Origin: Actinopolyspora halophila DSM 43834
GTDB taxonomy: Bacteria > Actinomycetota > Actinomycetes > Mycobacteriales > Pseudonocardiaceae
NCBI RefSeq assembly: GCF_000371785.1
Contig: NZ_AQUI01000002.1
Location: 3,451,276 to 3,515,275 of the forward strand
Length of the DNA: 64,000 bases
Reading direction: 5' to 3'
The notes under the pieces are model-generated. The model was not told the DNA's origin. It saw only the letters and a list, made by a program, of their open reading frames with translations, and made no database searches. Both the position numbers and the translations under genes were made by a program. This document shows, piece after piece, positions 1 through 64,000 of this stretch. Within the stretch, counting starts at the first letter, position 1; every line of letters begins with the position of its first letter.

Positions 1-752
1 GCGCCCACGAATCCGGTGGCACATCTCCGAACCGGGGCCGAGTCACGCCGCACCGCCGCCCACGGCCCGTGAAGGGGTTCTCGGCGACCTCCGCCGGCGT
101 GGGCTTCCCGACTCCGTTCCACCCCACCAGGGCGTGGATCGACGCGTGGATCGACCCGGCCTCGACACGCAACGAGCTCGAGCGCGGTGTCACCACTCGC
201 CGGAAGGCCTCAGAGGCGTCATGGAGCTCGGGAGCCATTTCGGCCACCACCGGTGCTGACATCGGAGCCTCCATCCATGAAACGTTTCACGGACTATGAC
301 AACGATCACTTCCCGAAGCAAGACCTCGGCTCGAGAAAGTACCGAAACGCCTGGCAACAAGCGCCTTCCGAGCACGCTCCACCGCGAAAGAGGTGAAACC
401 AGGACGATCCGGGCATTGTGACGTTTCATCACCGAGCGTCCTCGAGGCAACGCGCGCCGGAAATGACGCCGGTCGTTCGAGCGAGGTGCAAGACCTCGCG
501 ACGGCGACCGGAAAGACTGTTCCACCACGACACCGACCTGCGCTACAAGTGGTGGTTGTGGTGGTCGCTGGCCGACAGCTGCCCCGGCCCCGGCGACCAG
601 AACCAAAAGCGCTACGAACGGAAAGACCGTCGCGTGGCGCTGCAACGGCGCGGACTCGACCACGTGGGCCGGAACCACGGTGGGAACCACGGTTTTCGGT
701 GGTGAGACCTACTACGCTCGGGCCCATCAGCCCCCTGCGGACAAGGACTGCG
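1..752. other. No gene supported
   Basis: Several frames are open here by GC bias alone. None gives a recognisable product or a convincing ribosome binding site. A GTG-started frame from 418 to 705 has high GC at third positions and is rich in His and Arg, but I recognise no family in it. Confidence 0.5.
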
Positions 753-1139
753 GTGCGTGAACCGATCGTGTGGCTGGTGTACGAACGCACCAGCCCTCCT
801 GGAATCGATGCGGGCGTTGAACCGTTGATCGCGGTGTGCGCCACCGAGGCAGAGGCCGAAAACCTCGGACGGGCCAGTTCTGCCCGCGGCCGGTATGCGT
901 CCTGGGAGAAACATCCGCTTCAGAGCGCTGCCGACCGGGTCGATCCCCTCGTCGACGGCGAGATGGTGCACGTGGTGCTGCTCGGCGATGTGGACGCCGA
1001 CCCTCGTGATCCGATCGCCATCGCCGTCCACACCGACCGCCACGCCGCGGAACAGCGCACAGCCGAGGAGCTGCACCACACCGGAGACTCCGACCACCAC
1101 ACGATTTCGCTGCCTATCGGATGGCGAGCCGACACCTGA
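753..1139 (+). CDS. Conserved-looking hypothetical protein, 128 aa
   Basis: I do not recognise this protein. I chose the GTG at 753 because the sequence becomes protein-like there (VREPIVWLVYERTSPPG), while the open frame upstream is low-complexity and Arg/Pro rich. The product is acidic and soluble, with a repeated pattern of short hydrophobic strands and acidic turns (VVLLGDVDADP, IAIAVHTDRHAAEQ) and no signal peptide or membrane segment. It stands alone, with no partner gene on either side. Small actinobacterial proteins of this look are often left as hypothetical. A weak AAGGA-like sequence lies about 7 nt before the start. Confidence 0.5.
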   Translation: MREPIVWLVYERTSPPGIDAGVEPLIAVCATEAEAENLGRASSARGRYASWEKHPLQSAADRVDPLVDGEMVHVVLLGDVDADPRDPIAIAVHTDRHAAEQRTAEELHHTGDSDHHTISLPIGWRADT

Positions 1140-1670
1140 CAGGCAGCAGCCACAGGATGAGGCTCGGTGCTCCGATGGAGCAATCCCGCACTACGAGCGA
1201 ATATTCGATTTGCGTGGCCACTACGGGTTGAATTCGTTTACGACTGTGGGGCTGACTGTTCTACACCTGGGCATTGGGGATGCGGGGTGGGCTGACTCCG
1301 AAGCAGGGAGCGGTTCCTGGTCACGGGTGTTCTCGGTGGTGGTCAGAGATGCTCCACCGCCGCAGCCATTCACTGCCTTCCAGTCTCGCTGCCTCAGCAA
1401 CACTCGTCAGCGAATTCGGCGGCCAGAATGTGCTGACACCTCTCCAACCTCCCCAGAGGACTGCGGCCGGTACGATCGAGGCCACCAGTATTGCGTGCCC
1501 GGCGGCACGGCCACACCGAAGGATCGCCGCTGACCCAAAATCAGAATGTACGGATGATACCGGGAACTGAGACGAGCATCAACGCGAAGCGCTTCCGCGT
1601 TGCTTGTCGGTTGACGATGGCGCCGCAGTCTCGTTGCCGCAGTTCGCACCGCACGGGCAAACTCGTCGAT
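1140..1670. other. Intergenic region, nothing recognised
   Basis: About 530 bases between the hypothetical gene and the acetyltransferase. The open frames do not resemble known proteins and no strong hairpin or repeat was seen. Confidence 0.4.
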
Positions 1671-2153
1671 ATGTTGACCTTGCGGGCGCTGACAGCCGAC
1701 GACTGGCCCAGGTGGCGGGAGGTTCGTCTTGCTGCGCTGGCTGATGCGCCGTACGCGTTCAAATCGCGGTTTTCGGACTGGCAGGACGAGGGCGAAGCGC
1801 GATGGCGTGCGCGTTTCGAGATACCCGACTCGTACAACGTTGTCGCGTTGATGAGCAATCGCCCCGTGGGCTTGGCCAGCGGGTTTCCTCGTGATGATGG
1901 AGATGGCGAGCTGAGATCTGCATGGGTCGGTCCAGAGGCTCGGGGTCACGGAGTCGGGGATCGACTCGTAGTGGCAGTGCAAGAGTGGGCTGTACGGTCA
2001 GCTCGTGCGGCGCTGAAGCTCGCCGTAATTTCCGGAAACGGTCCGGCTGTCGCGCTCTATCAGCATCACGGCTTCATCAGCACCGAAGAGCTTGGAAGCC
2101 TGCTGCCCGATGGCGTTACCAGGGAGCAGGTGATGGTGAAGGCACTCGATTGA
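1671..2153 (+). CDS. GNAT family N-acetyltransferase
   Basis: A 160-aa protein of the usual size for a single GNAT domain. The N-terminus (MLTLRALTADDWPRWREVRLAA) matches the start of RimI-like acetyltransferases. The acetyl-CoA binding signature appears as ARGHGVGDRLVVAVQEWA, followed by a strand and the C-terminal NGPAVALYQHHGFISTEE motif that closes the fold. It would transfer an acetyl group from acetyl-CoA to an amine; the substrate cannot be read from sequence. I chose the ATG at 1671 because the domain begins there; the frame upstream looks non-coding. It has no operon partner. Confidence 0.85.
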   Translation: MLTLRALTADDWPRWREVRLAALADAPYAFKSRFSDWQDEGEARWRARFEIPDSYNVVALMSNRPVGLASGFPRDDGDGELRSAWVGPEARGHGVGDRLVVAVQEWAVRSARAALKLAVISGNGPAVALYQHHGFISTEELGSLLPDGVTREQVMVKALD

Positions 2154-2883
2154 GCAGATCTGTCGGATCAGATGACGGAAAGCCGACCCCTTCTGATCGT
2201 GATCTGCTCATCCCACTGCCACCCGTGAACGAGGCCTTCCTCGGTAGCGGGTAGCGGCAAAGTGTCCTTCCGGGAGGACGCTTCAGCTTCGGCTCGCTGT
2301 CAGGAGCGGCGCTGTTGACGTGTCTCGCTCACGGGCCTTGGTGCTCCTGCCTCCGGTGAGGACACCGGAACGTGGTCATGTTCGGGAATTCGGGGCGCCG
2401 GAAGAACATTTCGCCGTGGCCGAGCTTGATGTGACACCACCTGAGCGGAGCAACGGCCCCCATGGGGTTATGTCTGATAATGGCGGTATCACCGGACAAA
2501 CAGGGTACGTACCCCTAGAAAAATCACCGTCCTCGTTGCTCTTCTCCTACGGAAGGTAAGAGCTCACGACCCACCGACGAAATCTGCTGAGCTGCGAAGG
2601 TCGTCACTGGTCGGGACGGGGTTTTCCGTACTAGGGGAGATCGTTTCCCGTCACACTGGGGCCACACCGGGCTCCAGTAGAGGTTTCGCGCTGCTCGGCA
2701 CCGCGGAAACCACTGTTCGAAAACCGCTGCCCGGTGGCGGGCGAAGTACTCCTGCAACGTCTCGCGCGCGAGCTCGGGCTCCCGCGCTCCGCACGGCGGC
2801 TTCTGCCGGAGCGGGTTCGGGCGGGATCGTGCCTCGGTCGGTTCCGCTGCCACGAGCCCGGCGGGCCGGGTGCGTCGATCACG
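2154..2883. other. Long stretch without a supported gene
   Basis: About 730 bases. No frame gives a recognisable protein. The one feature seen is a perfect 12-bp palindrome at 2503-2514, listed separately. Confidence 0.4.
2503..2514. repeat. 12-bp perfect palindrome GGGTACGTACCC
   Basis: Perfectly self-complementary. The inner 10 bases, GGTACGTACC, also occur at 40371-40380 next to the putative CsoR/CstR operator of the sulfur island. No regulator gene is adjacent here, so a regulatory role is only a guess. Confidence 0.3.
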
Positions 2884-3252
2884 TCATTCGGCGTCGCCGC
2901 TGGTTCGGCGGGCGTAAGCGCGAGCGGCACGAGCTTTGCGGACAGCCTGCACGACCGTCTCGAAGGCGACTTTCTGCTCATCCAGCAGGACGAATTGTTC
3001 GCGTTCCCGGACTTCCTTGGCCGCGAGGTTGAGGATCGGATTGGGCGGTGCGTGGTGAAAGTCGAGGAACTCGTCGGCGGCATCGCGCGCAGCGTCACTG
3101 TCACCGGTGCGATCGAGCCTGGTCTGCAGATGACCCGACAAGACCCGCTACGTCGAAGACTCCGAGTGTCACCACGCATGGGTCGAACCCGATCGGCACT
3201 CATCGAGGTCGTGCCACAGCGGAGCGACCTTCTTGGCGACGGACGCGTTCAT
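2884..3252 (-). pseudogene. Degenerate reading frame translationally coupled to catC
   Basis: The catC stop overlaps a new ATG (ATGA at 3249-3252). From there a frame reads MNASVAKKVAPLWHDLDE and stops after 27 codons. The same frame, after two stops (near 3169 and 3148), continues as an 85-codon open stretch with a protein-like sequence (DEFLDFHHAPPNPILNLAAK, VREREQFVLLDEQKVAFE). This looks like a gene that once followed catC in the operon and has gained nonsense codons. I do not recognise the family. A chance open frame is possible, but the coupling and composition argue against it. Confidence 0.35.
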
Positions 3253-3536
3253 GGTTGTGCCGCCAGGTCGGAGGGGTGCTGTGTGAGGGCGGTGACCTCG
3301 ATCCGCATGAACGGGAACAGCGGTAGGCTCGACAGGATCTGGTGCAGCTCGTCGGGTGAATCGACCTCGAGCACGCTGATGTTGCTGTACTGGCCCACGA
3401 TGCGCCACAGGTGTGGCCACTTTCCGGCACGCTGCAGTTCCAGGGCACGGGCCTTCTCGGCAGTCACGAGCTTGTCGCGTTCCTGGGAGGCGAGGTCGTG
3501 TGGGATGGCGACATCCATCCGGACGTGGAACAACAT
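3249..3536 (-). CDS. catC: Muconolactone delta-isomerase
   Basis: A 95-aa protein, the normal length for CatC, a small alpha/beta-barrel protein that forms a decamer. It converts muconolactone to 3-oxoadipate enol-lactone in the catechol branch of the beta-ketoadipate pathway. The family signatures are clear: MLFHVRMDVAIPHDL at the N-terminus, then ERDKLVTAEKARALELQ, GKWPHLWRIVGQYSN and LFPFMRIEVTALTQHPS. It starts 6 bases after catB ends, so it is in the same operon. Later steps (enol-lactone hydrolase, CoA transferase, thiolase) are not in this window. Confidence 0.95.
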   Translation of the reverse strand: MLFHVRMDVAIPHDLASQERDKLVTAEKARALELQRAGKWPHLWRIVGQYSNISVLEVDSPDELHQILSSLPLFPFMRIEVTALTQHPSDLAAQP

Positions 3537-3542
3537 GTGGGA

Positions 3543-4664
3543 TCAGCTCCTGGCGAAGGCACGGAGGGCGTCGGGGTCGAGGTCGATGCCGAGGCCGGGA
3601 CCGTCGGGCAAGTGCAGTTCACCGTTTTCGTAGTGCAGCGGGGTGGTCAGGATCTCCTCCTGCATCAGCAGTGGTCCGAACAGTTCGCTGCCCCAGGTGA
3701 CGGCGGGCGCGGCACAGGCTGCGTGCAGGGAGGCCGCGGTGCCGACGGGGCTTTCGATCGCTGTGCCGGCGTGGCAGGGGATGTCGGCGGCGGCAGCGAT
3801 GGCGGCGATGTTCTGGGTGGGGCGTAGCCCGCCGGATTTGGTGCTTTTCAGCGAGTAAACATCGGTGGCGCCGAGCCGGGACAGCCGCAGTGCATCGCGA
3901 GGGGTGCGGAGGCTCTCGTCGGCCATCACGGGGATCGGCAGAGTTTGGTTGATCTCAGTCAGTGTTTCGATCTGGTCGCCGGGAACGGGCTGTTCGACCA
4001 GTTCGACGCCTGCCTCGGCGAGGGCGGGGAGATGAGTCAGGCTGGTCAGCCGATCCCAACGGCCGTTGATATCGACGCGTACCCCGGCGCTGCCGGCCAG
4101 CTTCTCGGCGATGGCGGTCACGCGTTTCACATCGGTGGCCGGGTCCTGAGCGCCCATTTTCAGCTTGAAGCTGTGGTGAGTTCCGGCATCGAGTTTGCCG
4201 AGGGCTTCCTCGAGGACGACCGGTGCTGGCTCAGTGCCGAGCGCCCAGGTCACAGGGATCGACTCTCGTACGGTGCCGCCGAGCAGGGTGTGCACTGGCA
4301 CATCGAGACAACGCGCCTGGGCGTCGTGCAGCGCGACCTCCACGGCGGCTTTGGCGAAGAGGTTGCCAGCGACCACATCGGTGATATCACCGAGAATGCC
4401 GGCAACGTCGTCCGCATTGCGGCCGGTCACGATCGGGGCCATGTGGCGTTCGATGACCAGTTGCATCGTTTCCACTGATTCGCCGCCCCACCACGGTCCA
4501 CCGGGCACGACGCCTTCACCGACCCCGGTGATCCCGCCCGCTGTACGCAGAAACACCAGCAGCACCGGCTGTGCGGCCATCTCTGTCCGGGCGAAGCGGT
4601 GCGCGCGCCGCAACGGCACATCCAGCAACACTGTCTCGACGCGGTCGATGCGCAGGTCGCTCAT
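3543..4664 (-). CDS. catB: Muconate cycloisomerase
   Basis: A 373-aa member of the enolase superfamily (mandelate racemase/muconate lactonizing group). It turns cis,cis-muconate into muconolactone with a divalent metal. The KxK base motif is seen in SFKLKMG, metal-ligand regions in RVDINGRWD, VELVEQPV and VMADESLRTP, and the later Lys motif in SLKSTKSGG. I chose the ATG at 4664 (MSDLRIDRVETVLLD) because GGAAGAGAG lies 5 bases upstream; the frame is open for 18 more codons but without a ribosome site. It lies 74 bases after catA and 6 before catC. Confidence 0.95.
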   Translation of the reverse strand: MSDLRIDRVETVLLDVPLRRAHRFARTEMAAQPVLLVFLRTAGGITGVGEGVVPGGPWWGGESVETMQLVIERHMAPIVTGRNADDVAGILGDITDVVAGNLFAKAAVEVALHDAQARCLDVPVHTLLGGTVRESIPVTWALGTEPAPVVLEEALGKLDAGTHHSFKLKMGAQDPATDVKRVTAIAEKLAGSAGVRVDINGRWDRLTSLTHLPALAEAGVELVEQPVPGDQIETLTEINQTLPIPVMADESLRTPRDALRLSRLGATDVYSLKSTKSGGLRPTQNIAAIAAAADIPCHAGTAIESPVGTAASLHAACAAPAVTWGSELFGPLLMQEEILTTPLHYENGELHLPDGPGLGIDLDPDALRAFARS

Positions 4665-4738
4665 GGTGACTCTCTTCCTCCGGGGGGGGTTTCCCCGCCC
4701 GGCATGCTGAATGTGCACACCGGGACGGGAACCCGGGA

Positions 4739-6021
<1,283 letters not shown>

Positions 6022-6039
6022 TCCTTGACACCTCTTCGT

Positions 6040-6070
6040 ACACTATGTGTTCATTTTGAACGGATAGTGT
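6040..6070. promoter_or_regulatory. 31-bp nested palindrome, likely IclR operator
   Basis: Outer arms ACACTAT (6040-6046) and ATAGTGT (6064-6070) enclose inner arms GTTCA (6049-6053) and TGAAC (6057-6061) around a TTT centre. TGTTCAT also occurs twice as a direct repeat (6048-6054, 6068-6074). TTGACA at 6025-6030 could be a -35 box for rightward transcription. The site lies between the divergent regulator and the cat genes, where IclR-type regulators such as CatR and PcaR usually bind. Confidence 0.65.
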
Positions 6071-6128
6071 TCATATACCGGGTGATAGTGCGGTGCTTCA
6101 CACTGGACTGTCAAGAAGGGATGCGGAA

Positions 6129-6932
6129 ATGACGTCAGCGAGCGACGAAAGAACTGGTCAAAATCACATCCAAGGTCTGGAACGGGGGCTTGCGGTTCTG
6201 CAGGCCTTCGACGCGGAACATCCCGACCGGACGACGACCGAGCTCGCCACGGCGACCCAGCTGTCTCGTCCAGTGGTGCGCAGGATCCTGTTGACCCTGC
6301 AGCGCCTCGGTTACGTGGCAACCTCCGACGGGAGGTGGACCCTGACTCCACGAGTGCTCTCGATCGGACAGCACTACACAGCCACCCACGCGTTGACCGA
6401 GGTGGCCCAGCCGCATCTGATGCGGCTGGCCGAGCAGACCGGCGAGTCCTCCACGCTCGCCACGCTGGATGACAACGAGGTGGTCTACATCGCCAGGATG
6501 CCGGTACGGCGCGTGCTCAGCGTGACCGTGGCTCCCGGAACACGCGCGGCCGCGCACGCCACCTCGTTGGGACGAGTGTTGTTGGCCTGGGAATCGACTG
6601 AGCGGATCGAACGCATCATCACCGAGTCCGGACTCCCCGGCTTGACCCCCTACACCGTCACCGACCCAGTACAATTCCGCGAGATTCTCAGCACTGTGCG
6701 CCACCAAGGGTGGTCCATGGTAGTCGGCGAACGCGAAGAAGGACTCATCTCGCTCTCAGCGCCCATCCGCGATCACCACGGTCACGTCATCGCCGCCGTC
6801 GCCTCCTCCACATCCACCGGGAGGGCTTCACCCGAGGGGCTCCGCGAAGACGTCGTACCCGTGCTCGTCGACACCGCGAAGCGCATCAGCCGCGAGCTCG
6901 GAAACCACGTACCAGGAACCCCCCTCGCGTGA
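6129..6932 (+). CDS. IclR-family transcriptional regulator (CatR/PcaR-like)
   Basis: A 267-aa regulator with a winged helix-turn-helix at about residues 15-75 (GLERGLAVLQAFDAE, TTTELATATQLSRPVVRRIL, LQRLGYVATSDGRWTLTPRVL) and an IclR effector domain at about 85-255 (LRMAEQTGESSTLATLD-like segment, SVTVAPGTRAAAHATSLGRV, GWSMVVGEREEGLISLSAP). The ATG at 6129 has AAGAAGGG 8 bases upstream. Being divergent from catABC across a strong palindrome, it most likely controls catechol breakdown and its own expression in response to a muconate-pathway intermediate; that ligand is inference. Confidence 0.9.
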   Translation: MTSASDERTGQNHIQGLERGLAVLQAFDAEHPDRTTTELATATQLSRPVVRRILLTLQRLGYVATSDGRWTLTPRVLSIGQHYTATHALTEVAQPHLMRLAEQTGESSTLATLDDNEVVYIARMPVRRVLSVTVAPGTRAAAHATSLGRVLLAWESTERIERIITESGLPGLTPYTVTDPVQFREILSTVRHQGWSMVVGEREEGLISLSAPIRDHHGHVIAAVASSTSTGRASPEGLREDVVPVLVDTAKRISRELGNHVPGTPLA

Positions 6933-7301
6933 GCTCGGGAGGCCGGCGAGTCCGGGAGGGAGTCTGATTGCTCGAGGACGCACGAACTTCAACTCCGCTG
7001 ATCAGGTACTTGATCGCGTAAGCTGAGTCGAGTTCTGAACGGTCTTCCGGTGTCGGTAAGAAACAAGCCATGAGCACCGGCTCGATAACTGCCGACATTA
7101 ACGTTCTCATCAGCGATGATGCCGCACTCGGCATCCTGGAACACGTTCAGGAGTATCGAGCCGATGCGCAGGAAGTCGCTGATGTTGATGCCCAACGTCG
7201 CCCACGGCATCCCACTGGTGGAGTGCGGAAACGCCGCGGTGCGTCCGTAGCTGCCCACCCTGCCCAGCGTGCCCCAACTCCACCGGTATCACCTCAGTAC
7301 G
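6933..7301. other. Region between two convergent regulators; possible gene remnant
   Basis: About 370 bases. A minus-strand frame (7258 to 6989) contains a protein-like stretch (FPHSTSGMPWATLGINISDF, RIGSILLNVFQDAECGII), but I do not recognise it and it has no good start. It may be a gene fragment. Confidence 0.3.
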
Positions 7302-8255
7302 TCACGAGCGCAAAGTTTCGGAGGGCGGCATGCCGTACTTACTTCGGTACGCGCTCGCGAATCTCCCGGTATGCGTGAATCCCCATCGGGTTGCGATCTC
7401 GGCGACGGCTGTCGTGCTGTTGGCCTTGATGAGGTCTTCGTGAGCGTGCGCGAGGCGAATGTCCCTGAGGTAGGCCACAGGGGTCATGCCGACGTATTGC
7501 TGGAATCCCTCCTGGAGACGTCGCACGCTCATCTCGGCGGCTTCGGCCATGTCAGCGACCGTCCATGGCCGAGTGGGGTCGTCGTGTATCTGGTCGAGCA
7601 CTCGGTTGACGATGCGGGGACGAGCGGGCGGTGCAGTTCCGAGGTCCGGAGTGACTGCGAGGATGAATCCGGTTGTGATGGTACTGGCGAGCTGCTTCTT
7701 CAGTAGATCACTGCTCAGCATGCCCCTCATGCGCGGTAGGTCGTTGGACAGAGTTCGCACGTAGTACATCCAGCTTCGAGTTTCCACCATCCCGGCGTCG
7801 AGGTGAGTGGGCATCTCGACCTTGCGAGGCTGTGGACACGCCAGCACTCGCTCCATTTCTCGCTCGAGAGCGAAGCGGTCGAACTTCACCCCGACGACCG
7901 TGCAGTCCCGAGACCATCGGGTGATAGGTGTGGCGACGTTCGGCGGGAAGATCGTGCCTTGTCCGTCGCCGGAGACGAGCTTCTCACTGCGGTGCGCTGA
8001 CTCGAGGAGTCCAGTCACCGGCATGTTCACCTCGTAAGCGTCCGGATAGTCGCAGTCGAGGGCGACCTCGGCGCCCCAGCCCATCCTCCCGATCGTCACG
8101 GCCCCCAAGTCGGCGGTACATATCGACAGATCGAGGTGGTCCGCCGACGAAAGCAATTTCAGCTCGTGAGGGAAATAGGCGTTCGAGACTGCCCGGGAGG
8201 CGCTGTCCCAGTCATGCGTGTCCATCACGTTGATGACCTCGGTGGGGGGATTCAT
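7302..8255 (-). CDS. AraC-family regulator divergent from gcoAB
   Basis: A 317-aa regulator. Residues about 30-190 form the AraC_binding_2 (AraC/NitR type) sensor domain; the last 105 residues are the double helix-turn-helix (WTVADMAEAAEMSVRRLQEG, FQQYVGMTPVAYLRDIRLAH, EIATRWGFTHTGRFASAYR, YGMPPSETLR). The ATG at 8255 is preceded by AAGGAGGCGAGG. It is divergent from the guaiacol demethylase genes across 292 bases. AraC-type regulators control guaiacol O-demethylase operons in related actinobacteria, so activation of gcoAB in response to guaiacol is likely but inferred. Confidence 0.9.
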   Translation of the reverse strand: MNPPTEVINVMDTHDWDSASRAVSNAYFPHELKLLSSADHLDLSICTADLGAVTIGRMGWGAEVALDCDYPDAYEVNMPVTGLLESAHRSEKLVSGDGQGTIFPPNVATPITRWSRDCTVVGVKFDRFALEREMERVLACPQPRKVEMPTHLDAGMVETRSWMYYVRTLSNDLPRMRGMLSSDLLKKQLASTITTGFILAVTPDLGTAPPARPRIVNRVLDQIHDDPTRPWTVADMAEAAEMSVRRLQEGFQQYVGMTPVAYLRDIRLAHAHEDLIKANSTTAVAEIATRWGFTHTGRFASAYRSKYGMPPSETLRS

Positions 8256-8343
8256 CTCCTCGCCTCCTTACTGCGAGCTTGCGCGCTTCATCTCCGCCGT
8301 CGCAGCAGCATTCAAACGCGTGATCCCCGTCACCAAAAGATGC

Positions 8344-8356
8344 ACTGAGACTCAGT
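8344..8356. promoter_or_regulatory. 13-bp palindrome in the regulator-gcoA spacer
   Basis: ACTGAG-A-CTCAGT is a perfect inverted repeat about 190 bases upstream of gcoA. It may be a binding half-site or chance; AraC proteins more often use direct repeats, which I could not define. Confidence 0.3.
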
Positions 8357-8547
8357 TCATAGTTCGTCGCGCTTTTTGTACCTTCCCCGCGCTCCTCGGA
8401 TCGACGACCGAGAAGGTCGCGTGGTCTTCTTCCGGCTACCGCATAGCGACCTGATCGTTTACATCGCGGTACATCGTCACTGCTGGTCGGCACGGCGGTG
8501 CCGCTGTCAATTACGGGTGAGCTACACGTCACCGAGGGAGCAGTTTC

Positions 8548-9768
8548 ATGAGCACGACAACCCCGAACTGGATCGCCGAGATCACGATGGAGGAGCTGGA
8601 GGCGAACCCACATCCGTTCTACGCGCGGCTGCGGGCCGAGGCCCCGTTGGCCTACGTCCCGGCACTCGACTGCTACGTGGCCTCTACCAAGGAAATGTGC
8701 CGGCGCATCGCCAATGCCGACGACGGTGATTTCGAAGGCGTCATCACTCCCGCGGGGCGACGCACCTTCGGAGATCCGGCGGTGCTGGATGCCAACGGCG
8801 AGCAGCACGACCAGCTACGCGCCATGGTCGACCCCGGGTTGCAGCCCAGCGAAGTCGACCGCTACGTCGACGACTTGGCGCGCCCCATCGCGCGTCGCTA
8901 CGTGGAGCAGTTCGAGAACGACGGGCGGGCCGATCTCGTCGCCCAATACTGCGAACCGGTCAGCGTCCGCAGTCTCGGCGATCTGATGGGCCTGCAGTCG
9001 GTGAGTTCGGACAAGCTGCGGGAGTGGTTCCGCAAGCTCAACGTGTCGTTTACCAATGCTGGCGTGGACGAGAGCGGCCACTTCTCCAACCCGGAGGGTT
9101 TCGTCCCGGGTGACGAGGCCAAGGCCGAGATCCGCGAGGTCCTCGACCCGCTGCTGGACAAGTGGATGGTCGACCCCGACGACAGCGCGCTGTCGCACTG
9201 GCTGCACGACGGCATGCCCGAGGGGCAGGTGCGCGACCGCGAAACCATCTACCCGAACGTGTTCGTCTACCTGCTCGGTGCGATGCAGGAACCGGGGCAC
9301 GCGATGGCCTCCACCATCGCCGGGCTACTCACCCGCCCGGACCAACTGGAGCGGGTGATCGACGACCCCTCGCTGATCCACCGGGCGATCACCGAAGCCG
9401 TGCGCTGGACCTCGCCCATCTGGTCAGCCACCGCACGGCGCAGCACCAAGGACATGACCCTCGACGGTGTCGACCTGCCGGCCAGCTCAGTGGTGATGAT
9501 GTCCTACGGCTCGGCCAACCACGACGAGAACGACTACGACGACCCGTCCCGATACGACCTGGACCGCACACCGGTACCGAACCTGGCCTTCGGTGCCGGC
9601 AAGCACGCCTGCGCCGGCACCTACTTCGCCACCGAGGTCGTGCGGATCGGGCTGGAAGAGCTGTTCGAGGCCATCCCCAACCTCAATCGCGAAGCTGACC
9701 ACGAGACCGACTACTGGGGTTGGGGGTTCCGCAGCCCGGTGGAGCTGCGCACGACATGGGAGGTGTGA
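8548..9768 (+). CDS. gcoA: Cytochrome P450, guaiacol O-demethylase type (CYP255A-like)
   Basis: A 406-aa P450. The heme loop is [14 protein letters not shown] with the thiolate Cys, and the ExxR pair is in ITEAVRW. The I-helix reads [15 protein letters not shown], without the usual acid-Thr pair; an EPG sequence at this place is a feature I associate with the CYP255A (GcoA) group. The best evidence is the neighbour: the next gene is a one-protein ferredoxin-reductase of the GcoB layout. GcoA removes the methyl group of guaiacol (also guaethol, anisole) as formaldehyde, leaving catechol. The ATG at 8548 has GAGGGAG upstream. CatA in the same region would take the product. Confidence 0.88.
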
Positions 9769-9840
9769 CGACCGGTGTCCGTGCCGACGTCACAGCGTCG
9801 GCGCGGTGACCTCCGACCGCCGAGCAGAGAGGACACTCCC

Positions 9841-10881
9841 ATGAGTGAGACCCACGAAGTACGAAACACCACACTGGGTAGGACCACGCACTGTCCTGCC
9901 GATCAACCCGTCCTCGAAGCGTTCCTGCGCGACAACATCTGGCTGCCGCACTCGTGCACCCAGGGCACCTGCGGCACCTGCAAGGTGCGAGTGGTGGACG
10001 GCGAGGTCGACCACCGGGACTCCTCGGAATACACACTCACACCCCAGGAACGTTCCGAAGGGATCGCGCTGGGATGTCAGGCCACACCGCGCTCGGACCT
10101 GGCGCTGGAACCCGTCGAACAGGTCCACCCCGACGACGGCGTCACACGCCACCCGCTCCGGGACTGCAGTGGCACCGTGGCGGTGCTCGACGACATCGCC
10201 CGCGACATTCGACGGCTGGTCATCGAGCTCGACGAGCCCATGCCCTTCAACGCAGGCCAATACGCCGAGATCGCGGTACCGGGCACCACGGTCTCCCGAC
10301 AGTACTCCATGGCCAACCCACCCTCACAAACCCACAACCTGGAGTTCCACGTCAAACGCACCGCCGGCGGCATCGCCACCGACGGATGGATGTTCGGACA
10401 GATGCGCCTCGGGGACCGCGTCGCACTCAAAGGCCCACTCGGCGAGTTCGGCATGAACACCCCCCAGGAGGAACCCGCCATCCTGATCGCGGGCGGAACC
10501 GGCCTGGCACCGCTGAAGGCGATCGCCCAACACGCACTCACCAATGAACTGGCCCCACAGCTGCACCTCTACCACGGCGGCCGCACCCGACAGGACCTCT
10601 ACGACATGCAGTTCTTCCACGAACTGGAGCAACAACACGAGCGCTTCACCTACCGACCCTGCCTCAGCGAACAGGAATGGGAAGGGGCACAAGGCATGGT
10701 CACCGACGTGGTCCTCGACGATTTCTCGACCTGCAAGGGGCTGAATGCCTACCTGTGCGGCCCTCCGGCGATGGTGGAGGCCGGAGTGAAGGCACTCAAG
10801 CGGCGACGCATGGCTCCACGCAAGATCTTCCGAGAAGAGTTCCTCGATGCCTCCAGCACCCTTGCCGGAGCAAACCGGTGA
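9841..10881 (+). CDS. gcoB: P450 reductase, [2Fe-2S] ferredoxin fused to FAD/NAD(P)H domain
   Basis: A 346-aa electron-transfer protein. An N-terminal plant-type ferredoxin (about residues 1-95) has the ligands CTQGTCGTC and a later Cys in ALGCQATP. A ferredoxin-NADP reductase-like part follows, with the FAD motif RQYSMANPP, the nucleotide motif [13 protein letters not shown] and the closing [11 protein letters not shown]. This order matches GcoB and benzoate dioxygenase reductases. It would pass electrons from NAD(P)H through FAD and the cluster to GcoA. The ATG at 9841 has GAGAGGA upstream; the spacing from gcoA is 72 bases. Confidence 0.92.
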
Positions 10882-10970
10882 ACACCACTCCCAACCCGAA
10901 CACGGCGACCGGTGCCCCGTCCACGACACGCAGCGCCGGGAGGCGAACACCTGATGTCGAGGAGAGAACG

Positions 10971-12053
10971 ATGACCAAGACCCGTGCAGTGGTGGCTCCG
11001 GCGCAGGACAAGCCGGTGGAAGTGGTCACGATCGAGGTGCCGAACCCGGGGCCGGGGGAAGCCGTGGTGCGAGTGCAGGCCTGCGGAGTGTGCCATACCG
11101 ACCTGCACTACCGTGCGGGAGGAATCAACGACGAGTTCCCCTTCCTGCTCGGGCACGAGGCCGCCGGTCTCGTCGAGGCGGTCGGCACCGGGGTCGACGA
11201 CCTGGCCGAGGGCGATTTCGTGGTGCTCAACTGGCGCGCGGTCTGCGGGGTGTGCCGCGCGTGCCGACGTGGCTGGCCGTGGTACTGCTTCGACACGCAC
11301 AACGCCACCCAACCGATGACGCTGCAGGACGGCACGCCGCTGTCACCGGCGTTGGGGATCGGGGCCTTCGCCGAACGCACCCTGGTGCATTCCGGCCAGT
11401 GCACCAAGGTCGACCCGGCAGCACGACCCGCCGTGGCCGGCCTGCTGGGCTGCGGGGTCATGGCCGGTGTCGGCTCGGCGATCAACACCGGCCAAGTCAC
11501 ACGTGGCGATACGGTGGCCGTAATCGGCTGCGGTGGGGTCGGAGCAGGCGCGGTGGCCGGGGCACATCTGGCAGGCGCGGCCAAGACCATCGCTGTGGAC
11601 ACCGACCCCACGAAACTGGACTGGGCCATGGAGCTGGGTGCCACCCACACCGTCAACGCCAACGAGGCCGACACGGTCGATGCCGTTCGCGAGCACACCG
11701 GTGGCAACGGGGCGAATGTGGTCATCGAGGCCGTCGGCCGCCCGGAGACATACACACGGGCCTTCTACGCCCGCGACCTGGCCGGCACCGTGGTGCTGGT
11801 CGGTGTGCCCACCCCCGAGATGCAGCTACAGCTGCCGTTTTTGGACGTCTTCGCCCGCGGTGGGGCGCTGAAATCCAGCTGGTACGGCGATTGCCTGCCC
11901 AACCGCGACTTCCCGATGCTGGTCGACCTCCACCAGCAGGGCCGGTTGCCGCTGGAGAAGTTCGTCTCCGAGGAGATCGCCCTCGACGAGGTCGAGCAGG
12001 CCTTCGCCAAAATGGAGCGAGGCGATGTGCTGCGTTCGGTGGTGATGCTGTGA
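10971..12053 (+). CDS. mscR: S-(hydroxymethyl)mycothiol dehydrogenase (NAD/factor-dependent formaldehyde dehydrogenase)
   Basis: A 360-aa class III-type zinc alcohol dehydrogenase. The catalytic zinc site is in [11 protein letters not shown] and [11 protein letters not shown]; the structural zinc ligands are the four Cys of [15 protein letters not shown]; the NAD fold is at [14 protein letters not shown]. Formaldehyde reacts with mycothiol, the thiol of actinobacteria, and this enzyme oxidises the adduct to S-formylmycothiol. Its place right after gcoAB fits disposal of the formaldehyde released from guaiacol. Start ATG at 10971 after GGAGAGAACG. The next gene overlaps its stop codon. Other aryl alcohol dehydrogenase roles are possible but less likely. 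Confidence 0.87.
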
Positions 12054-12682
12054 TGCCCGCCCGCATCGAGCACACCATCACCTCGGGAACATTCTCCCTG
12101 GACGGGCAAACCCACCAAGTGGACAACAACGTCTGGGTCCTCGGCGACGACACCGAATGCGTGGTCATCGACGCACCCCACGACACCGGCGCGATCCAGG
12201 AACTGGTCGCAGACCGGCAGGTGCGAGCCATCCTAGCCACCCACGCCCACGACGATCACGTGCGGGCAGCCCCGGAGCTGGCCAAGGCACTCGATGCCCC
12301 GGTGTGGCTGCATCCCGACGACCTCGTGCTCTGGCACATGACCCATCCGCAACACGTCCCGGACGCAGCCCTCGCCGACGGTCAACAGATCAACATCGCA
12401 GACACCACTCTGCAGGTGCTGCACACTCCCGGCCACGCTCCCGGGGCCGTGTGCCTACACGTACCCGAGCTAGGCGCAGTCTTCACCGGCGACACCCTCT
12501 TCGCCGGAGGCCCCGGAGCTACCGGGCGCTCCTACTCCGACTCCGATGTGATCATCAGCTCGATCAGCACCCGCCTGCTGACACTACCCGAGCACACCAC
12601 CGTCCACCCCGGCCACGGCGACACCACCACCATCAGAACGGAAAAACCAAACATCGACGAATGGAAAAAGCACAGCTCCTGA
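12053..12682 (+). CDS. MBL-fold hydrolase next to mscR
   Basis: A 209-aa metallo-beta-lactamase-fold protein with the metal motif THAHDDHV, later His in LHTPGHAPGAVCLH, the Asp of FTGDTLFAGGP and the final HPGHGDTTTI. The start ATG overlaps the mscR stop (TGATG), so the two are co-translated. In many actinobacteria an MBL gene directly follows the mycothiol formaldehyde dehydrogenase; a role in hydrolysing the S-formylmycothiol adduct is the usual proposal and is inference here. No signal peptide is present. Confidence 0.85.
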   Translation: MPARIEHTITSGTFSLDGQTHQVDNNVWVLGDDTECVVIDAPHDTGAIQELVADRQVRAILATHAHDDHVRAAPELAKALDAPVWLHPDDLVLWHMTHPQHVPDAALADGQQINIADTTLQVLHTPGHAPGAVCLHVPELGAVFTGDTLFAGGPGATGRSYSDSDVIISSISTRLLTLPEHTTVHPGHGDTTTIRTEKPNIDEWKKHSS

Positions 12683-12745
12683 CCACAGCTGTGGCCACGG
12701 CCTGGCTCCCGTTAGCCGGGACTGTCCTGATTTTTGTGTATAGCC

Positions 12746-12777
12746 TTTGCGCTCCCGGACACGGCCGGGAGCGCAAA
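12746..12777 (+). terminator. Strong hairpin after the gcoAB-mscR-MBL operon
   Basis: A perfect 13-bp stem (TTTGCGCTCCCGG / CCGGGAGCGCAAA) with a 6-base loop, about 60 bases past the last stop. There is no clear T-run, as is common for actinobacterial terminators. Confidence 0.7.
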
Positions 12778-12958
12778 ATACCGGTACAGGATTCCCCAGG
12801 TCGCGAGTCAGGTTCATAACGACGCGCTGACACGACACACCCGTACTTCGCGGCTCAGGTCAGCCTCAGGAGTACGGAGCCAGGTAGTAGTGACTCGGGT
12901 GTAGCTTTCGTCGACGTAGCACGGCAGCACCTGCCCAGGGCAAAGATCACCCCCGTCA

Positions 12959-13231
12959 GCCGGATTCGACCAATCCGACGACCCGGACGCCAGCGATGTG
13001 ATCCGCCGCTACACCAGCGAGCGACGCCGCTGGATCATCGCTGTGCAGATGGTCTCCGAGGGGGTCGACATCCTACGACTGTCCGTCGGCGTCTACGCCA
13101 GCCGCACCACCACTCCCTTGTTCCTCCGACAAGTCGCCGGGCGCTTCGTCCGCACCCGCGGTGACGACGACGAGACCTGCGCCGCTTTGTATGTGCCCTC
13201 GGTAGCCGCGTTGCTGAAAAAACGCCGCCGA
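12959..13231 (+). pseudogene. Fragment of a superfamily II (DEAD/DEAH) helicase
   Basis: About 90 codons match the C-terminal helicase motifs: MVSEGVDILRLSVGVYASRT corresponds to motif V and PLFLRQVAGRFVRTRG to motif VI. No motif I-III region exists upstream, and downstream the frame turns into unrelated sequence. It is a broken piece of a larger helicase gene, possibly from a plasmid or phage. Confidence 0.65.
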
Positions 13232-13247
13232 GGTGGACACAGCAGCG

Positions 13248-13376
13248 TTCCGGTTCGCCGAATTCACGGTGCGGTGCTGCCGCTGCGGTCGAGTACTGCG
13301 GCATCGCTACTCGAAAACCGTGGGCATCGGACCGGTGTGCCGAAACGGCATGACCGAAGCCGAGCTGGAGGGATAA
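13248..13376 (+). pseudogene. Fragment resembling a DUF6011 zinc-ribbon protein
   Basis: The frame reads VRCCRCGRVLRHRYSKTVGI then GPVCRNGMTEAELEG and stops. CxxC followed by GIGPVC is the pattern of small DUF6011 proteins, which are common on actinobacterial plasmids and prophages. No start codon with a ribosome site is visible, so it is probably a remnant. It lies just after the helicase fragment. Confidence 0.45.
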
Positions 13377-13517
13377 CTGCCGAACCTCGTCGGCCATGCC
13401 CACGCCGCCTGCAACACTGACACCTCCGACAGTGCGCGCCATCGCCCCCCACCACCGGGACATACCCCGCGCTGCTACTCGAGACGGGTATGTCCCACAG
13501 CGCTCCGACTGACTACG

Positions 13518-13661
13518 GTGACTCTCTTGATCAACGAGGGCAACGAGTTACCGACCGACTACAATCCCGCGAAGGCGGCTATGGTCCGCATGATAGCCGG
13601 CGGGCAAGTGGAACAAGCGAGGATCCCCTGGGCAGTCTGTCGAAGGAAGCCCCCACAGTGA
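13518..13661 (+). CDS. Very short ORF, 47 aa, probably a gene fragment
   Basis: A GTG-started frame reading VTLLINEGNELPTDYNPAKA then AMVRMIAGGQVEQARIPWAV. It is protein-like, with a polar start and a helical middle. I do not recognise the family with certainty. Its place after the helicase and zinc-ribbon fragments suggests that all three come from one decayed accessory segment. Confidence 0.3.
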   Translation: MTLLINEGNELPTDYNPAKAAMVRMIAGGQVEQARIPWAVCRRKPPQ

Positions 13662-13886
13662 GCGGCTCGCACAGCGATGATTCGCCCACGGAATCCACGG
13701 AATGACATTTCCGGTGGTTCCCAGACACAAAACGGCTCCCGCACCGGTTCACGGTACGGAAGCCGTTGTCCGAGGAATGTCTCGTTGATCGCTTGGAAGG
13801 TCGGCGTCCACACTGAACACGTCCACGCGGCTGAGGCCAGCTTGCTTCTCCGCGAGGCATGGCGTCAACGTCCTGCCCCGCAACAC

Positions 13887-14840
13887 CTAACGAGCCGGTT
13901 CCCGAGGATGATCCGAGGGACCTGCTTCTCGTGCCTCCGACGGCGACATGTTGTACGCCGCGCGGAAGGCACGAGTGAATCCCGGTGCATTGACGAACCC
14001 CCATCGGGCGGCTAGACCAGCGATAGTGTGTTTGGCCAACCGCGGATTCGCCAGGTCCCGGCGCGCCCCCTCGAGCCGTTCGTGCCGGATCAACTGGCTG
14101 AGCGTGCGTTCTTGGCCGGAGAACAACCGTTGCACGGTACGCAGCGACATATGGTGCGCCGCTGCCACGGATTCGGTGCTCAGATCGGGGTTGGACAGAT
14201 GTTGCCGGACGTAACGCTCGATCCGAGCACGCACCACGTCTTCGGGGGGCTCCGCCGCCGGGGGTTCGGTGTTGAAGGCTGCCGACAACAAGTGCAGTCC
14301 AGCTTCCCCCAGATGCTTGGTGCTTTCCGAGGAGCCTTCGACGGCTCGCGTCAGCGCCGTTTCGACAAAGTCGCTGACCATAGCCACAGTTCCGGTCCGG
14401 GCGTCATGAGAGTGCCCCATCGTGCGCAACAGTTCCCGCCGGGTCAGGGCCACTCCGTTGCGGGGGAAAGTGATCACGAAGCACGACCAGTCCTCGTCGA
14501 AGCGCAGGGCATACGGTCGCCCCAGGTCGTAGACGGCTAGTCGGCCGGCAGTGAGGGGAACTTCGCGATCACCCTGCTGCACGATGGCACTGCCGCGCGT
14601 CAACAGACACATCTTGAGCTCGTCCGACGGTGCCCCGCGCACCGCACGGGACGGTCGCCGCAGAACCTGCGGGGTCCCGTGCACCGTGAAAGCGCCCAAT
14701 GATCCGAGGGAGACGTGCTGCACGTCCCCCAGTGTCGCTGCACCGTTCCACGGTTCGGGGCACAAACCGTAGAAAGCGCTGGACACGGCGGCGCGCCAGG
14801 ACTCAACCTGTTCCTCCTGCGACGCGGTCAACCAACTCAC
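13887..14840 (-). CDS. AraC-family regulator of the aryl-alcohol genes
   Basis: A 317-aa regulator of the FeaR/AraC_binding_2 type. The sensor domain takes about residues 40-190 (CLLTRGSAIVQQGDREVPLT, RLAVYDLGRPYALRFDE); the double helix-turn-helix is at about 215-305 (STESVAAAHHMSLRTVQRLF, IAGLAARWGFVNAPGFTRAF, YNMSPSEAREA). The start is a GTG at 14840 with only a weak ribosome site. It is divergent from the aldehyde dehydrogenase gene across 190 bases and most likely activates the next two genes in the presence of an aromatic alcohol, aldehyde or acid; the inducer is not deducible. Confidence 0.88.
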   Translation of the reverse strand: MSWLTASQEEQVESWRAAVSSAFYGLCPEPWNGAATLGDVQHVSLGSLGAFTVHGTPQVLRRPSRAVRGAPSDELKMCLLTRGSAIVQQGDREVPLTAGRLAVYDLGRPYALRFDEDWSCFVITFPRNGVALTRRELLRTMGHSHDARTGTVAMVSDFVETALTRAVEGSSESTKHLGEAGLHLLSAAFNTEPPAAEPPEDVVRARIERYVRQHLSNPDLSTESVAAAHHMSLRTVQRLFSGQERTLSQLIRHERLEGARRDLANPRLAKHTIAGLAARWGFVNAPGFTRAFRAAYNMSPSEAREAGPSDHPREPAR

Positions 14841-15030
14841 CTCGTCGTAACCGCTCGATCATCACCGTCGTGGTTCGGTGCCGCAGCCAGTTGTGGCATG
14901 TGATGAAAACAACTGTGACGTCCACAGACAACCACACCGCTTTATCGGGTAGCAACATGCGATTCACCCGATGACAACTCGCTGCCGGGTGGAGCCCCGT
15001 AGACGTTGTGTACGTGAGGAGAACAGAGTC

Positions 15031-16494
15031 ATGACCGGTTTGCTCACCGGAAATTCTTGGACGGGTAAAGTTTACAATGGACAGTGGATCGGATCCACAG
15101 GAGGCACCGCCGAGGTATCAGAACCGGCCACCGGTGCCATGCTCGCCGAGGTGGGCCTGGGCAATGCCGCGGACGTCGACCGCGCGTCACGGGAGGCATC
15201 GGAGGCCCAACCAGCCTGGGCGGAGCGCATTGGTCCCGAGCGTGCTGCGATTCTCCGTGAGGCGGCAAAGGCGCTGGAGCGTCACCACGAGGAGGTTGAG
15301 CGCTGGTTGGTCCGCGAAAGCGGATCCGTTCCCGGCAAGGCGGCCTTCGAAGTACAGCTCGCCCAGGCCGAGCTGTGGGAAGCGGCCGCGCTGCCGACGC
15401 AGCCGTGGGGTCACTTGCTTCCGGCTAGCCAGGATGGCAGGCACAGCGCTGCTCGTCGGCTTCCCCTGGGAGTCGTCGGAATCATCAGCCCGTGGAACTT
15501 CCCCTTTCTGCTGGCCATTCGAGCCGTCGCGCCGGCGCTGGCACTGGGCAACGCCGTCGTCCTCAAACCTGACGTGCAAACGGCCGTTGTCGGTGGCACA
15601 GCGATAGCTCAACTGTTCCACGAAGCCGGCTTGCCGGAGGGACTGTTGCAGGTCCTCGCCGGCGACGCCGAGCCGGGACAGACACTGTGCGAAGACCCCA
15701 ATATCGCGATGGTGTCGTTCACCGGTTCGACCTCGATCGGTCGTGAAGTCGCCTCCGTGGCGGGTCGCAACCTCAAGCGAGTGTCGTTGGAGCTGGGCGG
15801 CAACAACGCTCTGATCGTGCTCGACGACGCCGACGTCGACACGGCCAGCTCCGCAGGGGCATGGAGCGCGTACCTGCATCAGGGGCAGATCTGCATGACG
15901 GCAGGACGCCACATCGTGGTCGAGTCAGTCGCCGACGAGTACCTCGATCTGCTGTCCCGACGTGCGGCGGCACTGAGAGTGGGGGATCCGAACCGCGAGG
16001 AGGTCGCGCTCGGTCCGCTCATCAACGAAAGTCAGATCGCCAATGTGGAGAGGTTGGTGAACGAGACCGTCTCCTCTGGTGCAGAGCTGCGTGCCGGGGG
16101 GAAACGCGATGCACTGTTTTACCGTCCGACCGTCCTCGGTGGTGTCACCGCCGAGATGCCGGCGTTCCGCGAAGAGATCTTCGGACCCGTCGCCCCGGTG
16201 ACCGTGGTCCGGGACGAGGAGGAGGCGATCGCGGTCGCCAACGACACTGACCGGGGACTTGTCGCAGCGGTCCAAACAGGCTCCGCCGAGCGTGGGAATG
16301 CCTTGGCCAACCAGTTGAGGACCGGGATCGTGCACGTCAACGATCAGACGTTGAACAACGACGCCTACGCGCCGTTCGGTGGTACCGGGATGTCTGGAAA
16401 TGGCAGCCGTTTCGGCTCGCAGAGCAGCTGGGACGAGTTCACCGAGTGGCAGTGGCTTACCAGCCGTTCCCAGGCCCGGCAGTACCCGTTCTGA
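15031..16494 (+). CDS. Aryl aldehyde dehydrogenase (benzaldehyde/vanillin dehydrogenase type)
   Basis: A 487-aa NAD(P)-dependent aldehyde dehydrogenase. Key parts: ISPWNFPF and KPDVQTAV for cofactor binding, VSFTGSTSIG, the general-base Glu in SLELGGNNALIV, and the catalytic Cys in YLHQGQICMTAGRHIV. The sequence style and the alcohol dehydrogenase partner resemble the benzaldehyde dehydrogenase (XylC) group. It would oxidise an aromatic aldehyde to the acid. The ATG at 15031 has GAGGAGAAC upstream. The exact substrate (benzaldehyde, vanillin, hydroxybenzaldehyde) is open. Confidence 0.88.
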   Translation: MTGLLTGNSWTGKVYNGQWIGSTGGTAEVSEPATGAMLAEVGLGNAADVDRASREASEAQPAWAERIGPERAAILREAAKALERHHEEVERWLVRESGSVPGKAAFEVQLAQAELWEAAALPTQPWGHLLPASQDGRHSAARRLPLGVVGIISPWNFPFLLAIRAVAPALALGNAVVLKPDVQTAVVGGTAIAQLFHEAGLPEGLLQVLAGDAEPGQTLCEDPNIAMVSFTGSTSIGREVASVAGRNLKRVSLELGGNNALIVLDDADVDTASSAGAWSAYLHQGQICMTAGRHIVVESVADEYLDLLSRRAAALRVGDPNREEVALGPLINESQIANVERLVNETVSSGAELRAGGKRDALFYRPTVLGGVTAEMPAFREEIFGPVAPVTVVRDEEEAIAVANDTDRGLVAAVQTGSAERGNALANQLRTGIVHVNDQTLNNDAYAPFGGTGMSGNGSRFGSQSSWDEFTEWQWLTSRSQARQYPF

Positions 16495-16711
16495 CGCGGA
16501 ATCCCGGTCTTCCGTTTCCCGGGGATGTTCCCGGATGAGGAAGTCAGCCGGATCGTTGACCAAGACTGAGAGGCCAATCCTCGCCCGGCCACTCCCACCG
16601 CCAGCGACGCAGGAGAAAACCGCAGCGCAGACGGCCGGGAAAGCTGATCCATTGGCTGGGCTGGCCAAGCGCGTCCTGACCGCACGTCACCTGTCAGAAA
16701 GGAACCTGAAC

Positions 16712-17809
16712 ATGCGCACCACAGCAGCAGTAACCCGGAGCAAAGGGGCTCCGTTCGAACTGTGCGAAGTGCAACTGGACGACCCCCGCAACAACGAGAT
16801 CCTGGTACGGACCGTCGCGACGGGGATGTGCCACACCGACTTGATCGTCCGTGACCAGTGGTATCCGCCGGAGCTTCCCGCAGTGCTCGGACACGAAGGC
16901 TCCGGAGTGGTCGAGGCGGTGGGGTCGGAAATCGTCGGGATCAATCCCGGTGACCACGTGGTAGTAGGGTTCAATTCCTGTGGGCGTTGCCGCAACTGTC
17001 GACGCGGGATGCCAGCTTACTGCGAGGGTTTCGCACCGTACAACTTCGGGGGGCAGCGCCCGGACGGCTCCTCTCCGGTGCGGGACGGTGACGGGAACGA
17101 CATCAACGCCAACTTCTTCGGACAGTCCTCGTTCGCCCAGTATCTGTTGGCGACCGAACGCAACGTCGTCAAGGTCTCCGATGACGAACCACTGGAGTTG
17201 CTGGGGCCGCTGGGATGCGGAATCTCCACCGGGGCCGGCGGCATCCTGAACGCCCTCGATCCCGAGGCCGGGAGTTCGGTGACCGTCTTCGGAGCAGGGG
17301 CGGTTGGACTCAGCGCGGTGATGGCTTCGGTCGTGGCCAATGCCACCACCATCATCGCAGTCGACGTCGAACCCTCACGTCTGCAGCTGGCACAGGAACT
17401 CGGGGCCACGCACGTGCTCAACGGCCAGGAGGATGACGTGAGCAAGCGCATCATGGAGATCACTGGCAGTGGAAGCGACTACTGCGTCGACACGACCGCT
17501 AAGCCGACCGTGTTCCGGAACGCGGTGGAGTCGCTGAGCATGGGCGGCACGTGCGGCCTCATCGGAGCTGCGGCAGCCGGCACGGAAGTCAACTTGGACA
17601 TGTCGCACCTGCTGTTTGGACACAACATCAAGGGGATCCTCGAGGGGGACGCCGTTCCACAGAACTTCATCCCACGACTGATTGACCTGTACCGGCAAGG
17701 GCGGTTCCCATTCGACAAGCTGGTCAGCAAGTATTCCATCGCGGAGATCAACACGGCAGCTGCGGACTCGGCCAAGGGCAAGACCATCAAGCCCGTACTG
17801 GTTTTCTGA
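16712..17809 (+). CDS. Zinc-dependent aryl-alcohol dehydrogenase
   Basis: A 365-aa medium-chain dehydrogenase related to benzyl alcohol dehydrogenase (XylB). Catalytic zinc site: TGMCHTDLIVRDQ and VLGHEGSGVVEAV; structural zinc: CGRCRNCRRGMPAYC; NAD fold: VFGAGAVGLSAVMA. It interconverts aromatic alcohols and aldehydes, feeding the aldehyde dehydrogenase before it. A 217-base spacer separates the two genes, with AGAAAGGA before the ATG at 16712. With the aldehyde dehydrogenase it forms an alcohol-aldehyde-acid module beside the decayed decarboxylase genes. Confidence 0.88.
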   Translation: MRTTAAVTRSKGAPFELCEVQLDDPRNNEILVRTVATGMCHTDLIVRDQWYPPELPAVLGHEGSGVVEAVGSEIVGINPGDHVVVGFNSCGRCRNCRRGMPAYCEGFAPYNFGGQRPDGSSPVRDGDGNDINANFFGQSSFAQYLLATERNVVKVSDDEPLELLGPLGCGISTGAGGILNALDPEAGSSVTVFGAGAVGLSAVMASVVANATTIIAVDVEPSRLQLAQELGATHVLNGQEDDVSKRIMEITGSGSDYCVDTTAKPTVFRNAVESLSMGGTCGLIGAAAAGTEVNLDMSHLLFGHNIKGILEGDAVPQNFIPRLIDLYRQGRFPFDKLVSKYSIAEINTAAADSAKGKTIKPVLVF

Positions 17810-17888
17810 TAAGAGCGATGCGGTCTCCGCCGTCGTGTGTGCGGACTGACCCGGTCGTTACGTGATCATTCGACGATCGGGGAACGCC

Positions 17889-17941
17889 CTTCCCGTGCGG
17901 GGAGATCGACTTGCTAAGGGCCGGTTTCCCCGCACGGAAGG
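17889..17941. terminator. Inverted repeat after the aryl-alcohol dehydrogenase gene
   Basis: Arms CGTGCGGGGA (17894-17903) and TCCCCGCACG (17927-17936), extended outward by CTTCC and GGAAG, with a 23-base loop. It lies between the convergent dehydrogenase and decarboxylase genes and probably ends transcription from either side. Confidence 0.5.
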
Positions 17942-18077
17942 TATTCTCTGTATGGGGTGTCGGGCTCGCGGCCGGATCACTCCGACGACCAACGTTCGCG
18001 AGCCCGTCACCGGTTCCCCGGCATCCGGGCCTGCTAGGTGGCCTTCCCGCCGAGAACCAACTGGCCTTGCACTCGCC

Positions 18078-18323
18078 TCAACCCTTTCGCTCAGGCACCG
18101 CCGGCACGACGGGCATGCTGTCGATATCGGCGGGGTTGATTTTGAACTCGGGTGGATAGGTGGAGGCGGTGGTCGCCTGTGCCGGCTAGGTCGAACGCCA
18201 GGAGTACAGGCAGGTGGTGCAGGAAAACATCGTCCACGCCCCGGGGATTGGGGAGCGGGTCAGCACCCGGACGTCCGTGGCGTCGCAGCGGGGGCAGAGT
18301 TCAGGCAGTTCGTCGTCGGTCAC
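18078..18323 (-). pseudogene. vdcD: Hydroxyarylate decarboxylase subunit D with an in-frame stop
   Basis: The frame starts at a GTG that overlaps the subunit C stop (GTGA) and reads ELCPRCDATDVRVLTRSP, then IPGAWTMFSCTTCLYSWRST. It meets TAG at codon 46 (18186-18188) and then continues in the same frame as YPPEFKINPADIDSMPVVPA to a final TGA at 18078. The family protein (VdcD/BsdD, about 75-80 aa, two CxxC pairs) has Glu at this place, so a single GAG to TAG change explains it. The small zinc-ribbon subunit completes the non-oxidative decarboxylase. Confidence 0.8.
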
Positions 18324-19620
18324 TGGAACAGCTCCTTGATGATGTCCTCCCATTTCCTGGTCCCGTCGGGCTCGTCGACGGTTTGCGAGTAGTGGCCGCG
18401 GGTCTCGGGGCGATGGGCGTGGTGGCGTCGAGAACGACCTTGTCGGTGATGCCTGCCGGTTCCGAGCTCGGGTCGAGCGGCAGCACCGAGGCGTTGGGCA
18501 CTGTCACGATGTCGTGACGCGGGGGGAACTTGACCGACAGCGCCCACATCACCTGGGGCGAGGTTGAACGGGTCGACGGTCTCGTCGACGACGATGACCA
18601 CCTTGCAGTAGCCGAGCCCGTGCGGAGTGGGCATGGCACGCATCCCCACTCCTTTGGCGAAGCCACCGTAGCGTTGCTTGACCGAGACCACCGCGAGCAG
18701 ACCCTGCGTGTACATCGCGTTGACCGCCTGCACCTCGGGGAATTTCGCCTTAAGCTGCTGGTGCAGCGGAACGTTGGTGTTCAGGACCAGCGTGTAGTCC
18801 ATTTCGGTCCAGGGCATGCCGAGGTAGAGATGCTCGAAGATCGGGTCAGGCCGGTGGGACACCTTGTGGACCTTGATGACGGGTTGCTTGCGGCCGCCGG
18901 AGTAGTGGCCGGTGAACTCGCCGAACGGACCCTCGATCTCACGTTCCCCGGCGAGGATCTCGCCTTCGAGGACGACCTCGGAACCCCAGGGCACGTCCAT
19001 CCCCGTCAGCGACGTCTGCGCGATGCGGTAGGGGCTGCCCTGGAGGGCACCGGCCATCTCGTACTCGGACTGGTCGTAGGTCAGCGGCATCCCTCCCACG
19101 GTGGAGATCGCCGGTTCGTTGCTGACGGCGATGGTGACCGGGAGATTCCCCCCGCGTTCTGCGGCTCGTCGGGATCACAGCTGACCACGACGGCCTCGTC
19201 GATGTAGCAGCCGACGTCCCACCGATTCAGCCGGAACAGCGGCAGCAGGTGGAACAGGTCGATTCCCGCCTCAAGCACGTGTTCCTGCCACGGCGGGTCG
19301 TCACGGCGTTCGACCTCGACGGGATAGTCCTTCCAGCGCTTGGAGAACTCGAAGAGCTGTTCCTTGAACGGCGTGTCCTTCGACGACCCCAACATCAACG
19401 CGTGGTTGGGCCGCGAGCCGACGACGTTCAACGCCACCTCGCCGTGTTCGTAACCCTCGATGTCGTCGAACAGCAGCGCCGGACCGCGGTCGGTCAGGTT
19501 GGACACGGCACGCGCCGCCGCACCGAGGTCAGGCTCCGGTGCGACGGTCTCCGAGCACCGCAGCAACTGGCCGTTGTCCTCCAGCGTCGACAAGAACGCG
19601 CGCAGGTCCGAATAAGCCGT
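18320..19620 (-). pseudogene. vdcC: Broken UbiD-type hydroxyarylate decarboxylase subunit C
   Basis: UbiD-family signatures are spread over three frames: LLPLFRLNRWDVGCYIDEAV, PLTYDQSEYEMAGALQGSPY, EGPFGEFTGHYSGGRKQPVI, LYLGMPWTEMDYTLVLNTNV and AVNAMYTQGLLAVVSVKQRY. Lesions seen: loss of roughly 35-45 residues with a frame change at the C6 run 19148-19153; a +1 change in the G4 run 18555-18558 after DPFNLA; a compensating -1 change at 18407-18410. An intact protein would be about 470-490 aa, use prenylated FMN and release CO2 from vanillate or 4-hydroxybenzoate. It cannot be made here as written. Confidence 0.85.
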
Positions 19621-19622
19621 GA

Positions 19623-20220
19623 CTAATCCTCGATTCCTCCTGTACGAAAACGAGCGTCACACCGCTCGTCTGGGCCCCACGCCGCTCCACCGCCGTGCGG
19701 TGGGCAGCCTCGAGGCCGAACTGGTCCAGGGGCCGCGCGACGACGTGCTCGACGATGTCGGCAACGCTGGCGGGCCGGTTGTAGAACGCCGGTGTGGGTG
19801 GCAGCACGATCGCGCCCATCCTGGTCAGCTCGAGCATGTTCTCCAGATGGATCGCCGAAAGCGGCGTTTCCCGAGCGAGCAGCACCGGATGGCGCCGTTC
19901 CTTGAGAGTCACGTCCGCCGCGCGGGCGACCAGATCCTCGCCGTAACCGGACCGAATACCCGCCAACGTCTTCATGCTGCACGGCGCCACGGCCATGCCA
20001 TCGCACCGGACGGAACCGCTCCCCGATCATCGGGCCTGTACACGGTCGAGGCCATTTCGGTGACCTCGCCCACCGTGTACCCGGTCTCCTCCGTGATGGT
20101 CGCCCGCGCCCACCGGCTGACCACCAAGTCGGTCTCCACACCGAGATCACCCAACGCCTCCAGTAGGCGTATTCCAAGCACCGCTCCAGTGGCACCGGTC
20201 ATGGCGACGACGAGTCTCAC
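19623..20220 (-). pseudogene. vdcB: Broken UbiX-like flavin prenyltransferase (subunit B)
   Basis: The first frame, from a GTG at 20220 after GGGAGGATCC, reads RLVVAMTGATGAVLGIRLLE and VSRWARATITEETGYTVGEV. Near 19995-20010 it shifts to another frame that carries the rest: MAVAPCSMKTLAGIRSGYGE, LLARETPLSAIHLENMLELT and LPPTPAFYNRPASVADIVEH. The small segment before the DGM motif is also shortened. UbiX-type enzymes make the prenyl-FMN cofactor for the UbiD subunit. It leads the dead BCD operon and is divergent from a MarR gene that is also broken. Confidence 0.85.
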
Positions 20221-20247
20221 CGGATCCTCCCGTTCGATGACACCTAA

Positions 20248-20284
20248 TACTCCGTGTACGTCCTTTTCAAATTCAAGCGGAGTA
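20248..20284. promoter_or_regulatory. Inverted repeat between vdcB and the MarR gene
   Basis: TACTCCG (20248-20254) and CGGAGTA (20278-20284) are perfect 7-bp arms separated by 23 bases in the short divergent spacer. This is a plausible operator left from the time when the MarR protein controlled the decarboxylase genes. Confidence 0.45.
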
Positions 20285-20291
20285 GGTTCCA

Positions 20292-20752
20292 ATGACGGAC
20301 ACACGTGGCCAGGTGGAGTCCGCAGTAGATGCGCCCGTCGATGTCGACATGCTGCGGGCGGGGAACAACGGACCCGGACACCTGTCCCGACGGCTGTTCC
20401 AGGCCCACGGGAAGCTGTGGCAGGACAAACTCGACGACGAGCTGACCGGGCCTCAGTTCACCGTCCTCGGTGTGCTCTGCCTCGAAGGGGCGATGGACCA
20501 GCGCGCACTCGGCGAACACACCCAGCTCGACAGTCGACCACGACCCCCGCTCCTGGAACGGTTGCAGCAACTGCTCAGCATCACCAAGGGGAGACGGACA
20601 AGCGGCGCAAGATCCTCACCATCACGGAAAAGGGGCGTCGCATGATCGCGGAGACAGCTCCACTGACCGTCGAGGTGGGCGAGAGCATGCTCGCCCCGCT
20701 GTCCGAGGCCGCACGGGAACAGCTCCTCCGGCTACTGCGAAAGGTGTGCTGA
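20292..20752 (+). pseudogene. Frameshifted MarR-family regulator
   Basis: The first frame (from ATG 20292) holds the N-terminal helices and first recognition part: LSRRLFQAHGKLWQDKLDDE, LTGPQFTVLGVLCLEGAMDQ and RALGEHTQLD. The wing and C-terminal helix lie in another frame: ETDKRRKILTITEKGRRMIA and LAPLSEAAREQLLRLLRKVC, ending at 20752. Sequence between, at about 20525-20600, is shortened and shifted, so the recognition helix is damaged. It is divergent from the dead vdcBCD genes, which it presumably repressed in the absence of phenolic acids. Confidence 0.75.
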
Positions 20753-20827
20753 TTCGTAGCGGTGCCCCCGCAGGGGTCGTCGGCCGTGCACGTGGTTCGC
20801 GCCAGCGTCGTCGGCGACCCGGCGAAC

Positions 20828-20876
20828 AGCAGGCAGCAGGCAGCAGGCAGCAGGCAGCAGGCAGCAGGCAGCAGGC
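20828..20876. repeat. Seven perfect tandem copies of AGCAGGC
   Basis: A 7-base unit repeated exactly seven times (49 bases) in the spacer between the broken MarR gene and the PadR gene. Because 7 is not a multiple of 3, it would not be kept in a coding region. Copy-number change by slippage is expected. Confidence 0.9.
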
Positions 20877-20962
20877 GATGTTCGGTCAGAAAAACCGTGC
20901 TCACGGTTGCCGCACCGACGACGTCTCCCGATTTCGAGGAAACATCGATCGATGGGAGCGAC

Positions 20963-21514
20963 TTACTGTGTGGGCTGACCGTACGGGGGGCACTCGCTCA
21001 GCCGCTGCCAGAACCGCAGCGCCGCGTACTCCATCTCGAGGCCGAGTTCGAGAGTGACCATGCGCGAGGCGATCTCGGGGTTACCACCGAAGCGCTGCTT
21101 CATCCCCTCGTACTCGGCGATGCGTTCCTCGTGCTGCTTGACCTGGTCGCGCGCGAGCCGCGCGATGTCCTCGGGATCGGCGAGCTCGTTGAAGAACAGC
21201 TTGATCTCGGCGATGTCGCGGAGCTCGAAGTGCTGGTGGGTGGGTTCGGCCAGCCAGGCCCGGAGAACTCCAAGCCCCTCGTCGGTGATCGTGAACGTCT
21301 TGCGGCGCCGTCCCGTCCCCTCCTCGCTCACCCTCAGCAAGCCGAGCTGTTCGAGACGTTTGGGTTCGGAGTACAGCTGCGCGTGGGGAAAGTGCCAGAA
21401 GTAGCCGACCGAGTGGCCGATAGCGCGTTTGAGGTCGTACGAGGTCGAGGGGCCTCGCATCGCGACCATCCCCAGGACGACGTACGAGGTCGTCGAAAAC
21501 CGAGCCGTTGACAC
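20963..21514 (-). CDS. PadR-family transcriptional regulator
   Basis: A 183-aa PadR protein with the winged helix at about residues 8-85 (TTSYVVLGMVAMRGPSTSYD, LKRAIGHSVGYFWHFPHAQL, YSEPKRLEQLGLL, GRRRKTFTITDEGLGVLRAW) and the C-terminal dimerisation helices (LFFNELADPEDIARLARDQV, a coiled-coil-like stretch). The GTG start at 21514 has only a weak ribosome site. It is divergent from the aryl-CoA operon, with a 21-bp perfect palindrome between them. PadR proteins are classic repressors of phenolic acid genes, so repression of the next operon and release by an aromatic acid or its CoA thioester is the simplest reading. Confidence 0.9.
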   Translation of the reverse strand: MSTARFSTTSYVVLGMVAMRGPSTSYDLKRAIGHSVGYFWHFPHAQLYSEPKRLEQLGLLRVSEEGTGRRRKTFTITDEGLGVLRAWLAEPTHQHFELRDIAEIKLFFNELADPEDIARLARDQVKQHEERIAEYEGMKQRFGGNPEIASRMVTLELGLEMEYAALRFWQRLSECPPYGQPTQ

Positions 21515-21539
21515 GCCCCAAAGCGTACCGTATTTTCCT

Positions 21540-21560
21540 TACCATCTGAAACAGATGGTA
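21540..21560. promoter_or_regulatory. 21-bp perfect palindrome, likely PadR operator
   Basis: TACCATCTG (21540-21548), spacer AAA, CAGATGGTA (21552-21560). It sits 25 bases from the padR start and 48 from the CoA ligase start, where a bound repressor would block both promoters. The half-site ACCAT recurs at about 21586. Confidence 0.75.
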
Positions 21561-21608
21561 TGTTACATATGGTCGTTTCCGTACCATTACTGCGGTGGAG
21601 GGACGGGT

Positions 21609-23189
21609 ATGGACCTCGGAACAGTGCTGAGATGGACCGCCGAGCGCTACCCCCGGCATCGCGCGGTCGGCGGAAAGTACCCCTTGACGTATGCCCAGTG
21701 GGACGCCCGCACCGACAGGCTGGCCCGCGCGCTGGCCGAGCTCGGCGTGCAGCCGGGCGACCGGGTCGCGTTCCTGCTGGCCGGGGGAGAACCGATGGCC
21801 AGCCTGCACCTTGCGGCGCAGAAACTCGGCGCCGTCTCAGTGCCGCTGTCGATCCGCTTCGGCCCGGAGGAACTGGCCTACTGCCTGCGTGATGCGGCAC
21901 CGGCTCTGATGGTCACCGATACCAGCACGACCGATACCGCCGAGGCGGCCCTGTCTGACGAGCGACCGTTGGCCCGCGCCCACGCCGGTGAGCCCGCCGA
22001 GGCACCGCCCGGTGTCCGTCCGATCGAGCGGGTGGCCGCAAATGAGCCCGGCGGTGCGCTGAGCACCCGGGTCGCGGAGGGCGACATCAGCGTGATGCTC
22101 TACACCTCAGGTACGACGGGCAAGCCCAAGGGCGTGCCGCGCACGCACTCGGCCGAGCACCAGGCGGCGGTGGCCCACCTGCTGCAGAGCAGGCAGGAAC
22201 CGTTCGCCACGACGCTGGGTGTGATGCCGATGTTTCACACGATGGGCCTGCGCAGCCTGCTGGCCAGTGTGATCAGCGCCGGAACCTGGGTGCCCCAGGT
22301 GCGGTTCTCCCCGGAGGAGGCCCTGGAGCTGATCATCAGGGAAGGTGTCTCGACGCTGTACCTCGTACCGACGATCTACTGGGGGCTGCTGCGGACCGGG
22401 CGTCTGGCAGAGGCGACGAGCGTGCGCAAGCTGGCTTACGCGGGCGCGTCGATGACACCGACCCTGGCCGAACAGCTCACCGCCGCACTCGCTCCCGAGG
22501 TGTTCATCAACCACTTCGGCAGCACGGAGATCTACACCTTCACCATCAGCCCGGACGTCGCGGCCAAACCCGGGTGCGCGGGCAGAGCCGGCGTCTTCAC
22601 CCGGGTCCGCCTGGTCGATCCGGAGCCGGGCGCGTCGCCCTCCGACGTCGTGGGGGAGGGCGAGCAGGGTCAGATCGCGATCTCGATGGACTCCCCGGAG
22701 GCGTTCGGCGGGTACTGGAACCGGCCCGATGCCGACGCGAAGTCCATTCGGGATGGCTGGTACTTCCCGGGGGACCTGGCCACGACCGACGAGGACGGGG
22801 ACCTGTGGGTGGCTGGCCGCGTGGACGACATGATCAATTCCGGGGGCGAGAACATCTACCCGGGCGAGATCGAAGACACCCTGGCCCGCTGCCCGGCGGT
22901 GGCCGACGTCGTGGTCGCCGGTCTTCCCGACGACCGCTGGGGTCAGGCCGCGACGGCCTTCTTCGTGCCAGCCCCCGGGATGACTCCGCAGCACGCGGCC
23001 ACAGTGCTGACGCATTTCGTACGCGAGCAGTCCGGGTTGCCGTCGCTGAAGCGGCCCAAGCGCCTGATCGCCGTCGAGCAGATTCCGAAATCAGCCGTCG
23101 GCAAGATCCTGCGCCGTGAACTGACCACGGGCAATTACGTACCACTGGCCGAGGTCCCGTCCGAGGCCATGACCCCTTCGCGCAGGTGA
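21609..23189 (+). CDS. Aromatic acid-CoA ligase (hydroxybenzoate-CoA ligase-like)
   Basis: A 526-aa AMP-forming ligase of the acyl-CoA synthetase superfamily. The P-loop-like A3 motif is YTSGTTGKPKGVPRTH; A5 is in INHFGSTEIY; A7-A8 are GWYFPGDLATTDEDGDLWVA and GRVDDMINSGGENIYPGEIE; the A10 Lys is in IPKSAVGKILRREL. Length and motifs fit benzoate, hydroxybenzoate or chlorobenzoate-CoA ligases rather than long-chain fatty acyl ligases. It would activate an aromatic acid to its CoA thioester for the downstream enzymes. The ATG at 21609 has GGAGGG upstream. It is the first gene of a seven-gene operon. Confidence 0.85.
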   Translation: MDLGTVLRWTAERYPRHRAVGGKYPLTYAQWDARTDRLARALAELGVQPGDRVAFLLAGGEPMASLHLAAQKLGAVSVPLSIRFGPEELAYCLRDAAPALMVTDTSTTDTAEAALSDERPLARAHAGEPAEAPPGVRPIERVAANEPGGALSTRVAEGDISVMLYTSGTTGKPKGVPRTHSAEHQAAVAHLLQSRQEPFATTLGVMPMFHTMGLRSLLASVISAGTWVPQVRFSPEEALELIIREGVSTLYLVPTIYWGLLRTGRLAEATSVRKLAYAGASMTPTLAEQLTAALAPEVFINHFGSTEIYTFTISPDVAAKPGCAGRAGVFTRVRLVDPEPGASPSDVVGEGEQGQIAISMDSPEAFGGYWNRPDADAKSIRDGWYFPGDLATTDEDGDLWVAGRVDDMINSGGENIYPGEIEDTLARCPAVADVVVAGLPDDRWGQAATAFFVPAPGMTPQHAATVLTHFVREQSGLPSLKRPKRLIAVEQIPKSAVGKILRRELTTGNYVPLAEVPSEAMTPSRR

Positions 23190-25660
23190 ATACCTTGACC
23201 GATCCGAGCAAACCTCCCACTGGCAATGACGGAGGGCGCGGGCAGCGTTCCACGGCGCGCGTGGAGGACCCGGCTCTGCTGTGCGGACGGGGCCGCTTTC
23301 TCGACGATCTCGATCCGTTGCCCGGAACCCTGACCGCGGCGATCGTGCGCAGCCCCCATCCGCACGCGAGGCTTCGTAGCGTGCACCTCGAGCGAGCGCG
23401 GGCGCATCCGGGTGTCGCTGCCGTCATCGGGCCCGAAGAGGTGACCGCGGCACTGCATCCGTTCCCGCTGTCGCTGAAGACACCGATGCCGTACTACCCG
23501 ACCGCGACGGACAAGACCCGGTTCGTCGGTGAGCCGGTGGCGGTGGTCGTGGCCAGCGATCGCTACGTCGCCGAGGACGCTACCGAGTTGGTAGAGATCG
23601 ACTACGAGCCGCTGCCGGCAGTGGTGGACACCGACAAGGCTCTCGACCCCGAAGCCCCCAAACTGCACGAGCAGGCCGAGGACAACGTCGCCACCGACCG
23701 GACGTTTCACTTCGGGCCCGTGGACGAGACGTTCGACCGCGCCGACCGGGTGGTCACCGCCGAGTACGAGTTTCCCCGCTACTCCTCTACGCCGATGGAG
23801 TGCTACTCGGTGGTCGCCGAGTGGCACGACGAAGTCGACGGACCCGCGATCACCGCGTGGGCGAACTTCCACGGCCCGTTCTCGATGGTGCCCGTGCTGG
23901 CCGGAGCACTGGGCGTTCCCACTTCGCGCGTGCGGCTGCACGTCCCGGCCGACAACGGCGGCAGCTTCGGCATCAAGGCCGGTATCTACCCGTACGTCGC
24001 GCTGCTGGCCCTGGCCAGCCAACATGCGGGACGGCCGGTGCGATGGACCGAGGACCGCATCGAGCACCTGCTGGCGAGCTCGGCCGGTTCGGACCGATCG
24101 ATGCGTTTCGAGGCAGCGATCTCCGACGACGGACGCATCGAGGCGTTGCGGACGGACCTCGTCGACAACGTGGGCGCTTACCTGCGTCCGCCCGAGCCCA
24201 GCACGCTGTATCGCTGCTTCGGCAACATCACGGGCGCCTACCGGATCGGCGCCGTACAGATCCGCTCCCGTGCCGTGGTCAGCAACAAGACACCGACCGG
24301 GCTCAACCGCGGATTCGGTGGACAGCAGCTCTACTTCGGTCTGGAACGGCTGATCGACACCATCGCCCACGACCGTGGCATCGACGCGGCGGAACTGCGC
24401 CGCCGCAACTTCGTGCAAGCCGACGAATTTCCCTACAGCACCCCGACCGGTGGCATCTACGACTCGGGGGACTACTCGCAGGCCTTCGAGAAAGTCCTCG
24501 AGAACGCCGACTACACCGCGCTGCGGCAGCGCCAACGGGAGGCGCGTGAGCGCGGCGAGTACTTCGGCATTGGAATGGCCAGCGTGGTGGATCCCTCCGC
24601 GACCAACATCGGCTACGTCGGTCTGGCCACCCCGGCCGAGAACCGGCCAGCCGGTCGCGGCAAGTCCGGTTCCACCGAGCACGTGCGGGTCAGCGTGGAC
24701 CTCAACGGCGTGGTCTCCGTTCTGCTCGGCACCGTGCCGCAGGGTCAAGGGCATGCCACGGTGGCTCAGCAGATCGTTGCCGAGCAGCTCGGCCTGCAGC
24801 GGGACCAGGTCCGCCCCGTGGTCGAGATGGACACCGCCACCACGCCGTGGACGGTCAGCTCCGGCAGCTACTCGTCGCGTTTCGCGCCGTTGCTCACCAG
24901 CGCCCTGGTGGAAGCCGCCGAACGACTAGCGGTCACAGTGCGGCTGGCCGGGGCGACGATGCTCGACGCGGATCCCGAGGAGTTGGAGCTCGCCGACGGA
25001 CGGGTCCGGGTTCGTGATGAGCCCGAGCGCGCCGTGGCGTTCCGCCACGCCGCCGGTCTGGTGCACTGGGATCCCGGCTCGTTGCCGGAAGGAGCGTCGG
25101 CCCGGCTCTACGAGGAGGCGGCGTTCACTCCGCCGGAGTCCAAGGCGGCCAACCAGAACGACCAGATCAACTCCAGCCTGTGCTACGGCTTCGTCGCCGA
25201 ACTCGTGGTGTGCCGCATCGATCCCGACACCCGCGAGATCACTCTCGAACACGTGTCCACCGTGCACGATCCCGGCACGATCCTGAACGAGACGCTCCTC
25301 GAAGGCCAGATCCACGGCGCGCTGGCGCATGCCATCGGGGGCGCGCTGTACGAGGAGATGCGCTACTCCGAGTCCGGCCAACCCACATCGGCGACGTTCA
25401 TGGACTACCTGTGCCCCACCGCGGCCGAAACCACCTACACGCTCGACAGCGACCACATGCAGACCCCGTCCCCGGTGACGCGGCTCGGCGCCAAGGGGTC
25501 CGGTGAGGGCAGCTCGATGAGTCTGCCGGTGGCCATCGCCAACGCGGTTTCGGACGCGCTCGCGCCCCACGGCATCGAGATCACCAGCCTGCCCCTGCAC
25601 GGCAACGTCATCCACCAGCTACTCACCGAGGAAATCCCGGCAACGGAAGGAACCCACTGA
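23186..25660 (+). CDS. Molybdenum hydroxylase large (molybdopterin) subunit
   Basis: An 824-aa xanthine oxidase-family subunit; the GTG start overlaps the ligase stop (GTGA). The N-terminal aldehyde-oxidase a/b hammerhead domain (about residues 25-150, RFVGEPVAVVVASDRYVAED) is followed by the two Mo-cofactor domains. Active-site landmarks are NRGFGGQQLYFGLERL and, near the C-terminus, the Glu of GAKGSGEGSSMSLP. The CO dehydrogenase signature VAYRCSFR is absent, so this is not a true CoxL. With the next FAD and Fe-S genes it forms a complete three-subunit enzyme that adds water-derived oxygen to, or reductively removes hydroxyl from, an aromatic CoA thioester; which one is not settled. Confidence 0.88.
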   Translation: MNTLTDPSKPPTGNDGGRGQRSTARVEDPALLCGRGRFLDDLDPLPGTLTAAIVRSPHPHARLRSVHLERARAHPGVAAVIGPEEVTAALHPFPLSLKTPMPYYPTATDKTRFVGEPVAVVVASDRYVAEDATELVEIDYEPLPAVVDTDKALDPEAPKLHEQAEDNVATDRTFHFGPVDETFDRADRVVTAEYEFPRYSSTPMECYSVVAEWHDEVDGPAITAWANFHGPFSMVPVLAGALGVPTSRVRLHVPADNGGSFGIKAGIYPYVALLALASQHAGRPVRWTEDRIEHLLASSAGSDRSMRFEAAISDDGRIEALRTDLVDNVGAYLRPPEPSTLYRCFGNITGAYRIGAVQIRSRAVVSNKTPTGLNRGFGGQQLYFGLERLIDTIAHDRGIDAAELRRRNFVQADEFPYSTPTGGIYDSGDYSQAFEKVLENADYTALRQRQREARERGEYFGIGMASVVDPSATNIGYVGLATPAENRPAGRGKSGSTEHVRVSVDLNGVVSVLLGTVPQGQGHATVAQQIVAEQLGLQRDQVRPVVEMDTATTPWTVSSGSYSSRFAPLLTSALVEAAERLAVTVRLAGATMLDADPEELELADGRVRVRDEPERAVAFRHAAGLVHWDPGSLPEGASARLYEEAAFTPPESKAANQNDQINSSLCYGFVAELVVCRIDPDTREITLEHVSTVHDPGTILNETLLEGQIHGALAHAIGGALYEEMRYSESGQPTSATFMDYLCPTAAETTYTLDSDHMQTPSPVTRLGAKGSGEGSSMSLPVAIANAVSDALAPHGIEITSLPLHGNVIHQLLTEEIPATEGTH

Positions 25661-25662
25661 TC

Positions 25663-26442
25663 ATGGCACTCACCGGAGGCGAAATCCGGCTCGACCGCGG
25701 CCACGAGGGGCGAGTGGCCTACCTGACCCTCGATCACGGCAAGTACAACGTCATCACCTGGGAAACCCGCAACGTGATGGCCGACCGGTTCGCCGAGATC
25801 GACGCCGACGACACCGTCCAGCTCGTGGTCATTCGCGGCGAGGGCGAGCACTTCTCGTCCGGGGGTGACATCGCCGGGTTCATGGAGGTCGAACCGGTCG
25901 ACTTCACCGACCTCGGACACCACGTCACGGCCCCGGCCCGCAGCCCCAAACCGGTGATCACCGCCGTGGACGGTTACTGCTTCGGCGTCGGTTTCGAACT
26001 CGCCCTGTCCTCGGACATCCGGCTGGCCACCACACGCAGCCAGTTCGCCCTGCCCGAGATGAACCTCGGAATGATCCCCGGGTCCGGCGGTACCCAGCGG
26101 CTGGCCCGGCTGATCGGACTCTCGCGAGCCAAGTACCACGTACTCACCGCCGAACGCATCAACGCCGAGCAGGCCGGCGACTGGGGCCTGCTGGCAGGCG
26201 TCACCGAGGACCGCGCCGCCCTGGACGGCGAGGTCGAACGCCTCGTGGCCAAGATGCTCGGCTTCTCGCCGCTGGCGGCGCGTACCGCCAAGGAAGTGCT
26301 CGACCGCGGTGCTGACGGCCCGCTGTACACCGGCATCGAGCTGGAGCGCAAGGCCTACTCGATGCTGCGGGCCAGCCACGACTTCGCCGAGGGCGTCGCG
26401 GCGTTCAACGACAAGCGCACCCCGAAGTTCCGGGGGCGGTGA
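25663..26442 (+). CDS. Enoyl-CoA hydratase/isomerase family protein
   Basis: A 259-aa crotonase-fold protein. Oxyanion-hole segments are HFSSGGDIAGFM and DGYCFGVGFELALSSDIRL, and the region LPEMNLGMIPGSGGTQRLAR carries one expected acidic residue. The position of the second catalytic Glu of hydratases appears to hold Tyr (SRAKYHVLTAERI), so simple hydration is not certain; isomerase, hydrolase or ring-modifying roles are known in this fold. It lies inside the operon, between the molybdenum subunit and the FAD subunit, which suggests action on the same aryl-CoA intermediate. Confidence 0.85.
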   Translation: MALTGGEIRLDRGHEGRVAYLTLDHGKYNVITWETRNVMADRFAEIDADDTVQLVVIRGEGEHFSSGGDIAGFMEVEPVDFTDLGHHVTAPARSPKPVITAVDGYCFGVGFELALSSDIRLATTRSQFALPEMNLGMIPGSGGTQRLARLIGLSRAKYHVLTAERINAEQAGDWGLLAGVTEDRAALDGEVERLVAKMLGFSPLAARTAKEVLDRGADGPLYTGIELERKAYSMLRASHDFAEGVAAFNDKRTPKFRGR

Positions 26443-26448
26443 GAGTCG

Positions 26449-27357
26449 ATGAAAGCCGCCCCCTTCGCCTACGTACGTCCCACCAGCCTCGAGGACGCCG
26501 TGAACGAACTCGCCGGCAGTGACGGCGGCGGGAAGGTCCTCGCCGGAGGGCAGTCATTGGTGCCCGTCCTGGCGATGCGGCTGGCCCGGCCCGAGAAGCT
26601 GGTGGACATCACCACGGTAGAAGGACTCGACCAACTCCGGAGCACCGGTGACTCGCTCGAGGTCGCGGCGATGGTCCGGCAACGACGAGTGGAACACGAC
26701 CGGGCGACCGATTCGGTGCCGTTGTTGCGCATGGCCCTGCCGTGGGTGGGGCATCGGGAGCTGCGCAGTCGCGGGACCGTGTGCGGCAGCCTCGCGCACG
26801 CCGATCCGGCTGCTGAGATCCCTGCTGTGGCGGCCTGCCTGAACGCCCGGATCACGTTGACCAGTCCACGCGGTACGCGCCAGGTATCGGCTCGGGAGTT
26901 CTTCACCGGTGCCATGACCACGGCTCTCGGTTCCGAGGACATCCTCACCGCCATCCGGTTTCCCGTCGCGGCCGAGGGCGAGGGCTTCGGGTTCGCCGAG
27001 ATCGCCCGCCGGCACGGGGACTTCGCTCTGGCAGGTGTTGCCGTGCGGGTCGCGGTGTCCGGCGAGCATGTCCACGAGGCGACGCTCACGGCGTTCGGAG
27101 TCTCCGACCGTCCGGTCACCCGCGACGTTAGTACCGAGCTCGCTTCGGCTGTCAGCGCGTCCGGACAGGACGGTGCTCGGCTGGCCGTGCGGCTGACCGA
27201 ACCCTTGGCCGGTATCGCACAGGACATGGTCGACACCGACGGCGACGCGCACGGTTCCCAGGACTACCGGCGCCGGCTGCTCGCGACGTTGTCCGGCCGG
27301 GAACTGGCCAAGGCCCACGACCGTGCCCTCCGGGGTACCAGCGGGGGAAGTTCATGA
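26449..27357 (+). CDS. Molybdenum hydroxylase FAD subunit (CoxM-like)
   Basis: A 302-aa FAD-binding protein of the CO dehydrogenase flavoprotein family. The FAD loop GKVLAGGQSLVPVLAMRLAR and the second motif RGTVCGSLAHADPAAEIPA are clear. Only two Cys residues are present, so the extra [4Fe-4S] cluster of 4-hydroxybenzoyl-CoA reductase beta subunits is missing. That favours an oxidative hydroxylase over the anaerobic reductive enzyme. It starts 6 bases after the hydratase gene and overlaps the Fe-S gene by ATGA. Confidence 0.9.
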   Translation: MKAAPFAYVRPTSLEDAVNELAGSDGGGKVLAGGQSLVPVLAMRLARPEKLVDITTVEGLDQLRSTGDSLEVAAMVRQRRVEHDRATDSVPLLRMALPWVGHRELRSRGTVCGSLAHADPAAEIPAVAACLNARITLTSPRGTRQVSAREFFTGAMTTALGSEDILTAIRFPVAAEGEGFGFAEIARRHGDFALAGVAVRVAVSGEHVHEATLTAFGVSDRPVTRDVSTELASAVSASGQDGARLAVRLTEPLAGIAQDMVDTDGDAHGSQDYRRRLLATLSGRELAKAHDRALRGTSGGSS

Positions 27358-28664
27358 CCACCAACGAAACCACCCACGACACCGCGCGGTCGGCGGACCG
27401 CCGGGAAAACCGCCCCAGGCCGGTGAGTGCGGGCGCTGATGAACCGGTGAAGGTCCGGCTGAGCGTCAACGGCACCCCGGCCGTGCTGCAGTTGCCACCC
27501 CGGCACACCCTGGCGGACGCACTGCGCGATCATCTCGGCCTCACAGGAACCCACCTGGGCTGCGAGCACGGCGTGTGCGGCATGTGCACGGTAATGGTCG
27601 ACGGGGAGGCCGCGCGTGCCTGCCTGCTGTTCGCCTGCCAGCTCGACGGATCCGACGTGGTCACCGTCGAGGGCTTGGGACGTCCGGACGACCTGCACCC
27701 GTTGCAGGAGTCCTTCGGACACCACCACGCACTGCAGTGCGGGTTCTGCACGCCGGGCTTCCTGATGAGCTCCTACGACCTGCTCTCGCACAAGCCGGGC
27801 ATCGCCGAGGAGAAAATCCCGGAGGAACTCTCCGGCGTGATCTGCCGGTGCACGGGCTACCGCAACATCGTCTCGGCCGTGGCCGAGACGAGTCGTGAAC
27901 ACCCCGAAGGGGTTCCTGCACCCGGCAACTGTGCCCACCGCGCACTCGTCGGCCGTTCGGGTGGACAGGCGGCCGGCTTGCCGGGCGGTGCTGAGGAAAT
28001 CTCTGACACGCAACGAGCCAATGCCACCTCCCAGGATGTGGAGATCGTGCTGCCGGACTCCGATCCGACAGTATCCGTCGAGGTCACCACGGATCTGGAC
28101 GTGCCGTTCGAGAAAGTGTGGCGCGTCCTCGACGACGTCCACCTGCTCGCGACCTGCCTGCCCGGCGCCGAACTCACCGACGACCTCGGCAACGAGCACT
28201 ACACCGGACGCGCCCGCGTCGCGGTGGGACCGATCAAGCTCTCGTTCACCGGCGTCGCGCACATCACCGAGCACGACCGAGAATCCGGAAGAATCCGGGT
28301 GCTCGCCCAAGGCGAGGACACCGGCGGTGCGCAGACACAGGCCGACCTCACTCTGGTCGCCGAGTCCACCGAGACCGGCACGCGGCTGCAGGCCGACGCC
28401 GCCGTGTACCTCACCGGCCGGATCGCCCAATTCGGGCGGGCACTCGCCGGCGACATCAGCCGCCGCATGTTCGAGCAGTTCGCCGACTCCGTGAAGCAGG
28501 CGGCCACCTCCGGCCAAGCACCGACCACCCCTGCGGGAGCGCCGAGCGCCTTGCGCCTGGTCGCCAGCACCCTCGCCAACCGGATCCGTCGGACGCTGCG
28601 TCGCATCGGCCTCGGGAAAGGGAACTCCCCCCGCAGTGGGACACCGACGGACGACTTCCGCTGA
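27354..28664 (+). CDS. [2Fe-2S] subunit fused to a CoxG (SRPBCC) domain
   Basis: A 436-aa two-part protein. Residues about 35-185 are the small Fe-S subunit with two [2Fe-2S] clusters: ligands in LGCEHGVCGMCTVMVDGEAA, then CGFCTPGFLMSSYD and ICRCTGYRNIV. After a linker of about 45 residues, residues 235-380 are a CoxG/SRPBCC domain (DVPFEKVWRVLDDVHLLATC, LPGAEL, HYTGRARVAVGPIKLSFTGV), and a basic tail ends the protein. CoxS and CoxG are normally separate proteins; CoxG helps recruit or mature CO dehydrogenase at the membrane. The fusion would tie electron transfer to this function in the aryl-CoA enzyme. Confidence 0.88.
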   Translation: MTTNETTHDTARSADRRENRPRPVSAGADEPVKVRLSVNGTPAVLQLPPRHTLADALRDHLGLTGTHLGCEHGVCGMCTVMVDGEAARACLLFACQLDGSDVVTVEGLGRPDDLHPLQESFGHHHALQCGFCTPGFLMSSYDLLSHKPGIAEEKIPEELSGVICRCTGYRNIVSAVAETSREHPEGVPAPGNCAHRALVGRSGGQAAGLPGGAEEISDTQRANATSQDVEIVLPDSDPTVSVEVTTDLDVPFEKVWRVLDDVHLLATCLPGAELTDDLGNEHYTGRARVAVGPIKLSFTGVAHITEHDRESGRIRVLAQGEDTGGAQTQADLTLVAESTETGTRLQADAAVYLTGRIAQFGRALAGDISRRMFEQFADSVKQAATSGQAPTTPAGAPSALRLVASTLANRIRRTLRRIGLGKGNSPRSGTPTDDFR

Positions 28665-28743
28665 GCGGGGTGAGGAACGGGGTGTACGCGCGAGGACCGC
28701 GACGCACACCGGTGGGCCGAAAACCGACTCAAGGAGCACATCG

Positions 28744-30021
28744 ATGAACAGCTCTCCTCCGGTAGCGCCCCCACGTGCCGGCACAGACGATCGACTCGTC
28801 GAACGGGGGCCGGGGATACGCAGCGGCTTGCGGGACCTGCCCGCGCACCTGAATCTCTCCACGGTGGGCGCGGCCGTGGTCGCTACCGTGTTCGGCTGTA
28901 CCGGACCCGCGCTGATCATCATCAACGGAGCGGGAGACGCGGGGCTCTCGGCCTCCCAGACCGCCTCCTGGATCTTCGGGGTCTACGTATTCGGCGGTCT
29001 GAACTCCCTGCTGCTCGCGCTCTACTACAAGCAACCCATAGCAGGAGCGTGGAGTATCCCCGGTGCGGTGCTCGTAGTGGATGCGCTCGGCACCTTCACC
29101 TTGGGAGAGCTCGTCGGGGCGTACCTGGTGAGCGGCGCCTTGGTGCTCCTGCTCGCACTGACCGGAGTGCTCCGCCGGGTGATGACCTGGTTGCCTGGTC
29201 CCATCATCATGGCCATGATCGCCGGCGCGCTCGTCGAGTTTGCGATCGGTGTCGTCGAGACGGGGCGCGCCGCCCCCTGGATCGTGGCCTCCGCGCTGGC
29301 CGGCTACCTGCTCGTGACGCGATTCAGCAAGAAGATCCCGGGCGTCGTTGGTGCGCTCGTGGCCAGCGTGGTGGCCGCCGGATTGACGGGTGCGTTCGTG
29401 GGAATCGACCCGGACACCCGGCTCGCCGTGCCGGCACTTGTCGTGCCCACGTTCGACTGGGGAGCGGTCTTGGCCGTCTCCGTACCGTTGACCGTGCTTA
29501 TCATCGGGGCCGAGAACGCGCAGGCGACCGGAGCGCTGATGGCCGCGAGCTACCGTCCACCGATCAACTCCATGTCGTTGCTCAGCGGCCTCAGCGGACT
29601 GGCCGCGGCCGGGTTCGGGGGGCACACGGCCAACATCGCAGGTCCTATGACCGCCATCTGCACATCCCGCGATGCCGGCCCCGAGACGGGGCGTTACGCG
29701 GCGGCCGTGCTCAACGGGATCCTGTTCATCGCCTTCGGGGTGGTTTCGAGCGTTGCCGTCGCGTTCGTCACCGCGCTCCCGGTCGAACTCGTCACCTCCG
29801 TTGCCGGCTTGGCGATGATCACGGTCCTGCTGTCGTCCTTCCAAGGTGCTTTCGGTAGCTCCCGATTCCAGATCGGGGCGTTCTTCGCGCTCGTCATCGC
29901 CATGAGCGGAGTCAGCATCGCGGGTATATCCAGCCCTTTCTGGGCTCTGCTCGGCGGTGTGACGGCGTCCCTGCTGCTCGAATTCGACCAGTTCAGGGAT
30001 CGCGCCGATCACTCCGACTGA
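28744..30021 (+). CDS. BenE-type benzoate/H+ symporter
   Basis: A 425-aa membrane protein of the BenE family, with about 12 hydrophobic segments from residue 35 to the C-terminus (for example STVGAAVVATVFGCTGPALI, LNSLLLALYYKQPIAGAWSI, VLIIGAENAQATGALMAASY, GHTANIAGPMTAICTSRDAG). The conserved family motif around the polar pair in TASWIFGVY and the KQPI loop is present. The ATG at 28744 has AAGGAGC upstream. In this operon it would import the aromatic acid that the ligase activates, which argues for a benzoate-like growth substrate from outside the cell. Confidence 0.88.
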   Translation: MNSSPPVAPPRAGTDDRLVERGPGIRSGLRDLPAHLNLSTVGAAVVATVFGCTGPALIIINGAGDAGLSASQTASWIFGVYVFGGLNSLLLALYYKQPIAGAWSIPGAVLVVDALGTFTLGELVGAYLVSGALVLLLALTGVLRRVMTWLPGPIIMAMIAGALVEFAIGVVETGRAAPWIVASALAGYLLVTRFSKKIPGVVGALVASVVAAGLTGAFVGIDPDTRLAVPALVVPTFDWGAVLAVSVPLTVLIIGAENAQATGALMAASYRPPINSMSLLSGLSGLAAAGFGGHTANIAGPMTAICTSRDAGPETGRYAAAVLNGILFIAFGVVSSVAVAFVTALPVELVTSVAGLAMITVLLSSFQGAFGSSRFQIGAFFALVIAMSGVSIAGISSPFWALLGGVTASLLLEFDQFRDRADHSD

Positions 30022-30063
30022 GCGGCGCGGGAACGGTTTTTCCGAACAGTCAGAGGAGATCGG

Positions 30064-30522
30064 ATGTCTGCGGTCGATGAGGACGGTGCGGTGCACGGCA
30101 GCGCCGCCGATCAGCTCAGGGAGGCGCTGTCCGGAACGGAGCAGCTCGTCGTCCGGATGGGTCTGGAGATCACGGCGTGGAACCCAGATCACCTGGTCGG
30201 CACCCTGCCGGTGGCAGGTAACCGCCAGCCCTACGGGTTGCTGCACGGTGGGGCGAACGCGGTCCTGGCCGAGACGCTCGGCTCGATCGCCGCGGCGCTG
30301 CACACCGGGGCGAGTCGGCAAGCCCTGGGCGTGGATCTGTCCTGCACGCACCATAGGTCGCCCACCGGCCAGCGGGTGACCGGGACCGCGACACCGCTGC
30401 ACCGGGGACGCAACCTCGCCACCTACGAGATCACGATCAACGATGACGACGGAAACCGCACGTGCACCGCACGACTGACCTGCGTGCTCCGAGAACACCC
30501 CTCCCACCCCCTCCCCTCGTGA
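30064..30522 (+). CDS. Hotdog-fold thioesterase
   Basis: A 152-aa PaaI/YdiI-type thioesterase with the signature YGLLHGGANAVLAETLGSIA, holding the catalytic acid in the hotdog helix, and the strand HHRSPTGQRVTGTATPLHRG. It ends the aryl-CoA operon (42 bases after the transporter, AGAGGAG before the ATG) and would release CoA from a stalled or final aryl-CoA product. The pairing ligase-oxygenase-thioesterase resembles gentisyl-CoA routes of salicylate use in actinobacteria, where a different oxygenase is used. Confidence 0.88.
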   Translation: MSAVDEDGAVHGSAADQLREALSGTEQLVVRMGLEITAWNPDHLVGTLPVAGNRQPYGLLHGGANAVLAETLGSIAAALHTGASRQALGVDLSCTHHRSPTGQRVTGTATPLHRGRNLATYEITINDDDGNRTCTARLTCVLREHPSHPLPS

Positions 30523-30699
30523 GAAACGCGTTCGATGTAGTGCCATCAATGGGCAGGAGGCAAGACGGTGTCGACGAGGGCGATGGGGGCGGCGTAGATG
30601 GCGAGAATCGACCCACCGGCGTGTAGTTGCTCTCCGACAAACAATTGCGGCCGTGTGTGCTGAGTTTTTGTGAGGTTCCCCCGTTGGCCGGACGGTTAG

Positions 30700-31190
30700 T
30701 TATGCTGCCATGGGTTGTGGGTGGTCATGGTGGGCTTCCCAGTGCTCGGGGCTGGCGTAGTCCAGAGCGGAGTGCAGTCCTGGCGGTTGCACCGGGTCCG
30801 GGTCCAGGTGAAAACGACCTCGCGTGCCTGGGCTCGGGCGGTGAAGCGGTGTCGGTGCACGAGTTTTCGTTTCAACGCTCCGAAAAACGACTCCACGACC
30901 GCGTTGCCCCCACAGATCCCGGTGCGCCCCAGCAAATGCCGGATGCCCAGCTTGGCGCAGCGCTGGGCCAACTGGGTGCTGGTGCATTGGCATCCTCGGT
31001 CGCTGTGAAAGATCACTCCGGCCACGACGCTGCCCCGGAAGCCGACAGCGCTGTTTAGGCAGTCGGTGCTCAGCTCAGTGCTCAGACGCTCGGCCAACGC
31101 GTAGCCCAGCCCCAGCGTGATCCCACGTCGGCACGACGGCTGGATGTTGCGATACATGAGGACCTTGCTTCTCCCTATCCTCATAGCGAG
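30700..31190 (-). pseudogene. IS3-family transposase, C-terminal fragment
   Basis: The rve integrase core is recognisable: ALAERLSTELSTDCLNSAVG, IFHSDRGCQCTSTQLAQRCA and the Glu helix GNAVVESFFGALKRKLVHRH. The tail LHSALDYASPEHWEAHH lies in another frame, so there is at least one frameshift near 30790. The N-terminal half is separated (see the fragment at 31680-31870) by an integrase piece. It is not functional. Confidence 0.8.
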
Positions 31191-31333
31191 GGTCAATCCA
31201 TAGCGGATGACCAGCTAGTAAGAGCAAACTTGTCCAAAAGTCGGGCGTATATGCGTTGTGTCCCTGACATGTCCGGTCAGGGCGGTCAGGGCCGTGGCGA
31301 TTTCGGGCAGCCCGGCACGCACATAGGTGGCCG

Positions 31334-31672
31334 TCACGCGAGACCGGCTGCCACCGCATGCCGATACACACACCGCAACGCCGCGATGCAGTGCTCCACC
31401 GCGCTGCGCCCACCCCGGGCGTTGCGCCGCAGCACCCGCTGAGACCGCACCCGCTCGGCCAACTGCTTGATCTCCGACGCAGTGGGCTCATCCAACCACC
31501 GCTCGCCCCACACCTCCAGCACGCGTTTCCAATACGAGCCATACACCCGCCTGGTACCCATCGACACCGCCCGCTGCACCACCAGGATGTACTCGGCAAA
31601 CGTCGACACCACGCAGGAAGCCGCCGCCGACCCGACCAGATCCTCCGGCCCCACCCAGTTGATCCGACCCAC
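31334..31672 (-). pseudogene. Tyrosine recombinase, N-terminal core-binding fragment
   Basis: The sequence GTRRVYGSYWKRVLEVWGER, EIKQLAERVRSQRVLRRNAR and HCIAALRCVYRHAVAAGL has the layout of the SAM-like core-binding domain of phage-type integrases. The catalytic R-H-R-Y domain is absent. The fragment is embedded between two parts of an IS3 transposase. Confidence 0.55.
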
Positions 31673-31679
31673 TGGGAGT

Positions 31680-31870
31680 GAAAATCCTGCTGACCAGCTC
31701 AGGTGCGGGTTCGGGAAGCAGCCCAGCGTGGTGCATGCTCGTTGGCGCAGAACCTGGCCGAGGGGCTGTGCCCCGCATCAACCGTTCCACCCGCTCGTGG
31801 GTGACCATCCAGCCTCGGCGTCCTCGGGGTTCTGGCTGGGAGGAGTTGGTAGCACCCGGGGTGTGCGAGC
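31680..31870 (-). pseudogene. IS3-family transposase, middle fragment
   Basis: RRGWMVTHERVERLMRG is the helix of IS3 OrfB proteins before the catalytic core, and AEPAPELVSRIFTPSGSDQL matches the PDLVxRxFT..NQLW entry into the rve domain, where the match stops. It joins in order and orientation with the C-terminal fragment at 30700-31190, with about 35 residues lost and foreign DNA between. Confidence 0.6.
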
Positions 31871-31952
31871 GCGCTGCGCGGCGATGACTCGCAGCACGCT
31901 CGCACCCTGCTCCGGCGCGGTGCTCGGGTTGCGCGGGGTCTTGGTCCTTTAG

Positions 31953-33752
31953 TTAGGGATAGGAGATCACGGTGGAGGGCACGGTGTCCGATCCGGAGGT
32001 GGCCGCTCCCGTGTCGTTGATGACGTTGTCGTATTGCCCCTTGCCGCCGAGCGAGACGACCAGCAGATCGTGGAAGACCACGCCCGGGTTGTCCGGTGCG
32101 GCGAAGCCGCGCCCCTGGCGGATGGTCGAGTCCGCGGTGTAGTTGCAGTAGCTGCCCATGCCCCAGCCTTCGTGGCTCGTCACGGAGTCGCCGACCTTGT
32201 AGGCCGCGTAGCCGCGGATCCCGTCGTGGTTGATCGCGACCTGGTCGGGGGCGTCGTAGGCCTTCTCGTTCTGGAAGAACACGGTCCGGCCGTGCTGTCC
32301 GTACCACTGCACGTCGTACTTGTTGAAGTGCTCGGCGAACAGCCCGGTGGCCAGCACGTTGTCCCCGTTGACGACCAAGCCGTAGTCGGCGCGGTTGGTC
32401 TCCCAGCCCACACCGCTGCCGTGGTCGGCACGCCAGAGCCAGGTGTGGTCGATGAGCGTGTCGTGGGCGTTGACGACCACGCTGGTGGTGGCCTTACCGG
32501 GCCCCGCCCCGCCGATGCGGACGAACAAGTCCTGCACCGAGATCGGATTGGCCACGTGGTCCGCGGAGGCCCCGTCGGGGCCGATCTCCACCAGGGTCTC
32601 CGAGTTGGCGGTGCCCGCGTCGACGAGGAGCCCGGCGATGCGCACCCCGTCCACATCGGCCACCTTCAGGGCCGTGACCCCGTTGTCCGGGACCAGCGTG
32701 GCGTAGCCGAGCCCGAGGACCACCGTGTTGGCCCGGTTGACCCGGATCGGCTGGTCGAGGTGGTATATGCCGGGTGTAACCAGCAGGTGCTTGCCCTGCT
32801 CGAGCGCGGCGTTGATCGTGGCCGCGGTCGCGCCTGGCTTGACGACGTGGAACCGCGACAGCGACAGCGACTCGCCCGCGGGCGCACCGCCCTCCCACGT
32901 GGTCCCGCTGGCTCCCGTGCGCAGCGCGGGCAGGAAAATCCTGAACTCGCTGCCGTCGAGATACATGAACGGCTTCTCCCGCGAGATCGGGGTGGTTGCC
33001 AGCGTCGTGTACGGCGGTTCGGGGAAGCTCTGCGCCGGAGCCCCCGCGACACCGGAGAAGACCATGTTCCACACGCCGTTGCTCCAACCGCCCACAGCAC
33101 TGTCGCGGGTGTACCACTGCTGCTGCGAGTACGGAGACACCGTGCCGTCGACACGGCTGTCGGCGATGTAGCCACCGCTGGCCCAGCCGTACCCGCTCGG
33201 TGCCAGATTGAGCCCGCCCTTGACGTGCATCCGCCGGAACGGCGCGGCCTGAGCGACCGCCCAGCGGTCCGTCCCGCTCACCGGTCTCAGCGCGAGATTC
33301 TCCGCGGAACGCCAGAAGTTCTGCGTCGCGTTGCCGTCGAACCAACCGGCGTCGACGGTGACATCGCCGTTGATCGTCGTGTCATCGGGAGACAGCCCCA
33401 GGCCCGCGATCGAGGTGTAAAAGCCCAACTGGGCGTTGAGCCCGTCGTACGTGCCAGGCTTGAAGAACAGCTGGTAGCGGCCCGTGCCGAACTGGGCCGA
33501 CTCCTGCTCGGCGAAGATCCGGTCCAGTCGTGCCTGGATGTCGGGGGTGCTGGGGTCGAAGACCAGCACGTTCGGTCCGAGGTCGACCTCGGCGCTCGTC
33601 GACGTCGTCGTGGCGGCCTGCGCGGAGCGCTGCGACGAACCGGCCAGCACGGCCGGAGTCGCCACGGCGGCAGCGGCCATCGCGCCGAGAGCGCTTCGGC
33701 GGGAGAACGCGGTCCCGCCGGATTCCTGGTTCTCGGGTGAAGAGGTGGACAC
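31953..33752 (-). CDS. Secreted Tat-dependent right-handed beta-helix protein
   Basis: A 599-aa exported protein. A twin-arginine signal (FSRRSALGAMAAAAVATPAV, cleavage near AQA) leads to about 550 residues of beta-helix repeats, including a pectate-lyase-like start (GRYQLFFKPGTYDGLNAQLG) and repeated short strand-turn units (IRVNRANTVVLGLGYATLVP, HDTLIDHTWLWRADHGSGVG). Relatives in Streptomyces are often misnamed adenylyl cyclase; polysaccharide binding or cleavage is more likely. I chose the GTG at 33752 because GGGAGG lies 7 bases upstream. Just upstream is a GH16 glucanase relic, so both probably served extracellular glucan use. Confidence 0.8.
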   Translation of the reverse strand: MSTSSPENQESGGTAFSRRSALGAMAAAAVATPAVLAGSSQRSAQAATTTSTSAEVDLGPNVLVFDPSTPDIQARLDRIFAEQESAQFGTGRYQLFFKPGTYDGLNAQLGFYTSIAGLGLSPDDTTINGDVTVDAGWFDGNATQNFWRSAENLALRPVSGTDRWAVAQAAPFRRMHVKGGLNLAPSGYGWASGGYIADSRVDGTVSPYSQQQWYTRDSAVGGWSNGVWNMVFSGVAGAPAQSFPEPPYTTLATTPISREKPFMYLDGSEFRIFLPALRTGASGTTWEGGAPAGESLSLSRFHVVKPGATAATINAALEQGKHLLVTPGIYHLDQPIRVNRANTVVLGLGYATLVPDNGVTALKVADVDGVRIAGLLVDAGTANSETLVEIGPDGASADHVANPISVQDLFVRIGGAGPGKATTSVVVNAHDTLIDHTWLWRADHGSGVGWETNRADYGLVVNGDNVLATGLFAEHFNKYDVQWYGQHGRTVFFQNEKAYDAPDQVAINHDGIRGYAAYKVGDSVTSHEGWGMGSYCNYTADSTIRQGRGFAAPDNPGVVFHDLLVVSLGGKGQYDNVINDTGAATSGSDTVPSTVISYP

Positions 33753-33848
33753 GAAAAGTCCTCCCAATACGAAGGTGATCGGTCACAGTGTTCGGGAATT
33801 CCCGTTTTCGAAAAAAGGCGGGAAGATTGCGAACACTCGATTTTTCTC

Positions 33849-33876
33849 GCCGTCTTCGAGTTTCGAGCGAGACGGC
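33849..33876. repeat. Inverted repeat between the beta-helix and GH16 genes
   Basis: Arms GCCGTCT and AGACGGC separated by 14 bases that contain TCGAG twice. No T-run follows in the direction of the GH16 relic, so a terminator role is uncertain. Confidence 0.4.
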
Positions 33877-33901
33877 ACGAACCCCGAAAAAGCGGTGTTT
33901 C

Positions 33902-34375
33902 TCAGGGTTCGACGCGGACCCGGTCGACGAGGTAGCCGACATTGCCCGACTTCCCGGGCGCGTTCGCGCCTGCGGAGAGTTCGGGCCGAACCGAGTAGGT
34001 GCCGTAGGTGAATTCCATCTTGCCCTGGCTCTTCAACCGCCCGGAGACGAAATCACAGGTGTTGCCGTCCAGGTTCTGAAAGCCCGGCCTGCAACGCGGA
34101 TGAACGGCCAGCGCGCCGTTTGGGGAACCAGCGGCGTACTGATCGATGTAGAGCGTCTCCGGAGAATCAACACGAGCCTGCTGCTCGGAGTTGACCGTCC
34201 CGGAATTTTCCCCGGTGACCTCCACCCTCCACTTCGACCGATCGATGGTCGCACCGGAGAAGTCGTCGAAGAAACTCTCCTGCTCGGCCACAGCCACCGG
34301 AGCTGCCGACAACGGCGGCAGGGCTGTCGCCACCACGATCGCGACACGGCTTCGCACGGACATGGAAACCCTCAT
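33902..34375 (-). pseudogene. GH16 beta-glucanase lacking its catalytic core
   Basis: A 157-codon open frame starts with a Sec signal peptide (RVAIVVATALPPLSAAPVAV) and the normal beginning of a laminarinase (FFDDFSGATIDRSKWRVEVT, GTVNSEQQARVDSPETLYID, FVSGRLKSQGKMEFTYGTYS). It then jumps to what looks like the C-terminal strand of the domain (GNVGYLVDRVRVEP) and stops. The ExDxxE catalytic motif and about 100 residues between are missing. The join is in frame, so a short secreted fragment could still be made, but it cannot hydrolyse glucan. The start may be the second ATG, at 34363. Confidence 0.75.
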
Positions 34376-34593
34376 TCCTCGAAGGGCGGACCGCTCCGGC
34401 CCACCGGAGAACCGGAGGAGATCGCTCTCAATGCATAAAGAGGGAAACGTCTAGACCACCTGCCGGTAAAGAACCAGTGCGGTCTGAATCGATCCACTCG
34501 ATCGCAGATTGGCGCCTGCGGAGTTGTGCTCGTACTCCACCGGATGGAACCGCGCGGCCGTGATCACCACGTCCAGCACCGAAGCCGAGCGGA

Positions 34594-34866
34594 GTGGCCG
34601 CCGACGCTCGCCTCGTCGACAGGCTGATGGACCCGACCAGCCTCGAACGCTGGGCGCTGGAGTCCGTGAGCGACATCGAGCCCGAAGCGTCGAAGTCCAC
34701 CGTCCGGCGGGCCGCCTTCCGCATCGGCACGGACCGCATCACCGAGATCGCCATGGACGAGGGCCACCGGCAGCTCGCCGAGCAAACCACCGCCGAGGAG
34801 GCCGCCAGCGATCGCGCGATCACGATGTCCCGCCGACGCCCCACGCGGGCCGAGGACGCCGAATAA
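34594..34866 (+). CDS. Small hypothetical protein, 90 aa
   Basis: A GTG-started frame with strong GC preference at third positions, reading RLMDPTSLERWALESVSDIE and RIGTDRITEIAMDEGHRQLA. It is acidic and helical. I do not recognise it. It may be the remaining part of a larger gene, since the next frame is a chimera of two gene ends. Confidence 0.35.
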   Translation: MAADARLVDRLMDPTSLERWALESVSDIEPEASKSTVRRAAFRIGTDRITEIAMDEGHRQLAEQTTAEEAASDRAITMSRRRPTRAEDAE

Positions 34867-34883
34867 CCTGCGACCACGCAGAG

Positions 34884-35160
34884 ATGCCGACGATCACCCG
34901 TGGTCGGATCTACGGCGCAGAGATCGAAGACCGAGAGGAGAAGCACTACCTCGCGGTGTCCCACAACCGCCGCAGCGTGTTCGTCACGCTCAGCGACGAA
35001 GGCAGGAAACTCATCGACGACGTCGACGACGACCACGTCCGCAACGAGCGCGAGCTGCTCGACGCACCCGATCAGAGCGACCAGGACCGCTTGGCAGACT
35101 TGCTGCGCACACTGCTGACCGGGCTCGGCAACATCCCCGAACCGCACTCGGAGTCCTCAG
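34884..35160 (+). pseudogene. Chimera of a MazF/PemK start and a MarR end
   Basis: One open frame joins two unrelated pieces. Codons 1-31 (MPTITRGRIYGAEIEDREEK, HYLAVSHNRRS) are the N-terminus of an mRNA interferase of the MazF/PemK family. From codon 32 the sequence (VFVTLSDEGRKLIDDVDDDH, DRLADLLRTLLTGLGN) is the wing and last helix of a MarR regulator. Neither part holds a full domain. It marks a recombination scar. Confidence 0.6.
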
Positions 35161-35229
35161 CGGGAGCCAGCTACTGCCAACGCCTCCGCAGAGGACCTTA
35201 CGAAAACCTGCCGCGCCGGACGCCAACAT

Positions 35230-35360
35230 CGTCCCCGGTCGCGCCAGCGGCGTCCGCGGCACGCCCACCTTCTTCGTCAACGGCCAGCCCTACGAGGGCG
35301 GCAACAACACCGTGGAGCTGACAGCCGCGATCGAATCCGCGCTGGCGGAGCCCGAGGACC
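35230..35360 (+). pseudogene. Copy of the 3' end of the nhaA-dsbA fusion gene
   Basis: Positions 35241-35358 repeat 49197-49314 with only about three base differences and encode the same RASGVRGTPTFFVNGQ tail of a DsbA-type thioredoxin domain. The N-terminal CxxC part and the antiporter domain are absent. The copy is followed directly by IS5 sequence. Confidence 0.85.
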
Positions 35361-35364
35361 GATC

Positions 35365-36045
35365 GGACACGGTTTGGCGCAACCTAGCGGAACGGTTCGG
35401 CCCCTTGTTGAGGAGTGCAGCACCGCTTCTACCGGCGGGTCGAAGACGACACCTGCCCGGGCTACAGCAACAGGCAGAGACTACTTGCGAGGCGGACCGA
35501 CTCCTCAGGGAGGACTCCACCGTCGTGCGTGCCCATCAGCACTCCACCGAAGAAAAAGGGGACCACAGGCATCGGGACACTCCCGAGGAGACCTGAGCAC
35601 CAGGCCCCACCTGATCGTCGACGGACGAGGGCATCCGCTGAGTCCGCTGATCACTCCTGGTCAGGCCAGTGACGCACCGGCCTTCCCGCCACTTCTGACA
35701 GCCGCGCACGTACCGCGGCCCGGCCGTGGGCACCCGCGCACCAGACCGGTGCGCATCATTGCCAACAAGGCTCACTCATCACGAACCATCCACCAACACC
35801 TGCCGACGTCGAGGTATGCCACCACCATCCCAGAGCCGGCTGAGCAGGCCGGATACCGCCGCGGGCACGGCTCTCGCGGCGGAGATCCACCCGCCTTCAA
35901 TACCGCTTGTTATCGCCAGTACAACACCGTCGAACGCTGCATCAACCGCCTGAAGCAATGGCGTGGCATCGCCACCCGCCTCCACACCGAAGCCCGCTAC
36001 TGCCACGTCAGCCTCACCCTAGCCAACATCCTCCTAGTGTGCTGA
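35365..36045 (+). pseudogene. IS5-family transposase relic
   Basis: The pieces DSTVVRAHQHSTEEKGDHRH (first frame), HLIVDGRGHPLSPLITPGQA, RPGRGHPRTRPVRIIANKAH and ERCINRLKQWRGIATRLHTE (second frame) are the DDE regions of an IS5/IS427-group transposase. The frame changes near 35580 and the 5' part is damaged. The last codons and the TGA stop at 36043-36045 lie inside the left end of the IS630 element, so that insertion cut off the true C-terminus. Confidence 0.75.
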
Positions 36046-37164
36046 GTCAGTAGTTTGTTGTATGTTTGGGCGATGGGACGTCGAGGGCCGCGCCTGCCGG
36101 ATCTGAATCTCACCGACGATGAGCGGCGAACGTTGGAGGGGTGGGCGCGTCGGCGCAAGACAGCACAGGCGTTGGCATTGCGAGCGCGGATTGTTCTGGC
36201 GTGCGCCGATGGTGTGTCCAATATGGACGTATCGCGAACGTTGCGGGTCTCGCCGCCGACAGTGACCAAGTGGCGACGCCGCTTTATCGAGGATCGTCTG
36301 GAAGGTCTGTCCGACGAGTCGCGGCCGGGCGCTCCTCGCGCGATTACCGACGAGCATGTCGAGCAGGTGATCACCACGACGCTGGAGCAGGCACCACCGA
36401 ACGGGGATACGCACTGGTCGACCCGGTCCCTGGCGAACGCCATGGGGATGTCGCAGACGGCGATCTCGCGGATCTGGAGAGCCTTCGGGCTCAAGCCTCA
36501 CCAGGTGGATACGTGGAAACTGTCCACGGACCCACAATTTGTCGACAAAGTCCGCGACGTAGTCGGTCTGTACCTGGATCCACCGGAGAACGCGTTGGTG
36601 CTGTGCGTGGATGAAAAATCCCAGATGCAGGCCCTGGATCGCACCGCGCCGACCTTGCCGATGATGCCGACCACCCCGCAACGCCAGACGCACGACTACA
36701 TCCGTCACGGAACGACCAGTCTCTTCGCCGCCTTGGACGTGACCAGCGGCGCAGTCATCGCCGCTCACCACCGGCGACACCGCCACCAGGAGTTTCTCAA
36801 GTTCCTGAAAACCATCGATAAGAACACCCCGGCAGAGCTGGACCTGCACCTGGTCTGCGATAACTACGCCACCCACAAAACACCTGCCATCAAAAAATGG
36901 CTTCTGCAACACCCCCGCTTTCATGTGCATTTCACTCCGACCAGTGCCTCCTGGCTCAACCTCGTCGAACGCTGGTTCGCCGAACTCACCACCCGCAAGC
37001 TCCGCCGCTCAGCCCACCGCAGCGTCGCCGAGCTCGAAGCCGACGTCGCCACCTGGGTCGAGGCCTGGAACGCCGACCCCAAGCCCTTCATCTGGACCAA
37101 GACCGCCGACGACATCCTCGACACCCTCGCGGCATACTGCCAACGAATTAACGACCCAGCACAC
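36037..37164 (+). mobile_element. Complete IS630-family insertion sequence
   Basis: A 1128-bp element with terminal inverted repeats that match at 11 of the first 12 bases (left GTGTGCTGAGTC from 36037; right, read inward, GTGTGCTGGGTC from 37164). It is flanked by TA on both sides (36035-36036 and 37165-37166), the expected target duplication. It carries one intact transposase gene and looks recent. It separates an IS5 relic from the tauE gene. Confidence 0.9.
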
Positions 37165-37167
37165 TAG
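36073..37167 (+). CDS. IS630-family transposase
   Basis: A 364-aa transposase. The N-terminal helix-turn-helix domains (ARRRKTAQALALRARIVLAC, VSRTLRVSPPTVTKWRRRFI) are followed by the DDE catalytic domain: first Asp in VLCVDEKSQMQALDRT, second Asp in HLVCDNYATHKTPAIKKWL and Glu in ASWLNLVERWFAELT. No frameshift is needed. The TAG stop (37165-37167) uses the TA of the target duplication plus the next flanking base, so the gene is terminated by host DNA outside the element. Confidence 0.95.
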   Translation: MGRRGPRLPDLNLTDDERRTLEGWARRRKTAQALALRARIVLACADGVSNMDVSRTLRVSPPTVTKWRRRFIEDRLEGLSDESRPGAPRAITDEHVEQVITTTLEQAPPNGDTHWSTRSLANAMGMSQTAISRIWRAFGLKPHQVDTWKLSTDPQFVDKVRDVVGLYLDPPENALVLCVDEKSQMQALDRTAPTLPMMPTTPQRQTHDYIRHGTTSLFAALDVTSGAVIAAHHRRHRHQEFLKFLKTIDKNTPAELDLHLVCDNYATHKTPAIKKWLLQHPRFHVHFTPTSASWLNLVERWFAELTTRKLRRSAHRSVAELEADVATWVEAWNADPKPFIWTKTADDILDTLAAYCQRINDPAH

Positions 37168-37946
37168 CCGAGTGCGCCTGGGTTGAGGATGGCCGCCAGG
37201 GCTACACCGGCGGCGACGGCGAGGACGACGTAGGCGAACCAGTGGCGCAGGGTGTCCGCAGGCAGCCTGGGTGCCAGGCGGCCGGCGGCCACGGAGACCA
37301 CCAGTGCGGCGCCGGCGAAGATCAGCAGGATGGTGTAGTCGAGGCGGGCGGCCGCGCTGGCGTGGGCGGCCAGTCCGGCCACGGAATTGATCAACACGAT
37401 CACCAACGAGGTAGCCACTGCCGTTTGGGCTCCGAGCCCGAGCAGGGCAGCCAGGGCAGGCACGATGACGAAGCCGCCGCCGACGCCGAACAACCCCGTG
37501 AGCGCACCGACAGCGGCACCGGCCCCGATGGCCTTGGGCAGACAACTGCGCCAGTTGATACCGCCTTCGCCGGTGCGGCAGGCCCCGGCATGGTTCTCGC
37601 CGCCACGCAGCATGCGCACCGCCACCACGACCATGAGCACTGAGAAGGCCAGCAGCAGCCAACGTTGCGGGACCAGCCGCCCCAGCGCGGTACCGGCGAA
37701 AGCGGCCGGCACCCCGGCTGCGCCGAAGACCAGAGCAACCGGCCACTGCACGTGGGCACGCCGCTCCCGGGGTGCGATGCCGCCCACCGAGGAGATCGCG
37801 ACCACCGCCAGGGAGGTGGGAATCGCCATCTGCAGGGGTTGTCCGACGCCATAGACCAGCGCCGGCACGGCCAGGATCGAACCGCCGGCACCCAGCAGCC
37901 CCAGAGCCAGCCCGATGATCGCGCCGAAAAGACCTGCCAGGAACAC
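37164..37946 (-). CDS. TauE/SafE-family sulfite exporter-like permease
   Basis: A 260-aa integral membrane protein with about eight hydrophobic segments in two repeated halves, each with a glycine-rich motif (GLALGLLGAGGSILAVPALV; TGLFGVGGGFVIVPALAALL). The family exports sulfite, sulfoacetate or related anions. The GTG start at 37946 follows AGGTGAT; the open frame upstream is not conserved. Its stop codon is made from the last base of the IS630 element plus the target TA, so the natural C-terminus may have been a few residues longer. It is the last gene of the sulfur island and would export sulfite made by persulfide oxidation. Confidence 0.88.
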   Translation of the reverse strand: MFLAGLFGAIIGLALGLLGAGGSILAVPALVYGVGQPLQMAIPTSLAVVAISSVGGIAPRERRAHVQWPVALVFGAAGVPAAFAGTALGRLVPQRWLLLAFSVLMVVVAVRMLRGGENHAGACRTGEGGINWRSCLPKAIGAGAAVGALTGLFGVGGGFVIVPALAALLGLGAQTAVATSLVIVLINSVAGLAAHASAAARLDYTILLIFAGAALVVSVAAGRLAPRLPADTLRHWFAYVVLAVAAGVALAAILNPGALG

Positions 37947-38062
37947 GGGATCACCTACTCTCGACACGTCGGACGGCGACGTGCCGACCGTTGCGGACAA
38001 GAAGGGGCGGGCAGGTTCGACTCCGCAGGCCGCATCGGTCGGACGTCCCCCCTCGCGGAGGG

Positions 38063-38665
38063 TCAGTCGGCAGTTCGGCCCGTGGGCGCCTGCTCGCCGG
38101 TCAGGGCCGGCAGCATCCTCCGGGCATCGCCCTTGCGGGTGCGATTGTGCGGGAGCAGCCCCAGCACCCGCGACATGGCACAGGTGTTGCTGATCGCGGC
38201 GAACGTCAAACCGCCACCGACGAACCCGGCGATCCACTTCAACGGCTCGTAGGCGATGCTGGCGAGTACCCCGGCCAGCACCAGCAGTCCGGCCGTCAAC
38301 CGCACCTGGCGTTCCATGCCCCAGGTGCCGGAACCGTGGTTCATCGGTGCGTCGTGCTGCTGCCAGCCGGTCACACCGCCGGACAGGACGCTGAGCTGAT
38401 CCAGTCCGGCCGTCTCCAGTACGCTGCGGGCCTGCTCGGCTCGAGCGCCGGAGGCGCACACCAGCACGACCGGGTCCTCGTGGGATGCGGTGAGCTCACT
38501 GCGGTGCTCGCGCAGCAGGTCCAGCGGCACGTTGGACGAACCGGGGATGTGGGCCGCGGCGAACTCGCCCGGGGTGCGCACATCGATCAACCGGGTGCGC
38601 GGATTGGTCTCCAACAGGTTGCGCACCTGCGGGGTTTCCATGGTCACGGGCATCGTGCGGGACAC
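38063..38665 (-). CDS. Rhodanese fused to a DUF2892 membrane hairpin (YgaP-like)
   Basis: A 200-aa protein. Residues about 10-105 form a rhodanese domain with the active-site Cys loop LVCASGARAEQA; the following part (MERQVRLTAGLLVLAGVLAS, WIAGFVGGGLTFAAISNTCA) makes two membrane helices of the DUF2892 type, as in YgaP. It would carry sulfane sulfur at the inner face of the membrane. The GTG at 38665 has AGGAAGG 7 bases upstream. It lies between the MBL-rhodanese gene and tauE in one transcription direction. Confidence 0.88.
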   Translation of the reverse strand: MSRTMPVTMETPQVRNLLETNPRTRLIDVRTPGEFAAAHIPGSSNVPLDLLREHRSELTASHEDPVVLVCASGARAEQARSVLETAGLDQLSVLSGGVTGWQQHDAPMNHGSGTWGMERQVRLTAGLLVLAGVLASIAYEPLKWIAGFVGGGLTFAAISNTCAMSRVLGLLPHNRTRKGDARRMLPALTGEQAPTGRTAD

Positions 38666-38699
38666 GAAGGAACCTTCCTTTCAGCGGGAACGCCGTTTG

Positions 38700-40127
38700 T
38701 CAGGTGGTCGAGGTCAGGGTCAGTCCGGCGCCGTCGGCATTGCCGAACAGGTCGTCGATGAGCACCGGTGTGCGTCCGGCGTGTTCCAGCAGCGAGGCCG
38801 CTGCGGTGGCGCGATAGCCGCTGCCGCAGTGCACCCACACCGTGCCCGCGGGCACCTCGTCGAGGCGGTCCTTGAGCTCGTACAGCGGGATGTGCACCGC
38901 CCCGACGATGTGGGAGGATTGCCACTCGTTGTTGGTGCGCACGTCCAGCACTACGTCCACTTCCGGAAGTCCGTCACCGCGACCGTCCCTGACGGCGGCG
39001 AGATCAGCGAAGGCGGCCGATGTCGTGCTGCTCAACTGACTGCTCTCGGTGACCAGCTCTTGTGGTGACCCGGTGGCCGCCGCGGAGAAGGTGTCGATAC
39101 CGATGCGGGCCAGCTCGCGCTGGGCTTGTCCGACCTGCTCCCGACTTTCGCCCAGCAGGGTGATCGGCGCACCCCAGTCGATCATCCACCCCAGCCACGT
39201 GGCCATCGGCCCATCCAGACCGAGACTGACCGTGCCGGCCAGGTGCGAGTCGACGTAGGCGGTACGTGAGCGCAGGTCGACCACCCACTCTCCGGCCTCC
39301 AGACGCCGCTTCAACTCTTCCGGAGTTGCTCGGGACGGCGTGCGCAGGTCCAACGGCTCGGGACCGGTGGTGTTGCGCACCCCCATGTGGGCGTAGTAGG
39401 CCGGATAGACGTCCAGCCCGGACAGCATCTGCTCCACGAAATCGCCCTCAGCCAGCGTCAGTGCCGGGTTGATCTCCCTTTGCTCTCCGATGGTGGCCGA
39501 GTCTCCCGAGGCCTGGCTGGCCGAGCAGAAGCTGCCGAACCCGTGGGTGGGCCAGATCTGAGCCCCGTCCGGCAGGATCTCCACCAGCTTGCGTGCCGAG
39601 GCGTGCTGGTGCCGGGCCAGCTCATGGCTGTGCTGCTGCCCGACCAGGTCGGTGCGCCCGGTCGTGCCGAACAGCAACGACCCGCCGGTGAACACCCCCA
39701 CCGGGCCCTGCTCGCCCTCCAGCACGTAGGACAAGTGGTGGTACGTGTGCCCCGGCGTGGCCACCGCCCGCACCCGCATCCGCTCCGAGAGCTCGACCAC
39801 GTCGCCGTCGGCCAGCGGCATGTGCGCGAAGGGCACCTCGTCCGCGGCGGCCACACCGTAGTCGGCCCCGGTCAACCGAGCCAGCTCCAACCCGCCGGAT
39901 ACGTAGTCGTTGTGCACGTGCGTCTCCAGCACCAGGGCGATGCGCACGTTCAGTCGCCCGGCCGCGGCGAGAAAGCGGTCCACATCGCGCTGCGGATCCA
40001 CCACCACCGCCATCTCGCCATCGGTGGCAAGATAACTGCGATCCCCCAGCGACGAGGTCGCGATTACCTCGGCACCCAGACCACCAGCAAGCTGGTGATC
40101 CAGTGCGTTGACTGCGGTCATGCTCAT
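38700..40127 (-). CDS. MBL-fold persulfide dioxygenase-type protein with two rhodanese domains
   Basis: A 475-aa cytosolic protein. The N-terminal metallo-beta-lactamase domain (about residues 15-250) has the ETHVHNDYVSGG metal motif, TPGHTYHHLSYVLEGE, GGSLLFGTTGRTDL and WPTHGFGSFCS, as in ETHE1/CstB persulfide dioxygenases. Two rhodanese domains follow: the first (WVVDLRSRTAYVDSHLAG) has no active Cys; the second has WVHCGSGYRATAA with one. Such proteins oxidise glutathione, bacillithiol or similar persulfides to sulfite or thiosulfate. The ATG at 40127 follows TAGGAGG. An operator-like palindrome lies about 235 bases upstream. Confidence 0.88.
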   Translation of the reverse strand: MSMTAVNALDHQLAGGLGAEVIATSSLGDRSYLATDGEMAVVVDPQRDVDRFLAAAGRLNVRIALVLETHVHNDYVSGGLELARLTGADYGVAAADEVPFAHMPLADGDVVELSERMRVRAVATPGHTYHHLSYVLEGEQGPVGVFTGGSLLFGTTGRTDLVGQQHSHELARHQHASARKLVEILPDGAQIWPTHGFGSFCSASQASGDSATIGEQREINPALTLAEGDFVEQMLSGLDVYPAYYAHMGVRNTTGPEPLDLRTPSRATPEELKRRLEAGEWVVDLRSRTAYVDSHLAGTVSLGLDGPMATWLGWMIDWGAPITLLGESREQVGQAQRELARIGIDTFSAAATGSPQELVTESSQLSSTTSAAFADLAAVRDGRGDGLPEVDVVLDVRTNNEWQSSHIVGAVHIPLYELKDRLDEVPAGTVWVHCGSGYRATAAASLLEHAGRTPVLIDDLFGNADGAGLTLTSTT

Positions 40128-40360
40128 TCCGTGCCTCCTAAGATCTCGCAACCGGACGCGATTCGGACCGCCATACCCCGTGCGCCCGCGCCACCCGTGC
40201 CTCCGCCCCCGTGATCGCCTCGAACGTGGGGAGTTGCCTCTGCCGGCCTGGCCGCTGTGCGGAGTCCTCCGTCGGGCGCATACCGGGTGGTTGCTCCTTG
40301 GCTCCTCGAACTGCCCCTGCCCCGCACGTTCGCGGTCGCTCGGCCAAGCTGTACTTAGTA

Positions 40361-40374
40361 TACCCCAGGGGGTA
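40361..40374. promoter_or_regulatory. CsoR/CstR-type operator before the MBL-rhodanese gene
   Basis: TACCCC-AG-GGGGTA, a perfect 6-bp-arm palindrome of the kind bound by CsoR-family repressors. A near-identical 14-mer lies upstream of the repressor gene itself (40743-40756). TATACCCC is also reminiscent of a -10 region overlapped by the operator. Confidence 0.75.
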
Positions 40375-40441
40375 CGTACCAAACATACGAGCACAAGTGC
40401 TCAGCCGGGAGCACGTTCCCCGCGATCGAGCGATATCCCGG

Positions 40442-40732
<291 letters not shown>

Positions 40733-40742
40733 TTAACCAAGG

Positions 40743-40756
40743 TACCCCACCGGGTA
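40743..40756. promoter_or_regulatory. Second CsoR/CstR-type operator, before the repressor gene
   Basis: TACCCCACCGGGTA differs from the site at 40361-40374 at only two central bases. It lies about 30 bases upstream of the repressor start, so the repressor probably controls itself. Confidence 0.7.
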
Positions 40757-41026
40757 TTCCCGTTATTGGGAGGGGCTGCGGGTGGTGGCGGTCATCTGCT
40801 GCCGAACGCGGCGCGGGATCGTCGAGCAGGCCCGCGCGGAACCATCGCGGCTCGGTGCTTCGCGCGAGGATCGCGTGGCTCCGGCAACAGCGGCCGATGC
40901 TGCGGGCGAGGGCTCGTGCCCCGCACGCATCCACGTCCTCTGTCTCCGCGCGGATGCTTGCCGGCTTCCTCCTGGCGGACTCTGCACGCACAGAAGGCGA
41001 GTAGGAGACAGGAACGGACGCTGCCG

Positions 41027-41413
41027 TCAGGAGGTGATTCGCTCGAACAGCTTCTCCAGCAGCGTCTCCATCGCCTGCCCCAGCTGCTCGGGGACCGGCT
41101 CTGCCAATTGCTTCAGCAGTGCGGGGTCCATGGCGGCGATGACGGAGCCCCCGTCCTGTTCGTAGATGACGAGGTTGCCGGGCAGCAACGTGCCGATGTG
41201 GGGATCACTGCTCATGGCTTCGTGGGCCATGGAGGGTTGACCGACCATCAGGATGAGGTAGTTCCGAAACTCCTTGCCGAGCAGGTTGCGGAACGAGTCG
41301 GTGACGTTGACCTCGCAAGGGGTCGCGAACCCCTCGCTGTCGAGGATCTGCCGCACATGCTGGACGGTAGTGTCGAAGTCGGCATCGACGTACTTGTGCC
41401 GAGAGTAAGCCAT
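41027..41413 (-). CDS. DUF302 domain protein
   Basis: A 128-aa protein of the DUF302 family, often found with sulfur-oxidation and rhodanese genes. Visible pattern: DADFDTTVQHVRQILDSEGF, EVNVTDSFRNLLGKEFRNYL, LMVGQPSMAHEAMSSDPHIG and LLPGNLVIYEQDGGSVIAAM. The function is not established; a role in binding a small sulfur or thiol ligand is suggested by context only. The ATG at 41413 has AGGAAGG upstream. It stands between the repressor and the next MBL gene, all on the minus strand. Confidence 0.85.
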   Translation of the reverse strand: MAYSRHKYVDADFDTTVQHVRQILDSEGFATPCEVNVTDSFRNLLGKEFRNYLILMVGQPSMAHEAMSSDPHIGTLLPGNLVIYEQDGGSVIAAMDPALLKQLAEPVPEQLGQAMETLLEKLFERITS

Positions 41414-41573
41414 GGTGACCTTCCTGGGTGTCGCCTCGTGAAGTGTTCGGCTCGGGGGCCCCTCGTCGCAGCTCAGCTGGTGCGCGGCCGCCGTTTCGGG
41501 GGCTCGTGGCGCGTACGGGACGTGATCCCGGCCGTTCGTCCTCCTCTCTCGTTTCGGACGCCACCTCCGTGGT

Positions 41574-42974
41574 TCACCCCTCCCGCGTGGTGGGCAACTC
41601 CGCTTGTTTCCAGGCGCTCATACCGCCGAGGACGTTGCGCACCTCGTTGCGGCCGTGGCGCTGCAGCAGGCTGGTGGCCACCGAGGAGCGGTAGCCACTG
41701 CCGCAGGTCACCGCTACGGGTTTGTCCGCGGGAACCTCGTCGAGACGCTCGGGCAGTTCGGCGCCGGTGATATAGGTGGCCCCGGGCACGTGGCCGTTGG
41801 CCCACTCGTCGGGTTGGCGCACGTCCAACAGCTCGACTTCGCCGCGCTCGAGTTCATCGTTGAGTTCGCCCACGGTGATCTGCGGGGTTTCCTCGAGGGG
41901 TTTGGCAGCGGTGCGCCAGGCGCTCATTCCTCCGCGCAACCATCCCAGCGGGGGCGGGTAGCCGATGCGCAGCAGCTGCCAAGTCGCTTCCCACAGCTCC
42001 CCCGGGTGATCGAGCACGAGCAGCACCTGCGCGTCGGCCGGCAGCGCCGTACCTGCCCAGGTGGGAAACGCCGCACCGAGACCGACGTTGAGCGCCCCGG
42101 GAACGTGCCCGCCGCCGAAGGCCTCCGGTTGACGGGCATCCAGCACGGTCACACCCTCAGCGCGGTGCTGTTCGAACTCGGCGACGGTCAACGCGGGCGG
42201 TTCAGCCAGCACTCCGAGCGGTTCCACTCCGGCCATGTTGCGTACACGCATGCGCTGCCAGTACGGCGGCACCGCGGGCAGGTTGTCCAGCCGGATGCAC
42301 TCGCGGACGAAGCCTTCGGTGTTGTCCACCTCGGCCAGGATCGCGTTCGACCGTCGCTCGTAGCCCAGCGTGGTGGACAGGCGGCTGCCGATGTTTCCTC
42401 CGCACAGCGAGCCCGCCACGTGTGTGGGAAACACCTGCACGTGATCGGGCAGGGGCAGCAGCTTGTCCTGGATCGTGGCGCAGAACGTCCGCGCGGCCTC
42501 CTGCGCCTTCTCCTGACCGCCGAGCAAGTCGGGCCGGGCGAGATCGCCCACCAGCAGCGCCCCGCCGGACAGCAGCAACGCCGGCTGGTCGGCGCTCATG
42601 GCCCGGTCGTAGACCAGCAGGCTGATGTGCTCCGGTGTGTGGCCCGGGGTGTGCAGCACCTCGAGGCCGACATCGCCGATCTCGACGACCTGCCCGTCTC
42701 GGAGGGGCTGGTGGGAGTAGCCGAACTCGCCGGTCGCCGATCCCCACACCTGAGCACGCGTGCGCTCGGTGAGCTCGGTCACCCCGGAGAGGTAGTCGTT
42801 GTGGCCGTGCGAATCAGCCACATAAGCGATGCGCATCCCATGGGTGCGTGCAGCCTCGGTGTAGACGTCCACATCGCGGCGCGGGTCGAACACCAACGCC
42901 TGCCCCGTCTTCTCATCGCCGATCAGATAGGAGGCATGCCCCAGCGACTGCAGGTAGAACTGCTGAAACAGCAC
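41574..42974 (-). CDS. Second MBL-fold persulfide dioxygenase-type protein with two rhodanese domains
   Basis: A 466-aa protein with an MBL domain (about residues 1-250; VADSHGHNDYLSGVTELTER, HTPGHTPEHISLLVYD, FPTHVAGSLCGGNIGSRL) and two rhodanese domains. The first (VTVLDARQPEAFGGGHVPGA) has Asp-His instead of the Cys (VLLVLDHPGELW); the second has VTCGSGYRSSVATSLL with the active Cys. It is related to but clearly different from the 38.7-40.1 kb protein, so the island holds two paralogues. The GTG at 42974 follows AGGTGG and lies 3 bases after the rhodanese gene. Confidence 0.87.
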   Translation of the reverse strand: MLFQQFYLQSLGHASYLIGDEKTGQALVFDPRRDVDVYTEAARTHGMRIAYVADSHGHNDYLSGVTELTERTRAQVWGSATGEFGYSHQPLRDGQVVEIGDVGLEVLHTPGHTPEHISLLVYDRAMSADQPALLLSGGALLVGDLARPDLLGGQEKAQEAARTFCATIQDKLLPLPDHVQVFPTHVAGSLCGGNIGSRLSTTLGYERRSNAILAEVDNTEGFVRECIRLDNLPAVPPYWQRMRVRNMAGVEPLGVLAEPPALTVAEFEQHRAEGVTVLDARQPEAFGGGHVPGALNVGLGAAFPTWAGTALPADAQVLLVLDHPGELWEATWQLLRIGYPPPLGWLRGGMSAWRTAAKPLEETPQITVGELNDELERGEVELLDVRQPDEWANGHVPGATYITGAELPERLDEVPADKPVAVTCGSGYRSSVATSLLQRHGRNEVRNVLGGMSAWKQAELPTTREG

Positions 42975-42977
42975 TGC

Positions 42978-43298
42978 TCACACCACCTTTCCCGGCTGTT
43001 CGTCGTCGGGCGTGCGTACCGGCAGGTCCTGCTCGGCCCAAGCCTGGATGCCCCCGTTGAGGTTCTCGGCACGGTAACCCCGTCCGCTGAGGAACTCGGC
43101 CATCTCACCACTGCGGCTGCCGCTGCGACAGACCGTGACCACCTGTCGTTGCCCATCCACCTCGCCAACGCGATCGGGCAGTTCATTCATCGGGATCCAC
43201 CGCGCCCCCGGTATTCGCCCGGCCTGCCACTCGTGCGACTCCCGAACATCGATCAACTGAACCTGGTCTCGCTGCTCGTACAGATCTTTCGGCTCCAC
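42978..43298 (-). CDS. Single-domain rhodanese
   Basis: A 106-aa rhodanese-like sulfurtransferase with VQLIDVRESHEWQAGRIPGA and the active loop VVTVCRSGSRSGEMAEFL (Cys followed by RSGSR). It moves sulfane sulfur between thiols. I chose the GTG at 43298 (VEPKDLYEQ), with GGAG just upstream; the open frame further upstream is not conserved. It is the first gene of the two-gene unit with the MBL protein. Confidence 0.85.
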   Translation of the reverse strand: MEPKDLYEQRDQVQLIDVRESHEWQAGRIPGARWIPMNELPDRVGEVDGQRQVVTVCRSGSRSGEMAEFLSGRGYRAENLNGGIQAWAEQDLPVRTPDDEQPGKVV

Positions 43299-43516
43299 GG
43301 CGACTCCGCTCCTCACATGGCGTCGTCCGAGTACAACTCCAGCTTCCCCACTCAAAGAGGGGAATGCAGTCCGAGGAAACAGGACATGAATGTGGCTTCA
43401 CCACCGACGTGGGAGCTCGCTTGTCGATTACCCCTCCTCGGCCCTCCCCACACCACAACCCGACCCGGCCACGGTTACGGTCCCCGGCCTTCCGGGACAG
43501 GCCAGCTAGACTTGCC

Positions 43517-43830
43517 GACGTGCTCGGATTGGGTGAGCTGGAGCTGAAGGTGATGGACGTGCTGTGGGCGGCCGACGAACCGCTGCGCGTGCGAGACGTG
43601 CTGGGCCGGCCCCCGGGCAGCGACAGCTGGATTGCACCACGGTGATGACCGTGCTCGATCACCTGCACACCAAGAGTGGGTGCAGCGCAATCGGAGCGGG
43701 AGCGCCTACAGCTCCCCCCGGCCCACAGTCGCGAGGAGGCTGGTAAATCGCAGCCGACTCAGGCCACGCTCAAACGTGCCTTCGATGCCGGAGTTCCATT
43801 TTCCTGGATCACCGACGATGAGGCCTAAGG
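43517..43830 (+). pseudogene. BlaI/MecI-type repressor relic
   Basis: Pieces in different frames match the BlaI winged helix: LGLGELELKVMDVLWAADEP, LRVRDVL and then, shifted, TTVMTVLDHLHTK and WVQRNRSGSAYSS. At least two frameshifts are present (about 43620 and 43675) and the C-terminal dimer domain has decayed. BlaI normally represses a beta-lactamase or peptidase gene; none follows here. Confidence 0.65.
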
Positions 43831-43849
43831 ACGAGAGCTGTACTTGCGG

Positions 43850-44445
43850 GACTGGCTGCCAAACCCGGGATGCGGCTGCGGGCTGGCCGAGCACTCCTGG
43901 CAGCGGTTGTTGGTCGAGATCGGTGCTCACGGGCCACGCCTGTATGCCTGGGCCCGCATACCGCTCAACACCGACTGGCCGCCCGTGCGGGGCGTTGGCT
44001 GCTGGCGCGGCGCTCGATCAACAACCCCAGCGAGATCGCCTACTACGTGACCTGTCGGCTCCGCTGATCCCGGCTACTCAACCTCGCCTTCGTCCCCGGA
44101 TCCGCTGACATGTCGAGGAAGCCTTCCAAACCACCAAAAACGAGGCCGGACTCGGCCACTACCAGGAACGCTCCTGGCAAGCCCGCTGCATCCACACCAC
44201 ACTGTCCATGCTCGTCCTCGCCTGGCTAGCTATGGCCAAAATCCTTGCGGCAAAAGGGAACCTGCAGAGCAGGATCGAATACACCTTAGCAGAGCTCCGC
44301 CGCCTGTTGAACAACCTCATCAGTCGAACGCCACACCCCGCCGAACACATCTGGTCCTGGTCACGCTGGCGCCGACGACGCACACCACCAAGCTCGACAC
44401 TGCCACTACCGACAACGCGGACATCCACTCTGAGTGCCGTTGCAG
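43850..44445 (+). pseudogene. IS701-family transposase relic
   Basis: Fragments in several frames: RLYAWARIPLNTDWPP, RWLLARRSINNPSEIAYYVT, FQTTKNEAGLGHYQERSWQA and LSMLVLAWLAMAKILAAKGN. These are the DDE domain and tail of an IS701/IS4-type transposase. Stops and frameshifts break it. It is truncated on the right by an IS5-family element. Confidence 0.7.
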
Positions 44446-44447
44446 TA

Positions 44448-45464
44448 CTAGGAGCTGTTTGGGGACAGGGGTGGTGTCGGTAAGAGGAGAGGTCTCCGGT
44501 AGAGGAGTCAACGACCAAGAGGATCAATTGGCGGAGACCTCGATGGGGAGCGTATCGGTCGGCACGCGTAAGGACCTGACGCACCGGTAGTGGCGAGTGT
44601 TGCAGCGCCGCGCGTGTTGCCGTCGCGACCGCAGGTGGGACGTCCTCCGACGTGGACGCCTCGTCAGCTGCTGGACGGGATCCGCTGGCGACTCGGGTCG
44701 GCGCTTTCTGGAGGGACGTGCCGGAACGGCATGGGCACTGGCAATCGATCTATCACTTGTTCCGCCGGTGGCAACGGGCGGCCTCTGGGCCTGGATCTGG
44801 GCGCAGCTGCAGGCATGGATCGAGGCAGCAAGCGTGATCACCTGGCAGGTGTCGGTAGATTCCACGATCAACCGGGCTCATCAGCACGCCGCCGGAGCCC
44901 GCCATCGACCCGATGCCCAAGTCGAACCACCCGGCGACGAACCCGATGATCACGCGTTGGGGCGTTGTCGGGGCGGGGTGTCCACGACGATCCACCTGGC
45001 CTGCGAACAGAGCCGGAAACCGTTGTCGCTGCTGCTCACGGCCGGTCAAGCTGGTGACAGCCTCCAGATGATCCCGCTGTTGGAGGCCATCCAGGTCACC
45101 CGGGTCGGAAGCGGCCGCGCACGCACGCGCCCGCAGCGGGTACTGGCCGACAAGGCCTGCTCGTCCGTGGCCAATCGGCGTTACCCGCGCAGGCGCGGGA
45201 TCCCGGCCACGATCGCGATCCCGACAGACCAGGCCGCCCGCCGCCGTACCCGCGGAACGGCCGGAAATCGCCCGCCCGTGTTCAGCCCGAGACTCCACCA
45301 GCGGCGGCACGCCGTTGAATGCGGCATCAACCAGCTCACACACCACCGCGCCGTCGCCGGCCGCTCCGACACACTCGCCGTGCGGTACGAAACCACACTG
45401 CACGTCACCACCCTCCACATCTGGCTACGCCCCTCACCAAGAACACTTCCTAAACAGCTGCTAG
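44448..45464 (+). mobile_element. IS5-family element (IS427 group) with a damaged transposase
   Basis: Bounded by CTAG on both sides (44448-44451 and 45461-45464), with imperfect inverted ends (GGAGCTGTTTGGGGA; right end inward GCAGCTGTTTAGGAA). The transposase is spread over frames: LPSRPQVGRPPTWTPRQLLD, then WRDVPERHGHWQSIYHLFRR, then VSVDSTINRAHQHAAGARHR, LSLLLTAGQAGDSLQMIPLL and RARTRPQRVLADKACSS. IS427 elements can use one programmed frameshift, but more than one change is needed here, and the final Glu region is atypical. It is probably inactive. Confidence 0.7.
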
Positions 45465-45979
45465 CGCCACGATCCGACGACAGCGGCTCCGGCACAGATA
45501 CCCGACCACCGACAAGGGCCCGCCACACCACGGGACGAAACTCACCCTCAGACCAGGCCCCGCTGGCGTCCCCAGGTACTAACCACTCAGCCACGGTCTT
45601 CATCCCCAACCACTCCTGCCGGGAACACAACGAGGCCAGCAAGACGCCAGCGCTCCACGCACCATCAGTCTTGCTGGCCTTGATCAACGACCCTGCGAAA
45701 TAATGTGGATGTGCCCCGCACCGACGGTGTCGGAGGGGCGAGCTGACTGTCACCTCGAGTTCGCTACGGCAGCCATGTCCTCGCCTTGGGTGATCGTGAG
45801 ACGAGGGGCCCGGCCAGGGGACGACTGATCTGATCGCCGTGGCGCGGATCGTCGCCCCACTCCGGTGTGGGCCCTCCGCACCAATAAGGACTTCAGGACG
45901 GCGCCGACAGCCGCCGCAGGGTGGTCGGAGTTCACCATCTGCGGTGGCCGCACCGGAGGTTCAGGTGGATCATGCAGGC
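45465..45979. other. Intergenic region after the IS5-family element
   Basis: About 515 bases. A minus-strand frame at 45700-45480 (SLIKASKTDGAWSAGVLLAS, WLGMKTVAEWLVPGDASGAW) is protein-like but not recognised. The 14-mer GGAGGGGCGAGCTG at 45733-45746 is also the core of the 34-bp direct repeats at 56385 and 58748. Confidence 0.35.
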
Positions 45980-46777
45980 GTGACCGACACAGCCCCCTGG
46001 ACCTACCTGATGGACCTCAACGGTGTGCTCATGTCCGACGAACAGCACGTCGTACCAGGAGCGCAAGCTTTCCTGTCCGCACTCCGCTTGCACGAGATCC
46101 CCTTCCTGGTGTTCACCAACGACTCGGCCCGCACGCCCCGCGACCTGCGGGCCCGGCTAAACGACTGCGGGCTCGACGTGCCGGAGAGCTCGATCTGGAC
46201 ATCGGCGATGGCCACGGCGAAGTTCCTGAGCAAGCAACGCCCCGGCGGATCCGCCTACACCGTCGGCGAGACCGGGTTGACCACAGCGCTGACCGACGCC
46301 GGGTACGTGCTCACCGATCATGCCCCCGACTACGTCGTCATCGGCGAGACCCGAAGCTACAGCTTCGCGTCGATCACCACAGCGATCCGGCTGATCGAAG
46401 GCGGTGCCCGCTTCCTCGCCACGAACCCCGATGAGAAGGGACCGGGAGCGGAAGGATCGCGGCCGGCGACCGGGGCGGTCACCGCCCTGATCGAACGGGC
46501 CACCGGACGTCCGCCCTACTACGTCGGCAAGCCCAACCCGCTGATGCTGCGTTCCGCGCTGCGTGCCCTGGGCGCGCACGCGGCCCACACGATCGTGCTC
46601 GGCGACCGGATGGACACCGACGTCCGCTCGGGGATGGAAGCCGGCATGCACACCGTTCTCGTACTGTCCGGACTTTCCGACGAGAACACAGCGGCGCAGC
46701 ACCCCTACCAACCGGACCGGGTCATCAACTCGGTCACCGAGCTCACCGAGCACGTTGACGCCCCGTTCCGCCCCTGA
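45980..46777 (+). CDS. HAD-superfamily phosphatase, NagD/class IIA type
   Basis: A 265-aa HAD hydrolase. Motif I is modified to YLMDLNGVLMSDEQHV (DxNG where DxDG is usual), motif II is FLVFTNDSARTPRDLRARL, the class IIA cap follows, with YYVGKPNPLMLRSALRALG as motif III and TIVLGDRMDTDVRSGMEAGM as motif IV. It would remove phosphate from a small metabolite; the substrate is unknown. The second acid of motif I, often Asp, is Asn here, which may alter catalysis. I chose the GTG at 45980, just before the first strand. It is a lone gene. Confidence 0.82.
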   Translation: MTDTAPWTYLMDLNGVLMSDEQHVVPGAQAFLSALRLHEIPFLVFTNDSARTPRDLRARLNDCGLDVPESSIWTSAMATAKFLSKQRPGGSAYTVGETGLTTALTDAGYVLTDHAPDYVVIGETRSYSFASITTAIRLIEGGARFLATNPDEKGPGAEGSRPATGAVTALIERATGRPPYYVGKPNPLMLRSALRALGAHAAHTIVLGDRMDTDVRSGMEAGMHTVLVLSGLSDENTAAQHPYQPDRVINSVTELTEHVDAPFRP

Positions 46778-47455
46778 GCTCCTCACCGGCACCGGGCACG
46801 ACCGCTCCTGCTGGTCCGCTCGCGAACGACGAGCCTCGGTCACCGATCGGGCGCCGCAGCCGCCCAGCCGGCGGCCGCGACGTCCTCCCCGACGTCGCAT
46901 CCGGCAACACGAGGCCTCCGCCGGAAGTTCCACGTCCTCGGGGCCAAGCCGCGTCGTGCCCCAACTCCCGGGAGTCGTTGGCGAAGGCAGTGCCGCGGCG
47001 ACGCGTCCGGTGACTTGGAGGAGGTCGATGGTGGTGCCAGCTCCGTGAAATGACCTGACCTCGTCCCCACAGCCGGTCTGAGGGCCCTTGGAGAACCCGG
47101 AGCACCTCATGGGCTGGTTGGCGACCTCGTTGGCGTACGGGCCGATGTGGATGCCGTAGGCCGCGAGCAGGCGCGTGTGCTTGTTCTTCTTGCTGAGCAC
47201 CCACGGATGGCGAGGACTCACACTGCCGTGACCGGCAATCCGGTGTAGAGCCGTGTGGCGGCCGGAGCGGGGTCGTTCAGCCACAGCGAAGCCGTGCTCT
47301 CCGGGCGTCGTGAGGTTCGGGGGCTGATGAGCCGCGTGCGATCAGTGTTCGGTGTGCGCAGAATGTCCCGCAGCCACGTCTTATCGACGCGACTTGGCTG
47401 ACCCGCTCGGGTGGGGCCGGTCTCGCCGTGTACCGCGTCTGGAGGCCATTGCACG
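46778..47455. other. Intergenic region with a probable minus-strand gene fragment
   Basis: Within this stretch the minus strand from about 47220 to 47085 has near-complete GC at third positions and reads HPWVLSKKNKHTRLLAAYGI then HIGPYANEVANQPMRCSG, which suggests a coding fragment. I cannot assign it, and no start or complete domain is visible. The rest shows nothing. Confidence 0.35.
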
Positions 47456-49318
47456 ATGAGGTTGCCCGCGTCCACTGTCACCCGATCTCTGCCGCGGGCG
47501 GTGCAGGCGTTCCTGGCCACCGAGGCCAGCAGCACGCTGCTGTTGCTGGCAGCGACCGTGGTCGCGATCGTGTGGGCCAATTCCCCGTTCGCTGCCAGCT
47601 ACGAGGCACTCTGGCACACCCCGCTGGCGGTGCGCATCGGCGTGCTGGAGCTGGAGCTGGATCTGCGGCACTGGATCAACGACGGGCTCATGGCCCTGTT
47701 CTTCTTCGTCATCGGGATGGAGGTCTCCCGCGAGTCAACCCTCGGCGAGATGCGCAACCGCCGCATGGTGGCGGTTCCGCTGCTGGCCGCACTGGGTGGG
47801 CTCGCGCTTCCCGCTGTGCTGTACCTGGTGATCAACGCCGGAGGGCCGGGAGCGCTCGGGTGGGGCATCCCGATCGCCACCGATACGGCGTTCGTGCTGG
47901 GCGTGCTGGCGCTGGTCGGGCCGCGGTGCCCGGATCCGCTGCGGGTGTTTCTGCTGACCCTGGCTGTCGTGGACGACGTGGGAGCCATCGGGGTCGTCGC
48001 GATCGTCTACACGAACGAGATCAGCGTTTCCGCGCTGCTGGCCGCTGTCGTGCTGTTCGTGTTCGTGCTGGTGATGCGGCGGATCGGTATCCGGTGGGCT
48101 CCGCTGTTCACAGTGCTGGCGGTGGTGATCTGGGTGCTGACCGTCGAGTCCGGGCTGCATCCCACTGTCGTCGGGTTGGCGCTGGGTGTCCTCGTCCGGG
48201 TGTATGTCCCACCGGAGGCGCGGGTGCTGCGTGTCGGCGAGCTGGCCCAGGCCTTCACGAGGAATCCCACGCCGGAGCGAGGCCATGCGGCTCGGCGCGA
48301 GTTGCAGGCCGCGGTGCCGCCGAACGAGCGCCTTCAACTCCGCCTGCACCCGTGGACCAGCTATGCCGTGATCCCGCTGTTCGCACTGGCCAACGCCGGC
48401 ATCCCGCTCGGAGCGGACACGCTGGCACGGGCAGCGACCTCGCCGGTGACCCACGGCGTCGTGGCCGGTTTGGTGGTCGGCAAGTTCGCCGGTGTGGCTC
48501 TGGGCAGCTGGGTCGGACTGCGCTCCGGGCTGGGCTCGCTTCCCGGTCAACTGGTGTGGGGCCAGCTACTCGGCGGCGCGGCGCTGGCCGGGATCGGGTT
48601 CACGGTATCGCTGTTCATCACCGAGCTCGCCTTCGCCGAACAGGCACTGCGCACCGAGGCGAAAGTCGGGATCCTGGCAGGGTCACTGCTGGCGGCGATC
48701 ATCGGGCGGGTGGTCTTCTGGCTGGCCTGGAACCGAGGAGCGGTGTGCGCCCCGCCCGGAGAAGACACGTCCGCAGAGCAGTTGCCGGACACACTGGCCG
48801 ACCCCGTCTCCGAGCACGACCACGTTCTCGGACCGGAGAACGCCACGGTCACACTGGTGGAGTACGCGGACTACGAGTGCCCGTCCTGCGGCACGATGCA
48901 TCCGGTGCTGCACGCTCTTCGAGCGCGATACGGGAGTCAGCTGCGGTTCGTGTTTCGGCACTACCCGATCGACTCGCTGCACCCGAACGCGCGCAGAGCC
49001 GCACTCGCCGCGGAGGAGGCAGGTGCCCAGGGCCGGTTCTGGCAGATGCACGAACAACTGTTCACCCACCAACGGCAGCTGGATGCAGACGGTCTGGCAG
49101 CACACGCCGAGCAGGTCGGCCTCCCCGCAGACGTGATCACCAGCCGACGCGTGCGCAGACACACCGACCGGGTGGATGCCGACATCGCCTCCGGCCGCGC
49201 CAGCGGCGTCCGCGGCACGCCCACCTTCTTCGTCAACGGCCAGCGCTACGAGGGCGGCAACAACACCGTGGAGCTGACAGCCGCGATCGAATCCGCGCTG
49301 GCGGAACCCAAGGAGTAA
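47456..49318 (+). CDS. nhaA: NhaA-type Na+/H+ antiporter fused to a DsbA-like thioredoxin domain
   Basis: A 620-aa fusion. Residues about 15-425 are NhaA, with about 12 membrane segments and the ion-binding motif TLAVVDDVGAIGVVAIVYTN (paired Asp), plus IATDTAFVLGVLAL and IGFTVSLFITELAF. Residues about 450-620 are a DsbA/DSBA-type thioredoxin domain with the active CPSC of YADYECPSCGTMHP and the cis-Pro loop GVRGTPTFFVNGQ. Such fusions are known in actinobacteria. The antiporter sets cytoplasmic pH and Na+; the redox domain may act on the transporter or on exported partners. The last 120 bases are duplicated at 35.24 kb. Confidence 0.92.
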   Translation: MRLPASTVTRSLPRAVQAFLATEASSTLLLLAATVVAIVWANSPFAASYEALWHTPLAVRIGVLELELDLRHWINDGLMALFFFVIGMEVSRESTLGEMRNRRMVAVPLLAALGGLALPAVLYLVINAGGPGALGWGIPIATDTAFVLGVLALVGPRCPDPLRVFLLTLAVVDDVGAIGVVAIVYTNEISVSALLAAVVLFVFVLVMRRIGIRWAPLFTVLAVVIWVLTVESGLHPTVVGLALGVLVRVYVPPEARVLRVGELAQAFTRNPTPERGHAARRELQAAVPPNERLQLRLHPWTSYAVIPLFALANAGIPLGADTLARAATSPVTHGVVAGLVVGKFAGVALGSWVGLRSGLGSLPGQLVWGQLLGGAALAGIGFTVSLFITELAFAEQALRTEAKVGILAGSLLAAIIGRVVFWLAWNRGAVCAPPGEDTSAEQLPDTLADPVSEHDHVLGPENATVTLVEYADYECPSCGTMHPVLHALRARYGSQLRFVFRHYPIDSLHPNARRAALAAEEAGAQGRFWQMHEQLFTHQRQLDADGLAAHAEQVGLPADVITSRRVRRHTDRVDADIASGRASGVRGTPTFFVNGQRYEGGNNTVELTAAIESALAEPKE

Positions 49319-49779
49319 CCGTACAGGATCTGGCGGTACGAGCCCTCGTCGCACGGCACGAGGCTGTCGGAATTCACTTCCACGACCTACCGGCTCACGC
49401 CAGGGCTATGGCACGCACTGATGACCAGCAGAAAAGCCAGAAGCGCCATTCCTGATTCTGTTACTACTCAGGTCTCTTCGTCTCGAGTGTCCGGTCCAGC
49501 GGGGGCACCACTCCGACCCCGACTCGGGAGAGCACACAGCACCGTGGATGAGCACCGTTGCGGAAAATGCACGACTGGATCCCGTCTGGTGACCTTGTGG
49601 TGAGGTCGTGGAACCAGGTGCGGATGCTGGCCACCACGCCAGCTTGACTCTGGCCGGCGTCCTCGTCTGGCTGGCACCCCGGAGCGTTTCGCGCGCGGGT
49701 AGGTCCGGCCGGCGGCCGAGTCCTACCACGACGCGGGCGGGGATGCTGGCGCGCACCCCGCGGGGGCGGGGGCCACGGC
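49319..49779. other. Intergenic region, nothing recognised
   Basis: About 460 bases after the nhaA stop. No protein-like frame with a family match, and no clear terminator hairpin with a T-run. Confidence 0.4.
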
Positions 49780-50104
49780 GGCGGCGTGGCAGCACCTGGG
49801 ATTGATGCCTCCCGCGAACGCTTTCGGCACAGCCGAACCGACACTCTTCGAGGAGTAGAACCGGCACGGCACCTTCACCGTCACCACGACGATGTCAACG
49901 TCCGGGGACGTCGCGAGTTCCGTGGTGTCCGCGAAGGCGCGCGGTAGCCCGCACGCGGCTGCTGCTTTCTCGGTGCTGGCCTGGCTGCTGTTCGCGACCC
50001 CGACGATATCGAAACGCTCGCAGCGCCGGAAGGTGTGCACGCGCAGCCCAGCTCCGCTCAGGCTGAAGACCGATGACACCAACACGCGGACGTGTTTCAG
50101 TCAT
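49780..50104 (-). pseudogene. Gfo/Idh/MocA oxidoreductase, frameshifted N-terminal relic
   Basis: From an ATG at 50104 the frame reads TRPRVGVIGLQPERSWAARA, the start of the NAD-binding fold. A frameshift near 50010 moves the continuation to another frame: FDIVGVANSSQASTEKAAAA, CGLPRAFADTTELATSPDVD and IVVVTVKVPCRFYSSKS. After this the sequence loses all similarity, so the active-site Lys region and the C-terminal domain are gone. Confidence 0.7.
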
Positions 50105-50302
50105 TCTCACTGCTCCTTGGGTCTTCGAAGCGTCACTCCGGTGTGCGGCCGCCGGCGAGCACGACGTTCGGGAACCCCTCGGCCCCAGCCTCGGAAGGTT
50201 CGCAGTACTCGCACGAGCGAGGATGCTCGGGGGCACGTCGGCTCGCTGGTCTCGTTCTCGCCCTCCTCGCGCCGCAGCGCCTTGCCTGCCGCTCATGCGA
50301 TG

Positions 50303-50486
50303 AGCGGATCATGGGATCGGCGCCGTCCTCGGCGGCGACCTGGGCCGCGCACTGGAACTGTTGACCTCCGGCGTCGTCGACACCGCCTCACTGGTCACGC
50401 ACACCTTCGGCCTTCCCGACGTTCCGGAAGCGTTCGAAACGCAGCTACGAGCCGACGAGAGCGTCAAGGTCATGCTCCGTATGTGA
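50303..50486 (+). pseudogene. C-terminal fragment of a zinc-dependent dehydrogenase
   Basis: About 58 codons read GRALELLTSGVVDTASLVTH, TFGLPDVPEAFETQLRADES and VKVMLRM before TGA. This is the last helix-strand unit of medium-chain zinc dehydrogenases. No zinc site or NAD fold is upstream, so only the gene end remains. Confidence 0.65.
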
Positions 50487-50818
50487 CCCGGTCGGGCCGC
50501 TACGGAAGTGCTTCGTCGAACAACGATCCGGGGGCGCCGGACAGGGGCGCATACGGTGAGAAGCAGAGCTGTCCGTGCTGTCCTGGCACGGTCCCACAAC
50601 GGGACGGGGGTTTCGGCGGGCGTGCTCCCAAGTCCGACACGCGGAGGTTCCCGGGCACTTCTCCCCTGCCGGGGGATGTCACCTCCGTCCCGCGGGGGTC
50701 GTGGCCTCGTTCCGCGTGACCACGACGACCGCGGACGACGAGAACCGCGGCCTCGCACGGCCTCCTGCGCCCGCTGGGTGTGCTGTCCGTTGGCTCGCTC
50801 GTCGCCGATGAGGTCGGC
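50487..50818. other. Short region without a recognised gene
   Basis: About 330 bases between the dehydrogenase fragment and the end of the hydroxyacid dehydrogenase gene. Nothing recognised. Confidence 0.4.
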
Positions 50819-51838
50819 TCAGTGCGCGGACGGGTCGACCAGGACGTAATCCTCGGGCAGGGGCTCGTCGGCGAGGTGGGCTCGCAGCATTTCCTCGATG
50901 CCCTCGGCGATGCGCTGCTGGGCCTGCAGGGTCATGCCCGAGCAGTGGATCGTCATGGCGTGGCCGGGCATGGTGCGCCACGGGTGGTCGGCCGGGGCGG
51001 GTTGCGGGTACCAGGTGTCACCGGCGTAGCCGCCGAGCCGGCCGCTTTCCAGCGCCTCCACAAGCGCGTCCCGGTCGACGATCGGACCGCGTGCGGTGTT
51101 GACCAGCCAGGCTCCGGGTTTCATCGCCGCCAGGCGCTCGCGGCCGATCAGGGCCCGGCTGCCCTCCATCAGCGGCAGGGCCAGGCACACGACGTCGGAC
51201 TCGGTGATGAGGTCGTCGAGTCGGGCGTACTTCACTCCCAGCACCGATTCGTCGGCCGGAGTGCGGCGGTGGTTGGCGTAGTAGAGCATCCGCACGTCGA
51301 AGGCCTTCAACCGCAGCGCCGTGCGCGCCCCGATCGCGCCGAGGCCGACGAGGCCGACGGTCTTGCCCTCGAGATCGTGGGCCCTCTCGGCGACTGCGGC
51401 CACGTCCCAGCGCCCGTCGAGGACCTGGTGGTAGGCCGGCATCATGTTGCGCACCAGCGCCAGGATCTGCATGACGTTGTGCTCGGCGACGCTGACGACG
51501 TTGGAGCCGGTGACCTCGGCGAGGCCAACGCCGTGTTGGCGGGCGGTTTCCCAGTCGACGTGATCGGAACCGATCCCGGCGTTGAGGACCAGTTTCAGGT
51601 TCTTCGCCGCCTCGAGGCGCTCCGCGCTGAGATACACCGGCCAGAACGGCGTGGTGATCAACACCTCCGCGTCGGCGAGTTCTCGATCCAGTGCACCACC
51701 GGTCTCGGTGGTGCCGACCAGCTCGTGACCGTGCTCTTCGAGGAAGGGGCGCAGCCCCAGGGCGTTCTCGGCAGCAGCGATCACAGCCGACTCGTCCCGG
51801 GCGTTGCCGGTCGGGTAAGAGACGTAGACGATCTTCAC
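50819..51838 (-). CDS. NAD-dependent formate dehydrogenase-like D-2-hydroxyacid dehydrogenase
   Basis: A 339-aa NAD-linked enzyme close to the formate dehydrogenase branch of D-2-hydroxyacid dehydrogenases. Shared marks: LITTPFWPVYLSAERLEAAK, KLVLNAGIGSDHVDW, SVAEHNVMQILALVRNMMPA, VGLVGLGAIGARTALRL, WLVNTARGPIVDRDALVEAL and GDTWYPQPAPADHPWRTMP, with the active His in TIHCSG (usually TPH.SG). Classical formate dehydrogenases have 380-400 residues with a longer N-terminal loop; this one is shorter. If it is true FDH, it would finish oxidation of formaldehyde from guaiacol to CO2. The GTG at 51838 follows GAGGAGG. Confidence 0.78.
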   Translation of the reverse strand: MKIVYVSYPTGNARDESAVIAAAENALGLRPFLEEHGHELVGTTETGGALDRELADAEVLITTPFWPVYLSAERLEAAKNLKLVLNAGIGSDHVDWETARQHGVGLAEVTGSNVVSVAEHNVMQILALVRNMMPAYHQVLDGRWDVAAVAERAHDLEGKTVGLVGLGAIGARTALRLKAFDVRMLYYANHRRTPADESVLGVKYARLDDLITESDVVCLALPLMEGSRALIGRERLAAMKPGAWLVNTARGPIVDRDALVEALESGRLGGYAGDTWYPQPAPADHPWRTMPGHAMTIHCSGMTLQAQQRIAEGIEEMLRAHLADEPLPEDYVLVDPSAH

Positions 51839-51938
51839 AAGTGCCCTCCTCTGACATGGTGATGGTCAGGTCACGCCGGGGATTGCGGCTGGCCCGACAC
51901 GGGTGCGCGAGCAACCCGGAGACCTCGGGCCACCTCAT

Positions 51939-52733
51939 TTACTCGCGTGGTTTCGCTTTGCGGGCATGGTGGGCTGCCTTGCGGGGCTCGGGCAGGAACC
52001 GGTTGGCCAGTGCGGTTCGTCTGGTCGCGCGGTCGCCCGCGACGACCTCGGCGTTGCCGGCCAGCAGAGCCCGGACGCCCTGTCGGGCGACCTCGACCTT
52101 GTCGTTTTTGCCGGCGTCGGGGCCGAAGGCGGTGTCGCCCATCCCCGCTCGGGCGTGAAAGTCGCTGTCGGTGGCGCCGGGCATGAGCACGGTGACCGTG
52201 ACCCCGGTGCCGCGCAGCTCCTCGCGCAGGCCGAGGGCGAACATGCGGGTGAACGCCCGGGAAGGTCCGTAGACGGTTTCGTACGGTGTCGGCAGGGTCG
52301 CCGAGATCGAGGACGTGATCAGGATTCGACCCCGGCCCCGGCGGGTCATGTCGGTCGCCAGGCGTTTGCTCAGGTGCACCACGGAGGTGATGTTGAGGCT
52401 GATCAGGTTCAGTTCCTCGTCGAGGTCGTTGCCGACGAACGCACCGCCGAGCCCGACCCCGGCGTTGAGCGCGGCGACCTCCACCGGCTTTCCGAGTTCT
52501 TCGACCGCCTGCCAGACCTTCTCGACCCCGTCGTAGGTGCTCAGGTCGGCCTGCAGCGCCGTGACGTGGGCACCGAGACGGGTGAGGCCGGTCTGTGCGG
52601 TGTGGACGTTCTCGCTGCGCCCAGTGGCCACGAGGTCGAACCCCTTGCGGGCGAGTTCTGCGGCGAGCTCGTAGCCGATGCCGTTGGAGGCACCGGTCAC
52701 CAGCGCCACCGGCCGTTCGCTGTTCCGTGTCAA
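51939..52733 (-). CDS. Short-chain dehydrogenase/reductase with altered YxxxK motif
   Basis: A 264-aa classical SDR. Cofactor motif VALVTGASNGIGYELAAEL, the NAG motif in AALNAGVGLGG, catalytic Ser in RILITSSISAT, and then YGPSRAFTRM where YxxxK is expected, so the Lys is Arg. Arg could partly replace Lys, but activity may be low or the role changed. The best start is TTG at 52733, 7 bases after GGGGAG. It lies 100 bases upstream of the formate dehydrogenase-like gene in the same direction, after the aldo-keto reductase, so the three may be one operon. Confidence 0.8.
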   Translation of the reverse strand: MTRNSERPVALVTGASNGIGYELAAELARKGFDLVATGRSENVHTAQTGLTRLGAHVTALQADLSTYDGVEKVWQAVEELGKPVEVAALNAGVGLGGAFVGNDLDEELNLISLNITSVVHLSKRLATDMTRRGRGRILITSSISATLPTPYETVYGPSRAFTRMFALGLREELRGTGVTVTVLMPGATDSDFHARAGMGDTAFGPDAGKNDKVEVARQGVRALLAGNAEVVAGDRATRRTALANRFLPEPRKAAHHARKAKPRE

Positions 52734-52870
52734 CGACAGACTCCCCAAGTCTCGTGCGGGCGGGCACCGGTGGCATCGTTGACCGGAACGGTGCCCCTGT
52801 CTGGTCCGAGTGGTCCTGCGCCAGGACTCCACTGCCGTGGGCTGCCCGAAGCGTTCGGTACGGGGCGGGC

Positions 52871-53734
52871 TCAGGTTTCCGGTATCGGTTCCTCGGGGAA
52901 CACGAAGGTGTTCGGATCCGGGCCGTTGCGTCCGTCCGCGCGGTCGAGAGTTTCGATCGAGCGCATCTGCTCGGTGGTGAGCTCGAAGTCGAACACGTCG
53001 AAGTTCGCCCGGATGCGCGATGCGGTCACCGACTTCGGGATCACGATGGTGCCGAGCTGCAGGTGCCAACGAATGACCACCTGGGCCACGGTCTTGCCGT
53101 GCGCCTCGGCGATCTCGGTCAGCACCGGGTCCTCGAGCACCGCCCCCTGCCCGAGCGGAGCCCACGCCTCCGTGGCGATGCCGCGCTGGGCGTGATCCTT
53201 GCGCAGCTCGGCCTGCTGGAAGTAGGGGTGCAGTTCGACCTGGTTGACCGCGGGGGTCACGTCTGTCTCGTCGATCGCGCGGGCCAGGTGGGTCGAGGTG
53301 AAGTTCGAGACACCGATCGACCGCAGTCCGTCAGTGTTTCGCAGCTCCGCGAGGGCACGCCACGAGGCGGTGTAGCCCTCACCGGCCCCGATGGGGAAGT
53401 GGATCAGGTAGAGGTCGACGTGGTCGAGCCCGAGGCGGTCGATGCTGCGCTGGAACGCGCCCTTGGCGTCCTCGTAGCCGTGGTCCTCGGTGGGGTTCAT
53501 GTACTTGGTCGTGACGTAGACCTGCTCGTCGGAGGCGCGGACCGCCTCGCCCACCTGCCGCTCGTTGCGATAGGCGGCGGCGGTGTCGACGTGGCGGTAG
53601 CCGGCCTCGAGCGCCGTCGACACCGCTTGCTCGGTTTCGGCCGGGTCGATCTGGTACACCCCGAAACCGAGCTGCGGGATTTGCGTCCCGTCGTTGAGCT
53701 CGATCCGAGGCACTGCGTTCGTCGCGTCAACCAT
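52871..53734 (-). CDS. Aldo/keto reductase
   Basis: A 287-aa NADPH-dependent reductase of the AKR superfamily. The catalytic tetrad is seen as Asp and Tyr in HVDTAAAYRNERQVGEAV, Lys in VYVTTKYMN and His in LYLIHFPIG. GVSNFTSTHLARA and the C-terminal VIPKSVTASRIRANFDVFDF bind NADPH. It reduces small aldehydes or ketones. The start may be ATG 53734 or GTG 53740. It lies 137 bases upstream of the SDR gene, in the same direction. Confidence 0.88.
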   Translation of the reverse strand: MVDATNAVPRIELNDGTQIPQLGFGVYQIDPAETEQAVSTALEAGYRHVDTAAAYRNERQVGEAVRASDEQVYVTTKYMNPTEDHGYEDAKGAFQRSIDRLGLDHVDLYLIHFPIGAGEGYTASWRALAELRNTDGLRSIGVSNFTSTHLARAIDETDVTPAVNQVELHPYFQQAELRKDHAQRGIATEAWAPLGQGAVLEDPVLTEIAEAHGKTVAQVVIRWHLQLGTIVIPKSVTASRIRANFDVFDFELTTEQMRSIETLDRADGRNGPDPNTFVFPEEPIPET

Positions 53735-54145
53735 GTCCACGGGTTACCCGATATCGCCTACGCCCATGCCCGCCCGGAGACGTCGGGTGTCGGTGCGAGG
53801 ACGTGGGAAAATGGTGCGCGATCGCGTTCGGGTGTGACGACCCGACGCGTCAGCGAGCGGCGTCAGCCGATGCAGTCGCCGTTGTCATCACAGCACTCGC
53901 GGCGACACTACAACCCCGCAACCACTCACACCCGGTGACAACCGGTTGCTCGGAAAGACTCACTGGCCACCGCGGAATGGGACTACTGGCACGATCGCGA
54001 ACAACTCCATCCCTCATGCGAACGTCGTCCGTTGTGGACGGTGCCTGTTGCCTCGTAGTCGATTGTGGCGGGCAGGACAGGATCACGCAGGCGCCGGTCC
54101 AGACGGCCAGCGGAGTCTGCAGTTCGCGGACGACGGCATACAGGG
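53735..54145. other. Region between the aldo-keto reductase and an IS701 relic
   Basis: About 410 bases. No recognisable protein. It should contain the promoter of the aldo-keto reductase gene, but no clear site was found. Confidence 0.4.
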
Positions 54146-54780
54146 TCAGGCCGGCGCAGGGGTTTTTGGGTCGTAGCGCAGCTGGATGCAGATCGTTTGG
54201 GCGAGGCTGACCAGGGTGACGTGGCGATACCAGCCGGGTAGGCCGCGGCCTTCGAAGTGGTCGAGGCCGAGGCCGGTTTTGAGTTCGCGGTAGCCGTGTT
54301 CGATGCGCCAGCGCAGCTTGGCCAGCCCCACGAACTCGCGCAGGGTGGTCGGCTTACTCGGACGGTCCGGCTGCGAAGGGCGGCCGGTCCCGGCCCACGT
54401 CGGTGTCACCGGAACCGCCTCGTGCGGCTGGGCACTGGTGCTGGCCTCGACCGCGACGACATAGTTCAGGCCCCGCTGGGCCAGCCCAAGCCGGAAGGCG
54501 GTGGCTTCGCCGTACCCGCTATCGGCAATCACCGGCCGGGCCGCCGGCCCCCAGTCGTCCAGGGCTTCATCGAGCATGTCCAGCGCCAGCCACCACTTCT
54601 CCCGATGCCGGACTTCCTCACCGATGCGGGCCCGCTGTCGGCGAGGGCGGATCGTTGCAGCCGTCTCGGCATCCTCGGTAGCCGCATCGTCCCAACTGGC
54701 CGGCAGGAACAGCCGCCAGTTCACCGCCGCCGAGGCCCAATCCGTGGCGGCACGCAAGCTCACCCAGGCCTTGCTTGATC
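54146..54780 (-). pseudogene. IS701-family transposase, C-terminal part only
   Basis: About 205 codons covering the later part of the DDE domain: EKWWLALDMLDEALDDWG, VIADSGYGEATAFRLGLAQR and LRWRIEHGYRELKTGLGLDH, then FEGRGLPGWYRHVTLVSLAQ. The N-terminal half and first catalytic Asp are missing, and the segment between VAVEAST and LREFVGLAKLRW is shortened. It is a dead remnant, not the same copy as the relic at 43.9 kb. Confidence 0.75.
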
Positions 54781-55356
54781 ATGCTGACCGGATACGTACA
54801 TCCGCAAACACCGCAACCGGCCACTGCTCACAGAGTCCTGAACGGCCACGTTGGCGGCTTCGGACCCCGGTCGACCAGGACAAGTACTGGTGCGGCTGCA
54901 CAGCAACCAGCTCCTCAGGGCAAATCGTGGTCTCGTGGGAGATAATGGCATGCCGACATCCGCGGTACGAACGATCATGTCGCTCTCCGAGGCGGAGGCC
55001 CCATGTTGGACAGGGCACATGGGGGAGGCGGGCCGAGCAGCGGTCGCCACGACCCGGACCGTGCAACTGGTGGCGACCACAGAAACTCCGCTGGCCCTGG
55101 CCCTCGCCGACCACTAGGCTGGCAAGACGGTCCCTATTCCACCCCGGGGAGACCAGGCCGACCTGATGGATGTGCGGTAGGAGTAGCCACATCGCGACTG
55201 CCGCGAGCAGTCATCACGGCAGCCACGAGAACATTCCGCAGAGATGACCAACCACCGCAGCGAGTGCCAAGGGCATAGCGGGCAGCAGAAAAGGCCTCGG
55301 CGCGTCCCTGGTGACCGCCGACACAGACAGCGGTGCTCTTCGGGAAAGGGGCTGAC
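54781..55356. other. Region without a recognised gene
   Basis: About 575 bases. A plus-strand frame from 54851 to 55117 ends with a protein-like part (EAGRAAVATTRTVQLVATTE) but matches nothing I know. It may be a fragment. Confidence 0.35.
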
Positions 55357-55785
55357 ATGCCTGCCATGAGCGACGAGCAATACCGGGAGTTCTTGACCAC
55401 GGGCACTCGCACGGCGAAGTTGGCGACCACGCGTAGTGACGGCCGCCCCCACGTCGTGCCGGTGTGGTTCGTGCTCGACGGCGACGACCTCGTCACCGTC
55501 ACCGCGAAGGACTCCGTCAAAGGTCGCGCCCTTCTCCGCGACGGGCGCGTAGCGGTCTGCGTCGACGACGACCGAAGGCCGTATGCCTTCGTGATGATCG
55601 AGGGCGCCACGGCCACGAGTGAGAATCCCGAAGAGGTGCTGCTGTGGTCCACGCGCAACGCGGCCCGCTACATGGGTGAGGACAACGCCGAGCGCTACGG
55701 CCGGCTCAACGCCGGTGCGGGAATGATGCTGGTGCGCATCACCCCCACCAAGATCCTCAGTGAGGACGACGTGACCGAGGAGTGA
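55357..55785 (+). CDS. PPOX-class (pyridoxamine 5'-phosphate oxidase-like) F420 or FMN-dependent protein
   Basis: A 142-aa split-barrel flavoprotein. Pattern: FLTTGTRTAKLATTRSDGRP then HVVPVWFVLDGDDLVTVT, RALLRDGRVAVCVDDDRRPY and a C-terminal MMLVRITPTKILSED. Members in actinobacteria often use coenzyme F420 to reduce small molecules, or bind heme or FMN; the cofactor cannot be fixed here. The ATG at 55357 follows AAAGGGG; a second ATG at 55366 is possible. It has no operon partner. Confidence 0.85.
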   Translation: MPAMSDEQYREFLTTGTRTAKLATTRSDGRPHVVPVWFVLDGDDLVTVTAKDSVKGRALLRDGRVAVCVDDDRRPYAFVMIEGATATSENPEEVLLWSTRNAARYMGEDNAERYGRLNAGAGMMLVRITPTKILSEDDVTEE

Positions 55786-56455
55786 GCCGCGTCGAGGGGA
55801 GTATATGGAGATCGGGTATGTCCTCGCGGCCGAGGAACAGGACCCGCTCGCCCTCTCCACTACGCGCGCCGTGCTGAGGAAGCGAGGATCACCCCTCCCA
55901 ACGTCACTGATCACTACCATCGGTGCGTACGACTCGCCACGAGTGCACGTTGAGCTGTGTCACCAAGGATGAAGTGTTCCCGGTCGAGCGAACAGCCGAG
56001 TTCGTCGTTTGAAACAGCGAGAGCACCCGGCCACCACGGAACAGGCCGATGAGCAGGGCTCATGCAGCATCCGTGCTCCGCCCACAGCCCCGACGCGACT
56101 GATACACCTCATGCGCACTCCACAAGGTGCCTCGTGGAACCCCAGCCCCACCCCAACAAGACAGCAACCACTCCCCTGCAGGTTCACGTGACCCCGCCCC
56201 GCAACGGAGCCCAGCTCGCCTCGAGTGGCCCTCTGTAGGCAGATCGGGCGTGTCGGCGAGCGAGTCGAAACCTCACGAACAAGACCACAGGTCAACACCA
56301 TGGTCACCAGTGACACAACAGGCTGACCTCTTGAGCTCGACCACCCTGACCTGAGCAAAGAAGCCAGCCCCATGGGGCACTAATGTGGCGGAGGGGCGAG
56401 CTGCGCACTAACCACCCGACTGCGACTGAGTGGGTGACGCGACGGCTGCGGATGA
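55786..56455. other. Intergenic region containing a 34-bp repeat copy
   Basis: About 670 bases without a supported gene. The only clear structure is the 34-bp direct repeat at 56385-56418. Confidence 0.45.
56385..56418. repeat. 34-bp direct repeat, left copy
   Basis: Begins GTGGCGGAGGGGCGAG and ends ACTAACCACCCG. It is identical to 58748-58781; the two copies bracket the abiE pair and the vsr relic. The 14-bp core also occurs at 45733. Confidence 0.9.
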
Positions 56456-57235
56456 TCACCGGGTTTCTCCTACGTCGCTGTCCTGCGAGGAGACGTCGAG
56501 CCAGGTGTCGCGGACGTAGGCGAGCGCAGCGCTGGCGGTGATTTCGAGATGAGTTTGCCCTGCGAGTTCGCGCTGCCACGTTTGCTCGTCGGGGGCACGG
56601 GTGAATAGCGCGCTCGACGGCGGCTTGTTGGTGGGGCCGAAGCGCTTGAACTGCTCGGCGGCGTCGGTGGTGATGGCACCGAGGCGGGCGAGCAGCCACA
56701 GATCGTAGAGATCTCGGGAGCTGGCGCGGTGCGCCCAAGCGGTGGTTTTCCAGGCTGCGAAGGCGGGTGCGGTGGGCACGCTCAGCTCGGCAGGTCCAGC
56801 GTCGCTGTAGCGCTGCACGAGCGGACGCCGCTCGGTCGGCCAGGGCGCGTAGCCGGTGGAGCTCAGCAGCTGCACGCGCACCGTCGTTCCATCGGGTGCG
56901 ACGAGCACGGCGGGCGCCACTTCGCGGACCGACGTGAGTGCCGGTTGCCAGCACAGCCCCGGAAATTCGCGCCGGGTCGCGCGAAGCAGCGTTGTCTCGA
57001 GCGCTTCGGCCGTGCTGCTGCGACTGCTGCGAGCGATGAGGTCGATGTCTTCTGACAGCCGCCCGCCAGGGGCCAGCGTGCGGGAGAGGGCGGTGCCGCC
57101 GAAGAAGATGACCTCATCGGCCAGACGGTCACTGATGGCAGCGAGCAGGTGGGAGATGAGATGGTCCCGGCGCACCTGGGTACGAGCCACGCCGAATCGC
57201 TCGGCGATGGCGGCTTCTTCCTGAGGATCGAGCAT
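56456..57235 (-). CDS. abiEii: AbiEii-type nucleotidyltransferase toxin
   Basis: A 259-aa protein of the AbiEii/AbiGii nucleotidyltransferase family. The core motif is EVIFFGGTALSRTLAPGGRL followed by SEDIDLIARSS (GG..S and DxD type), and the later SSRDLYDLWLLARLGA is the family signature. AbiE toxins block growth by adding nucleotides to tRNA or by binding GTP, causing abortive infection when phage attack. The ATG at 57235 is 2 bases after the abiEi stop, so antitoxin and toxin are coupled. Confidence 0.88.
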   Translation of the reverse strand: MLDPQEEAAIAERFGVARTQVRRDHLISHLLAAISDRLADEVIFFGGTALSRTLAPGGRLSEDIDLIARSSRSSTAEALETTLLRATRREFPGLCWQPALTSVREVAPAVLVAPDGTTVRVQLLSSTGYAPWPTERRPLVQRYSDAGPAELSVPTAPAFAAWKTTAWAHRASSRDLYDLWLLARLGAITTDAAEQFKRFGPTNKPPSSALFTRAPDEQTWQRELAGQTHLEITASAALAYVRDTWLDVSSQDSDVGETR

Positions 57236-57237
57236 GG

Positions 57238-57870
57238 TCAGGCGGCTCCGCGGAGACGGGCGAGGCTGGCTTGGCGGCGCTGTCCGACTGCCAGCTCATC
57301 CAGCAGTTGATGATCACAGCGGGGCAGCAGGGCGTGGGCGGCGGTGCGGGCTTGGTCGGGCAGGCCACCCAGATCGGGACGGGCGGCGAGATCGAGCACC
57401 GTCTGTTCGACTGTGGTGAGCCATCCCTGGCCCAGTTCGCTGGTGTGGCGTTGCACGTCCAGGGCGGCTACGCGGCGACGGACGAAGAGCACGGTGGCCT
57501 CACGGTCGGCCACACGCAGCGTCGGCCGGTGCCGAGTGGCAGCCACGACCGCAACCGCCAGCGCGCGCGGGACGGCCCCGTGGATGCGAGCGGCGGACAA
57601 TCCCATCAGTGCGACCGAATCAACGCCCTCGTCAGCGGCCGCGATGCCCAACGCGGCCGCCTCCAGCTCGGGAATCCAGCCCCGGTCGAGCTGATCATCG
57701 GGAACCACGGCGTAATACCCCGTTGCCAATCGGTGCAACGCCCCGGCCCGAGACAGCCGCGCGAACTCGGGACGCGGATTCGCGTACACATCGGCAGCGT
57801 CGCGGGGTCGCAACACCCTGGAAGAGTCTCGCAACAGCGCGGAAGGCACGCGCGGCGTCGTAGGCGTCAT
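57238..57870 (-). CDS. abiEi: AbiEi-type antitoxin/repressor
   Basis: A 210-aa protein of the AbiEi family: a short N-terminal helical (winged-helix-like) region, RLSRAGALHRLATGYYAVVP, then ALMGLSAARIHGAVPRALAV, WLTTVEQTVLDLAARPDLGG and ARTAAHALLPRCDHQLLDEL. AbiEi both represses the operon by binding inverted repeats and neutralises AbiEii. I chose the ATG at 57870, with GGAGG 8 bases upstream, rather than the GTG at 57879. A perfect palindrome lies directly before the ribosome site. Confidence 0.87.
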   Translation of the reverse strand: MTPTTPRVPSALLRDSSRVLRPRDAADVYANPRPEFARLSRAGALHRLATGYYAVVPDDQLDRGWIPELEAAALGIAAADEGVDSVALMGLSAARIHGAVPRALAVAVVAATRHRPTLRVADREATVLFVRRRVAALDVQRHTSELGQGWLTTVEQTVLDLAARPDLGGLPDQARTAAHALLPRCDHQLLDELAVGQRRQASLARLRGAA

Positions 57871-57883
57871 TACCGTCACCTCC

Positions 57884-57900
57884 GTAGGCTATCAGCCTAC
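57884..57900. promoter_or_regulatory. 17-bp palindrome before abiEi, likely autoregulatory operator
   Basis: GTAGGCT-ATC-AGCCTAC, perfect 7-bp arms, abutting the GGAGG ribosome site of abiEi. AbiEi proteins repress their own promoter through inverted repeats at this kind of position. Confidence 0.7.
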
Positions 57901-58225
57901 GCTCGTGCCAGCGACGATGCGCAACCGTGGTGCCCATCGCGACGTGTCACCGAAGCTCGACCCGACGCACATGCAGCTGTCGGAGAAGCCCCCGCGGAAC
58001 GCAGCAGTCATCAAACGGCCGTGGATCGCCACATACCTCGACCAGGATCCGCTGCTCGTGACCATCTCCCCCACCGCGCGAGCCGCTGATTCAGATCGAT
58101 GACGAGTCGGCGAGTCGGAAGCCATTTCGCACGAGCGCGAAGCGCGATCTGCTATTCAAAGTCCGGCACCAACCGCAGCGCGCGGCTGCCTGCTCCTGCC
58201 AGCTCCGACTTCGGGGAAATCGTCA
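57901..58225. other. Region between abiEi and the vsr relic
   Basis: A plus-strand frame from 57905 to 58102 is protein-like (PKLDPTHMQLSEKPPRNAAV, KRPWIATYLDQDPLLVTISP) but unassigned. It may be a gene fragment. The region also holds the abiE promoter. Confidence 0.35.
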
Positions 58226-58712
58226 TTGGAGGCTTGCCGGCACGTCGATCCGAGTCCGACACCGCCGGCTTCATCCGCTGCGACGGCAAAGGTGATGCGC
58301 AGAACGAGACGCCGCGATACCGGCCCGGAACTGCGGCTGCGGAAGACGCTGCACCGCCGGGGACTCCGGTACCTGGTCGACGCGCCATTCCCGGGAGGGA
58401 ACAAGCGCAGACGGGTCGACATCCTGCTCCGCGGCCCGCGCATCGCGGTCTTCGTGGACGGCTGCTTCTGGCACTCGTGCCCGAAGCACGGCCTCCTCCC
58501 GAAGAGCAACCGGGAGTGGTGGCGGCGCAAGCTCGAAGGCGTGGTGCGACGCGACCAGGACACGGACTCCGAGCTCACCACAGCAGGCTGGCTCGTCGTG
58601 CGCGTGGGAGCACGAAGATCCCGAAACCACCGCGGACCTGATCGAACGACTCGTGCGCGAGCGGAAACGAGACAGCAATCCGACTCAGCGTGACAGGTAT
58701 CGAAAACAATAA
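58226..58712 (+). pseudogene. vsr: Very short patch repair endonuclease with a frameshift
   Basis: The sequence MRRTRRRDTGPELRLRKTLH, RRGLRYLVDAPFPGGNKRRR, VDILLRGPRIAVFVDGCFWH and CPKHGLLPKSNREWWRRKLE is a Vsr endonuclease, which nicks T:G mismatches next to cytosine-methylated sites. After GWLVVRV the frame is lost by what looks like a 2-base deletion (GTGTGG to GTGG near 58609). The correct ending (WEHEDPETTADLIERLVRER) continues in another frame to TAA at 58710. No partner cytosine methyltransferase is nearby. The start codon is unclear. Confidence 0.8.
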
Positions 58713-58747
58713 ACCCCTGGCCACTAGCTTTACCTGAGGTGAGTGTG

Positions 58748-58781
58748 GTGGCGGAGGGGCGAGCTGCGCACTAACCACCCG
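58748..58781. repeat. 34-bp direct repeat, right copy
   Basis: Identical to 56385-56418. It lies about 100 bases before the GAF/PucR regulator gene. Confidence 0.9.
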
Positions 58782-58879
58782 GATCGCGCTGCGCGACCCC
58801 GAGTGACATGGTCGGCCTCACTGGGCGTCCGCTAGGGCGTGCTTCACCAGGCGCTGGGCGGAGGGGCATCCTGTCCGGT

Positions 58880-60826
58880 GTGGTGACGAATGCCGACGAG
58901 CAGGGTGTGAGCCTCGCGGTGACGCAGGTGGTGGAGCTGCTGGATGCTGTGGCTGCGGATTCCGAGGATGACGCCGTCGAGGCGTTCGAGCGGTTGACGG
59001 CACAGTTGCCGGCCGGACGGGCGGCGGAGTTGGTGAGTCGCCTTCGAGACCTTCGTTCCCTGCTGACGCGCTGGCGTCGCCGTGGTCAGGAGTTGTCGGC
59101 GCTGTTCTCCAGTGCGCGTGAACTGGCTGAGCTGCGCGATACTGACGCGTTGCTGCATCGTCTGGTCGAGCGGGCGCACGCCCTGATGGGCACGGATGTC
59201 ACGTACTTGTCCGAGTTCCACGAGGACGTCGACGAACTGCGAGTGCGGTCGACGTTGGGGACCGTGGCTCCGTCGTTTCGCGACTTGCGCGTGCCTCCGG
59301 GCATGGGGCTGGCGAGCAAGGTGGTGCGTACCCGGTGCCCGCAGTGGACGCCGGTCTACCAGGCGAACGATTCGATCCCGCACGAGCAGGAGATCGATAC
59401 AGCCGTGGCCGCGGAAGGTCTGGTGTCGATGCTTGGTGTTCCGCTGGTGGCGGGAGATCGAGTGCTCGGTGTGTTGTTCGCTGCGAACCGCAGCAAGCAT
59501 GAGTTCACCCCCGATGAGATCGCCCTGTTGAGCGCGTTCGCCGATCACGCAGCGGTGGTGCTGCAAACGACAAGGTTGCTGGAGCAGGCGCGGGCCGCGG
59601 CGCAGGAAGCTGAGCGGGCCAATTCCGTGTTGGCGAGTAATGTCACGGCCATGGAACGCGCCAGCGCGGTGCACGAAGATCTCACTGCGGTCGTGCTGCG
59701 GGGAGGCAGCGCGGAGGGGGTCGCCGAGACGCTTGGGAAAGCGCTGGAACGTCGGGTGGTGATCCTCGACCGGGATCTCGTACCTGTGGCCCACGAGCCG
59801 GCCGAGGCCGGCGTGCGCTATTCCGCTGCGGACGGTGGCCTTGATCCCGCCGTGCGTGAAGCGATCGATGCGAGCCGGCTCTCGGGGCGATGCGTATTCG
59901 TTGGCGACGACCCCCCGCGTCCGGAGGTTGCCGTTGCCGTCGTGGCTGGCGAGACCTTCCTGGGGGCGGTGGTGGTCGGTTACGGCGACTTGGAACTCCG
60001 CGAGGTCGAGCAGCGCACTATTGAACGCGCCGCGCAAATCGCCGCCTTGGTCGCGGTCAAGCAAGAGGCGATCGCCGCTGCTGAGGATCGGGTCCGAGGG
60101 GAGTTGGTCGCCGACGTCCTGCGCGGTGACCAACATCGCTGGGAGGAACTGCTGCTTCGGGCGCGGGCGCGGGAGGTGCGGCTGGAAGACTTGCGCTCGG
60201 TGGTCGTAGTGGGGGTTTCCGCGGACGGCCGCAGAACCGCCACCGAAGCGATGCGCAGGTCGGTTCCCGGCGGCCTGGTCGGGGAGCGAGATGGTCTGCT
60301 GGTGTTGCTCGCTCCGGGCGAGGATTCCGTGTCGGTAGCTCGGGCGGCCTGGAATGCGCTCTCCGCGGCCCATCGTGGCTCGGTGCTGGTGGTTGCCGGC
60401 CCTCCTGCCGGATCGATGCAGGAGTTGGGGCAGTGCTTCGAGTCGGCACGTCGGTGCGTCGAGGTCGTGCGGAAGCTGAACACCTCGGCAGGGGTCGTCG
60501 ATTCACGGGCGTACGAGCCGTACATGGCGATGTTCGGGGCCGGCGGCAAGGACCTGTCGGGGTTCATCGACTCGACCATCGGGCCGGTATTGCGGTGGGA
60601 CGCGGAGCGTCGCACGGAGCTGTTCCAGACGTTGTGCGCGTTCGTCGACTCGTACGCCAGCCCGAGCCGCACGGCGCGTGTCCTGCACGTCCACATCAAC
60701 ACCGTCAATCAGCGGCTCGAACGGATCGGCGCTTTGCTGGGCTCGACGTGGCGCGAACCGGAATCGCTGTTCCGCATTTCCGTGGCGGCCCGCTTACATG
60801 CCTTGGCTAGCGCGTCGGAGGGGTGA
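58880..60826 (+). CDS. GAF-domain PucR-family transcriptional regulator
   Basis: A regulator of about 648 aa. A GAF sensor domain occupies about residues 75-230 (ELRDTDALLHRLVERAHALM, VPPGMGLASKVVRTRCPQW, SMLGVPLVAGDRVLGVLFAA). A coiled linker, a middle domain like the CdaR GGDEF-like region and the C-terminal PucR helix-turn-helix (LFQTLCAFVDSYASPSRTAR, VLHVHINTVNQRLERIGALL) follow. The first codons are uncertain; GTG 58880 or 58883 precede the conserved part, and the ATG at 58808 adds a non-conserved stretch. It precedes the HMG-CoA reductase and hydantoinase genes and an 8-bp-arm palindrome, so it probably controls them. Confidence 0.87.
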   Translation: MVTNADEQGVSLAVTQVVELLDAVAADSEDDAVEAFERLTAQLPAGRAAELVSRLRDLRSLLTRWRRRGQELSALFSSARELAELRDTDALLHRLVERAHALMGTDVTYLSEFHEDVDELRVRSTLGTVAPSFRDLRVPPGMGLASKVVRTRCPQWTPVYQANDSIPHEQEIDTAVAAEGLVSMLGVPLVAGDRVLGVLFAANRSKHEFTPDEIALLSAFADHAAVVLQTTRLLEQARAAAQEAERANSVLASNVTAMERASAVHEDLTAVVLRGGSAEGVAETLGKALERRVVILDRDLVPVAHEPAEAGVRYSAADGGLDPAVREAIDASRLSGRCVFVGDDPPRPEVAVAVVAGETFLGAVVVGYGDLELREVEQRTIERAAQIAALVAVKQEAIAAAEDRVRGELVADVLRGDQHRWEELLLRARAREVRLEDLRSVVVVGVSADGRRTATEAMRRSVPGGLVGERDGLLVLLAPGEDSVSVARAAWNALSAAHRGSVLVVAGPPAGSMQELGQCFESARRCVEVVRKLNTSAGVVDSRAYEPYMAMFGAGGKDLSGFIDSTIGPVLRWDAERRTELFQTLCAFVDSYASPSRTARVLHVHINTVNQRLERIGALLGSTWREPESLFRISVAARLHALASASEG

Positions 60827-60966
60827 CTCGGCGCCTACGGCGTTCGGGGACGGATCAGACGAGTCCGCTGGCCCACCAGGTCAACCCGGCACCGCGAGTC
60901 CTCGGGCTCGCGAGGTGCGGCTGCCTGGCGCCGGTCCCAGCAGCTCATATCCAGCAGGGCCGAATT

Positions 60967-60994
60967 ACACATAATCATACCGAAATTTATGTGT
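60967..60994. promoter_or_regulatory. Inverted repeat upstream of the HMG-CoA reductase gene
   Basis: ACACATAA (60967-60974) and TTATGTGT (60987-60994), perfect 8-bp arms with a 12-base AT-rich spacer, in an otherwise GC-rich spacer. It is a good candidate binding site for the PucR-type regulator. Confidence 0.6.
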
Positions 60995-61132
60995 GAGTTG
61001 GCCGTGTTGTTCGGCTCACTGTCTGCCTATCGTTGCTGCTAAGCGAGCGCAGCGCTGCACCAAATGGACTTGTTCGACTGCCGGGGCAGGCGCAGCCTCG
61101 AGCGACGTCGCTCATGGTGAGTGGAGGTATCG

Positions 61133-62407
61133 GTGACGACACAGAGCAGGATTCCCGATTTCCGGGACGAGTCCCCGGACGGTCGGCGGGCTCTGGCGGC
61201 CGAGAGCGCGGGCATTCCGCCGGATGCCCTCGAGGCTTGGTCCTCGGGCGGACTCGGTCTCGAGCAGGCCGATCACATGATCGAGAACGTGGTCGGGACG
61301 TTCGGCATGCCGATCGGAGTGGCCACGAACTTCACCGTCAACGGAGCGGATGTTCTGGTCCCGATGGCCACCGAGGAACCATCGGTCGTCGCGGCGGCCA
61401 GCAACGCCGCTCGGATCGCACGAGAGCGGGGCGGGTTCCACACCAGCAGCTCCACCCCGATCATGCAGGCACAAGTCCAGGTGCTGGACGTGGCCGATCC
61501 GGACGGCGCCCGAGTACGGCTGCTCGAGGCCGGCGAGGAACTGATCCGCCTGGCCAACGACCAGGATCCACAGCTGGTCTCGTTCGGCGGCGGAGTACGG
61601 GACCTCAAGGTGCGCACCGTCGAAGGACACACCGGCCGATACGTCGTCGCGCACCTCGTGGTCGACGTACGCGACGCGATGGGCGCGAACGCCGTGAACA
61701 CCATGGCCGAAGCCGTGGCCGATCGGGTCGGACAGATCGCCGGTGGCCGCGTGCTGCTGCGCATCCTGACCAACAAGGCCGATATGCGGCTGGCGCGGGC
61801 GCGCGCGGTGTTCAGCGCCGAGGCGTTGGGCGGAGCGGAGATCGTCGGCAATCTCGTGCACGCGGCCGCACTGGCCGAAACCGACCCCTACCGCGCCGCG
61901 ACGCACAACAAGGGGATCATGAACGGGATCACCGCCGTCGTGCTGGCCACGGGCAACGACACGCGGGCGGTGGAGGCAGGGGCGCACTCCCACGCGGTCG
62001 GAGCGCGTGGCCAATACGCCGCCCTGTCGCACTTCGAGGTCAACCGCGACGGCGACCTCGTCGGTACCCTCGAACTCCCGATGCCGGTGGGACTGGTCGG
62101 AGGAGCGACCACGGTCCACGCGGCGGCGCAAGCGGCAGTCCGGATGCTCGGAGTGTCCACCGCATCCGACCTGGCCGAGATCATAACCACGGTCGGCTTG
62201 GCGCAGAACTTCGCCGCGCTGCGCGCCTTGGCCACCGAGGGGATCCAGCGCGGCCACATGTCACTGCACGCTCGCAACATCGCGATCTCGGCAGGCGCCA
62301 CGGCGGAGGAGATCCCCGAGGTCGTGGGCCGGTTGGTTGCCGATCGCGCCATCCGGACGGACAGGGCTGAGCAGGTACTCGCCGACCTCCGGTCTCCCGG
62401 CAACTGA
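61133..62407 (+). CDS. Hydroxymethylglutaryl-CoA reductase, class II (degradative type)
   Basis: A 424-aa class II HMG-CoA reductase. Signatures: ENVVGTFGMPIGVATNFTVN, LVPMATEEPSVVAAASNAAR (catalytic Glu), VVDVRDAMGANAVNTMAEAV, HNKGIMNGITAVVLATGND (catalytic Lys region) and, near the end, the active His in QRGHMSLHARN. Class II enzymes usually work with NAD(H) and allow growth on mevalonate, but they can serve synthesis. The GTG at 61133 follows GGAGG. With the next gene and the GAF/PucR regulator it seems to be part of a catabolic operon that continues beyond the window. Confidence 0.9.
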   Translation: MTTQSRIPDFRDESPDGRRALAAESAGIPPDALEAWSSGGLGLEQADHMIENVVGTFGMPIGVATNFTVNGADVLVPMATEEPSVVAAASNAARIARERGGFHTSSSTPIMQAQVQVLDVADPDGARVRLLEAGEELIRLANDQDPQLVSFGGGVRDLKVRTVEGHTGRYVVAHLVVDVRDAMGANAVNTMAEAVADRVGQIAGGRVLLRILTNKADMRLARARAVFSAEALGGAEIVGNLVHAAALAETDPYRAATHNKGIMNGITAVVLATGNDTRAVEAGAHSHAVGARGQYAALSHFEVNRDGDLVGTLELPMPVGLVGGATTVHAAAQAAVRMLGVSTASDLAEIITTVGLAQNFAALRALATEGIQRGHMSLHARNIAISAGATAEEIPEVVGRLVADRAIRTDRAEQVLADLRSPGN

Positions 62408-62460
62408 TCCGCCCAGCCAGCCGACCCCACACACCGAACGTCAAAGGAGACGTAGCAATC

Positions 62461-64000
62461 ATGACTCTACACGTGGGAATCGACGTGGGCGGCACGTTCA
62501 CGGACGCGGTCGCCGTTCACGACGGCCGCGCCGTGCGCGGCAAGGCCTTCTCCACCCCCGATGTCACAACCGGCATCCTCGATGCCCTCGCCGTTCTCGA
62601 ACATCGGCTCGAAGTCGGCGAGGACGGCTTCTACTCGCAGATCGACCGGTTCGTCCTCGGGAACACGATCGTCACCAACGCCGTCGACGAGCAGAAGTAC
62701 TCGGCCGTCGGTCTGCTCACCACGCAGGGCTTTCGCGACACGCTGCGAATCGCCCGTTCCGCGCGGGACGACGAGCGGGACCCGCACCGCATGACGCCGC
62801 CACCGGAAATCATCGATCGCAATCGGATCGTCGAGGTTTCCGAACGCGTCGATGCCCACGGCACGGTGCTGGCACCCCTGGGCGAAGACGCTTTGGGCCA
62901 GGCCGTCGATCGCGTCCTGCAGGCGGGAGCGGAGTCGCTGGCGGTGTGCCTGTTGTGGTCGTTCCGCAATCCCCAGCACGAGCAAGCGATCGGTAAGTAC
63001 CTCGAAACCCACCACCCGGGGCTGCCCTACACGTTGTCCAGCTCGCTGACGCCGGTGTACCGCGAGTACGAGCGAATGGTCACGACCACGCTCGATGCGG
63101 CGGTCAAGCCGATCGTGGCGCAGCACTTCGACCATCTCGCCAACGAGCTCGCTCAGCGGGGGCTGCGCACCCGTGTGCAGATCATGCAGGTCCACGGCGG
63201 TTTCCTGTCAGCGGAGGAGACCAGCAAAGCGCCGATCGGCATGTTCAACTCCGGACCAGTGGGCGGCGTCACCGGCGCACGCCTGCTCGGTCATCACTTG
63301 GGACGGCAACGGGTGCTCACCGCGGACATGGGCGGTACGAGCCTGGACGCCGCCGCGATCATCGACGACGAATTCCGCGTGCTGCCGCGCGCCGAAATCG
63401 GTGCCTTGCCCACGAGCCTCACCGCGGTGGACATCGAGACGATCGGTGCCGGCGGGGGCAGTCTCGCGTGGGTCGACGGACGGGGCGTCGTGCGAGTCGG
63501 TCCGCAGAGCGCCGGCTCGGTTCCGGGACCGGCATGTTACGGCAAGGGCGGTGAGCGGCCCGCCGTGACCGACGCGGCACTCGCGATGGGCTTACTCAAC
63601 CCCGACTACTACCTCGGCGGCAGCGTCACGCTCTACGAGGACAAGGCCCGCGAGGCGGTGCAGCGCCACCTCGCCGGTCCGCTGTCGTTGAGCATCGACG
63701 ACGCGGCCCACGGCGTCTACCGCCTCGCCGTGTCGCAGATGGCGAACGCGGTCCGCAAGATCACCGTCAACCGCGGGCACGACCCCCGGGAGTTCACGCT
63801 CGTCGGGTTCGGCGGGGCGTGCGGGCTGTTCGCGGCCGCCATCGCCTCCGAGATGGGTGTGGGAGAAGTGATCATCCCGCGGGACGCCGCGGTGTTCTCC
63901 GCCTACGGCCTGATGCACGCCGACTCCGTCTTCTCGGCCGTGCAGACCACGCCGTGGACGTTCGCGGATCCGGCGGCAGACCTGGAAAAGGAGTTCGCCT
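62461..64000 (+). CDS. Hydantoinase/oxoprolinase A-type subunit, cut by the window end
   Basis: At least 513 codons; no stop before the window end. The N-terminal HyuA/acetone carboxylase-type ASKHA fold begins HVGIDVGGTFTDAVAVHDGR and continues with VLGNTIVTNAVDEQ, NSGPVGGVTGARLLGHHLGR, TADMGGTSLDAAAI and VGFGGACGLFAAAIASEMGV. It would use ATP to activate a substrate such as a hydantoin, 5-oxoproline or ketone; a B subunit gene usually follows. The ATG at 62461 has AAAGGAG upstream. The pairing with HMG-CoA reductase is unusual and its substrate is unknown. Confidence 0.9.
   Translation, partial: MTLHVGIDVGGTFTDAVAVHDGRAVRGKAFSTPDVTTGILDALAVLEHRLEVGEDGFYSQIDRFVLGNTIVTNAVDEQKYSAVGLLTTQGFRDTLRIARSARDDERDPHRMTPPPEIIDRNRIVEVSERVDAHGTVLAPLGEDALGQAVDRVLQAGAESLAVCLLWSFRNPQHEQAIGKYLETHHPGLPYTLSSSLTPVYREYERMVTTTLDAAVKPIVAQHFDHLANELAQRGLRTRVQIMQVHGGFLSAEETSKAPIGMFNSGPVGGVTGARLLGHHLGRQRVLTADMGGTSLDAAAIIDDEFRVLPRAEIGALPTSLTAVDIETIGAGGGSLAWVDGRGVVRVGPQSAGSVPGPACYGKGGERPAVTDAALAMGLLNPDYYLGGSVTLYEDKAREAVQRHLAGPLSLSIDDAAHGVYRLAVSQMANAVRKITVNRGHDPREFTLVGFGGACGLFAAAIASEMGVGEVIIPRDAAVFSAYGLMHADSVFSAVQTTPWTFADPAADLEKEFA

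What the first reader, a model, noticed from the sequence alone, without database searches (positions are those of the whole stretch)
21540..30522. Seven-gene aryl-CoA operon built around a molybdenum hydroxylase: candidate undescribed aerobic aromatic pathway
One PadR-controlled operon encodes an aromatic acid importer, an aryl-CoA ligase, a complete three-subunit xanthine oxidase-family enzyme, a crotonase-fold protein and a thioesterase. Known aerobic aryl-CoA routes use flavin or diiron oxygenases (salicylyl-CoA hydroxylase, BoxB, PaaABCE). The 4-hydroxybenzoyl-CoA reductase of anaerobes has an extra [4Fe-4S] cluster in its FAD subunit, but this FAD subunit has only two Cys. A water-dependent aryl-CoA hydroxylation (or an oxidative variant) followed by CoA release is therefore plausible. 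Seen: gene order, overlaps and motifs. Inferred: substrate and reaction.
Basis: partly seen in the sequence, partly recalled or inferred. Interest (0 to 1): 0.88.

Follow-up and report, generated by a model that had tools for sequence, protein, structure and literature searches.

The report
Actinobacterial furoic-acid (hmf) degradation operon
This is very probably an actinobacterial version of a known bacterial operon that breaks down the plant-biomass acid 2-furoic acid, with an unusual twist: its molybdenum enzyme carries a built-in domain like a membrane quinone carrier, on a different subunit from its proteobacterial relatives.

Summary
The operon is real: divergent PadR, then ligase, Mo large subunit, crotonase, FAD subunit, [2Fe-2S] subunit, BenE, hotdog thioesterase. 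An undescribed aryl-CoA pathway is not supported. The genes match the known 2-furoate pathway (hmfABCDE; furoyl-CoA dehydrogenase is a molybdenum enzyme). The large subunit sits in one clade with those of Cupriavidus, Dinoroseobacter and Geobacillus hmf-type clusters; hydroxybenzoyl-CoA reductase, CO and quinoline enzymes fall outside. Some actinobacterial relatives carry HmfF-type UbiD, UbiX and HmfT-type transporters beside it. What looks new is the CoxG pattern: 65 of 70 assessed clade members have CoxG, fused to the small subunit in 22 of 22 of the main actinobacterial clade, to the large subunit in 39 of 43 of the mainly proteobacterial subclade, separate in 4 others; a single furoyl-specific CoxG origin is rejected when CODH-type CoxGs of both phyla are included (AU p 0.0002-0.0013). 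CoxG is a menaquinone carrier for Mo-CO dehydrogenase, so electron exit to the quinone pool is the best testable guess. The operon moved horizontally between genera. No biochemistry was possible.

The parts
20963..21514 (-). PadR-family regulator, divergent
   Evidence: PF03551 E 7.1e-10 and PF10400; present beside the operon in 20 of 22 actinobacterial loci (in L020 on the same strand as the operon)
21508..21536 (+). sigma-70-like promoter TTGACA-17-TATTTT
   Evidence: only promoter-like site in 20900-30800 on either strand, mean 0.5 (sd 0.9) in shuffles; consensus match only
21541..21559 (.). perfect dyad ACCATCTG-AAA-CAGATGGT, candidate PadR operator
   Evidence: related 19-mers in the same intergenic region of most relatives; window 17 of 19 matches, 0 of 300 shuffles as good. 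Consensus was taken from these same regions, so partly circular
21609..23189 (+). HmfD-type acyl-CoA synthetase (2-furoate--CoA ligase, inferred)
   Evidence: PF00501/PF13193; 43-46% to ligases of hmf-type clusters; grouped with them
23186..25660 (+). HmfA-type molybdopterin large subunit of furoyl-CoA dehydrogenase
   Evidence: PF02738/PF20256/PF01315; 46-48% to HmfA-type of Geobacillus, Dinoroseobacter, Cupriavidus; tree
25663..26442 (+). HmfE-type crotonase-fold protein (lactone opening and/or 2-oxoglutaryl-CoA hydrolysis, inferred)
   Evidence: PF00378; 46-48% to the hmf-cluster crotonases
26449..27357 (+). HmfB-type FAD subunit, no HBCR-like extra Cys
   Evidence: PF00941/PF03450; 35-40%; Cys at 112 and 130 only
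27354..28664 (+). HmfC-type [2Fe-2S] subunit (aa ~30-182) fused to a CoxG/SRPBCC domain (aa ~240-390)
   Evidence: PF00111/PF01799/PF06240; CoxG domain matches M. smegmatis CoxG 8UDS E 7.6e-21 and by fold E 1.7e-11
28744..30021 (+). BenE-family importer (furoate uptake, inferred)
   Evidence: PF03594 E 1e-74; BenE at 49-59% in 15 further loci besides the near-copy L033
30064..30522 (+). hotdog (4HBT) thioesterase, accessory CoA-releasing enzyme (inferred)
   Evidence: PF03061 E 1.1e-14; found only in L033 among L001-L098 at E 1e-4

Best explanation
It is the lower (2-furoate) branch of furfural/HMF catabolism in an actinobacterial form. BenE imports 2-furoate (inferred); the ligase makes 2-furoyl-CoA (inferred from HmfD kinship); the three-subunit molybdenum enzyme hydroxylates C5 of the furan ring with oxygen from water to 5-hydroxy-2-furoyl-CoA (inferred from HmfABC kinship); the product tautomerises to an enol-lactone, which is opened to 2-oxoglutaryl-CoA and hydrolysed to 2-oxoglutarate by the crotonase-fold protein, helped in this lineage by the hotdog thioesterase (inferred, least sure step). 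Electrons go Mo to two [2Fe-2S] to FAD; the CoxG domain fused to the [2Fe-2S] subunit then most likely docks the enzyme at the membrane and carries menaquinone to the FAD, putting the electrons into the respiratory chain (inferred from CoxG of Mo-CO dehydrogenase). PadR probably represses the operon from a dyad just downstream of the -10 until a pathway compound is present (inferred). The operon was exchanged between two genera of one family (shown by sequence; direction unknown).
For: Large subunit: 73-row clade (SH-aLRT 96) holds the window's actinobacterial clade (24 rows, 100) with hmf-type clusters of Cupriavidus, Dinoroseobacter, Geobacillus and Bradyrhizobium; HBCR, CoxL of A. carboxidovorans pHCG3 and quinoline oxidoreductase lie outside a 77-row branch with support 100. 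Same five-enzyme set in those clusters, with UbiD/UbiX in the stretch in Dinoroseobacter and C. necator pENH92, where a GMC oxidoreductase (family of HmfH, recalled) also lies. Actinobacterial loci: UbiD 60-61% identical to the Dinoroseobacter one in 4 of 22, UbiX in 5 of 22, HmfT-type MFS over 300 bits in 10 of 22; these UbiDs group with hmf-cluster UbiDs (97/98). Among the 80 loci, BenE (16) and HmfT-type MFS over 300 bits (20) never occur together (44 show neither in the stretch), as expected of interchangeable importers; benE beside hmfABCDE is also reported in PMC6678421 (passages). CoxG: 65 of 70. HGT: operon block 96.3% nt to Halosaccharopolyspora lacisalsi with unlike flanks, rpoB-containing stretch 87.7%.
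Against: No sequence with an experimentally proven furoyl-CoA activity was in hand: the C. basilensis HMF14 and Pseudomonas proteins were not among the fetched records, so the anchor is relatives with the same cluster plus published descriptions. The actinobacterial clade has a long stem (0.49) and its sister group is unresolved (forks of 37 and 52), so a shifted substrate is possible. This genome has no HmfF-type UbiD (best 30%), so the upper pathway was not found, and the UbiD evidence comes from 4 of 22 relatives only. Five of 70 clade members have no detected CoxG at the locus. In Sulfolobus a CoxG protein only anchors glycerol-3-phosphate dehydrogenase and is not needed for quinone reduction (PMC11962113, passages). 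No membrane-spanning tail was found here, and the amphipathy of the C-terminal helix did not exceed shuffles (p 0.05) in 8 of 10 tails.
Confidence: 0.83

Rival explanations
1. The same chemistry on a different heteroaryl acid (for example thiophene-2-carboxylate, a pyridine or a substituted furan acid), the actinobacterial clade having shifted substrate.
For: Long stem branch 0.49 of the actinobacterial clade; no HmfF-type decarboxylase in this genome; some large-subunit relatives (L072, L077) show no hmf-type ligase in the stretch seen, so the wider clade may not be uniform.
Against: Ligase, crotonase, BenE or HmfT-type transporter and, in 4 of 22 loci, HmfF-type UbiD recur with the actinobacterial enzymes.
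Confidence: 0.1
2. One reading: a new aerobic benzoyl- or hydroxybenzoyl-CoA hydroxylation pathway.
For: BenE is named for benzoate, and decayed hydroxyarylic acid decarboxylase (VdcC-type) genes lie next door.
Against: Large subunit is not near HBCR (NCBIfam 366.8 of 994.55); BenE-type genes sit beside hmf-type operons in other phyla; the VdcC-type genes are broken and lie outside the block shared with Halosaccharopolyspora.
Confidence: 0.04
3. On the CoxG domain only: it is a passive membrane anchor or an assembly/maturation aid, not a quinone carrier.
For: Sulfolobus CoxG-like proteins recruit G3PDH to the membrane while quinone reduction works without them; [quoted passage not shown]
Against: Best sequence and fold match is M. 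smegmatis CoxG 8UDS; PMC13240472 (passages) cites CoxG as a menaquinone-binding protein carrying electrons from CODH to the quinone pool.
Confidence: 0.35

Closest known systems
hmfABCDE / 2-furoyl-CoA dehydrogenase operon (Cupriavidus basilensis HMF14; Pseudomonas; described in PMC6678421 and PMC12064950)
   Same: Same five enzyme types (HmfA-E), benE reported beside it in P. pseudoalcaligenes; some relatives carry UbiD/UbiX and HmfT-type MFS
   Different: Order ligase-A-E-B-C instead of A-B-C-D-E; PadR instead of AraC/LysR; CoxG fused to the small subunit instead of the large one; extra hotdog thioesterase
Mo-Cu CO dehydrogenase with CoxG (8UDS/8UEM M. smegmatis; pHCG3 of Afipia carboxidovorans)
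   Same: XO-family three-subunit enzyme with a CoxG partner; the CoxG domain here is on the same side of the CoxG tree as M. smegmatis CoxG
   Different: Large subunit outside the CoxL part of the tree; loop reads GLNRGFGG, without the Cu-binding Cys motif (motif recalled); CoxG fused, not separate
3-hydroxypyridine dehydrogenase with a CoxG homologue (Ensifer adhaerens HP1; seen only as cited in PMC11962113)
   Same: By that citation, a dehydrogenase other than CODH with a proposed CoxG membrane anchor: a precedent for the idea (XO-family membership recalled)
   Different: Different substrate; its sequence was not compared here
4-hydroxybenzoyl-CoA reductase (1RM6)
   Same: XO-family enzyme acting on an aryl-CoA
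   Different: Outside the clade; FAD subunit here has two Cys only, so no extra [4Fe-4S] site
PDB 2PCS, 'conserved protein' of Geobacillus kaustophilus
   Same: It is the stand-alone CoxG gene product of the plasmid pHTA426 furoyl-type cluster (E 5.1e-98)
   Different: Separate protein, on the other side of the CoxG tree

Membership tests
hmf (2-furoate) lower-pathway operon | HmfA, B, C, D and E homologues in one operon | tested here: met
   35-54% identity to each counterpart in three hmf-type clusters
hmf (2-furoate) lower-pathway operon | Large subunit in one clade with hmf-cluster large subunits, apart from CODH, HBCR, quinoline enzymes | tested here: met
   73-row clade, SH-aLRT 96; HBCR, CoxL, QorL outside
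hmf (2-furoate) lower-pathway operon | Linked upper-pathway genes (HmfF-type UbiD, UbiX, HmfT) | tested here: inconclusive
   met in some relatives (UbiD 4 of 22, UbiX 5 of 22, MFS 10 of 22); HmfF-type UbiD not in this genome
hmf (2-furoate) lower-pathway operon | Growth on 2-furoate; 2-furoyl-CoA oxidised to 5-hydroxy-2-furoyl-CoA | not testable with these tools
   needs wet work
4-hydroxybenzoyl-CoA reductase | NCBIfam equivalog cut-off for the alpha subunit | tested here: not met
   366.8 bits against 994.55
4-hydroxybenzoyl-CoA reductase | Extra [4Fe-4S] cluster in the FAD subunit | tested here: not met
   two Cys only
Mo-Cu CO dehydrogenase | NCBIfam equivalog cut-off for CoxL | tested here: not met
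   462.9 of 991.15; pHCG3 CoxL scores 1620.5
CoxG family (domain of the small subunit) | Over Pfam PF06240 gathering score | tested here: met
   52.1 bits against 22.2
CoxG family (domain of the small subunit) | Binds menaquinone and couples to the membrane | not testable with these tools
   fold match only

The most novel reading that the evidence does not exclude
2-Furoyl-CoA dehydrogenase is a respiratory enzyme that hands its electrons to the membrane quinone pool through a built-in CoxG quinone shuttle, and this coupling was assembled at least twice independently: once by fusing a CoxG to the large subunit in Proteobacteria and once by fusing a locally derived, CODH-type actinobacterial CoxG to the [2Fe-2S] subunit. 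The operon in this window is the second kind, and has moved between genera.
Probability: 0.5. Interest if true: 0.6.

Novelty: new variant of a known kind. Interest (0 to 1): 0.42.

Why it matters
It removes a supposed new benzoyl-CoA pathway and turns it into a precise prediction: the Saccharopolyspora, Amycolatopsis, Streptomyces, Nocardioides and other strains that carry the operon should use 2-furoate, an acid formed from the furan aldehydes of processed plant biomass. The recurrent, differently placed and apparently separately acquired CoxG module offers a direct, testable answer to where furoyl-CoA dehydrogenase puts its electrons, and gives the orphan structure 2PCS a functional context.

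Tried and rejected
Rejected: CO dehydrogenase, HBCR and xanthine dehydrogenase identities. Benzoyl-CoA route: no support beyond the name BenE and the decayed neighbours. The UbiD/UbiX pieces beside PadR as the HmfF of this operon: the UbiD pieces are VdcC-type, broken, and outside the transferred block. Haloarchaeal origin of benE-hotdog: BenE is 49% but the haloarchaeal PaaI gave no match to the hotdog protein at E 1e-3. Membrane-binding C-terminal helix: predicted helix 399-418 has low confidence and its hydrophobic moment beat shuffles at p 0.05 in 2 of 10 tails only, so not claimed. The [2Fe-2S] half of the predicted structure is poor (whole-model mean pLDDT 59.0) and was not used.

Rows dropped. 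Large-subunit tree: L005, L006, L008, L013, L014 (duplicates or fragments), L010 (stop in frame), own paralogues other than L002 and L108, and hits under 1500 bases (L073 and one in L029). Alignment A2: L036 (stop in the chosen stretch), L024 and L033 (near-copies). CoxG trees: 71 rows; six long rows (L066, L070, L071, L079, L090, L117) and 12 near-duplicates taken out for (53 rows; 56 rows) had L117 back and L122, L123 added; (55 rows) had L117 and L123 out and L126 in. The group tested was named after the first tree was seen, so the p values are optimistic. In one search, with only four actinobacterial CoxGs as comparison, the furoyl-type CoxGs were already one side of a branch (94/76), so one origin was not rejected there; adding the proteobacterial CoxGs L115 and L122 (and the haloarchaeal L123) to the comparison group made it rejected. 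'CODH-type' is a label: only 8UDS and pHCG3 belong to named CO dehydrogenases; L099, L122, L123 and L025_17417 lie beside other XO-family enzymes and L025_2375 beside none that I saw.

Papers: Koopman 2010 and Donoso 2021 are not held (35 was a wrong DOI), seen only as citations; Kropp 2025 on CoxG seen only as cited in PMC13240472. A search for CoxG with furoyl found two papers: in PMC8941161 (passages) the two terms are unrelated; PMC12104242 was seen in the listing only. No claim that the CoxG-furoyl link or actinobacterial hmf operons are not in print is made beyond these nine searches of an open-licence library.

Full report
What is there. Window 20963-30522 holds a divergent PadR gene and seven co-directional genes: acyl-CoA ligase, molybdopterin large subunit, crotonase, FAD subunit, [2Fe-2S] subunit, BenE and a 4HBT hotdog protein.

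Which pathway. The closest described system is the 2-furoate operon hmfABCDE: HmfD makes 2-furoyl-CoA, the molybdenum enzyme HmfABC hydroxylates it, HmfE is the proposed 2-oxoglutaroyl-CoA hydrolase; in P. pseudoalcaligenes benE lies beside it (PMC6678421, passages; gene table in PMC12064950, passages). Geobacillus kaustophilus pHTA426, Dinoroseobacter shibae pDSHI01, Cupriavidus pinatubonensis p2 and C. necator pENH92 have large subunit, FAD, [2Fe-2S], ligase and crotonase in a row (in Geobacillus with a CoxG gene behind the large subunit); in the stretches fetched a UbiD lies upstream in Geobacillus, UbiD and UbiX in Dinoroseobacter and C. necator, the last also with a GMC oxidoreductase; none in C. 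pinatubonensis. Window proteins are 46-48% (large), 43-46% (ligase), 46-48% (crotonase), 35-40% (FAD) and 53-54% ([2Fe-2S]) identical to the first three of these.

Phylogeny. In a tree of 101 large subunits the window lies in a 24-row actinobacterial clade (SH-aLRT 100) inside a 73-row clade (96) with all four of these; HBCR (1rm6), pHCG3 CoxL and quinoline oxidoreductase (1t3q) lie outside a 77-row branch supported at 100 (quick method, no bootstrap, several long branches). Forks between the actinobacterial, Bacillota and proteobacterial parts are weak (37, 52). Ligases of hmf-type clusters, actinobacterial ones included, group together with the second ligases of Bacillota and haloarchaeal clusters against seven other, distant ligases in the loci (a weak control). 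The UbiDs found beside four actinobacterial operons (L016, L017, L018, L027) group with hmf-cluster UbiDs (97/98; one long-branched row from elsewhere, L080, also falls there).

Gene context in Actinobacteria. Of 22 actinobacterial loci (L016-L036, L073), PadR is beside the operon in 20 (L021 and L022 are cut in the ligase), HmfF-type UbiD over 490 bits is in 4, UbiX over 200 bits in 5, HmfT-type MFS over 300 bits in 10, BenE in 2, hotdog in 1. Among the 80 loci, BenE occurs in 16 and HmfT-type MFS (over 300 bits) in 20, never both; 44 show neither in the stretch held. The family is sparse: at E 1e-150 the large subunit was found in 7 of 61 relatives (own genome counted; 2 of the 10 in the genus) and in 6 of 296 genomes drawn from the phylum (own counted, where only the three best candidates per genome were scored, and one of the six, G176 at 39%, lies outside the 77-row branch).

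The CoxG module. With an HMM built from six CoxG sequences, 65 of 70 assessed members of the 73-row clade have CoxG at the locus (L007, L009 and L012 not assessed): 22 of 22 in the actinobacterial clade fused to the [2Fe-2S] subunit; 39 of 43 in the mainly proteobacterial subclade fused to the large subunit (in one, L070, the same open frame runs on into the FAD subunit; these are stop-to-stop frames); 3 of 4 Bacillota rows as a separate gene; and, in the one of two other actinobacterial rows that was assessed, a separate gene directly behind the [2Fe-2S] gene (L126), the arrangement that a fusion would start from. None was detected in L041, L053, L067, L069, L094; L067 is a short contig, and L053 has a gap of about 530 bases behind the large-subunit match where the others carry the domain, so some may be missed. 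The window's CoxG domain matches M. smegmatis CoxG 8UDS by sequence (E 7.6e-21) and fold (E 1.7e-11, TM by target 0.83; that domain is predicted at pLDDT about 60-96 per ten residues, most of the rest poorly); the second fold match, 2PCS, is the Geobacillus cluster's own CoxG.

One recruitment or two. In the CoxG trees the small-subunit-fused domains fall on one side with actinobacterial CODH-type CoxGs and the large-subunit-fused ones on the other with Bacillota and proteobacterial CODH-type CoxGs. Holding all furoyl-type CoxGs together against CODH-type ones is rejected: p 0.0005 and 0.0013, 0.0002. Cautions: short domain, long branches, group named after the first tree, few CODH-type CoxGs (7 and 6, only two of them from named CO dehydrogenases), with only actinobacterial CoxGs for comparison, did not reject. 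Domain replacement rather than separate gain would give the same picture. Function is inferred: CoxG is cited as the menaquinone-binding carrier between CODH and the quinone pool (PMC13240472, passages), but in Sulfolobus a CoxG-like protein only anchors its enzyme, and an anchoring CoxG has been proposed for a 3-hydroxypyridine dehydrogenase (PMC11962113, passages). No membrane tail was demonstrated here.

Regulation. The only sigma-70-like match in 20900-30800 is TTGACA-17-TATTTT at 21508-21536, and a perfect dyad ACCATCTGAAACAGATGGT lies at 21541-21559. Of 20 intergenic regions compared, 14 (the window among them) hold a 19-mer closer to the consensus than any of 300 shuffles; in the other six, 1 to 26 of 300 shuffles did as well. 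The consensus was read from the same regions, and no effector or binding was tested.

Mobility. The block 21007-30593 is 96.3% identical to Halosaccharopolyspora lacisalsi (L033) while its flanks are not alike save a second short match at 84.7% just downstream; an rpoB-containing control stretch of 4.2 kb is 87.7% identical (one control only). The congener G002 shares the surroundings from 3746 to 43103 with gaps, within the 40 kb fetched. So the operon passed between genera, direction unknown.

Verdict. Observation confirmed; interpretation partly supported: right type of chemistry, but a known pathway. New variant of a known kind, the CoxG fusion being the part worth testing.

Noticed in passing
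window 18320-20217, - strand: Decayed hydroxyarylic acid decarboxylase genes next to PadR: VdcC-type UbiD split over two frames and UbiX-like fragments. The region is syntenic in the congener G002.
   Followed up: partly
window 13887-17809: AraC-family regulator divergent to an aldehyde dehydrogenase and a zinc alcohol dehydrogenase (best NCBIfam match, below cut-off: NDMA-dependent type); could be an alcohol-to-acid route, link to furfural not shown.
   Followed up: partly
L117 (Halorussus vallis plasmid) 2487-13219: Haloarchaeal furoyl-type cluster: SRPBCC, BenE, DUF6282 protein, PaaI thioesterase, ligase, three Mo subunits, second ligase, without an annotated crotonase in the stretch seen; its large subunit falls outside the 73-row clade but inside the 77-row branch.
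   Followed up: partly
L096 10427-10885 (pHTA426): The orphan structure 2PCS is the CoxG of this plasmid cluster, which also carries modB, moaA and XdhC genes.
   Followed up: yes
L072, L077 (and L076): A subclade of alphaproteobacterial MAGs has the HmfA-CoxG fusion and FAD and FeS subunits but no hmf-type ligase directly beside them (L076 has two distant ligases upstream on the other strand); substrate may differ.
   Followed up: no
L010 1501-3894 (unnamed relative G013): The large-subunit match in this relative contains one TGA.
   Followed up: no
L126 13083-13796, - strand: Stand-alone CoxG behind the [2Fe-2S] gene, with a C-terminal hydrophobic stretch, in a separate actinobacterial lineage.
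   Followed up: partly
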